In this document: one piece after another, positions 1-33,575 of the stretch
Position numbering within the stretch: position 1 is the first letter of the stretch
Layout of the letters: each line of letters opens with the position of its first letter
DNA from: a virus
Virus record (IMG/VR): IMGVR_UViG_3300020020_000117
Location: 1-33,575 of that record
DNA: 33,575 bases
Direction: 5' to 3' (one strand)
The notes under the pieces: model-generated
Databases searched by the model: none
Seen by the model: the letters and a program-made list of their open reading frames with translations, nothing else
Told to the model about the DNA's origin: nothing
Made by a program: the position numbers and the translations under genes

Positions 1-99
1 CTGAAGTATAACCTTAGATTGATTTGGCATTTCAAGAAAAGTGCCTGTTTCGTCAGGATATAATTCCTTAGCTTTTTCTTCAATAGTAGTATTATCCAT
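1..99 (-). CDS. Small hypothetical protein, C-terminus beyond left edge
   Basis: Reading leftward from an ATG at 99, the frame stays open to the window edge (33 codons, starting MDNTTIEEKAKEL), so only the N-terminus is present. A clear AAGGAG ribosome-binding site lies 9 bases upstream, and the start overlaps the end of the preceding coiled-coil gene by 8 bases, which argues for translational coupling. The first residues (MDNT) match those of the protein encoded at 1199-1645, perhaps a hint of a shared N-terminal peptide, but this is short and may be chance. No function can be assigned from this fragment. Confidence 0.6.
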   Translation of the reverse strand, partial: MDNTTIEEKAKELYPDETGTFLEMPNQSKVILQ

Positions 100-496
100 G
101 ATTTACTTCTCCTTTCAGCCTTTCGTTCTCTGCTTTTAGTTCCTCTATTTGTTCAGATGCTAATTGTACTCCCTTTTGATATTCGTGTATGGTGTCAATG
201 GCACGATTTAGTTCTGCATCTTTCTCCTTTAATGAGGATTGAAGGGCGGTGATTTCATATAATTGTTTTGTCCTATCTGCATTGACTTTATCATACGAAT
301 CCATTAACCGTCTATTCTCCTTTTCCAATTCTTCCCGCCCATCGGTTGCAAGTTGGTAACCATATTCTGCGCCTTTTTTCCATTGTAGGGCTTGGCTCAT
401 TGGAATTACAACGTCCTTCATGTTTCTTAACTTTTTCACAAGAAGTTTATATTCATTTTCAATTGTAATTTCTGCGCCTTTCGGTATAGTTGACAT
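92..496 (-). CDS. Coiled-coil hypothetical protein
   Basis: A 134-residue protein, about two thirds of it heptad-like and rich in Glu, Lys, Leu and Arg (from about residue 50 to the end), so a long coiled coil is likely. There is no signal peptide or membrane segment. It lies in the leftward early-type operon and overlaps the next gene's start by 8 bases. Coiled-coil proteins of this size are common among phage early genes and rarely have a known role; no enzymatic motif is visible. Confidence 0.65.
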   Translation of the reverse strand: MSTIPKGAEITIENEYKLLVKKLRNMKDVVIPMSQALQWKKGAEYGYQLATDGREELEKENRRLMDSYDKVNADRTKQLYEITALQSSLKEKDAELNRAIDTIHEYQKGVQLASEQIEELKAENERLKGEVNHG

Positions 497-520
497 TGTT
501 TTTATTTCTGGTTTGAGGGG

Positions 521-793
521 TTATGTTTTTTGTTTCCGGTAATTCATAACATAATCTTTTGCCTTGTCTCTGTCATTTGTCCAATCTTCGCCCGTCCAAT
601 CGGATTGAACGCTGCCGTTTACTTTGTCAATCATTATGCAGATAAGCTCTTTTTGTCTTGCAGTATCTTCCTGTGTCATTGCGCTAAGAGAGGAACCAAT
701 TTCGCTATACTCTTTTAGGGCATCAAACGCTTCGGGGCTATTATTAAAATCCCATCCTTTTAATGTTCCCCATTTTAGAAGTAAGTAGTCCAT
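521..793 (-). CDS. Small acidic hypothetical protein
   Basis: A 90-residue soluble protein starting MDYLLLKWGTLKGWDF, with a helical acidic middle and a Trp/Asp-rich stretch near residue 65 (DWTGEDWTND). It is spaced 24 bases from the next gene and 12 bases from the previous one in the same leftward operon. The motif pattern is not one I recognise. The opposite strand has a 62-codon frame here, which I treat as a shadow because this frame fits the operon spacing. Confidence 0.6.
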   Translation of the reverse strand: MDYLLLKWGTLKGWDFNNSPEAFDALKEYSEIGSSLSAMTQEDTARQKELICIMIDKVNGSVQSDWTGEDWTNDRDKAKDYVMNYRKQKT

Positions 794-805
794 AATTTTT
801 ATTTT

Positions 806-1159
806 TTATCCCCCGAAAGGGTTTTGTTTAATTTGTTTGTCATCGGACGTGCTACTATCATCGTCTATTGCGACGCTCCGTTCAGGGTTCTGTTCGCTAT
901 TCAGCTTGAATTTAAACGGTTGAAACTTTTTAGAAATTGCAGCAAGAATCATTTCATCTGAATCGTCACCGCCAAACTGCAAACACTTTGGTTTCCCTTT
1001 TGGTGAACGTATGCTTGGCGGAAATCTGAATTTCGCATGACGATATTTCCACGAAGCACCATATTCATCATTTCTATACCTGTCACCTGAAGAATCAAAA
1101 CGCCATTTAGCAGCATGGTGAACATGATTAGTTATTATTATTTCTATAATTTCATTCAT
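806..1159 (-). CDS. Hypothetical protein with basic N-terminus and acidic tail
   Basis: A 117-residue protein. The first half is rich in His, Arg, Tyr and Trp (HVHHAAKWRF near residue 12; KYRHAKFRFPP near 38); the last 25 residues are Ser/Asp-rich and look disordered. No known domain is recognised. The basic and aromatic half could bind nucleic acid, but that is only composition. The stop codon sits in a short CCC-GAAA-GGG hairpin. It belongs to the leftward operon of small genes. Confidence 0.55.
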   Translation of the reverse strand: MNEIIEIIITNHVHHAAKWRFDSSGDRYRNDEYGASWKYRHAKFRFPPSIRSPKGKPKCLQFGGDDSDEMILAAISKKFQPFKFKLNSEQNPERSVAIDDDSSTSDDKQIKQNPFGG

Positions 1160-1178
1160 TTTCTGCTCAATAATTCCC

Positions 1179-1192
1179 CCGTCTAAAGACGG
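1179..1192 (-). other. Intergenic hairpin
   Basis: Perfect 5-bp stem CCGTC/GACGG with loop TAAA, in the 39-base gap between two leftward genes. There is no run of T on either strand after it, so it is not a convincing terminator; it may protect mRNA ends or affect translation of the downstream gene. Confidence 0.4.
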
Positions 1193-1198
1193 AAGCGG

Positions 1199-1645
1199 TT
1201 AGAGATTGTTTTCGGTTTTGAATTGCTGCCATTGTTTTTCATTGGTGTCGGGGTGATGGAGTGGGTAATATTGACTATCTATTCGCCTCCACCATAAACC
1301 CGTAATCAACCCCTTCAATCTTTCAACTTCCTTTTCTAATTCTACACAGGGAGTTTGTATCGGTATTGGGGTTGATTTTAATCGCTCCCATTTTATGTAC
1401 TCTTCTGGATGGATTTGACCAAGATTGAGTTTGCGGTACATTTCTTCAGCCGCTTCACATCTTTCTCTCCAATATTTATCATTAGAGGGAGTTTGTAGGG
1501 ATGCCTGATGAACCTTCCCTTTTGCAAATAATTCTGCCCCCTGATAAATAGCTTGCTTTTCTTCTTCAGTCATAAAATCCATATTGAAAAGGCCGTTGAA
1601 AAAATCTTCGGCTGTCATATCGGTTTGCGAAATAGTATTATCCAT
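1199..1645 (-). CDS. Hypothetical protein, acidic with central helix
   Basis: A 148-residue soluble protein. It has an acidic N-terminus (MTAEDFFNGLFNMDFM, residues 9-24), a middle containing KYWRERCEAAEEMYRKL (about 57-73) and a short coiled coil (about 100-112). The last third is rich in Trp, His and Gln. Proteins of this general form occur in small-gene clusters of Bacteroidota phages and have no known role. The stop is 2 bases from the start-side neighbour's end, and the start is 2 bases from the upstream gene, so cotranscription is likely. Confidence 0.6.
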   Translation of the reverse strand: MDNTISQTDMTAEDFFNGLFNMDFMTEEEKQAIYQGAELFAKGKVHQASLQTPSNDKYWRERCEAAEEMYRKLNLGQIHPEEYIKWERLKSTPIPIQTPCVELEKEVERLKGLITGLWWRRIDSQYYPLHHPDTNEKQWQQFKTENNL

Positions 1646-1647
1646 AA

Positions 1648-1893
1648 TTATTTATTTTTTTCATTCAATAATTCCCACTCAATCTGATCTAACGGTGGAT
1701 TGTACCTGTTATGCCCCGGTTTGCGCTGTTCCTGGTTCCTGAACTGCTCGCTGAACTGCTCCCATAACTTCCCGTAGTTTGGTAGGCGGTTGATTCGCTC
1801 GTAGGCTTCGTAGGGTTGGCCGTAATAATCCAGTTTAGTTACTTTAACGTGATCGGGTAGATGCCATCCTTCTGTTCTGGTTTGATCTTGCAT
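1648..1893 (-). CDS. Small hypothetical protein
   Basis: An 81-residue protein rich in Tyr, Gln, Glu and Asn with no membrane segment. The C-terminal half (WEQFSEQFRNQEQRKPGHN) is highly polar. No domain is recognised. It is nearly contiguous with the 1199-1645 gene. The annotation rests on operon context, tight packing and normal composition only. Confidence 0.55.
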   Translation of the reverse strand: MQDQTRTEGWHLPDHVKVTKLDYYGQPYEAYERINRLPNYGKLWEQFSEQFRNQEQRKPGHNRYNPPLDQIEWELLNEKNK

Positions 1894-1910
1894 AACTGTA
1901 ATTTTTATTA

Positions 1911-1944
1911 ACGTCCCCTACTCTCTTTCGATTTCGGGGAACGT
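1911..1944 (-). other. Interrupted inverted repeat between leftward genes
   Basis: ACGTCCCC at 1911-1918 faces GGGGAACGT at 1936-1944: 8 pairs with one bulged A around a 17-base loop. On the minus strand it is followed by an AT-rich run, so it could act as a weak terminator or processing site between the 1953-2183 and 1648-1893 genes. Confidence 0.35.
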
Positions 1945-1952
1945 AAACTATT

Positions 1953-2183
1953 TTATTTGTAGATTATTGCAAGTCTTTCATTTTGTTGGTTGCTAATCCA
2001 GATATGAGAACCGCCGCAACCTACTTTAATTCCTTTTGGTAAATGATAATCAATATACTCAACAAATGATTTTTTAGAGTTATCAAAATTATATCCTGTA
2101 AAATTTTCTGACATACAGATATAAGTAAATAATGATTGAATCATTTTGTCTTGGTTACTGTTTTTTTCAATTTGGAGTGTCAT
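1953..2183 (-). CDS. Small hypothetical protein
   Basis: A 76-residue protein with a possible compact alpha/beta fold: a helical N-terminal half (NSNQDKMIQSLFTYICMSE) followed by strand-like segments ending in SHIWISNQQNERLAIIYK. It contains two Cys but no metal-binding pattern. It has no recognised family. It is separated from the preceding 53-residue gene by about 97 bases of AT-rich DNA that may hold its own promoter (TATATTTAC at 2221-2213, a partial match to the Bacteroidota -7 box). Confidence 0.5.
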   Translation of the reverse strand: MTLQIEKNSNQDKMIQSLFTYICMSENFTGYNFDNSKKSFVEYIDYHLPKGIKVGCGGSHIWISNQQNERLAIIYK

Positions 2184-2280
2184 TTTGTTTACGTTTAATT
2201 GTGAATTGATATGTAAATATAGTAAAAGATTTGGAATTAAAAAGAATATTTTATTATATTTTTTAAATAATTATAACTTA

Positions 2281-2442
2281 CTAACACTCAAGCAGTTGTT
2301 TCATAGCTATTGTAGGGCTTTCGTACTTATCTATTATAAAATCCCAATCTTTACTTGTAAGATATACAGGCTTCGATACTACTTTATCAGACTTCTTTTT
2401 AGATTTACGACCACGTTTTTTAAGTTTCTTGATCTGCTCCAT
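2281..2442 (-). CDS. Small basic protein, possible ribbon-helix-helix DNA binder
   Basis: An open frame of 53 codons from ATG at 2442 to TAG at 2281. The first 24 residues are extremely basic (EQIKKLKKRGRKSKKKSDK), followed by a strand-helix-helix-like stretch: KPVYLTSKDWDFIIDKY, then ESPTIAMKQLLE. This layout resembles small RHH-type DNA-binding proteins, but the match is by pattern only. As the first gene of the leftward unit it would be well placed to regulate it. An overlapping plus-strand frame of 100 codons (2146-2448) is rejected as a low-complexity shadow. Confidence 0.5.
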   Translation of the reverse strand: MEQIKKLKKRGRKSKKKSDKVVSKPVYLTSKDWDFIIDKYESPTIAMKQLLEC

Positions 2443-2630
2443 GATTAATATTTTTTTTGTAAATATAAAATTTATTTTGAAAATAATTATAAAAATATTT
2501 TTTTATTTCAAATCTTTTATTACTTTTACTCCATGCTACATCTGATAAATCAAATTAATCACTTAACATTCTCCCGTCTCTGCACTCTTCTCAGGTGTAG
2601 CAACTTCATATTAGTGTTTGGGATGGGGGA
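2443..2630. promoter_or_regulatory. AT-rich divergent intergenic region
   Basis: About 188 bases with no gene, between the leftward small-gene unit and the rightward 2631 unit. The left half is extremely AT-rich with A and T runs. TATATTTAC at 2467-2459 (minus strand) occurs again upstream of the 1953-2183 gene and partly matches the Bacteroidota -7 box TAnnTTTG, but no good TTTG lies at the right distance. Promoters for both directions are expected here by layout; none can be placed firmly. Confidence 0.4.
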
Positions 2631-2876
2631 ATGTTTTATAAATATTATGTTATGAGTATGGACATTTATACAATAGCCGGTAAGAAAGTAGTTTACAACT
2701 TGCCAAATAACGGCAGAGCAGAAGATAAAGAAATGGCTGCTGATTATTTATCAGTTAATAGAGTTTATACAATTAAAGAAATGGTACTTGGTGATAATAT
2801 TAGCTACGTTAAGTTAAAAGAAGTTCCCGGTATGCAATTCAATTCAGTATTGTTCAGTAACTATATAAAACCATAA
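2631..2876 (+). CDS. Small conserved-type phage protein
   Basis: Up to 81 residues. The core resembles a widespread small phage protein with the layout KKVVY...DKEMAADYL...VYTI...VKLKEVPG...FNSVLF, a compact beta-rich domain of unknown function. In-frame ATGs also occur at 2652 and 2658; the resemblance begins near the MDIYTIAGKK segment, so the true start may be the later one, since GGGGGA upstream of 2631 is too close to serve that ATG well. It is the first gene of a short rightward unit. Confidence 0.55.
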   Translation: MFYKYYVMSMDIYTIAGKKVVYNLPNNGRAEDKEMAADYLSVNRVYTIKEMVLGDNISYVKLKEVPGMQFNSVLFSNYIKP

Positions 2877-2879
2877 TCA

Positions 2880-3005
2880 ATGATCTACCTCTTCATCACC
2901 TCCGTCATCATCAATATCCTTCTCGTTTCATGGATAGCTATAATAACTACGAAGCAGAGCAAGATAGAATCAGATTTCGATGAACATGATATTTATAATA
3001 ATTAA
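2880..3005 (+). CDS. Very small single-span membrane protein
   Basis: A 41-codon frame starting three bases after the previous stop. Residues 2-24 form one strongly hydrophobic helix (MIYLFITSVIINILLVSWIA), followed by a short charged tail with KQSKIESDFDEHD. This is a plausible small inner-membrane phage protein. It is tightly spaced between two genes on the same strand (12 bases to the next), which supports it. The role is unknown. Confidence 0.5.
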   Translation: MIYLFITSVIINILLVSWIAIITTKQSKIESDFDEHDIYNN

Positions 3006-3017
3006 AAACTATTTGAA

Positions 3018-3260
3018 ATGAAACAATCTATTGAAAAATGCTTAGCAGAATACACAACTAACGAGTTGATGCAATTTCATGCTAACCTCAATGCCTTATT
3101 TCTTTGTTGTACCGAAGATTTTAAATTGTTCCCTCTTTTGCTAAGAGTTCATTTCGCTTTGGCGCAAAGAAAAGAAGCTATTGTAAAAAAGTACTTAAAA
3201 GGAGTTGAAAAGATTCTTAACATACCCGTAGGATACGAAATATCATCACTTCATAATTAA
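3018..3260 (+). CDS. Small helical hypothetical protein
   Basis: An 80-residue, mostly helical protein (MKQSIEKCLAEYTTNELMQF at the start) with four Leu-rich helices and two adjacent Cys near residue 30. There is no recognised domain. It precedes the broken ATPase by 11 bases, so it was probably part of the same early operon with that recombination gene. Confidence 0.55.
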   Translation: MKQSIEKCLAEYTTNELMQFHANLNALFLCCTEDFKLFPLLLRVHFALAQRKEAIVKKYLKGVEKILNIPVGYEISSLHN

Positions 3261-3271
3261 AACAAATCTAT

Positions 3272-3367
3272 ATGCAATTAACTCGTGCAACCCGGAAGAA
3301 ATCAAAGCTACAGCTGAACCTATCCGGCCCGGCTGGTAGCGGGAAAACCTACTCAGCATGCCAATAG
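3272..3367 (+). pseudogene. 5' remnant of a P-loop (Sak4/RecA-like) ATPase gene
   Basis: ATG at 3272 opens 31 codons, then TAG. The peptide runs MQLTRATRKKSK, LQLNLSGP, AGSGKTYSACQ. The segment GPAGSGKT is an intact Walker A loop, and the N-terminus is typical of phage nucleotide-binding proteins of about 200-300 residues (Sak4-like recombination ATPases). Everything after Walker A is missing: no Walker B or other ATPase segment is found in the following bases on either strand. The HNH gene starts inside the last codons (3358). I infer that insertion and/or deletion destroyed the ATPase; a role for the short peptide itself cannot be excluded. Confidence 0.7.
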
Positions 3368-3732
3368 ACTATAAGGAATATCACCCAGAGTGGAAAACTA
3401 AGATCCGGCCTGATATACTTGATCGGGATAATAATTGTTGTAAGTTTTGCGGCGTAAAGAATCTCAGCATCATTCATAGAACTGGCAAAGGAATTAATGA
3501 TTGGGTATATTGGCCTGAAGGCATGGAAAGTGAAGCATGGACACTGGACGGGCTTAAGAGTACTAAGGTCGTTCTTACAATCGCTCACTTAGATCACGAC
3601 AAGACCAACAACGACTATGATAACCTTGCTGCCTTATGTCAGAAATGTCATTTAGGAATTGATCTAAAACATCACATGAAAAACGCAAGAGATACGAATG
3701 AGCGTAAAAAAAAATTAAGGAGGTTGTTTTAA
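3358..3732 (+). CDS. HNH endonuclease (probable free-standing homing endonuclease)
   Basis: A 124-residue protein with a full HNH fold. It has a first zinc pair CKFC (C28, C31), the core IAHLDHD (H77, H80) with Asn 89 in DYDNL, and the second zinc pair CQKCH (C94, C97). The N-terminus (PIDYKEYHPEWKTKIRPDIL) is that of complete stand-alone HNH proteins, so it is not itself truncated. The ATG lies within the last codons of the P-loop ATPase fragment. It is likely to cut phage or host DNA at a specific site and to have spread by homing. The HTH protein just downstream may be its separated DNA-binding module. Confidence 0.85.
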   Translation: MPIDYKEYHPEWKTKIRPDILDRDNNCCKFCGVKNLSIIHRTGKGINDWVYWPEGMESEAWTLDGLKSTKVVLTIAHLDHDKTNNDYDNLAALCQKCHLGIDLKHHMKNARDTNERKKKLRRLF

Positions 3733-3733
3733 T

Positions 3734-3916
3734 ATGCAACGGACTACCAGCCCCGAAATGATTGAGAAGATAAAGGCCGAACTACAAAAAAAGAAAAAGC
3801 AAGTAGATATTTCAAAAGAACTAAAGGTTAATATCAGCGTTGTTAATCGTGTTGCCAGGGGCCACCACAATCCAAAAAATGAGTACTTTTTTAACTGGAA
3901 AGACTTTAAGATTTGA
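3734..3916 (+). CDS. Small helix-turn-helix protein
   Basis: A 60-residue basic protein starting two bases after the HNH stop. Residues 20-45 (KKQVDISKELKVNISVVNRV) read as a helix-turn-helix of the kind found in recombinases and at the C-terminus of HNH homing endonucleases. It probably binds DNA, either as a partner of the HNH enzyme or as a small regulator. Its last 11 bases overlap the end of the oppositely oriented helicase gene, so the two transcription units converge here without a visible terminator. Confidence 0.6.
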   Translation: MQRTTSPEMIEKIKAELQKKKKQVDISKELKVNISVVNRVARGHHNPKNEYFFNWKDFKI

Positions 3917-5135
3917 TCTTCTTATAGTGTTGCGTTGTGAAGTCCTTTTTATTCTGCACCACCTTATATATCTGCTCCTCAATTCCCCCTTCAGTAAATA
4001 CCCAATACACCATCGCTGATTTCACCCGATCCTTTGTTTGTAGCCTTGCCCTGGCTTGCCAGTAACTCAAGGCGCTGAAGTCTATGTTATACATCACAAT
4101 GCAGTCTGCCGTACTAAGATCGGTTCCCTCCCGTCCTGATTGAAACTGTGAGATGAATACAGCATGGCCGGTTGAATTATTAAACTCCATAGGGTCGGTA
4201 AATACGTTGGGGTTAAATACCGCCCGCAACTGAGCCATCTCTGCAATATATTTATAGAACACAGCAATCCGCTTGCCATCAAATTTCTCTTTTATAAATT
4301 GTGCCTTACTATAATCAAATACAATAATATCACCGTCCTCCGTCTTGACAGTACCGCTACAAAGCTGGTGAACCTTACCCATCTCTTTAACCGCCGTATC
4401 ACCAAGAACAACCCCGCCGCCTCTTGTAGTAAATATTTTATCCCGCTTTAAAGTTTTAACAGCCCATGCAACTTTCTCTGACATGGGTACTTTTATTATC
4501 TCCTCTTCAACAAACGATTCAAAGCCCGCTTCCTCTTGAGTAAAGGTGATCATATACTTTTTAACATCGTTTAGCACCATATCTTGCTTGGTTGCTGAAT
4601 AATCGGCAATTTGCCTGTTATATAAATATTTAACCTTCGGTATGCCATAATCTTTGTGCCATTTATAAAATGTTGGGTACTCGGCCCAGGGGGAAAAAGA
4701 TGAAACCCAAAACTGGAAAAAGAATTGCGATAGTGTTTCCGGGGTTGGTGTACCTGATAAATATATTATGGGCTTGCCATCACATATTCTTTTTAAATTC
4801 TTTGTTCGTTCTGCTGGTAACGGGTATTGAGACAAACAATGACACTCATCCAAAATTATCAGATCCCATCCGGCCTCACATTTATGAAGCTGCTCATAAT
4901 TTATTACATACAAATCAAAGTCGGGCTTGCTTGCTTTAAAGTCTTTCTGGATGCTGCTTATCGCTTTTAACTTTGTAACAAACAGAACTCTCTTGGCCCC
5001 GTAAAGCAATGCTGTATGAAAAGCGGTTAATGTTTTTCCTGTTCTTACTTGCATACACAGGTATGCAATTTTATAAAGACAAAGGAGGTTGTGAGCCTCC
5101 TTTGCCAATCTTTCCTGGTAATCCCTTAAGATCAT
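3906..5135 (-). CDS. SNF2/DEAD-like superfamily 2 helicase
   Basis: A 409-residue SF2 helicase. Motif I is QVRTGKT (29-35), motif II is DECH (96-99), motif III is SGTP (127-130), motif V is GREGTDLS (334-341) and motif VI is QARARLQ (360-366). The RTGK form of Walker A and the compact length are typical of phage SNF2-like helicases used in replication or recombination. It overlaps the RecB-like nuclease gene by 4 bases, so helicase, nuclease and SSB-like protein probably form one leftward operon. ATP-driven DNA translocation or unwinding is expected; the exact substrate is unknown. Confidence 0.88.
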   Translation of the reverse strand: MILRDYQERLAKEAHNLLCLYKIAYLCMQVRTGKTLTAFHTALLYGAKRVLFVTKLKAISSIQKDFKASKPDFDLYVINYEQLHKCEAGWDLIILDECHCLSQYPLPAERTKNLKRICDGKPIIYLSGTPTPETLSQFFFQFWVSSFSPWAEYPTFYKWHKDYGIPKVKYLYNRQIADYSATKQDMVLNDVKKYMITFTQEEAGFESFVEEEIIKVPMSEKVAWAVKTLKRDKIFTTRGGGVVLGDTAVKEMGKVHQLCSGTVKTEDGDIIVFDYSKAQFIKEKFDGKRIAVFYKYIAEMAQLRAVFNPNVFTDPMEFNNSTGHAVFISQFQSGREGTDLSTADCIVMYNIDFSALSYWQARARLQTKDRVKSAMVYWVFTEGGIEEQIYKVVQNKKDFTTQHYKKIKS

Positions 5136-5869
5136 ACCGCTTTTATATGAGATAGGTTATAAGAAAACTGTTTCGGCTGCTCGTTCTCATGCTCTGCTAA
5201 CCACAATTTTTGAACCGCAGTAAATAACTCCCATTCCTTATCAGTATTATCTTTGATCACCATCTGCCAGCCAATGCCCTGATAGTCCCCTTTCTTGCCA
5301 TTGGTTCTTGTTTTAGCATTAAGCCAAAGGATCGCCACCCCATCAACTTCAATGCCCATATTAACAAATGCCGCTTGCCTGTATGCAGCAAGCTGTAACC
5401 AATAGTTATTATAAATGCCGTTGCTGGTTTTTATATCGACCAACAATTTTTTACCATCAATTACACCGATCCTGTCAAGTGTCCCGGCAAAACCAAGTTC
5501 CGGGCAAACTACTTGCTGCTCTATTAAATCATAAACAGGAGCAAATCGGTTGCTGAAGTCGGTATATTTTTCAAACATACTCCATTCCTCCATTGAATAT
5601 AATGGTTGCCCCGATTCGCCCAAAAGATCAATCTGTTCGCCTTTGTCATATCTATCCGTTAATTCATGTACCGTTGATCCCCTTCGGCCCGCCGCATCCC
5701 TGATCTCATCAGAGTTTTTACCGACCTCTTTCATCCATTGCAGCAAAGCAAATGGCTTAGGGTATGCTTCAAGCAACGTAGTTGCTGAAGGATAATATTT
5801 ACCGTTATCATCAACATAAAACCGAGCATCGGTAAATGTGATCTGGTTGTTTTTAATTTGTGTAAGCAT
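5132..5869 (-). CDS. PD-(D/E)XK exonuclease (RecB/Cas4-like)
   Basis: A 245-residue nuclease. A conserved His (H68 in RGSTVHEL) precedes GTLD (129-132, metal ligand D132), DIKTS (145-149, D145 and K147) and QLAAY (159-163), the full motif order of the PDDEXK_1/RecB family. It is likely a phage recombination exonuclease that resects DNA ends for annealing. It sits between the SSB-like protein and the helicase with 2-4 base spacing. The Sak4-like ATPase that often accompanies such nucleases is broken in this genome (3272-3367). Confidence 0.87.
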   Translation of the reverse strand: MLTQIKNNQITFTDARFYVDDNGKYYPSATTLLEAYPKPFALLQWMKEVGKNSDEIRDAAGRRGSTVHELTDRYDKGEQIDLLGESGQPLYSMEEWSMFEKYTDFSNRFAPVYDLIEQQVVCPELGFAGTLDRIGVIDGKKLLVDIKTSNGIYNNYWLQLAAYRQAAFVNMGIEVDGVAILWLNAKTRTNGKKGDYQGIGWQMVIKDNTDKEWELFTAVQKLWLAEHENEQPKQFSYNLSHIKAV

Positions 5870-5871
5870 AA

Positions 5872-6465
5872 TTAAAACGGAGCCTCCTCTGCCGGTTTAT
5901 CTTCGGTTGTTGCAATCCATTCTTTTGCCTGTGCTTCTAAAAACTCCATCATGTCCGAATCATCCCATGTTAATTTGCCTTTAATCTTTTGCTTTTTCAT
6001 TTCGGGCAAACCATTCGGATCTTCTTTAGTATAAGCGGGTGGAACTTTTGTCATACCGTTACCATCCTGATCTTGGTACATTGTAACGCCTGTGATTTTT
6101 TTAGCCGCATCCGCTTTGTCTTGCATTTCCCAGGGCATAAATCTAACTGGCTGGCCCTTCGTAATGTTTGGCAGCGCCTTTAAAAACGAAGATGAGTAAC
6201 GACCAGAGTATGGCATCTGTACCATATACTTTTCTTCACCATCTAAAAAAGTAATCTGCCATTGCTTACCGTAATCATTTTCCTTTGTTTCGATCTTCGA
6301 GATAATACCAGTAAGATCTTTGTAAAATTCTTCATGTACAATCTTACCGACCTTGTTAACCCTTTGCGCTGTTTCGGAAGTTGCTTCTTTGAATTGGCGC
6401 ACCAGCTTGCCATTTGCGACCGACAGGTAAATTATCCCCGCCCCTTCGCCTTTGTTAAGTGCCAT
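5872..6465 (-). CDS. Phage single-stranded DNA-binding protein (SSB-like)
   Basis: A 197-residue protein with a beta-rich, OB-fold-like body of about 20-140 and a disordered acidic tail ending DKPAEEAPF. Ending in acidic residues followed by Pro-Phe mirrors the C-terminal peptide by which bacterial SSBs recruit partner proteins. As first gene of the leftward operon ahead of the RecB-like nuclease and helicase, an SSB role is the best reading, though sequence similarity to cellular SSB is weak. Its transcription probably starts at the minus-strand promoter at 6507-6537, giving a leader of about 35 bases. Confidence 0.75.
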   Translation of the reverse strand: MALNKGEGAGIIYLSVANGKLVRQFKEATSETAQRVNKVGKIVHEEFYKDLTGIISKIETKENDYGKQWQITFLDGEEKYMVQMPYSGRYSSSFLKALPNITKGQPVRFMPWEMQDKADAAKKITGVTMYQDQDGNGMTKVPPAYTKEDPNGLPEMKKQKIKGKLTWDDSDMMEFLEAQAKEWIATTEDKPAEEAPF

Positions 6466-6496
6466 AATGTTTAAAATTTAAGTATTAAAAAATATA

Positions 6497-6527
6497 TTTG
6501 ACTATTCAAACATAATATATATATTTG
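6497..6527 (+). promoter_or_regulatory. Bacteroidota-type promoter (rightward)
   Basis: TTTG at 6497-6500, a 19-base spacer and TATATTTG at 6520-6527 form an exact match to the Bacteroidota sigma-ABfr consensus TTTG-N19-TAnnTTTG. Transcription would start near 6534, about 13 bases before the ATG at 6547. It overlaps the leftward promoter. Confidence 0.75.
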
Positions 6528-6537
6528 ATAAAACAAA
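6507..6537 (-). promoter_or_regulatory. Bacteroidota-type promoter (leftward)
   Basis: On the minus strand TTTG (6537-6534), a 19-base spacer and TATGTTTG (6514-6507) again match TTTG-N19-TAnnTTTG exactly. It would start transcription near 6500 and drive the SSB-like, nuclease and helicase genes. It shares 21 bases with the rightward promoter. Confidence 0.75.
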
Positions 6538-6546
6538 ATTTTTATT

Positions 6547-6690
6547 ATGCCACGAAAAAAGCTACTAAAAGCAGAGAAAAAGAAAGTTATCTGGATATTC
6601 GTTAAAAAGAAAAATCATGCAAAAGCTAAAGCTGCCGCCAAAGAAATCGAAAGAAAGTATAATTCAGAAGAAAATAAGATTGCAGTATGA
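6547..6690 (+). CDS. Small lysine-rich protein, uncertain
   Basis: A 47-codon frame starting 20 bases after the rightward -7 box, running MPRKKLLKAEKKKVIWIFV and then a Lys/Ala/Glu helix. It overlaps the 5' 74 bases of the VRR-NUC gene in another frame. The position just after a strong promoter and the strand-then-helix layout are in favour; the long overlap is against. If real, a small basic nucleic-acid-binding early protein is likely. Confidence 0.45.
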   Translation: MPRKKLLKAEKKKVIWIFVKKKNHAKAKAAAKEIERKYNSEENKIAV

Positions 6691-6898
6691 GGCTGATGGC
6701 TGGTTTGTAGTTAAGTTCATTCAAACAACTAAAAATGGGTTCCCCGATTTGGGCTGCTTTAAAAATACAATAGCGATTTTTATTGAGACAAAAGCCACCG
6801 GCAAAACCGCCAGCCCCTTACAGAAATATAGACACAAACAACTTCGTGAAAAAGGATTTATTGTCCTAACAAAAGACAACTATGATCAAATCCGCTAA
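6617..6898 (+). CDS. VRR-NUC domain nuclease
   Basis: A 93-residue, single-domain nuclease. GFPDL (D44), IFIETKA (E57, K59) and SPLQKYR (Q69) are the PD-(D/E)XK-type residues of VRR-NUC proteins, and the usual start, ESIIQKKIRLQYEADGW, is complete. Phages often encode such small enzymes next to helicase or primase genes; they resolve or trim branched DNA. ATG at 6617 is the only start before the conserved region, which forces the overlap with the small ORF upstream. It overlaps the primase-helicase gene by 17 bases. Confidence 0.88.
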   Translation: MQKLKLPPKKSKESIIQKKIRLQYEADGWFVVKFIQTTKNGFPDLGCFKNTIAIFIETKATGKTASPLQKYRHKQLREKGFIVLTKDNYDQIR

Positions 6899-9416
6899 AT
6901 ATTATTTGCAACAAGGCTTCTCCGTAATCGCCACCGATAATATTAAAAGAGCCATCCTCCCCTGGAAAGAATATCAATCGCATTTACCAACGGAAGATCA
7001 ACTTACCACTCAGTTCAACCACCCTAAAGCCTCCGGGCTTGCTGTAATTTGTGGGGCCGTGTCTGGTAATCTTGAAGTGATTGATATAGACACCAAGCAT
7101 GATCTATCCGGCTCCCTTTGGCAAGATTATAAAAATGAGATCGCTCCTTTAATAGATAAGTTGTACATCGTTCAAACAAAGTCAGGAGGCTATCATATTT
7201 ATTACCGATGTGAAGTAATTGAAGGCAATCAAAAATTATCCCGCCGCCATGCCAGTGAAGCAGAATTAAAGGATAACCCCAACATAAAAGAAATTGTACT
7301 TATTGAGACAAGAGGGGAGGGTGGCTATGTAATTGCGCCGCCGACCCCCGGTTATACCAAGCAGTCCGAATTTATTATCCCGGTTATATCTATTGATGAT
7401 CGGGATTTTTTGTTATCAGCAGCCAGATCATTTAATGAAATAATTGAAGAGGCCCGCCCCGAAATAAGAAACATCCCCGCCGCCTCCCAATACCAAAAAA
7501 CTCCGTGGGATGATTATAATGATCGCTCTAATGTAATTACCTTACTTGAAAAACATGGATGGAAATATATTGAGAAGAAGGGACAGCGAACACTACTAAA
7601 GCGCCCCGGCCAAACAGATGCATACAGCAGCGCCGATTACCACCATGATCTTAACTTGTTTAAAGTATTCTCTACATCAACACAGTTTGAACCTGGTAGG
7701 GGTTATAAACCGTTTGCCGTTTACACCATCCTAGAACACAACAAAGACTTTAGCGCCGCCGCCAAACAATTAATTGCAGACGGATATGGTGAAACGGGTG
7801 TAATGTCTAAGTATGCAAAAAAGGTTTTAAAATCTTTGGGGGCCGGAGTTTCACGGGAAACCATATCTGAAACACTTATGACGGAAGATGGCCTTACCAA
7901 GAAAGAAGCCACAAAAATTATATCTGAAGTTGAGGATCTGTCCGGCCCTGAAATATTAACATTTTGGGAAGTATTACATTTGAAGTCCGGTAAAAAAATT
8001 AATATTATCCGTCATAAGCTGATTGATTTTTTATACAATAATGGCTTTCATCTTTTCTTCTACGATAAGCATAACTCTACTTACCGCATCGTTCAACAAA
8101 AAGATGGTCTTGTTCAATATGTAATCCCAGAGACAATAAAGAAATTTATAAAAGAATATATTAATAGCCTGCCAGAACGTTTCGACGGGATAACCCCCGA
8201 CGAGTTAATGGAAATAGTAATGAAAGGAGGGGATGTGTACTTCGGTAACGGGTTAATGGAATGGCTCACAACAAAAGAAATTGATATTCTAAAAGATACT
8301 GAAGATGCCGCTTACTTCCCTTTTAATAACGGCATTGTAAAAGTAACCGCTAAAGGAGCCGAACTTCTTACATACGGCCAAATAAATAAAGCCGTTTGGA
8401 AATCTCAAGTGATCCCGTTTGATGTTGATGTTGATATATTCTTTGATGAATCATTATGTGAGTTTTATGATTTCTTAACAAAAATATCGGGCGAAAAATT
8501 GGATTATATTTTATCAATCATTGGTTACCTACTTCATCGGTATAAAGATCCATCCCGCCCATACTCTGTTATACTTGCCGAAGAAACCGAAGATGAAAAG
8601 AAAGGTGGTGGAACCGGAAAAGGAATATTAGTAACGGCCCTAACCTATATGTCAAACCTTACCAGGGTGGACGGCAAGAACTTTAAAGTAGATAAGTCGT
8701 TTGCCTTCCAGCGTGTTGATCTTGACACTAAAATAATAGCTATTGAGGATGTCCGTAAAAATGTTGACTTTGAAGGATTTTACTCCATCATAACCGAAGG
8801 CATCACCATCGAAAAAAAGAACAAGGATGAGTTCTCTATCCCTTACAAAGATTCGCCCAAAATCATATTCACTACCAACTACACAATTGCAGGGCATGGA
8901 GGGCATGGTAAGCGCCGCCAAAAGGTATTTGAACTTACTAACCATTTCTCAATAAATAACTCTCCTGTAACCGAGTACGGCCACCGGCTTTTCGATGATT
9001 GGGATCAGGATGAATGGAACCGCTTTTATAACCTGATGTTCGTTTGCGTGATCGGTTATTTACAATCCGGCATCCCGGCAACTGAAACATCTGAGAAGAT
9101 CAACCGTAAGCACATAAGGCTAAATTATACCCCGGAGTTCCTTGATTGGTGGGATGGATATATTGAAAATGGGGCCTCAGAATGGAAGGCTTTTAGGGAT
9201 ATGTATGCTGCCTATTTAGTATCAAATAATCTGGAAAAAAGGGACTTTTCGCAGAAAAGATTCTCCGCAGCACTAATCGAGTCCTGTGAGCGTTTTCGTG
9301 TCCTTTTGGAGCGCCGGAGGCAGGGGTATGACAAGATTTTAGAGTACAGGGCAATACAAGATACCGAAAAAATAGTAAAAAGGGATACGGACGGCACGAT
9401 TGGACAAGATGTATAA
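6882..9416 (+). CDS. Primase-helicase (prim-pol plus helicase ATPase)
   Basis: An 844-residue replication protein. The N-terminus is a bifunctional primase-polymerase domain: VIDIDT (D68, D70), SGGYHIYYR (H105) and IETRGEGGY (E142). The C-terminal half is an ATPase of the D5/SF3-like group: GGGTGKG (about 575-581, Walker A), KIIAIEDV (about 617-624, Walker B) and IIFTTNYT (about 662-669, sensor region). It would both prime and unwind DNA at the phage origin, which may lie in the repeat-rich spacer directly downstream. It is full length, with no internal stop. Confidence 0.9.
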   Translation: MIKSAKYYLQQGFSVIATDNIKRAILPWKEYQSHLPTEDQLTTQFNHPKASGLAVICGAVSGNLEVIDIDTKHDLSGSLWQDYKNEIAPLIDKLYIVQTKSGGYHIYYRCEVIEGNQKLSRRHASEAELKDNPNIKEIVLIETRGEGGYVIAPPTPGYTKQSEFIIPVISIDDRDFLLSAARSFNEIIEEARPEIRNIPAASQYQKTPWDDYNDRSNVITLLEKHGWKYIEKKGQRTLLKRPGQTDAYSSADYHHDLNLFKVFSTSTQFEPGRGYKPFAVYTILEHNKDFSAAAKQLIADGYGETGVMSKYAKKVLKSLGAGVSRETISETLMTEDGLTKKEATKIISEVEDLSGPEILTFWEVLHLKSGKKINIIRHKLIDFLYNNGFHLFFYDKHNSTYRIVQQKDGLVQYVIPETIKKFIKEYINSLPERFDGITPDELMEIVMKGGDVYFGNGLMEWLTTKEIDILKDTEDAAYFPFNNGIVKVTAKGAELLTYGQINKAVWKSQVIPFDVDVDIFFDESLCEFYDFLTKISGEKLDYILSIIGYLLHRYKDPSRPYSVILAEETEDEKKGGGTGKGILVTALTYMSNLTRVDGKNFKVDKSFAFQRVDLDTKIIAIEDVRKNVDFEGFYSIITEGITIEKKNKDEFSIPYKDSPKIIFTTNYTIAGHGGHGKRRQKVFELTNHFSINNSPVTEYGHRLFDDWDQDEWNRFYNLMFVCVIGYLQSGIPATETSEKINRKHIRLNYTPEFLDWWDGYIENGASEWKAFRDMYAAYLVSNNLEKRDFSQKRFSAALIESCERFRVLLERRRQGYDKILEYRAIQDTEKIVKRDTDGTIGQDV

Positions 9417-9487
9417 TTTTAATCGTGTCTAGGATAACTATTTGAAAAATAAACTTATTATATACACAATACACGATAGACACGATT
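9395..9487. repeat. CACGAT repeats with 11-bp inverted repeat
   Basis: AATCGTGTCTA at 9421-9431 is mirrored exactly by TAGACACGATT at 9477-9487, 45 bases apart. The motif CACGAT(T/A) occurs at 9395, 9472 and 9481 on the plus strand and at 9427-9421 on the minus strand. The spacer between the arms is AT-rich. Iterated short motifs directly after a primase gene suit a replication origin or an operator; a transcription terminator is less likely because the loop is so long. Confidence 0.5.
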
Positions 9488-9494
9488 CTTTTAG

Positions 9495-9541
9495 GTAGTA
9501 GTAGTAGTAGTAGTAAATAATAATAAATAAGAGAGAGGGGG
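9495..9541. repeat. Low-complexity tract: seven GTA units, TAA and GA runs
   Basis: GTA is repeated seven times (9495-9515), followed by TAA-like repeats and a GAGAG-to-G-run. This low-complexity stretch lies in the 200-base spacer (9417-9616) between primase-helicase and methyltransferase. No gene is seen there. Repeat length may vary between isolates; it may help unwinding if an origin is present. Confidence 0.6.
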
Positions 9542-9616
9542 AGCAAATAGGGAAAGGTCGTATTTTGGTGTCCATTGTGTCCGAAGTCTAAACAATGAAA
9601 AATATAAACTTTAAAT

Positions 9617-10816
9617 ATGGAAAATACAAAAATGGACATTTCGCTCCTAAAAGAGAACCCAGATAACCCCAGGGTTATAACAGATGCAAAATTTCAGGCT
9701 TTAGTACAGTCGGTCAAGGATTTTCCCAAGATGTTGGAGAAGCGGCCTATTGCCTTTAAAAAGGCCTTAGACGGGAACGTTGTTCTTGGTGGAAATATGC
9801 GGTTACGTGCCTGTATTGCTGCCGGCATGAAGGAAGTTCCGGTTATTGATTGTTCGGATCTGACCGATGCGCAGCAGCGGGAGTTTGTGATAAAGGATAA
9901 TGTCGGATTCGGTGAATGGGAGTGGGATAAGATCATTTCCGATTGGCCGGAAGCACCTTCGTGGGGCCTTGATATACCTGATTGGGCTTTGCCGAAGGCG
10001 GAAGCGCAGGAAGACGATTACGAGATACCGGATGAAATTGAGACAGATATAGTACTTGGAGATTTATTTGAAATAGGCGAACACAGGCTGCTTTGTGGGG
10101 ATAGTACCCAAACAGACACTTTCATCCGCCTGTTCGGGCAGCAAATGGCCGACCTTGTAATAACTGACCCTCCTTATAACGTGGATTATGTTGGCAAAAC
10201 AAAGGATGCTCTAAAAATCGGGGGGGATAAGCAAAAGGATGGTGATTTCTATCAATTTCTTTATGACTTTTACACCGCACTCGGCAGTTACACAAAAGCC
10301 GGAGGAGCTTGGTATGTTTGGCATGCGGATTCTGAAGGAGCCAATTTTCGCAAGGCAATGGCCGATTCAGGTATAATGGTAAAACAATGTTTAATTTGGG
10401 TAAAAAATAGCATGGTAATGGGTAGGCAGGATTATCAGTGGCAGCATGAACCTTGCCTTTACGGTTGGAAAGAGGGCGCAGCACACGGATGGTATTCAGA
10501 TCGAAAACAAACAACCATTCTAAATTTTGACCGGCCATCAAGGTCATCAGAACACCCAACAATGAAACCCGTTACTCTTTTCTCATACCAAATTGGAAAC
10601 AGCAGCAAGCAGGGGGATATTGTTGCCGATGGTTTTGGTGGCTCTGGTACAACAATGGTGGCTTGTCACCAGATGCAACGCAAGGCGTACTTATCAGAGA
10701 ACGACCCAAAGTACTGCCAAGTAATAATTGACAGGATGTTGAAATTAGACCCAAGTATCATCATTAAAAAAAATGGAGTAACTTTATCACATGGTGAACA
10801 AGCAGAAGCAAAATGA
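9617..10816 (+). CDS. ParB-N/DNA-adenine methyltransferase fusion
   Basis: A 399-residue protein. Residues 5-95 form a ParB/Srx-like N-terminal domain (LKENPDNPR, VVLGGNMRLRA). Residues 145-390 form an N6-adenine or N4-cytosine methyltransferase with DPPY (184-187) before FGGSGTT (340-346), the beta-class order of motifs IV and I. It probably methylates phage DNA at a specific site, either to evade host restriction or to mark DNA for replication or packaging. The terminase small-subunit gene starts inside its last 26 bases, so the two are coupled. Fusions of ParB-N to a methyltransferase are common in phages and mobile elements. Confidence 0.9.
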   Translation: MENTKMDISLLKENPDNPRVITDAKFQALVQSVKDFPKMLEKRPIAFKKALDGNVVLGGNMRLRACIAAGMKEVPVIDCSDLTDAQQREFVIKDNVGFGEWEWDKIISDWPEAPSWGLDIPDWALPKAEAQEDDYEIPDEIETDIVLGDLFEIGEHRLLCGDSTQTDTFIRLFGQQMADLVITDPPYNVDYVGKTKDALKIGGDKQKDGDFYQFLYDFYTALGSYTKAGGAWYVWHADSEGANFRKAMADSGIMVKQCLIWVKNSMVMGRQDYQWQHEPCLYGWKEGAAHGWYSDRKQTTILNFDRPSRSSEHPTMKPVTLFSYQIGNSSKQGDIVADGFGGSGTTMVACHQMQRKAYLSENDPKYCQVIIDRMLKLDPSIIIKKNGVTLSHGEQAEAK

Positions 10817-11162
10817 GATGGTGGAAGCGATGATCAAGTATATGGGGGTGGTAACAACCGCTGCAAGGTCGATTGATATTCCCAGGTCTACCTATTACGA
10901 TTGGATGGATACAGATCCGGCATTTAAGCAGCGCATACTTGATCTGCGGGAGATTAAAAAAGATTTTGTTGAATCGAAGTTGTTAAAGCTGGTTGAGGAT
11001 GGAGATACCGCTGCAACAATATTTTCAGCAAAGACATTGCTAAAAGATAGGGGTTATGTGGAGAGGCAAGAGGTAACTCCTGTTGATAGTGACGGCAACT
11101 CCATCCAACCAGTAATAAACATTAACGTAATCAGAAATAAAAAGGAGGATGATAGCTTATGA
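10791..11162 (+). CDS. Terminase small subunit-like protein (TerS)
   Basis: A 123-residue protein with an N-terminal helix-turn-helix (VTTAARSIDIPRSTYYDWM, about 21-39) and a helical middle ending in ATIFSAKTLLKDRGYVERQ, the layout of DNA-recognition subunits of phage terminases. TerS binds the packaging start site and loads TerL. TerL is about 6 kb downstream, which is unusual, and the DNA between holds accessory genes. The alternative is a generic phage HTH regulator. Confidence 0.75.
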   Translation: MVNKQKQNEMVEAMIKYMGVVTTAARSIDIPRSTYYDWMDTDPAFKQRILDLREIKKDFVESKLLKLVEDGDTAATIFSAKTLLKDRGYVERQEVTPVDSDGNSIQPVININVIRNKKEDDSL

Positions 11163-11344
11163 ACTTACTCGCAATAATCATAACGGTTGTAGTAATTGGT
11201 TTCTTGCTATACGTTATCAACAGACTTATCCCGATGCAGCCTACGATAAAAAATATTCTTAATGTAGTTGTGATCTTAATACTGGTTGTATGGTTACTTA
11301 AAGTATTTGGTATTCTCGATTCAATGCAGAACGTACAAGTATAA
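11159..11344 (+). CDS. Two-span small membrane protein (Thivi_2564-like)
   Basis: A 61-residue protein with two hydrophobic helices (about 3-20 and 33-50) separated by NRLIPMQPTIK. This matches a small family seen in many phages and bacteria (Thivi_2564-like), of unknown function and sometimes proposed as holins. AAGGAGG precedes the ATG by about 11 bases and the start overlaps the TerS stop. A holin role is possible, but no endolysin is nearby. Confidence 0.7.
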   Translation: MNLLAIIITVVVIGFLLYVINRLIPMQPTIKNILNVVVILILVVWLLKVFGILDSMQNVQV

Positions 11345-11381
11345 ACTTTTGTTGGATAAATAGGTTTAATGGTTTGAATGT

Positions 11382-11407
11382 AGTCCTGGTATTTTCATAC
11401 TGGGACT
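11382..11407 (+). terminator. Hairpin with short pyrimidine loop, terminator-like
   Basis: Arms 11382-11392 (AGTCCTGGTAT) and 11397-11407 pair over 11 bp, including two adjacent G-T wobbles, around loop TTTC, and are followed by TTCTTAT. It lies 38 bases after the membrane-protein stop. It is one of a family of similar hairpins in this window. Confidence 0.55.
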
Positions 11408-11423
11408 TTCTTATAAATGCGAA

Positions 11424-11443
11424 ACCCCAATAGAGATTGGGGT
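11424..11443. other. Perfect 8-bp hairpin
   Basis: ACCCCAAT (11424-11431) faces ATTGGGGT (11436-11443) around AGAG. No T-run follows. With the preceding hairpin it fills the otherwise gene-free stretch 11345-11546, where I see no further coding frame. Confidence 0.5.
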
Positions 11444-11546
11444 CGTGCGCGTGAGAAATTGTTTATGAAAATTAAAGTTAGTAACAATTGATCGAAATAT
11501 GAAATAGTTTATTATCTTAGTATTTCTAAACTGCATTGTGCCGCAG

Positions 11547-11651
11547 ATGATCAAAAAATATAACGATAATAAAGGTAGTACATTAACTGCGTCTCCATCT
11601 TCGGGTGACGGCGGCACAACTTTTAGTGTACTGCCCTTACTATTAAAATAA
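11547..11651 (+). CDS. Very small Gly/Ser/Thr-rich protein, uncertain
   Basis: A 34-codon frame: MIKKYNDNKGSTLTASP, then SSGDGGTTFSVLPLLLK. It ends 6 bases before the next ATG. The KGSTLT and GDGGTT segments look like a beta-turn-rich surface peptide rather than random sequence. Very short virion-associated proteins are common in Bacteroidota phages, but neither expression nor conservation can be shown here. Confidence 0.4.
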   Translation: MIKKYNDNKGSTLTASPSSGDGGTTFSVLPLLLK

Positions 11652-11657
11652 TTTATT

Positions 11658-11846
11658 ATGACTGAAGTAACCAAGAAAACCAGAACGCCTCGTCAACCAG
11701 AGTACATTTTCAAGGGTGCATTAAAGTTATCTTTACAGGAAAGAGCGGATCTTGTAAAACAGTTGCAAGAATCAATTACAGCTGAAGTAGAAACTATAAA
11801 AGCTGCTGCTGTACACGCTGAAAAGATTGCTAATGGTAACAATTAG
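11658..11846 (+). CDS. Small helical hypothetical protein
   Basis: A 62-residue protein with a basic N-terminus (TEVTKKTRTPRQPEYIFKG) and two amphipathic helices (about 24-60). There is no membrane segment. It is one of a series of small plus-strand genes, each separated by a hairpin and an AT-rich tract, which suggests separately tuned messages. The function is unknown. Confidence 0.55.
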   Translation: MTEVTKKTRTPRQPEYIFKGALKLSLQERADLVKQLQESITAEVETIKAAAVHAEKIANGNN

Positions 11847-11872
11847 TTCAATAGGAATTGGAATAACCAAAC

Positions 11873-11900
11873 GGCTGGTGTTTCTACACTGGCCCCAATT
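11873..11900 (+). terminator. Rho-independent-like terminator
   Basis: GGCTGGTGT (11873-11881) pairs with ACACTGGCC (11886-11894) around loop TTCT; two adjacent G-T wobbles sit mid-stem. It is followed by CCAATTTT. It is 27 bases after the preceding stop and just before the 11918 gene. Confidence 0.6.
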
Positions 11901-11917
11901 TTAAAAAAACTTATAAC

Positions 11918-12112
11918 ATGAAGATCCATATTTATAATCACATCGTTCAGGATTGCGAAGATAAACAGCAACTTGATCGCATTGAATCAAAGTTAGATGA
12001 GTTGTTAAACACAACTAACCGTGTTAAAGAACTTGAAGCGCAAATGGATTCGTGGCTGGCCAGGTTGAAATCTGGCTTTGAGAAGCTGGAAGAGTTAAGC
12101 AAACAGGTGTAG
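11918..12112 (+). CDS. Small coiled-coil protein
   Basis: A 64-residue protein: an N-terminal MKIHIYNHIV strand and then a continuous coiled coil (about 16-62) with regular Leu spacing (QLDRIESKLDELL). It probably oligomerises. Short proteins with this MKIHIYNH-type start occur in Bacteroidota phages without known role. An overlapping minus-strand frame is taken as a shadow. Confidence 0.55.
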   Translation: MKIHIYNHIVQDCEDKQQLDRIESKLDELLNTTNRVKELEAQMDSWLARLKSGFEKLEELSKQV

Positions 12113-12123
12113 TTCTTTTTATA

Positions 12124-12205
12124 TTCTCTGTCTTCGTCCTTTGGAAGGGCCGAATCAGAAGACGTTCTGGTGGTCAAGAAGTATGTTCGAATCATAGCAG
12201 GGAGC
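12124..12205 (+). other. tRNA-like sequence, not a canonical tRNA
   Basis: TTCTCTG (12124-12130) pairs over 7 bp with CAGGGAG (12198-12204). GTTCGAATC (12185-12193) is a textbook T-loop with 4 flanking pairs. A TTCG/CGAA stem sits where the D stem should be, with GG in a 14-base loop. The anticodon arm is wrong: CAGAA-GACG-TTCTG leaves only four loop bases, and 11 extra bases precede the T stem. It may be a decayed tRNA, a tRNA-derived attachment-site relic or coincidence. Confidence 0.3.
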
Positions 12206-12241
12206 AGTCTCTTATTTTTTAATTTATAAATTTTAAAACCC

Positions 12242-12451
12242 ATGCCTACAAATCAGGAAAATTTCGATGCTCTAATGAGCAGACTGAATGTTGCTACAAA
12301 CGACATCGCAGCGGATTACCAGAAACTATTGGATGAAGCAAAAAACAATAGCGTTTCTGCCGAATCAATTGCAGCTGCTGAAGCAAACATTGCGAAACTT
12401 GAGGCATTAGGAGCTTCGGTTGAAAACCCGGTTCCTGAGCCAGAATCGTAA
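12242..12451 (+). CDS. Small Ala-rich helical protein
   Basis: A 69-residue acidic protein of two long helices rich in Ala, Asn and Glu (ADYQKLLDEAKNNSVSAES, then AAAEANIAKLEALGA), ending in a Pro/Glu tail (PVPEPES). This resembles small phage proteins of the helical-bundle type often found near structural genes. It has no recognised function. A hairpin with T-rich tail follows the stop within 30 bases. Confidence 0.55.
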   Translation: MPTNQENFDALMSRLNVATNDIAADYQKLLDEAKNNSVSAESIAAAEANIAKLEALGASVENPVPEPES

Positions 12452-12454
12452 CTC

Positions 12455-12480
12455 ATAGCCCTGAGTGATCGGGGCTATTT
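12455..12480 (+). terminator. Terminator-like hairpin
   Basis: ATAGCCC (12455-12461) pairs exactly with GGGCTAT (12472-12478) around a 10-base loop, just after the TAA of the preceding gene, followed by TT. The T-run is short, so termination may be weak. Confidence 0.5.
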
Positions 12481-12552
12481 ACTATGACAATTATGAAACA
12501 TCATATAAACTTTCTTCTTAGGGCTCACAGCCCAAAAGGATGGTGGATTTAC

Positions 12553-12580
12553 CCCCGGTTGTTCTCAACTGGGGTCATTT
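12553..12580 (+). terminator. Terminator-like hairpin
   Basis: CCCCGGTTG (12553-12561) pairs with CAACTGGGG (12566-12574) around loop TTCT with one G-T wobble, followed by TCATTTT. Loop and downstream ATTTTAAAAAA tract match the hairpin at 11873. A smaller GGGCT-CAC-AGCCC hairpin lies at 12521-12533. The stretch 12452-12589 shows no convincing gene. Confidence 0.55.
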
Positions 12581-12589
12581 TAAAAAACT

Positions 12590-12694
12590 ATGGACGATAA
12601 TAATGAAAATACTGATTGGGGTATGATAGCTTACTTAGGACTTTTAGCAATTATTGCAATCTGTATTACTGTTGGATATGTATTAACACATTAA
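12590..12694 (+). CDS. Very small single-span membrane protein
   Basis: A 34-codon frame: an acidic start (MDDNNENTDWG) and one hydrophobic helix (about 12-31, including IAYLGLLAIIAICITVG). It is followed 11 bases later by a lipoprotein gene. A small membrane protein next to a lipoprotein recalls lysis or exclusion gene pairs, but nothing specific supports either. It overlaps a doubtful 38-codon frame upstream. Confidence 0.5.
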   Translation: MDDNNENTDWGMIAYLGLLAIIAICITVGYVLTH

Positions 12695-12705
12695 ATCATC
12701 AAACT

Positions 12706-12999
12706 ATGCGCTTCCTAATCTTCTTACTCGCTATGTGTTTTATTGCTTCGCTGTGTTCCTGCACTAAGCAAACCGATTACGATTATCTGAATACTGATCG
12801 TGCTGGTACATACGAATATCAAATGGTAGTTGATTGGCACTCGTTAGATACTACTGTACTTTATCATCGCTATACTCAAGACTTAGGGAAGTTGAAGGAA
12901 TCAGACGTTAAGACATGGCAAGAACTGTGGTACATTGACTGCAATATGTTAGATAGATTACAGCATTTATATTACAGGAAGAAACCAACAAGTAAGTAA
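12706..12999 (+). CDS. Putative lipoprotein
   Basis: A 97-residue protein from ATG at 12706. Residues 1-18 form a signal peptide (MRFLIFLLAMCFIASLCSC) with lipobox-like LCSC, giving an acylated Cys near residue 19 and a mature part of about 78 residues rich in Tyr, Trp and Asp. A longer frame to 12616 exists, but that extension lies inside the membrane-protein gene and lacks a signal, so the internal start is preferred. Candidate roles are superinfection exclusion or outer-membrane lysis; neither is shown. Confidence 0.65.
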   Translation: MRFLIFLLAMCFIASLCSCTKQTDYDYLNTDRAGTYEYQMVVDWHSLDTTVLYHRYTQDLGKLKESDVKTWQELWYIDCNMLDRLQHLYYRKKPTSK

Positions 13000-13017
13000 T
13001 GACTTAAAAGAATTAAA

Positions 13018-13344
13018 ATGAAATGGGTTAAAGCATCAGGGCAACTACCTTATAAAAAAGACAGATATTTTGTAAAACTTGACAGTAGAAGTAAAGAGCT
13101 AATATATTTTAACGGCAATAGATTCGAGACTTACGAATGGATAACTCATGATCATATTGAATGGCTTTATGAGGACGATAAACCATTGCTTCAAATAATA
13201 AAAGAATTAGAAAATACTATTTACCATGAAAGGGCAAATAATGAGCAGACATTATTGGTGCTTTCAAGAAAAGATGCAGAGATAGAAGCGTTAAAAGAAA
13301 GAGTTAGTTTTTTAGAGGGACTTGCTAAAAAGATGTTTCTATGA
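13018..13344 (+). CDS. DUF551-like N-terminus with coiled-coil tail
   Basis: A 108-residue protein. Residues 1-52 start MKWVKASGQLP and end HDHIEWLYE, like the short phage DUF551 domain (a Trp at each end, strand-rich). Residues 55-106 form a coiled coil. The next gene begins in ATGA overlap with its stop, and this coupling continues through four more genes to 15674, so this is the head of a tightly coupled operon with the glycan genes. The function is unknown. Confidence 0.6.
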   Translation: MKWVKASGQLPYKKDRYFVKLDSRSKELIYFNGNRFETYEWITHDHIEWLYEDDKPLLQIIKELENTIYHERANNEQTLLVLSRKDAEIEALKERVSFLEGLAKKMFL

Positions 13345-13586
13345 GATACGATGAAAGAATTGTACCAAAGTTTATGAAAGATAAAATTGCTGACACCTAT
13401 TTATATGCCTCAAACAGGGAAGAAAAAATTAGGGCGGCCATGTATGGTTATATGCTTGCGATAGAACAAATAAAAAAGCCGAAGCAATGTGATGCTTGTA
13501 ATGCTATGTGCAGGGCTGAGGGATGGAATGAGTGTTGGGATTTGTGTACTTGCAAATGTCATAATATAAATGTTATACTTCCATGA
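13341..13586 (+). CDS. Cys-rich small protein
   Basis: An 81-residue protein whose C-terminal third holds seven Cys and a His (CDACNAMCRAEGWNE, CWDLCTCKCH), suggesting a small zinc-binding module. The N-terminus is helical and basic. It starts in ATGA overlap with the previous gene and ends in ATGA overlap with the Stealth-like gene, so it belongs to the coupled cassette. It may bind metal or nucleic acid; no family is recognised. Confidence 0.6.
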   Translation: MRYDERIVPKFMKDKIADTYLYASNREEKIRAAMYGYMLAIEQIKKPKQCDACNAMCRAEGWNECWDLCTCKCHNINVILP

Positions 13587-14230
13587 CAGTCGCCTACCCC
13601 CTCAAATCACAGTCAGATTACACAGAGTTAAGATACTCACTAAGGTCTATTGAAAGATTCTATCCACGACCTACTGAAGTTTTAATCATTGGCGAGAAGT
13701 TACCAGACTGGATTACTAACGTAACACTGATACGGGTTGAAGATATTACAAGCAGAAAGCAACTAACTATCAAGTATAAAATATTAGCAGCGTTAGAGTA
13801 TACAAAGGAAATATTCTTTATGAACGATGACGTTTATTTACTTCAGCCACCAGATTACAAGTACCATTATCATGGTGATCTTATCTCAGTAGGCGAAGCA
13901 GGGGCAAGGCCGTTAAGGAATCAGCTTTTAAATATGGGATTACCTACTAAGAACTTCGACGGGCATTACCCGTTAGTTTATAGACAAGACTTTGTTCAAA
14001 TCCTGGATAAGTTTGCTCATGATGTTATTGTGAAGTCGGCGTACTGCAACTATTTACAAATCGAAGGTGAATATGTACCGGATAATAAACTAATAACGCA
14101 GAAGAAGGAAGAAGATATTAAAGGCTTCATTCATGGCAGGCCGTCATTCTCTACAGGAGCGCATAGTTTAGCAAGAACGTTACCGATATTACATGAATAT
14201 TTTCCTAATAAGAGTAAATTTGAGGTATGA
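13583..14230 (+). CDS. Stealth-like sugar-phosphate transferase or glycosyltransferase
   Basis: A 215-residue protein. ELRYSLRSIE (15-24) resembles Stealth conserved region 1, and EIFFMNDDVYLL (76-87) resembles conserved region 2 with its NDD. Stealth proteins are hexose-1-phosphate transferases that build surface capsules. The enzyme is shorter than classical Stealth proteins (about 300-400 residues), so it may be a minimal form or a related GT-A enzyme using the DD as a metal site. It begins a run of three sugar-related genes between the terminase subunits. Translation is coupled to both neighbours by ATGA overlaps. Confidence 0.72.
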   Translation: MTVAYPLKSQSDYTELRYSLRSIERFYPRPTEVLIIGEKLPDWITNVTLIRVEDITSRKQLTIKYKILAALEYTKEIFFMNDDVYLLQPPDYKYHYHGDLISVGEAGARPLRNQLLNMGLPTKNFDGHYPLVYRQDFVQILDKFAHDVIVKSAYCNYLQIEGEYVPDNKLITQKKEEDIKGFIHGRPSFSTGAHSLARTLPILHEYFPNKSKFEV

Positions 14231-14457
14231 AATGTTATAGAGTAATAAAAGATAACTATCTTGGGTTTGAAGTACAAGTAAAAAAGAGATTTTTATTTTG
14301 GACTTGGTGGAAACAATGTAGGCATTTTTATAGCGTTAATACATTTAAGACTTTAGAGGCTGCTAAAAATTGGGTAGATCGTGGCACACCAATAGAAATT
14401 CCGCCTGAAGAAAAAATCAGTACTAATGTTGTTTGGATTACGGAGGGTTGTAAATGA
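14227..14457 (+). CDS. Small basic aromatic hypothetical protein
   Basis: A 76-residue protein rich in Trp, Phe, Tyr and Lys (RFLFWTWWKQCRHFYS near residue 21) with a Pro/Glu C-terminal half. It looks like a small beta-rich domain. ATGA overlaps at both ends place it inside the glycan cassette between two sugar-transfer enzymes. No function is recognised. Confidence 0.6.
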   Translation: MKCYRVIKDNYLGFEVQVKKRFLFWTWWKQCRHFYSVNTFKTLEAAKNWVDRGTPIEIPPEEKISTNVVWITEGCK

Positions 14458-15674
14458 AGATCCTCGTCACCATAATAATCTACAACCGCTATCATAATCT
14501 TGAAGCGTGGTTAAGGTACTGGCAGCAATGTAATACTGGTAACGCCGAATTGGTAGTGATCCATAACGATAACGGCGAATCAGCTAAATTCAAATCATTA
14601 TGCGACGCAAACAATATCCGTTACATTAGACGAAACAACATCGGCTTTGATATTGGAGCTTTCCAAGATGTTTGCCTGGAACGATTACCTGGTTTCCCGG
14701 ACTACGATTACCTGCTATGGATTACCGATGATACAGTTCCTATGACTTTAAACTTTATCACTCCTTTCATAGAACAGATACAGCAATCCGGAGTAGGTAT
14801 TTCATGTATGCAAATTTCTAAATCAGTAACGCCCCACGTTCGTACTACTGGGTTCTGTATAGCTAAGTCGACAGCTAACAGATTACAGTTCCCGGCTGAT
14901 CCCGTAAGCACTAAAGCGCATTGTTACCACTTCGAGCATAGAGGCGGTAAACAGATACTAACTAACCAGGTTAGGGAAATGGGGTTATCATGTGAGATGG
15001 TTGCACCTCCTACTGTATCGCCTCTATGGGACACTGGTTACTGGAAACGGATGGACAGGCAAGCTGAGCATGATAGACTTTTTAACCCCGATAAAGTATC
15101 GGGTGATAAAGTGACTTTTATTTGTACTATCTTTAATTCTTACCCGCAAATAATATCTTCATTGTTACTTCAGACACATAAGAATTGGGAGTTGTATTTA
15201 ATTCATGACGGGCCTGCACCGGATTCTGTAAAGAGTTTAATACCTTCAGATGATAGGATAAAGTTTATTGAATCAGTAGAAAGAAAAGGTAATTGGGGGC
15301 ATCATTTAAGACAATGGGCTTTAAATGATTTCAAACTTGGTGATTATGTTGTTATAACTAACGCAGATAATTATCATGTGCCAGTATTTACTGAATATCT
15401 ATTGCGAGGCTTCGCACGATCACATACCGCAGTAGCAACGTACTGTGATTCGATGGCTCATTCGTATAAAGCATGGCAGGTTATCCCGGTAAGTTTCAAA
15501 CGTGGTTTTATTGATTGCGCCGGTGTAATGGTAAAAAGTGAAGTAGCTCGTGAGGTTGGTTGGAATGATACCGAAAATCATTCATCGGATTGGACTTACT
15601 TTTCAGAGATAGCGGCAAAGTATTCGCCAAAAAACTTTATCCCGGTTAAGGGATGTTTGTTAGTACATAATTAA
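14454..15674 (+). CDS. Two-domain GT-A glycosyltransferase
   Basis: A 406-residue protein with two GT-A-like halves. Half one (about 1-200): MKILVTIIIYNRYHNLEAW, FDIGAFQD and DD at 92-93. Half two (about 218-406): FICTIFNSYPQIISSLLLQT, HDG (251-253) and NADNYHVP (303-310), the usual acceptor and metal segments of family 2. It likely adds two sugars in succession or polymerises. GGAGG precedes its ATG, which also overlaps the previous stop. No membrane segment is seen, so it acts in the cytoplasm. Together with the Stealth-like and C-methyltransferase genes it suggests a phage-coded glycan. Confidence 0.85.
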   Translation: MKILVTIIIYNRYHNLEAWLRYWQQCNTGNAELVVIHNDNGESAKFKSLCDANNIRYIRRNNIGFDIGAFQDVCLERLPGFPDYDYLLWITDDTVPMTLNFITPFIEQIQQSGVGISCMQISKSVTPHVRTTGFCIAKSTANRLQFPADPVSTKAHCYHFEHRGGKQILTNQVREMGLSCEMVAPPTVSPLWDTGYWKRMDRQAEHDRLFNPDKVSGDKVTFICTIFNSYPQIISSLLLQTHKNWELYLIHDGPAPDSVKSLIPSDDRIKFIESVERKGNWGHHLRQWALNDFKLGDYVVITNADNYHVPVFTEYLLRGFARSHTAVATYCDSMAHSYKAWQVIPVSFKRGFIDCAGVMVKSEVAREVGWNDTENHSSDWTYFSEIAAKYSPKNFIPVKGCLLVHN

Positions 15675-15679
15675 ATTCT

Positions 15680-15886
15680 ATGGCATACGAGTACAGGGTA
15701 TTAGATTATGAAGATTTTGAAAAGATGTTGCCTGAAAAGGAAAGAGGTAGAGGATTTGAAAATGTGTTAACACTCCTTAGTGGAGATGGGTGGGAGCTGG
15801 TTACTAAAGACGCCATCAATGGTAATTATTATTTTAAAAAGGAAGTCGTATCAACCAAATGTGGACTTCTTATTAAGCCACAATAA
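15680..15886 (+). CDS. DUF4177-like small protein
   Basis: A 68-residue protein with YEYRVLDYEDFEKMLPE, then LTLLSGDGWELVTKD and YYFKKE, the strand-helix-strand pattern of DUF4177-type proteins (the GWELV signature is distinctive). Such domains are common next to phage and bacterial operons and lack a known role. It lies 5 bases after the glycosyltransferase and 10 bases before the methyltransferase. Confidence 0.65.
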   Translation: MAYEYRVLDYEDFEKMLPEKERGRGFENVLTLLSGDGWELVTKDAINGNYYFKKEVVSTKCGLLIKPQ

Positions 15887-15896
15887 AAAGTAACTA

Positions 15897-17144
15897 ATGA
15901 TAGACACCGAACAACTAATCAAGAACAAAGATTACAAGATACTAACTGAATGTCGTTGCTGCGGATCAGATAGGTTAACAAAGTATCTGGATCTTGGTTT
16001 CTTACCGCTATCAAATAACCTTGCAGCGAGTACGATAGCTTCGTTTAATAAAGAGAAATTCCCGCTACAGGTTTTGTTTTGCGAAGAGTGTGCATTGTCT
16101 CAATTATCAATAGTGGTTGATCCTTCAGTAATGTTTGGGCATTATGTATATAGGTCGAGTATCTCAAAGACGTACATAACCCATTGTAGAAATATGGCTA
16201 TCGAGCTAAAGCCACAACTAACGAAAGATTCATTCATGATTGATGTTGGCTCTAATGACGGCACGTTACTACGAGAGTTTAAAGAAGAAATAGGATTGAA
16301 GATAATGGGTATTGACCCGGCTGAGAACTTAGCAGCTATTTGCGATGCTGCTGGCATTCCAAATATGACTTACTTCTGGGGGCTGGGTACAGCCAGAAAG
16401 ATCGTTAATACTTTCGGTAAGGCTGATCTGATTACCGCTACAAATGTTTTTGCTCATTGTGATAATGTAAAGGAATTTATAATCGCAGCTAAACACGCAC
16501 TGAAGCCAGACGGCATACTTGTGTTAGAGTTTCCGTACCTGATCGACTTCATAGAGAACAACGAGTTTGATACAATCTACTTTGAACATCTTAGTTACTT
16601 CTCTGTTGCTCCGTTAGCAAGACTATGCTACGAGTGTGATATGAATGTAATGTCAGTATCGAAGCAAGATATTCACGGCGGGACAGTACGGGTGACTATT
16701 GGAACCGGGGTTATTGATAAGTCGGTATTTGATTTCATGGAGAGGGAAAAGGAATACGCTACTGCTTCGAAGTATATGGATTGGTCAACGAAGGTTAATC
16801 ATACTATAAACGAATTAAAGTATCACTTATCTAAACTTAAATACGAGGGTAAAAAGATAGCCGCTTTTGCTGCTTCGGCAAAGGGTAATACGTTACTGAA
16901 CTGCGCTAATATAACGGTAGGAACTATAAACTACATAGTTGACCAAACACCTGAAAAGATAGGTAAATATTCACCCGGCACAGGCATCCCGATTGTAAGC
17001 ATGGATGACTTGATAAGAACGCCGCCTGATTATTTGTTGATCTTGTCGTGGAACTTTAAGGATGAGATAATTTATAAATGCAGGCAGGCAGGTTACGAAG
17101 GGATGTTTATTATCCCGATCCCAGAATTTGAAATAGTAGTATGA
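15897..17144 (+). CDS. Sugar C-methyltransferase (TylCIII/NovU-like)
   Basis: A 415-residue SAM-dependent methyltransferase with the three-part layout of nucleotide-sugar C-3 methyltransferases: an N-terminal zinc-binding domain (C19, C22, C62, C65), a SAM fold with MIDVGSNDGTLL (114-125) and ATNVFAHCDN, and a C-terminal substrate-binding domain with VDQTPEKIGKYSPGTGIPI. Members add a methyl to NDP-keto-deoxy sugars, forming branched sugars. The gene is intact. TerL starts in ATGA overlap with its stop. Its presence implies a modified sugar for the phage glycan or hijacking of host sugar pools. Confidence 0.88.
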   Translation: MIDTEQLIKNKDYKILTECRCCGSDRLTKYLDLGFLPLSNNLAASTIASFNKEKFPLQVLFCEECALSQLSIVVDPSVMFGHYVYRSSISKTYITHCRNMAIELKPQLTKDSFMIDVGSNDGTLLREFKEEIGLKIMGIDPAENLAAICDAAGIPNMTYFWGLGTARKIVNTFGKADLITATNVFAHCDNVKEFIIAAKHALKPDGILVLEFPYLIDFIENNEFDTIYFEHLSYFSVAPLARLCYECDMNVMSVSKQDIHGGTVRVTIGTGVIDKSVFDFMEREKEYATASKYMDWSTKVNHTINELKYHLSKLKYEGKKIAAFAASAKGNTLLNCANITVGTINYIVDQTPEKIGKYSPGTGIPIVSMDDLIRTPPDYLLILSWNFKDEIIYKCRQAGYEGMFIIPIPEFEIVV

Positions 17145-18430
17145 CCACCACAAAACCCTTCCAAATACGAATGGATGAGCTGCATCCAGCGCAAGGTACA
17201 ATAATGAGTGAGCGCAGAAGGTTTAACACTCTGAAATGTGGCAGAAGATTCGGAAAAACTAAATTAGCTGAAGAACTTTTATTATCACCTGAAGATAAAA
17301 CCAACGGGGCTTTAAATGGTTTCCCGGTTGCTTATTGTGCGCCTACTTATAAAATGGTTATGGAAGTATGGAGGGCAATTAACGGGATAGTTTACGGAAT
17401 TACAAAATCTAAAAGCGAAACAGAGAAACGTATTGAGCTTGTTGGTGGCGGTACTATCAATATGTGGTCAATGGATTCGGCAGATTCGATAAGGGGTAAT
17501 AAATACAAACGGATTATTATTGATGAGGCCGAAATAGTTGCTGATCTGAAAAATTCATGGCAGCGGGTAATTAGGCCAACACTTACGGACTTGAAAGGTG
17601 ATGCCTGGTTTCTATCTACTCCGGCATTTGGCGAAAGCTATTTTAAATCTTTATGTAGGCTTGATAATGAGAAGTGGATGAACTGGAAGTATTCAAGCTA
17701 TGACAACCCATACTTAGATCCGGCCGAAATTGACGAGGCTAAGGAGCAGCTCGATGAAGAGGTTTTTAATTGCGAATATTTAGCAGAAGATGTTTCATTG
17801 GCGGTTAATAAGTTCATCTATAAATTTGATAGGAAGAAACATATCGTTAAAGGACTTCAGCCATTTCCATTCTTACCAATAATACTTTCGTTCGACTTCA
17901 ACGTAGAGCCTATAACTTGTATGGTTGGGCAGTGTGAAGGGTTAGACAAGGTGAGAATATTGGATGAGTATAGGTTAATGAATAGCGATATTGAGGAGCT
18001 ATGCGCAAGAATATTTTCAGACTACTCAGATAAAATGTTATTAGTTACTGGTGACGCTTCGGGCCAGAATAGAACAGCTTTGAAAAGAGATTTAAACTAT
18101 TATAAGGTAATAAAACAGGAACTTAAATTAGGTATGGGGCAGTTTAAACTACCGGCGGCTAACCCAAGAATAAAGAACACAAGGGTATTATGTAATTCGT
18201 TATTAAGTAAGCATACTGACTATTTATTTTCAGATCGTGTTCCATATCTTATTGCTGATATTGAGAGTTGCGAAGTAGATGCACATGGCGATATTGATAA
18301 ATCAAAAGATAAGCACAAAACCCACTTATTGGATGCTTGGAGGTATTTTAACTGGACTTTTCTTAGTAAATTTATTAATCTGAAACTTTATGACCAAAGT
18401 CCCGACCTACAAAGCAACGGAAATACTTGA
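17141..18430 (+). CDS. Terminase large subunit (TerL)
   Basis: A 429-residue DNA-packaging motor. The ATPase has Walker A CGRRFGKT (33-40) and Walker B RIIIDEAE (124-131). The nuclease has LSFDFNVEP (D252), VTGDASG (D305) and LLDAWRYF (D398), the RNase H-like triad. The length fits a family that pumps DNA into the prohead and cuts concatemers. It is coupled by ATGA to the sugar methyltransferase rather than to TerS or portal, which is unusual for this gene. Confidence 0.93.
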   Translation: MTTTKPFQIRMDELHPAQGTIMSERRRFNTLKCGRRFGKTKLAEELLLSPEDKTNGALNGFPVAYCAPTYKMVMEVWRAINGIVYGITKSKSETEKRIELVGGGTINMWSMDSADSIRGNKYKRIIIDEAEIVADLKNSWQRVIRPTLTDLKGDAWFLSTPAFGESYFKSLCRLDNEKWMNWKYSSYDNPYLDPAEIDEAKEQLDEEVFNCEYLAEDVSLAVNKFIYKFDRKKHIVKGLQPFPFLPIILSFDFNVEPITCMVGQCEGLDKVRILDEYRLMNSDIEELCARIFSDYSDKMLLVTGDASGQNRTALKRDLNYYKVIKQELKLGMGQFKLPAANPRIKNTRVLCNSLLSKHTDYLFSDRVPYLIADIESCEVDAHGDIDKSKDKHKTHLLDAWRYFNWTFLSKFINLKLYDQSPDLQSNGNT

Positions 18431-18608
18431 GATGTGTACCAGCTTGAAATTAGAATACGATACCTTTAAAGTGTTGGTTGATTTAATCGAAGATGAACTT
18501 TATCTTTATAGTGACGAAGATTTAATAATTTTGATGCAGGCGAGTGTAATAATGTTTAGTAGATCAATGTTGAAATTAAGTTTAAATAATATGAAATGTG
18601 GCAACTAA
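18390..18608 (+). CDS. Small helical acidic protein
   Basis: A 72-residue protein starting 41 bases inside the TerL gene (MTKVPTYKATEILEMC). A second ATG at 18432, just after the TerL stop, is an alternative start. The middle is helical and acidic (VLVDLIEDELYLYSDEDLII) with Met-rich ends. The position between TerL and the tail chaperone suggests a small head-tail or tail component; no domain is recognised. Confidence 0.5.
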   Translation: MTKVPTYKATEILEMCTSLKLEYDTFKVLVDLIEDELYLYSDEDLIILMQASVIMFSRSMLKLSLNNMKCGN

Positions 18609-19129
18609 CTAAGGACGGCGATAAACGAACTTACACAAACTCCGCAACTGGTAGCCAATCTACGCAGACGTTAGTTTATAAAGATAAGGACGGCAATAAG
18701 TGGTACAGCTTCGACGATCTTACCGCAATGCCTTATACAAGATCATTCGCAGCTACTAAAATAACTTCACTGTATGCTTTGGGATTGAGTAAAGATGATT
18801 TGACGGCTCACATTACTACGATGAAAACGATGCTGAAGTCTAACGATCCAGAGAAGCAGGAGAAGATGTATGCCTCAGTTTTGGACTTCGAGAATAAAGC
18901 TAATAACGCAACTGATGCGATAAAACAAATGTCATCTTTAGTCTGTGTATATTTCACAATGAACGATGAACCAATAGATTCATTTGATAATAATTTACAG
19001 ATAAAAAAAATGAGTTTATTGGAGGCCGACATCGAGATGCATGGTTTTTTTTTGAAACATCAGATCGGTATCACAGAACGGTATTCCAGGTTCTTAGAAC
19101 AGCTTTCCCGAATTGCTTCTCAAGTGTAG
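18596..19129 (+). CDS. Tail assembly chaperone, zero-frame product
   Basis: A 177-residue protein directly upstream of the tape-measure gene, the position of lambda gpG-type chaperones. Residues 1-60 are strand-rich (TLVYKDKDGNKWYSFDD), the rest helical. Nine T bases at 19045-19053 lie about 25 codons before the stop, and the -1 frame is open from there to 19347, so a longer fused product is likely made by -1 frameshifting, as known for gpG/gpGT. The protein would wrap the tape measure during tail assembly. A similarity search would settle the family. Confidence 0.7.
   Translation: MWQLTKDGDKRTYTNSATGSQSTQTLVYKDKDGNKWYSFDDLTAMPYTRSFAATKITSLYALGLSKDDLTAHITTMKTMLKSNDPEKQEKMYASVLDFENKANNATDAIKQMSSLVCVYFTMNDEPIDSFDNNLQIKKMSLLEADIEMHGFFLKHQIGITERYSRFLEQLSRIASQV
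19045..19054 (+). promoter_or_regulatory. T9 slippery site for -1 frameshift
   Basis: Nine T bases (GGT TTT TTT TTG in the zero frame) provide T_TTT_TTT and T_TTT_TTG heptamers of the X_XXY_YYZ type. A -1 slip reads TTT TTT TTT GAA and continues to the stop at 19345-19347. I see no obvious downstream pseudoknot by eye. A homopolymer sequencing error is the alternative. Confidence 0.65.
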
Positions 19130-19347
19130 AGCGAAAACATGGTTCGTTCTCAAGTGAGTTACAGAAAGCGGCAGATTCGGAAAGATCAATGCAGTTAATG
19201 ATGCGAAGTATAACAAACGGGGTTATATCAGAACGGGATAGGTTATTTCAATATACTACGGGGGAATACTTTCAGGAGTTATCGTTATTCATTCAGGAGG
19301 TGGAGACAAAGAATGCCGAATATAAGAAGTTGAATGAAATTAGTTAG
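19045..19347 (+). CDS. Tail assembly chaperone, -1 frame extension
   Basis: This is the open -1 frame from the slippery site to TAG at 19345-19347, about 100 codons, giving a fusion of about 250 residues with the 18596 gene. The C-terminal part (FSSELQKAADSERSMQL, then RDRLFQYTTGEYFQELSLF and EVETKNAEYKKLNE) is helical, acidic and protein-like, in keeping with a gpT-type segment. An ATG at 19189 could start a separate 52-residue protein, but its position between chaperone and tape measure fits the frameshift model better. Confidence 0.6.
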   Translation, partial: FFFETSDRYHRTVFQVLRTAFPNCFSSVERKHGSFSSELQKAADSERSMQLMMRSITNGVISERDRLFQYTTGEYFQELSLFIQEVETKNAEYKKLNEIS

Positions 19348-19547
19348 CTTTATAAACACGATCGATACTGATAATACAGTATCGGGCATTATGTAACGCT
19401 TTTATATCAATGCAATTTTATAAGTGAAATAAATCTGCTTTCAATAAGTATAAAAGAAGATTCGTATATAGTGCGAAACAGATACTGTAATTTTTTACTA
19501 TCTTTACCTAACGATTAGAGACAAACGGGAATTTTTCTTTAATCGCT
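19348..19547 (+). promoter_or_regulatory. Intergenic leader before tape measure, with hairpin
   Basis: No gene is seen in these 200 bases. CGATACTG (19363-19370) pairs perfectly with CAGTATCG (19377-19384) around ATAATA. GATACTG recurs at 19481-19487 inside ACAG-ATA-CTGT followed by AATTTTTT. TATCTTTAC at 19499-19507 partly matches a Bacteroidota -7 box, but no TTTG lies at the right spacing. The region may terminate chaperone transcription and restart it for the tape measure. Confidence 0.4.
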
Positions 19548-22500
19548 ATGGCTGACGAAATAACAAGGTTAATATTCAAAGCAGAATTTGATGATTCAGG
19601 CTACATTCGTGGCGTTGAATCTGCTTCTTTAACTACACAGAAATTTACCCAACAACAGGAGGCGGCAAATAAGAGGCTAAAAGAAAATGAAGCCGCTTTA
19701 AAATCAGTTGCTGATATTGTAGAAAAAGACAGGAGGGCTTTAGAATCTTACACAGGTACAGATACCAAATTCAGAAAAACATTAGAGGATAATTTAAAGG
19801 CTTCACAGTCTCAATACGATGCTTTAAAGAAGATCGTTGATGACGTTAGGGCAGCTTATGAAAGGGCAAAGAAGTCGGCAAGTGAATTTGCAGATACATC
19901 TAACCGAGCAAACAATCTTCCGGCAACTCCAGGTGGCAGGGTTCCGGTTCCGCCAGTAGTTCCCCAACCAGTACCCCAAATTATCCCTCCCGCTGCGTTT
20001 AATGACTTTAATATTCAGGATATACTTTCAGCTACAACGGTGGAGTTCGAAGAACTACGAGCAGCCATAGCACTTGCAGACGCAGAATTACAGAAACTGA
20101 ATAAAGACAGTGAAGAGTTTAAGCAATTAGCCCCAATTGTCGAGACAGGCAAAAAGGCTTTGGCTGATTACGACGAAGCTGCAAAGAAAGCGGGTAATTC
20201 AACCTTATCACTTCGCTCCCAGATCAGGCAGGGCCGGGAAGAGTTAGTTAAACTTGAGGCGCAGGGTAAGGGGAACACTAAACAATACTTTGAACTTGAA
20301 AAGAATGTAGCCCGGTTGACAGATGCTTTCGGGGATCAGCAACAGCGGATTAAAATACTTGCCTCAGATACTAAGGCTTTGGACTTTGGTAAGGGCGCAA
20401 TTACAGCTGCAACTTCAGCGTTTTCGGCATATACTTCCGTTTCAATTCTGGCCGGTGAGCAGTCCGAAGAAATGCAGAAGAAAACCTTACAGTTATTCGC
20501 AGCTATGCAGTTACTTCAATCGTTGGAGCAGTTGTCGAATCTCACAAGACGGGAAGGGGTTCTGGCTACGTTAGCGCAATCGGGGGCGCAGGCTGCTTAT
20601 ACGGCTGTGGTTGGGACTTCAACGGTAGCGATGGGTAGGTTTAAATTAGCATTAGCTGGTACTGGAATTGGTATTGCGATAGCGGCTATCACTGCACTTG
20701 TTATTGCGTATCAAAAACTCGGAGAAGCAAGTAAAGAAGTAGCGGCAGAACAAAAAGCAGTTACCGAAATAGGGCAAGCAGCGGCAAGTTCATTCGCTGC
20801 TGAAGTTGTTCATTTAGATTTAGTGAAAACAAAACTGAACGACCTTAGTATTTCGCAGAAACAAAGGATTGCATTAGCAAAAGAGTATAACAAAACTGCT
20901 GAAGAGGCTAATAAAATTGACTTAAAGCAGATTGATAATATTGCGCTGATTAATAAAGCTATTGATTCGCAGATTGCTAAAATAAAAGAACGGGCTTTGG
21001 CAAGAGCAGCCGAAACTGTTATAGCAGAAAAAGCAGAAGCGGTATTTAGAATACAGGCAGAGATTGATGCAAAAAGTCCTGTACTTGATGTTAATCAAAA
21101 AGCTGCTACATCAAGACTTCAAGCTGAACAGCAAACTTTGGATGCCAGGGTAGCTTCAATAGTAGCAAACCAGGCAAAAATAAAAGGTATTAAGCCAGTA
21201 TCATCTGCTGAAATACTTGCATTATCTGGTTTAAGTGATGAGCAGATAGCTGCCGGTGCTGCTAATAGTGATAAATTAAAATTATTGCAGGATAAAACTA
21301 TTGCTAATGAACTTCGTTCTATTAATTTAAGGAAACAACAAATTGCTTCCCAGAACGTAGGTATAAATGCTGATTTGCGTGGTTTATTTGATAGCCTTGA
21401 TACAGCTCAGGATGCTTTAAATAACGCATTGAAATTTGGAGTTGATTTTATAACCGTTGAATCTTTATTTAAAGAAGGAGGATCAAAGATTGAAAATGTT
21501 TTTATTCAAGAGCGGGATAAACTGCTTGCCAAGATTGCAGAGTTAAGACGCTCTGAAGAAACAGGAATAAAAGCTATTAACGATCAGTTTGCGGCCAAGT
21601 TAGTAGTTGAACAGAATCGTATAGCCGGATTACTTAAGGAGCAGAAAGTAACACAGCCGCAGGCTGAAGTACTTGTTAAATTAGCTGTAGCAGCAAACCA
21701 AATAGAACTCGATAAAGCCCTTGCCGACTTCAATAAAAAAGTATTAGACGCAAGAGAAAAACTGAACGATGATCTGCGCAAGCTTCAGGATGCACAAACC
21801 GAAGAAACTTTAAATCTTATTCAGGATGAGTTTGAACGCAGGAGAGCGTTAATTGATTTTAATGAGAAACAAGAACTGGCAGATGCGGCAGAACGAAATG
21901 AAGATAGATTGGCTGCCCTGGATCTTGATCGGTTATTATTGGGTGAAGAGGCTTACCAGAATGCAAAGAATATTATTATAACTACTGGTGAACAGGAGGC
22001 GAATAATATACTGGCAAGATTTGCAGCATTAAGGAAAGATTTAGCAGCTGATACATTCCGCAGTCTGCTCGATTCAATAGGTGCAGGACTTCAGACTGGT
22101 TTAATATTCCGGGATGAAAACTTGGCTCAGGAAATAAGGGACGCTTCAGATCGTTTCTTACAAGGCAAGATCACTTACGAGCAGTTTCAAAAAGAACTTA
22201 CTGCAATCCAAAGACGTGAGGAGGGCATTCGCAGGGATGCAACGCTAAGTAACCAACGTTCTGAATTAGCTGAACTTGAAAGCCATATCGCAACAATAGT
22301 TGATACAACGACCGAAGAGTATAAAACATTAACTAAGCTACGAGATGATTTACGGGCGAAGATCGCACAGGGAGAAAAAGAGGATGCGATTAAAGATGCT
22401 GAAGATACTAATACAGATACGAACACTCAGAAAGTTGAAACCTTAAACGATTATGTTATTGCTGTTGGTGATTTAGCTAACTCAGTAATCCAATTCTGGC

Positions 22501-23297
22501 AAGCCGCTAACGAAGCTGAATCAGCGGCTTTGGATCGCTCTATTGCATTGCAGGAAAAAAGAGTTACGGCAGCGCAACGGATTGCTGAACGTGGTAATGC
22601 TCAATACCTGAAAGCTGAAGAGGATAGACTAAAAGAACTTACAATAAAACGTGAGAATGCCGCCCGTAGGGAGTTAGCTATTAACGCTGCTTTACAGGCA
22701 TCGCAGTTATTGGTTGGTATTACAGGAGCAATTAGTAAGATAGCTACTCCTGGTATTGGCATAGCAGAATCAATAGGAGCGTTTGCGGTTATTGTTTCTT
22801 CGCTTGCTGCTGGTTACGGGTTGGTAAAATCATTACAAGGTAGTCAACCACGATTAGCGAAAGGTGATACCTACGTTAAGCGGGGCAATAATCCTTCAGG
22901 TGTAGATACTATTCCGGCTTGGTTAAACGAGGGTGAAGCTGTGATACCAACGGAAACAAATCGTAAATATCACCCAACTATTAAAGCTATCTATGATGAA
23001 AAGATACCGGCTGAAGATATTAACCAGTTCGTAAAGAATTATCATTCGATTAAGTTGGCTCCAAAAGTAAACTATGATCGTATAAAAGAATCAGCCGAAT
23101 TGAATGTTACGCATGACGGACGGATGTCGGTTGCTTTACAAGAGCAGAATAAACTCATAGTTGAAAATAATGATTTGCAACGCCAGACTTTACGAGCTAT
23201 GAAAACAATGTCGGTTAGTGCGAATATTGATCGTGATGGAGTTTCAGTAATGGTTAATGAATATATTGCTCAAATGAACTTAAATAAAAAGATATGA
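19548..23297 (+). CDS. Tape measure protein
   Basis: A 1249-residue protein whose length should set tail length. The N-terminus (RLIFKAEFDDSGYIRGVES) is typical. Long helical, Ala/Glu/Lys-rich coiled coils cover about 20-120, 170-270 and 620-900. Hydrophobic stretches occur near 365-390 (GTGIGIAIAAITALVIAY) and 1040-1090. The C-terminal part PRLAKGDTYVKRGNNPSG, then AWLNEGEAVIPTETNRKYHP is a conserved end of such proteins. It overlaps the next gene by 4 bases. At about 0.15 nm per residue a tail near 190 nm is inferred. Confidence 0.9.
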   Translation: MADEITRLIFKAEFDDSGYIRGVESASLTTQKFTQQQEAANKRLKENEAALKSVADIVEKDRRALESYTGTDTKFRKTLEDNLKASQSQYDALKKIVDDVRAAYERAKKSASEFADTSNRANNLPATPGGRVPVPPVVPQPVPQIIPPAAFNDFNIQDILSATTVEFEELRAAIALADAELQKLNKDSEEFKQLAPIVETGKKALADYDEAAKKAGNSTLSLRSQIRQGREELVKLEAQGKGNTKQYFELEKNVARLTDAFGDQQQRIKILASDTKALDFGKGAITAATSAFSAYTSVSILAGEQSEEMQKKTLQLFAAMQLLQSLEQLSNLTRREGVLATLAQSGAQAAYTAVVGTSTVAMGRFKLALAGTGIGIAIAAITALVIAYQKLGEASKEVAAEQKAVTEIGQAAASSFAAEVVHLDLVKTKLNDLSISQKQRIALAKEYNKTAEEANKIDLKQIDNIALINKAIDSQIAKIKERALARAAETVIAEKAEAVFRIQAEIDAKSPVLDVNQKAATSRLQAEQQTLDARVASIVANQAKIKGIKPVSSAEILALSGLSDEQIAAGAANSDKLKLLQDKTIANELRSINLRKQQIASQNVGINADLRGLFDSLDTAQDALNNALKFGVDFITVESLFKEGGSKIENVFIQERDKLLAKIAELRRSEETGIKAINDQFAAKLVVEQNRIAGLLKEQKVTQPQAEVLVKLAVAANQIELDKALADFNKKVLDAREKLNDDLRKLQDAQTEETLNLIQDEFERRRALIDFNEKQELADAAERNEDRLAALDLDRLLLGEEAYQNAKNIIITTGEQEANNILARFAALRKDLAADTFRSLLDSIGAGLQTGLIFRDENLAQEIRDASDRFLQGKITYEQFQKELTAIQRREEGIRRDATLSNQRSELAELESHIATIVDTTTEEYKTLTKLRDDLRAKIAQGEKEDAIKDAEDTNTDTNTQKVETLNDYVIAVGDLANSVIQFWQAANEAESAALDRSIALQEKRVTAAQRIAERGNAQYLKAEEDRLKELTIKRENAARRELAINAALQASQLLVGITGAISKIATPGIGIAESIGAFAVIVSSLAAGYGLVKSLQGSQPRLAKGDTYVKRGNNPSGVDTIPAWLNEGEAVIPTETNRKYHPTIKAIYDEKIPAEDINQFVKNYHSIKLAPKVNYDRIKESAELNVTHDGRMSVALQEQNKLIVENNDLQRQTLRAMKTMSVSANIDRDGVSVMVNEYIAQMNLNKKI

Positions 23298-23740
23298 CAG
23301 TAGAACAACTCGAAACGTTTAGTAATACTAAACCAGAGCTTCGGTACTTAACTGAAGAGATAATAAAATATTTAGGGGCGAACCCTCCTAGTTCTCCCGG
23401 AGGAGGTTCATCGTATTTGGTGTATACGGCTTTGTTAACACAGGATGGAACAAATGCACCAACAGCCATAGAACTTGAAAACACAATCGGCGAAATAGTA
23501 TGGACAAGAGCAGTAGCAGGAAGCTACGTCGGAACACTAACAGGAGCTTTCCCGGCAGAAAAAACATATTACATAATAACACCAAATAAAGACTTCGAAC
23601 AGGCACAAATAGTAATGGAACAAAGCGGACAAGGGTTTCCTAACTATGTAAGCATATCAACCTATGCAGGAGGCGGAGGGGCAGGACAAGACGGAAATAT
23701 GTTCCAAACGCCAATAGAAATAAGAGTATATCCAGGCTAA
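23294..23740 (+). CDS. Small virion protein, beta-rich
   Basis: A 148-residue protein with a helical start (about 1-28) and then a Gly/Ser hinge (PPSSPGGGSS) followed by YLVYTALLTQDGTNAPTAIE, a module often repeated in Bacteroidota phage virion or adsorption proteins. A Gly-rich segment (AGGGGAGQDG) precedes the end. Probably tail-associated. It lies between the tape measure and the GIY-YIG gene, which begins right after its stop. Confidence 0.6.
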   Translation: MTVEQLETFSNTKPELRYLTEEIIKYLGANPPSSPGGGSSYLVYTALLTQDGTNAPTAIELENTIGEIVWTRAVAGSYVGTLTGAFPAEKTYYIITPNKDFEQAQIVMEQSGQGFPNYVSISTYAGGGGAGQDGNMFQTPIEIRVYPG

Positions 23741-24232
23741 ATGAATACGATAATTTATACTTTGGCGAACAACGAAATCCCGTTTTATATCGGGAAAACC
23801 GTTAATGTTAAAAAGAGAATATGGCAACATAAGGTTAAATATCCTAATGCTACATTGGAAGAAATAGATAATGTGCCGACTTCGCAATGGAGATTTTGGG
23901 AACAATATTATATGTCTTTGTTTTATTCATGGGGCTTTAGTTTAAAAAATAAAAGAGGGTATGACGGTGTTGGGCCTGATGCCGTAACCGAAGAAACACG
24001 ACGTAAGTTATCTATTAAATTAAAGGGTAGGGTTAGTCCAAGAAAAGGGGTAAAACTATCAGACGAAACAAAGGGTAAAATAAAAAAGGCAGCGCAAAAT
24101 AATAAAAATGAATGGAGAAAAGGAATGAAGTTATCAGATGAAACAAAGTTGAAAATGAGCTTAGCTAAATTAGGGAAATCAAAACCGCACATGAAGCTAC
24201 CAAGAAATAGAAAGAGTATATACTTAAAATGA
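23741..24232 (+). CDS. GIY-YIG homing endonuclease with NUMOD3 repeats
   Basis: A 163-residue protein. Residues 5-30 form the GIY-YIG core (YTLANNEIPFYIGKT, VNVKKRIWQH), with R26 and a likely metal-binding Glu at 54. The C-terminal half has three NUMOD3-type DNA-binding repeats: VTEETRRKLSIKLKGR, LSDETKGKIKKAAQ and LSDETKLKMSLAKLGK. It starts directly after the upstream TAA and its stop overlaps the next ATG, so it sits neatly between two tail genes without visible damage. A free-standing mobile endonuclease is the best reading. Confidence 0.9.
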   Translation: MNTIIYTLANNEIPFYIGKTVNVKKRIWQHKVKYPNATLEEIDNVPTSQWRFWEQYYMSLFYSWGFSLKNKRGYDGVGPDAVTEETRRKLSIKLKGRVSPRKGVKLSDETKGKIKKAAQNNKNEWRKGMKLSDETKLKMSLAKLGKSKPHMKLPRNRKSIYLK

Positions 24233-26340
24233 ACGGACGTTTCAAAATATTATTAAGACGCAGACAAAATCAATTCGAAGGAGTTGATATTAATGTTCAG
24301 TGCAACCCTTTGACCGGAGCGGCTGAATACATACCAGGAACAGTTGACAACGTAACCACGTTTCGTAATATAGTTCCCGTTGATGGCTGGTATAACTTTA
24401 CAAACTTCATAGAAGATGCGGAGAAACTTAATCTGACATGGGATAAAGTAAATCAAAGCAATACCGCCAGCGCACAGACTAATCAGGATGGAAGTAATTA
24501 CGATAAAGGGATAAGCAGCGACTTATTTTTCTTCGATTCAGCCTACCACTTCATTTATGATTGGTTAATAACTACTGAATGCCAAATATTAAATGCTATC
24601 GAAGTAAAGATAGTTGATTTAATTGCTGGTGGTACTTACCGTTTATTTGAAATAAAGAATGATAATATTGAGTACGCTCCAATAGATGAACCTTGCCAGT
24701 TCAGGATTAAACTAAGAGAGCAGGACGGCACATGGCATTGCATACATAAAACTTTTATCTGGGATAATTGGCAGAATTGGTTTAAAGACGATTCGTTTAA
24801 ACAACATCCATGTTTCCTGACTTGTATAGAACCAAGACCTCGTTTGGTTCAGTCGGCAAGAATGGGTTTACTGTTATTCGTTCACTCAAACCCAGTAGCT
24901 GAAGCGATTGATTTCTTAACAGGGTTTTCAATACACGAACACGCTCGAAGGATCTTTAATGCCGATAGATTCGTTGATGCTCCATTAATTCGTAGCTATA
25001 TTGAAAACGTAGCTGGTAAATGTGGACTATCAATGGACACTATTTTCGATGAGGGTGAAGATTGGGAAAACTTATGTCTATACTACCCGCAGGCAGGGTT
25101 TATGCATGAATCAGAGGACGATGCTATTGCTTCGCCTTCATTAGCATTCCACTTTGATAATCGTTGGTTAGTTACTATCCCTGAATTACTTGATAAGCTG
25201 AAACCTGTCTTTGCGGCTGAATGGTATGTTACTCCAAATAACACGATAGTATTTAAGCATACTAAAGATTTAATTGACCTTGATCCTATTTATGATTTCA
25301 CTTTAGATTCATCAACTCCTATTTATAATTTACGATACACTTTCAACGGTACTAAAAAAGCTGCTTATGGAAGGTATCAATACACTGACGACGGATCTGA
25401 TTTAGCAAGCCAGGAAATGTCCACACTCTATTCTGATATTATTGATTATGATGGAGCTGCTAATAACCCGATGCTTGAGGGTGAGAAAACAAAGAATATT
25501 GAGTTCGCCCCTACTGGGTTTGTGAGAGACGGAAGGGCGAAGGATTATATGGAGTTATTAATTGATGACGGTACTTTAGTAGCGAATATTTTAATAGCAG
25601 CGATATTTGTAGTTGCGGCAGCTTTAACGCTTGGAGTGATTACTGCTCCGGCTGCGGTTGCTCTTACAGCTTTCATAGTCGCTTGGAAAATTGCTTTAAA
25701 CGCAGAGAATAATGAGCTGCAAGAAAGTTTTCAAAACAATCCGGTCTATGACGGAGCTGTAAGACTTACTTCCGAACAAACATTAACGCCTCGTTTACTT
25801 CTTTGGGATGGAACGAGTGAATTATCCAGAGCTAAAACAGTAGTTCAGCAAATACCAGTTCCGAATACTTACTACAACCCTGATTCAATACCTTATAACG
25901 AAAAGAATAAAATTGATCAGGATAACCCTAATTTAAATGTTTATAATTATCCGCTATATTTTGATGGTGATTTTACAGGCAATTTATTTGACCGTTATCA
26001 TGATGAAATAGATAATCCGTTGAAGAGTTTAGAAACTCATCAAGATGCTAAATGGTCGGTTGATCTTTGTGAAGATATGCTTAACCTGTTTGGAGTATTT
26101 CAGAATCAATACGCAGTCATTGGCAAGATAGTTAAGCTGGAACAAAGGCAGAATTATAATGTATTTGTTCGTATAGGAAACATAGCAGTTGACTATGATA
26201 ATAACACAATCAATTTAAGGGGTACGGTAATAAGACGTAGAAGAACAACTGAGGAAGATTTATTATGTACTACTTTTGAGATAAATACGGAGTGCTTGGT
26301 TATTAACGGGCATAACATAAAAATAAACGAAGCGGCATGA
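24229..26340 (+). CDS. Large tail or tail-tip protein
   Basis: A 703-residue protein. The first part has aromatic, Asn-rich beta segments (GWYNFTNFIEDAEKLNLTWD). A hydrophobic, Ala-rich stretch of about 40 residues lies at about 449-489 (NILIAAIFVVAAALTLGV), which might insert in a membrane during DNA entry. The place after the tape measure suits a distal tail or tail-tip (Tal-like) protein. No catalytic motif is seen. It overlaps the next gene by 4 bases. Confidence 0.6.
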   Translation: MNGRFKILLRRRQNQFEGVDINVQCNPLTGAAEYIPGTVDNVTTFRNIVPVDGWYNFTNFIEDAEKLNLTWDKVNQSNTASAQTNQDGSNYDKGISSDLFFFDSAYHFIYDWLITTECQILNAIEVKIVDLIAGGTYRLFEIKNDNIEYAPIDEPCQFRIKLREQDGTWHCIHKTFIWDNWQNWFKDDSFKQHPCFLTCIEPRPRLVQSARMGLLLFVHSNPVAEAIDFLTGFSIHEHARRIFNADRFVDAPLIRSYIENVAGKCGLSMDTIFDEGEDWENLCLYYPQAGFMHESEDDAIASPSLAFHFDNRWLVTIPELLDKLKPVFAAEWYVTPNNTIVFKHTKDLIDLDPIYDFTLDSSTPIYNLRYTFNGTKKAAYGRYQYTDDGSDLASQEMSTLYSDIIDYDGAANNPMLEGEKTKNIEFAPTGFVRDGRAKDYMELLIDDGTLVANILIAAIFVVAAALTLGVITAPAAVALTAFIVAWKIALNAENNELQESFQNNPVYDGAVRLTSEQTLTPRLLLWDGTSELSRAKTVVQQIPVPNTYYNPDSIPYNEKNKIDQDNPNLNVYNYPLYFDGDFTGNLFDRYHDEIDNPLKSLETHQDAKWSVDLCEDMLNLFGVFQNQYAVIGKIVKLEQRQNYNVFVRIGNIAVDYDNNTINLRGTVIRRRRTTEEDLLCTTFEINTECLVINGHNIKINEAA

Positions 26341-27278
26341 AAATGAATCCGGGTTCTGGTACGATTTCTAATTACGGCAGTTATGTAAACAATTGCGTCA
26401 GTAATCAGTTTCCGTATAAGATTCCTGTTAATTCACTTGACGATGTTCAGCTTTATATTGATATTGGTGGTATTAAACCTTCAGCAGTTCAGTATCAGTT
26501 AATTCATACCTGCGGAGCTTTAGGCGGAACGATTGAAACCGTAACGCCATCAAACTATGTAGTTGGGCAAGATCCAGATAACTATTGGTTCGGAGTGTTT
26601 AAGAACTTCACAGGAGCTTCACCAACTTGTTTCGTAATTGCAATCACTCTAACTATTGGTGAATCAGATACAATTTATTTCTCTGATGAATATTGTTTAG
26701 AACCATGCCGAACATTAACACTGATTAAAAGTTGTTACGGTAATCTCGACCCTGAAATATCAACTGATTGTCAGGATATTTACTTCGGAGTTCATGCAGG
26801 CGAAGATACCGAGATGGGCGATGCTACTGTTTTCTATGAGCATAAAGCCTTACTAAGGGATGTTGAAGTATCACGGTCAGCAATAAAAAACACTTTCAAA
26901 CAAGGTCGCACAAGGACTTTCAGAGTTGAGAAAGAAAAAATATTTCAGTTCTACGGGGAGTTTATTCCTGAATGGTACCTGGATGAAGTTGATGCAATAT
27001 TTAGCAGAGGTGAAGTTTTTATTGACACCACAACTTACCTGCTTAATGAGACACAGTTTGAGAAGATTGAAGATTGTAAAAAAATCTGGAAGCCTTCTGC
27101 AACGTTTAAAGAAAGTTGTTTCCAATCGTTTAGTTGTGAAGTTGATCCGTGCGCTGCACCTTTGCCAACTTGTTGCGATCCATTAGGAATAAGCGCAACA
27201 GTTGAGTGGGAAGGGGATGAGATTGAATGTTGTCGCCCTCAAATTATTAGTGCCGAAGCCGAAGGGCCAGGCTCTTAA
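26337..27278 (+). CDS. Cys-rich virion protein
   Basis: A 313-residue protein with about 17 Cys, in clusters such as EYCLEPCR and SCEVDPCAAPLPTCCDP near the C-terminus. The middle is beta-rich. So many Cys in a cytoplasmically assembled virion protein suggest metal sites or disulphides formed after release. The ATG overlaps the previous stop. It is probably part of the tail tip or a fibre; no domain is recognised. Confidence 0.55.
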   Translation: MKMNPGSGTISNYGSYVNNCVSNQFPYKIPVNSLDDVQLYIDIGGIKPSAVQYQLIHTCGALGGTIETVTPSNYVVGQDPDNYWFGVFKNFTGASPTCFVIAITLTIGESDTIYFSDEYCLEPCRTLTLIKSCYGNLDPEISTDCQDIYFGVHAGEDTEMGDATVFYEHKALLRDVEVSRSAIKNTFKQGRTRTFRVEKEKIFQFYGEFIPEWYLDEVDAIFSRGEVFIDTTTYLLNETQFEKIEDCKKIWKPSATFKESCFQSFSCEVDPCAAPLPTCCDPLGISATVEWEGDEIECCRPQIISAEAEGPGS

Positions 27279-27288
27279 AATATAAATT

Positions 27289-27810
27289 ATGAATAACGTT
27301 ACTGTAAATTTTATACCCTGCACACCGGCCCCGGCTAATGGCTACAGGCTAACGTGGCGGGTTGCTGGTACTGAAGATGCTTATACGGACGAAGGATTAT
27401 TTACAAGCAGCCCCATTATATTTACGGATCTTATTAATCCTGAAGGGACTTGTTATGAAGGGTTCCTTCAATCTGATTGTTCAGAAAGTGGTGAATCAGG
27501 AACGTTAGTCGGTCAGGCTGTTGCATGGGCTACACCTTGTGACGAAGAAAGCGGAACACCTGTTTACGCATTCTTAGTAAGGGCAGCAGATGGAACAGTT
27601 AGTATTTGTGGTCAAATACCTATGCTTGTTTATTCGTCAAGTCCAAGTATAGCTATAGGAACGTTTATATATTTTGATGAAGCACTTACGATGCCAGTAG
27701 GTTCTTATTATTATATTGTAGAAGGCAACCAAGACGAACCTGGAATTATTTATGTAGTTAGTACGTCCGGTGAAATAACGGCTCATTCTGGTATTCTTTG
27801 CTCTATGTGA
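27289..27810 (+). CDS. Ig/Fn3-like virion protein
   Basis: A 173-residue protein. The first 70 residues look like a beta-sandwich (YRLTWRVAGTEDAYTDEG, SPIIFTDLINPEGTCYEGFL). Six Cys are present. The C-terminal part is a second beta-rich domain with GSYYYIVEG. Such modules decorate virions and help attach to surface glycans. It follows the Cys-rich gene by 10 bases and ends near a candidate promoter. Confidence 0.55.
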   Translation: MNNVTVNFIPCTPAPANGYRLTWRVAGTEDAYTDEGLFTSSPIIFTDLINPEGTCYEGFLQSDCSESGESGTLVGQAVAWATPCDEESGTPVYAFLVRAADGTVSICGQIPMLVYSSSPSIAIGTFIYFDEALTMPVGSYYYIVEGNQDEPGIIYVVSTSGEITAHSGILCSM

Positions 27811-27830
27811 AAAATGATTATTAACTTTAC
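27797..27830 (+). promoter_or_regulatory. Candidate promoter for the 27938 virion gene
   Basis: TTTG at 27797-27800, a 21-base spacer and TAACTTTAC at 27822-27830 resemble the Bacteroidota promoter, with A in place of the last G of the -7 box. It would give a leader of about 100 bases carrying short hairpins (for example GCCC-CGAAGT-GGGC). It overlaps the end of the preceding gene. Confidence 0.4.
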
Positions 27831-27937
27831 CTTACTACTTATATTTATGTCGCCCCGAAGTGGGCTTACAACTTCAAATGTCGCCGTAGCGGTATGGCTT
27901 AATACAGCAAATTATTTAATTCCAAAACATTTTAAAT

Positions 27938-28549
27938 ATGCCAGTATTAACAGCAGCGGCCTGCGTCCCTTCGGAAGCATGTCCTGCAACGCCATTCCCG
28001 GTAGCGACAGCAAACTGTAGCTGTACCTTATCTACAGGTGGCGTTAATGATCTTTATTTTATCCCCTGCTCTGAGGTGATGACCGAAGTAAACCTCATTG
28101 ACACAGCTTGGTGGCAGGGTTTGGTTGATGGTGATTCGCCTGGTTTCAGTAACCTCGGAAACATTGGTGTTGGTCTTGGATCTATCGGTAAAAAGACTGA
28201 CCGTAAAGAGCGTGTAAGTTCATGCAAAGTTGAGCAGCTTGTTTCAACTACATGGGCTTTGAAATACGTTCTGAAATGTTTCGATAAGAGTTCTGAAAAA
28301 GTTACTCACGAGCAAGTGAACGCTCTTATCAATTCAGCAGGAAACTATTTAGCTATCGCTCGTATGTGCGATGGTGATAATACTGTTCTGCCGATTGGTA
28401 TCTTCACGGTATCTGATTTTAACTGGATCGTTCCTGATAACTTTGAGGAAGTGCAATCAGTCGAACTTGAACTATCTTGGTTTGAGTTAGGCCTGCCTAA
28501 AACTTATGATGTAACTGGACTTTCCGCAGTTGTACCTAAAGCCGCTTAA
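27938..28549 (+). CDS. Abundant-type virion protein (major tail or capsid candidate)
   Basis: A 203-residue protein. The N-terminal 30 residues are Cys/Pro/Ala-rich, followed by a beta-rich body with LYFIPCSEVMTEVNLIDTAW, GNIGVGLGSIGKKTDRKE and LVSTTWALKYVLKCFDK. The gene has its own candidate promoter and a strong terminator-like hairpin directly after it, as expected for a highly expressed structural gene. This layout matches a conserved protein in Bacteroidota phages. Tail-tube or capsid function is inferred from context only; no fold is recognised with certainty. Confidence 0.55.
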   Translation: MPVLTAAACVPSEACPATPFPVATANCSCTLSTGGVNDLYFIPCSEVMTEVNLIDTAWWQGLVDGDSPGFSNLGNIGVGLGSIGKKTDRKERVSSCKVEQLVSTTWALKYVLKCFDKSSEKVTHEQVNALINSAGNYLAIARMCDGDNTVLPIGIFTVSDFNWIVPDNFEEVQSVELELSWFELGLPKTYDVTGLSAVVPKAA

Positions 28550-28554
28550 TTAAT

Positions 28555-28587
28555 ACCCCTGCCGTTGGTGGGGGTTTAATTTATTTT
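28555..28587 (+). terminator. Rho-independent terminator
   Basis: ACCCCTGCC (28555-28563) pairs with GGTGGGGGT (28567-28575) around GTT, including two adjacent G-T wobbles, followed by a T-rich run. It lies right after the virion gene and before the portal gene. Confidence 0.75.
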
Positions 28588-28588
28588 A

Positions 28589-30403
28589 ATGCCTGAATAT
28601 ATAAACGAAGCAGAAATAATCGAAGGATCAAGTCAGTTACCACAGGACGTACTTGATTCAGTAGTTAAGATCATTCAAGAAGGTAGGATGCCAGAATGGT
28701 GGATGAGCTACGCAGGCCAGTTAGCCTATAATTTACAAGTACATACTAAGGGCTTAATGTTCGATAAGGTTACAGGGCTTTACCCTAACGAGCATCCGGA
28801 TTCACAAAGGCATTGCATAAATTCTTACGAAAGCATCACTAAAGGATCTATCTGGAAAGCAATCAATAATATCATAAGGGTATTTAATAACTCTTCATAC
28901 AATATTCAGATTTCAGAGAAAACAAAATCAGTTATCGAACAGTATCAGGATTCTGAAGGAAGTCTGTTCTCTCAGTTCCTGGAAGATTGGATCAAGTATG
29001 CAGTTGCCAGTGATCCGAATGGAGTTTGTGTTACTTACCCACTGGATTATACTGACGACCTTTATAGGTATGTTTGCTATAAAGATTTGATTAAAAAAAC
29101 TGATGATATATTAGTTTTTAAATCAGAGGTTGAGAGCGAAAAGAAATACGAGTATGATGATACGGAATATGGGAAAGAAGTTTTTTTGGATTACGAATAT
29201 GCTAAAGACGGTATACCTCAGCCGAATGTAAGGCACACGACTACACGGACATTTAACAGGCGGTTGAAAGTAACTTACATTAATACGGTTTATCACGTTT
29301 TCACTAAAGAATATTTCATTCGTTTCTATAAAGACAGGCCGGGTGATACTGAGTTTAAGTACGACTACTTTAAACATCCTAAAGAGTTAGAAACATTGCC
29401 ATACTTTGAAAACGGAGGTGTTGAAATTGAAAATGATCTTTACGAATCGTTTGTTCAGCCTTTCGTACCGTTTGGTAATTTGGCTTTGATGTCTCACCGT
29501 AATCATAGAGCAGTTGATTTGATGTTTAGCTACCCTAAGATGAGCGAAGTACAGCAAGAATGTGATACTTGCAAATCATCGGGTAAGGAGGCTTGTGCTG
29601 ATTATACCGGTATATGTAGAACCTGCAAAGGAAGTAAATACATAACTATCCAAAGTCCTTATAAAACTTACCGCAAGGTTCATGATTCATTCGATGCAGA
29701 TAATAAAGTGTTCAGTACGCCTTCAGTTGAGTATTACAGTCCTGATACAGGAATTTTAAATTATTCTAAAGATCAATGGAAAAATTATTTAGCTGATGCA
29801 GAGATGGCGGTTTTTGTTCAACAGAAAACAGAAACAGGGAATACTGAAGCTGCCAAATCTAAAGAACTTGACCGGGAAGAGTTATACGCATGGCTTTCAA
29901 ATATCTCAAAGGTGTTTTATAATAACCTTCAGATGTTTTTGCAGTACATGGAAAACTACATTAACCCAAATCCAATGTCTGTTAGTGTTATTCAACCGTA
30001 TTCGTTTGCAATACTTACTGAATCGGAAGCGTTTGAGGCATTGAATATAATGTTAGCTTCATCTGCACCTGTGATATTAAAGGCTTCGCAGATTGATAAT
30101 TTTGTAAGTAAATTTATCTCAGAATCATCGCCGGTTAAAAGAGCATTAGAGATTTTGAAGCAGTATGATTTGTTGCTATACTATTCCGATGAAGCAGTTT
30201 CGAACTTAAAAGGAAATGCTTTTGTAAGTTCTAAGATGTGTCAGCAACATACGTTGGCTTACCCGGTACTGGTTCAGATGTATGAAATGGATAAGTCGTT
30301 ATTCGATCTGGATGATAAAGCGATTATTAAGAAGCTAAGTACTGAAGTTGATAAGTATGATTTAACTAAGGATTTGAAAACAAGTGTACTGAATGCCGAA
30401 TAA
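28589..30403 (+). CDS. Portal-like protein with zinc-finger insertion
   Basis: A 604-residue protein of portal size. It starts with helical acidic segments, and the middle holds a portal-like core of strands and helices. At about residues 323-350 there is a CxxC...CxxCxG zinc ribbon (CDTCKSSGKEAC, then CRTCKG), like a DnaJ zinc finger. The C-terminus has many helices. The portal forms the ring through which DNA enters the head. The following genes (head morphogenesis, joining proteins) support this. Direct portal motifs are weak, so the call depends on size and context. Confidence 0.7.
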   Translation: MPEYINEAEIIEGSSQLPQDVLDSVVKIIQEGRMPEWWMSYAGQLAYNLQVHTKGLMFDKVTGLYPNEHPDSQRHCINSYESITKGSIWKAINNIIRVFNNSSYNIQISEKTKSVIEQYQDSEGSLFSQFLEDWIKYAVASDPNGVCVTYPLDYTDDLYRYVCYKDLIKKTDDILVFKSEVESEKKYEYDDTEYGKEVFLDYEYAKDGIPQPNVRHTTTRTFNRRLKVTYINTVYHVFTKEYFIRFYKDRPGDTEFKYDYFKHPKELETLPYFENGGVEIENDLYESFVQPFVPFGNLALMSHRNHRAVDLMFSYPKMSEVQQECDTCKSSGKEACADYTGICRTCKGSKYITIQSPYKTYRKVHDSFDADNKVFSTPSVEYYSPDTGILNYSKDQWKNYLADAEMAVFVQQKTETGNTEAAKSKELDREELYAWLSNISKVFYNNLQMFLQYMENYINPNPMSVSVIQPYSFAILTESEAFEALNIMLASSAPVILKASQIDNFVSKFISESSPVKRALEILKQYDLLLYYSDEAVSNLKGNAFVSSKMCQQHTLAYPVLVQMYEMDKSLFDLDDKAIIKKLSTEVDKYDLTKDLKTSVLNAE

Positions 30404-31217
30404 AATAGACACAGAAAAAGAAAAAGCCCTCAAAGCTATCCAATCCAAGATAACAGGAATGGAGGGCTTGGCTTATGAAGTTTTTATAAAGTCTATTGAG
30501 GATATATTTGATTTTGAAGCTGGTAAATTTGTAATTAATAAATCATTCGTAAAGCAACTTAATAAACTAACCGTTCAGGTATTGGATCTTCTGCAATCGG
30601 AACCTAAGTTCACCGGGCCGGTTAGCCAGTTCGTAAAACGTCTTACTCCTGTATCAGAAGCAATAACCGATTTCCAAAAAACAACTAACGATATTAAAGT
30701 CCCTGCCTACGAAACTGCAAAGAAGGTTGTAATTGATGAGATAATTGATAAGATGTTAGATAACGGTTTGAACCAGGCATTCGTTCAACCGTTACGGGAT
30801 ATTGTTTATCAAAACGCAACTACTGGAATAAGTTTGAAAGATGCGAAACTGCAAATAAAAGAATTTATAAAAGGCGGCGGTGATACTACTGGTAAACTTG
30901 GCAGGTATTTAGATCAGACAGCACAACAAGGGGTTGATAGTTATTCAGGATCAATTAACAAACGGTTACTTGAAACCTTCGATTACGATGCATTGTTAAT
31001 GACCGGATCTTTAATTGATAACTCAAGCCCTCAATGTAAATATGTAGTTGAAGAGTTGGGTGGTAGAATATCAGAAAGTGATTGGCCTAAAGTAAAGGCG
31101 ATAGCTGAAAAGAACGGACTGATTGGCGGGACAACTTTCGATAACTTACCTCAGAACCTTTTACACTGGGGTTGCAGACATAGTTTCTATCCTGTAATGA
31201 ATAAAAAAACTGCATAA
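30393..31217 (+). CDS. Head morphogenesis protein (SPP1 gp7/Mu F-like)
   Basis: A 274-residue protein. A helical N-terminal part is followed by DALLMTGSLIDNSSPQC and a C-terminal LPQNLLHWGCRHSFYPV, the Cys/His-containing end of Mu F-like or SPP1 gp7-like minor head proteins. It begins inside the last codons of the portal gene, the classic portal/minor head pair. Such proteins help form the prohead and may travel with the DNA. Confidence 0.8.
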   Translation: MPNKIDTEKEKALKAIQSKITGMEGLAYEVFIKSIEDIFDFEAGKFVINKSFVKQLNKLTVQVLDLLQSEPKFTGPVSQFVKRLTPVSEAITDFQKTTNDIKVPAYETAKKVVIDEIIDKMLDNGLNQAFVQPLRDIVYQNATTGISLKDAKLQIKEFIKGGGDTTGKLGRYLDQTAQQGVDSYSGSINKRLLETFDYDALLMTGSLIDNSSPQCKYVVEELGGRISESDWPKVKAIAEKNGLIGGTTFDNLPQNLLHWGCRHSFYPVMNKKTA

Positions 31218-32209
31218 TGGCAATAGAATGTTTGAATAGTTTAGTCGGCCTAAAAGAGCTTTGTACAGCAGATACGGTAACTCCTTATTTCTGGCTGGAT
31301 GATGCGCAGGGGCTGGATCGTAATGCACTTTCCCAACTTGCAAAAGCATCTAACGGATCTGGTAAGGCTTTCGGCAATGAAATAATCGAATCGGCAGCTC
31401 GTTTCCTTATGACAGATATTGAAACTTTAATCCCGAAAGGTTACAGCGTAAAGACTTCTTTAAATTCATTCTGCAATACTTGTACCTATACAGGCATGAC
31501 AAGTTCAGCAAGTAACACAGGAGTTATAGTTAAAAATTTATCCACTTCGCCAAACGGTTTACTTTCTATTGATTCATTAAAAGTAATGATTGCAAGTACT
31601 GGAAGCTATACGATAGTACTGAATGATGGTATTGCTCCGAAACAAATACCTTATGACTTCACAGCCGGAACTGAAGTTATAATTACAAACATCAATTTTA
31701 AAACTACTGCAAAGTCAGTTAAAATATACTTTCTTGAAGCCGGAGTATTGGTTAACGCACTCAATTGTCCAACTGCAAAAAGTTGCGGTTGTTCAGGTCG
31801 GACCGCCCAGAGCAAGGACATTGAAATAAAAGGGCTATTGAGTAACGGTGAATTTACTACTCAATACGGGTTCGTTCCATGCGCCTCCGTAGTCTGTTCC
31901 TTAGACGGAGTGATTTGCCAGATAGTAAGCAACCAACCTCGTTTGTTCGCCCTGGCACTGTTCTACAGAAGCACAGCGAGAATATTTCAGGAGGTTGAAG
32001 TGACGCAGCGGTTGAATTCGTTTGCTTCATTCTCTAAAGAAGAAAAGAAAGCGTTAGCAGATGAGTATATGGCATTGTATTACGAAAGATTAAACGGCTC
32101 TGGAAGTATTAAAGGCATAGCTGATAATATGGGAGCTGCATTAAATAGCTTAAACGATCCATGCGTTGATTGTGTAAGACCGGTAACGGTAGCATGGGCA
32201 ACGTCATGA
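31217..32209 (+). CDS. Cys-rich virion protein
   Basis: A 330-residue protein. The N-terminal region is helical (LGL-like ECLNSLVGLKELC, LSQLAKASNGSGKAFGNEI); the middle is a beta-rich domain (GSYTIVLNDGIAPKQIPYDF). About 14 Cys include NCPTAKSCGCSG and DPCVDCVR. Conserved relatives occur next to portal and minor head genes in Bacteroidota phages. It may be a capsid, adaptor or decoration protein; I cannot decide. Start and stop overlap its neighbours (TAATG, ATGA). Confidence 0.5.
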   Translation: MAIECLNSLVGLKELCTADTVTPYFWLDDAQGLDRNALSQLAKASNGSGKAFGNEIIESAARFLMTDIETLIPKGYSVKTSLNSFCNTCTYTGMTSSASNTGVIVKNLSTSPNGLLSIDSLKVMIASTGSYTIVLNDGIAPKQIPYDFTAGTEVIITNINFKTTAKSVKIYFLEAGVLVNALNCPTAKSCGCSGRTAQSKDIEIKGLLSNGEFTTQYGFVPCASVVCSLDGVICQIVSNQPRLFALALFYRSTARIFQEVEVTQRLNSFASFSKEEKKALADEYMALYYERLNGSGSIKGIADNMGAALNSLNDPCVDCVRPVTVAWATS

Positions 32210-32784
32210 GTTTCGATATAACGATATTATCAAAGAAGATCCAGTCAATCAAAGACGCCTTTGAGAATGGCAACTTTGCGGATGCTTTAGTAGGTGCTTT
32301 AAATACTGGTAACGGATTAATGCAGCAACGGATCTTTACGCAAAATAAAGACACACAGGGGCAATCGTTTGGGACTTATGTAGGTAAGAAAAGCAAGGTC
32401 GGCAAATTGCCGAAAACATCAAACAGAACGCAGGCCAAACGTAATAAAGCTGTAGAAGGCCAAGAGCTAACATACTACCAAAGAAAACGTGCATTAAGAG
32501 GCAGACAAACCGTAAAGAAGGATTTGGAACTTGAAGGATCGTTACGCAGGTCTATTGAAACAGTAGTTGAAAACGATAAAGCTGCTACCATTAATTTCAG
32601 TAACGATGAATCAGCGGCAATAGCACACGGTCAGGAGCAGCAGATAACTAATATCAGGAACGGCAGACCTGGTACAACTAAAGGAACAGGAGCAATTAAA
32701 ATATTCAATCTTGATACGAAAGAACGCGAAAAGGTTACAGAGCAAGGGACTATTTTGATAAATGAAATATTAAAACCGAAATGA
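32206..32784 (+). CDS. Tail completion-like protein (Mu gpG/P2 gpS-like)
   Basis: A 192-residue protein from ATG at 32206, chosen because it forms the ATGA overlap; earlier in-frame ATGs at 32170 and 32194 would overlap the previous gene by 16-40 bases. The Lys/Arg-rich middle is followed by LRRSIETVVENDKAATINFS, then AAIAHGQEQQ and IFNLDTKEREKV, the pattern of virion morphogenesis proteins that join head and tail. The function is inferred from this pattern and position. Confidence 0.65.
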   Translation: MSFDITILSKKIQSIKDAFENGNFADALVGALNTGNGLMQQRIFTQNKDTQGQSFGTYVGKKSKVGKLPKTSNRTQAKRNKAVEGQELTYYQRKRALRGRQTVKKDLELEGSLRRSIETVVENDKAATINFSNDESAAIAHGQEQQITNIRNGRPGTTKGTGAIKIFNLDTKEREKVTEQGTILINEILKPK

Positions 32785-33326
32785 CATATCAGGAAGTCAT
32801 ATTAAATCTTTCAAATAGCTTAGTTCAATACTTTGATGATGTGTATCATTCGGCCGAAATACTTACCGTAGATAATGAACGCATCCCGGTAATTAACCTA
32901 AAAGACGATTGGAAATATCTTGCTCCTACAGACGAAGGCCAGAATTTATATATCAGGCGCAACGGTGACGATGAAGTAATGGAAGAGTTAAGGCTGGGCA
33001 GTTGTATTAAGTCTTATAAAATGCGTAGTCAATTACGGATAGTTTATTTTGAAGATTATGCAGAGAAGCATAACGAGATCATTGCCCATTTGCTTCAATC
33101 AGTTTTAATAGGTGGCATAAAGCTGGTTAGGATGGTAAGGGATAAATGGAAATTGAAGAAAGATGAAAGTTCGGGTGAGTATGTTTTCAAACCCTCTACA
33201 GCTTATTTCGCTATTGATATTTATGTTTTCTGGGAACTTAAACCAGATAATTGTGATCAGGACTTTTGCGTTGATATTGAAAACCCCGTTAAAAAATGTT
33301 TAGTAACTGTAACAGAATCTTCATAA
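32781..33326 (+). CDS. Possible tail terminator or connector protein
   Basis: A 181-residue protein with a helical start (MTYQEVILNLSNSLVQYFDD) and a beta-rich rest ending in WELKPDNCDQDFC. Its size and the place after a gpS-like gene suit a tail terminator or connector, but I see no diagnostic motif. It overlaps the previous stop by 4 bases. Confidence 0.5.
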   Translation: MTYQEVILNLSNSLVQYFDDVYHSAEILTVDNERIPVINLKDDWKYLAPTDEGQNLYIRRNGDDEVMEELRLGSCIKSYKMRSQLRIVYFEDYAEKHNEIIAHLLQSVLIGGIKLVRMVRDKWKLKKDESSGEYVFKPSTAYFAIDIYVFWELKPDNCDQDFCVDIENPVKKCLVTVTESS

Positions 33327-33344
33327 AATAAAAACTTAATAATT

Positions 33345-33575
33345 ATGGCAGCCCCAGGTAAATGGAAATTATACGAGAAAGCAAACCTCCGTCTTGCTGA
33401 CGGTACTTTCGATATGGATAACGCTTCGTTGGGTTTAACAATGGCTTTATTCTTATCAACATCAAACGCAAATACACTATCAGTTGGAACGGGTGTTTAT
33501 GGTGATCTTACTAACGAAGTGGCAACCGCATTTGGTTATACGCAAGGTGGTCAGGCACTGACCGGAGAAACCTGG
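33345..33575 (+). CDS. Virion protein, C-terminus beyond right edge
   Basis: ATG at 33345, 77 codons open to the edge: MAAPGKWKLYEKANLRLADG, then FDMDNASLGLTMALFLSTSN and GVYGDLTNEVATAFGYTQGG. The small-residue-rich, strand-rich composition is that of phage structural proteins of a conserved type in Bacteroidota phages (tail or decoration). It is separated from the preceding gene by 18 bases. The rest is outside the window. Confidence 0.6.
   Translation, partial: MAAPGKWKLYEKANLRLADGTFDMDNASLGLTMALFLSTSNANTLSVGTGVYGDLTNEVATAFGYTQGGQALTGETW

Follow-up and report, generated by a model that had tools for sequence, protein, structure and literature searches.

What is a run of sugar-modifying genes doing between the two terminase subunits of a phage, and on which molecule do its products act? 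Phage particles are commonly regarded as bare protein, and the best-known sources of branched C-methyl sugars are antibiotics and O-antigens. The window analysed here, the whole of the 33,575-base virus record IMGVR_UViG_3300020020_000117, encodes a relative of the sugar C-methyltransferases, and a first-pass annotation of the sequence had offered three targets for the cassette to which it belongs: virion proteins, the host surface or DNA. The window would then be a fragment of a genome of about 47 kb: two related records (47,341 and 47,379 bases) look like near-complete genomes of that size in that a gene or gene run broken at one end continues at the other, and no exact end overlap was found in either.

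The placement of the cassette between TerS and TerL was confirmed by PHROG matches, the two terminase genes and the genes of the run all being on the + strand. The gene for the small subunit (10791..11162; phrog_309, E 1.5e-7, and four further TerS families) forms the left boundary of a variable interval and that for the large subunit (17141..18430; phrog_2, E 1.2e-31) the right, the start of the latter overlapping the stop of the sugar C-methyltransferase gene in an ATGA. Four-base overlaps of this kind occur at five of the seven junctions of the run (13341, 13583, 14227, 14454 and 17141), while the other two leave 5 and 10 bases between genes, ahead of 15680 and 15897 respectively, so the initial description of a run largely joined by ATGA and ending in TerL holds good. 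As a glycan cassette the run stands for its enzymes but not for its small ORFs, for which no glycan role could be identified and which differ from one relative to another. Two of these (108 and 81 aa; 13018..13586) open the run, have neither a family nor a homologue in relatives and are probably passengers unrelated to the cassette. The 76-aa ORF at 14227..14457 (phrog_8363, E 6e-5) is common to relative L016 and missing from L005, and the 68-aa ORF at 15680..15886, with a weak match to DUF4177, was found among the relatives in L004 only.

Rfam gave no match, the count of a Bacteroidota-type promoter pattern was not above chance, and sigma-70 promoters and terminators were no commoner in 9400-19600 than in shuffles. 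A terminator-like nine-pair hairpin with a T-rich tail (12553-12574) lies in a stretch that is 97% conserved in L016. Directly upstream of the cassette is a small ORF (12706-12999) with a lipoprotein-type signal, LCSC, and a start region kept in relatives. Closer to TerS, an element of ~145 bp with a 34-codon ORF (11505-11650) is 94-97% identical in L005, L003 and L010, whereas TerL DNA in the same relatives is only about 69-85% identical; the element could be a promoter, a packaging site or a small gene. A homing-endonuclease-like gene (23741-24232) is situated amid the tail-region genes. As a guide to the host phylum, TerL was compared with 395 genomes from the phylum to which the Cytophagales record L116 pointed, and three weak matches resulted. 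Family, structure and phage searches found no capsid or portal in the phage group and gave no confident identification of its major capsid protein.

The last gene of the run (15897..17144) encodes a 415-aa sugar C-methyltransferase (C-MT) with the architecture of TylC3, TcaB9 and MtmC. It carries PF08421, PF13489 and PF08484 (Methyltransf_13, _23 and _14), each over its curated cut-off, and the closest solved structure is that of the D-mycarose 3-C-methyltransferase MtmC (4rv9, E 6e-73). Residues C19, C22, C62, C65, H187, Y228 and H231 are invariant among ten viral sequences, whilst E230 is kept in the window protein and most of the ten, with Q in two. The Y-x-E-H motif aligns with TcaB9 and MtmC, and together with the conserved zinc CxxC...CxxC and His residues forms what we take to be the catalytic set known from TcaB9. 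Domains, motifs and structural match thus all bear out the TylCIII-like C-methyltransferase named at first pass. The phage protein has the three-domain layout, zinc cysteines, catalytic H and Y-x-E-H in common with the TylC3/TcaB9/KijD1/MtmC sugar 3-C-methyltransferases, but its setting differs: those enzymes are found in antibiotic or O-antigen clusters, whereas the phage C-MT sits with a glycosyltransferase and TerL in a phage that, unlike those settings, has no sugar dehydratase of its own.

Enzymes of the TylCIII type methylate C3 of NDP-4-keto-6-deoxy sugars, and that of S. argillaceus also shows 4-ketoreductase activity (PMC3539893). Neither a GDP-mannose-dehydratase-type gene nor any other 4,6-dehydratase of the phage's own was found in the phage group, so the nucleotide sugar would need to be supplied by the host. 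A dTDP sugar fits, because an RmlA-like gene (named from its sequence) adjoins the nearest non-viral C-MT. A GDP route in one operon is seen in Synechococcus phage DSL-LC02, where GDP-mannose dehydratase, C-MT and GDP-fucose synthase are consecutive; as in the window, the C-MT there lies amid glycosyltransferases near a virion gene, but the two additional enzymes mean that DSL-LC02, unlike the window phage, could make the sugar itself. For the cassette we infer, as donor and final sugar, a 3-C-methyl-6-deoxy sugar derived from an NDP-4-keto-6-deoxyhexose.

The gene at 14454..15674 encodes a glycosyltransferase (GT) of 406 aa. At the sequence level a single GT2 domain is apparent (residues 217-330, GT2/SpsA-like; PF00535, E 2.4e-9; SpsA, E 2.7e-9), and by fold the N-terminal half appears to be a second GT-A-type domain: the top Foldseek match of the predicted structure is chondroitin polymerase K4CP (E 1.8e-14). 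On this one model, of mean pLDDT 71, the protein is predicted to hold two GT-A domains in one chain, in agreement with the two-domain glycosyltransferase of the first-pass annotation, and the structural prediction proposed there as a check has thus returned, for this protein, a tandem GT-A fold resembling K4CP. Like K4CP and heparosan synthase, the phage GT would have its two GT-A-type domains in a soluble chain; it is, however, shorter and only 13-14% identical in sequence, and the likeness of fold need not extend to polymerisation.

The remaining enzyme, a Stealth_CR2-like transferase of 215 aa (13583..14230), occurs in both of the cassette types described below. It matches Stealth_CR2 at E 2.5e-7 (31.3 bits, under the curated Pfam cut-off of 39.4) and phrog_7999 over its full length, has an invariant NDD motif at residues 81-83, and as a profile gives a weak match (E 3.6e-4) to solved GlcNAc-1-phosphotransferases. 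The CR2 core with its NDD motif is therefore shared with Stealth proteins and GlcNAc-1-phosphotransferases such as GNPTAB and CpsY; unlike them, the phage protein is only about 215 aa long, has CR2 alone (none of the CR1, CR3 and CR4 models matched) and falls below the family cut-off, so the label Stealth-like is apt for the core and not beyond it. Its AlphaFold model, of mean pLDDT 47, was dropped from the fold search. Mycobacterium phages Cheetobro and Fionnbharth each carry a full-length phrog_7999 homologue, with the terminase gene three genes further downstream.

Relatives fetched with TerL and with the Stealth-like protein as queries allowed the cassette to be compared across related phages, as the first-pass annotation had proposed. 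The Stealth-like gene is kept in every relative with the region assembled; in L011 it comes after TerL, in all the others between TerS and TerL, and alongside it is one of two blocks. In type A (the window, L005, L016, L004 and L011) it stands beside GT and C-MT; type B has instead four genes in fixed order, encoding a weakly GT-D-like protein, a GT-B enzyme, a GT2 enzyme and a phrog_14179 glycosyltransferase. Core gene order is constant inside each type, whilst the small ORFs in between vary freely. DNA similarity between the types ends near 14095, inside the Stealth-like gene, and returns at 17153, at the start of TerL. Type B relatives L002 and L003 have TerLs 93% identical to that of the window, against 75-76% for type A relatives L005 and L004, whose C-MTs are 95% identical to that of the window; cassette and TerL have thus been exchanged separately. 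The cassette, with its constant Stealth-like member and one of two alternative blocks, is a module.

Other genes come and go in the same region. Mom-like DNA-modification genes (PF25680) are found in the TerS-TerL interval of L016 (8520-9110) and of L010/L043 (L043 11281-11925), and a homing-endonuclease-like gene lies within the type B cassette of L007 (596-1348), so the interval is also a cargo-accepting site. L011 has a GT2 enzyme and a sulfotransferase as extra genes; its TerL (9263-10624), behind which the glycan cassette is placed, resembles that of the window only over the last half (residues 221-428, 74%) and, from this alignment, is likely a chimera. Relative L040 encodes a tail-spike-like protein of a pectate-lyase fold family (1810-5097) whose start is hydrophobic and signal-like.

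In IMG/VR, at least 559 stretches encoding a C-MT relative were picked up by a profile scan, as against 8 of 50,697 cultured phage records with any match; the suggestion that C-methylated sugars are rare in phages therefore stands for cultured phages but not for metagenomic viruses. In L141 and in the set L142/L148/L150/L151/L208, the C-MT comes after a homologue (48-50% identity) of the 406-aa GT, with its end overlapping the TerL start, the same run into TerL as in the window and L025, but the TerLs concerned form two clusters that BLAST did not match to the window TerL. Portal, protease and major head genes come next in L141, L148, L151 and L208, and in L137, whose TerL groups with those of the L142 set, a gap of 309 bases separates C-MT from TerL. 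A third further TerL cluster (L145/L146/L153) has a sugar-transferase gene, C-MT and TerL in a row, with TerL ~0.8 kb after C-MT. Elsewhere, C-MT is downstream of the major head gene: in L027, L028 and L031 with GT in between (starting 99 bases past the head gene in L028 and separated from it by one small ORF in L027), and also in L033 (with GDP-mannose dehydratase), L035 and a set around L157-L176. A quick tree places the L033 and L035 C-MTs outside the viral clade of the window, suggesting that C-MTs entered this kind of neighbourhood more than once.

Across 79 viral C-MT loci, a head gene lies within 3 kb at 29 and within 10 kb at 35; these are raw counts without a control set and, because the head-gene panel is small, lower bounds, the same limited panel detecting no head gene within 10 kb at the other 44. 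The weight of the linkage lies instead in the way one gene order turns up repeatedly next to unrelated TerLs. Type B contributes a further case: its last glycosyltransferase is homologous to part of one in Cellulophaga phages phi18:1 and phi12:3, the gene for which sits between a head-morphogenesis gene and the protease/capsid genes. The glycosyltransferase genes are linked to virion genes, as they are in virion-glycosylating phage systems, and the tie that the first-pass annotation drew from position in one genome is stronger than first thought. The cassette is a real, conserved and exchangeable glycan set, belonging to a phage module that recurs in linkage with packaging and head genes; a literature search covering few subscription journals found no paper describing the GT and C-MT module.

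The best explanation, and one that we regard as probable, is that the cassette glycosylates the virion with a 3-C-methyl-6-deoxy sugar made from a host NDP-4-keto-6-deoxyhexose; what the analysis shows directly is the enzyme families, their conserved active-site motifs, the operon layout, the block exchange and the recurring linkage to head genes, whereas substrates, acceptor, order of steps, late expression and benefit are what we infer. The module would act late, in the cytoplasm. Host enzymes would supply the dTDP- or GDP-linked NDP-4-keto-6-deoxyhexose, and the phage C-MT would methylate it at C3 using SAM and might also reduce C4, as its relative MtmC does. The Stealth-like transferase would most likely attach the first unit, a sugar or sugar-1-phosphate, to a protein of the capsid or tail, with the two-domain GT attaching the methylated sugar and a second sugar in turn. 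Exchange of the block for the alternative four-gene set may then give related phages different surface glycans. No cassette enzyme has a strongly hydrophobic segment, which fits cytosolic acceptors, and this, the head-gene linkage and the finding of no TET/JBP or thymidylate-synthase-like genes in the group favour a cytosolic virion protein as acceptor. In mycobacteriophages, proteins of the capsid and the tail tube bear glycans (Freeman 2023, as cited in PMC11256854 and PMC12619734). Phage glycosyltransferases are tied to those capsid and tail glycans, as proposed here, but glycosylation of the Che8 type (as cited in PMC11256854) has been demonstrated, whereas that of the window phage is read from its genes and would involve, in addition, a sugar C-MT gene and linkage to TerL.

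Were the acceptor DNA instead, the glycosyltransferases would attach sugars to a base that is hydroxylated or reactive in some other way, shielding the genome from restriction before packaging. Phage glycosyltransferases placing diverse glycans on DNA have been published (Pyle 2024, as cited in PMC12619734), the Mom-like genes of L016 and L010/L043 share the interval, and a fused ParB-DNA methylase gene stands immediately before TerS. Yet TET/JBP and thymidylate-synthase-like genes are missing from all 12 records of the group (two of 47 kb, most of them fragments), one of which has a C5-methylase, and the gene pair is tied to TerL and major head genes of unrelated phages rather than to replication or nucleotide genes. 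The missing partner genes disfavour DNA as the target and we consider it improbable.

About as improbable is a change to the lipopolysaccharide or capsule of the infected cell that bars competing phages. TylC3-like enzymes do serve O-antigen sugars, for example in the proposed virenose pathway of Coxiella (PMC3539893), and the lipoprotein-like ORF just upstream is possibly a superinfection-exclusion lipoprotein. The cassette is not, however, built like a Gtr serotype-conversion system (GtrA flippase, GtrB lipid-carrier transferase and membrane GtrC): it has no flippase, bactoprenol glycosyltransferase or membrane transferase, matches to the GtrA and GtrC families were not found, and one GT2 protein of L011 gave a weak GtrB-like PHROG match (E 0.0012). 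With such membrane partners not found, enzymes free of strongly hydrophobic segments and a gene order that binds the cassette to packaging and head genes, this second option of the first-pass annotation is also disfavoured; a late surface change would, besides, presumably be of little use to a lysing cell.

That the enzymes are mere passengers of a tolerant TerS-TerL gap, serving an unrelated target or riding as selfish cargo with no fixed role, is just as unlikely: in relatives the gap does hold numerous unrelated small ORFs, as well as Mom-like genes and a homing endonuclease, and the head-gene linkage could reflect such a tolerant site, but core order is fixed within each type although small ORFs vary, the GT and C-MT pair reappears next to unrelated TerLs as well as downstream of head genes, and active-site residues are invariant or nearly so.

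Virion glycosylation is thus the preferred reading. A broader version of it, held tentatively and with more doubt than belief, is of a widespread virion-coat system in which tandem GT and C-MT genes have been inserted repeatedly next to terminase or capsid genes and exchanged as blocks against other sets of glycosyltransferases, letting close relatives change particle serotype with 3-C-methyl sugars. If this is true, numerous environmental phages would make their own glycan coats, branched C-methyl sugars included. The module offers a direct test of virion glycosylation beyond the mycobacteriophages, and compact enzymes, both sugar C-methyltransferases and glycosyltransferases, can be drawn from it.
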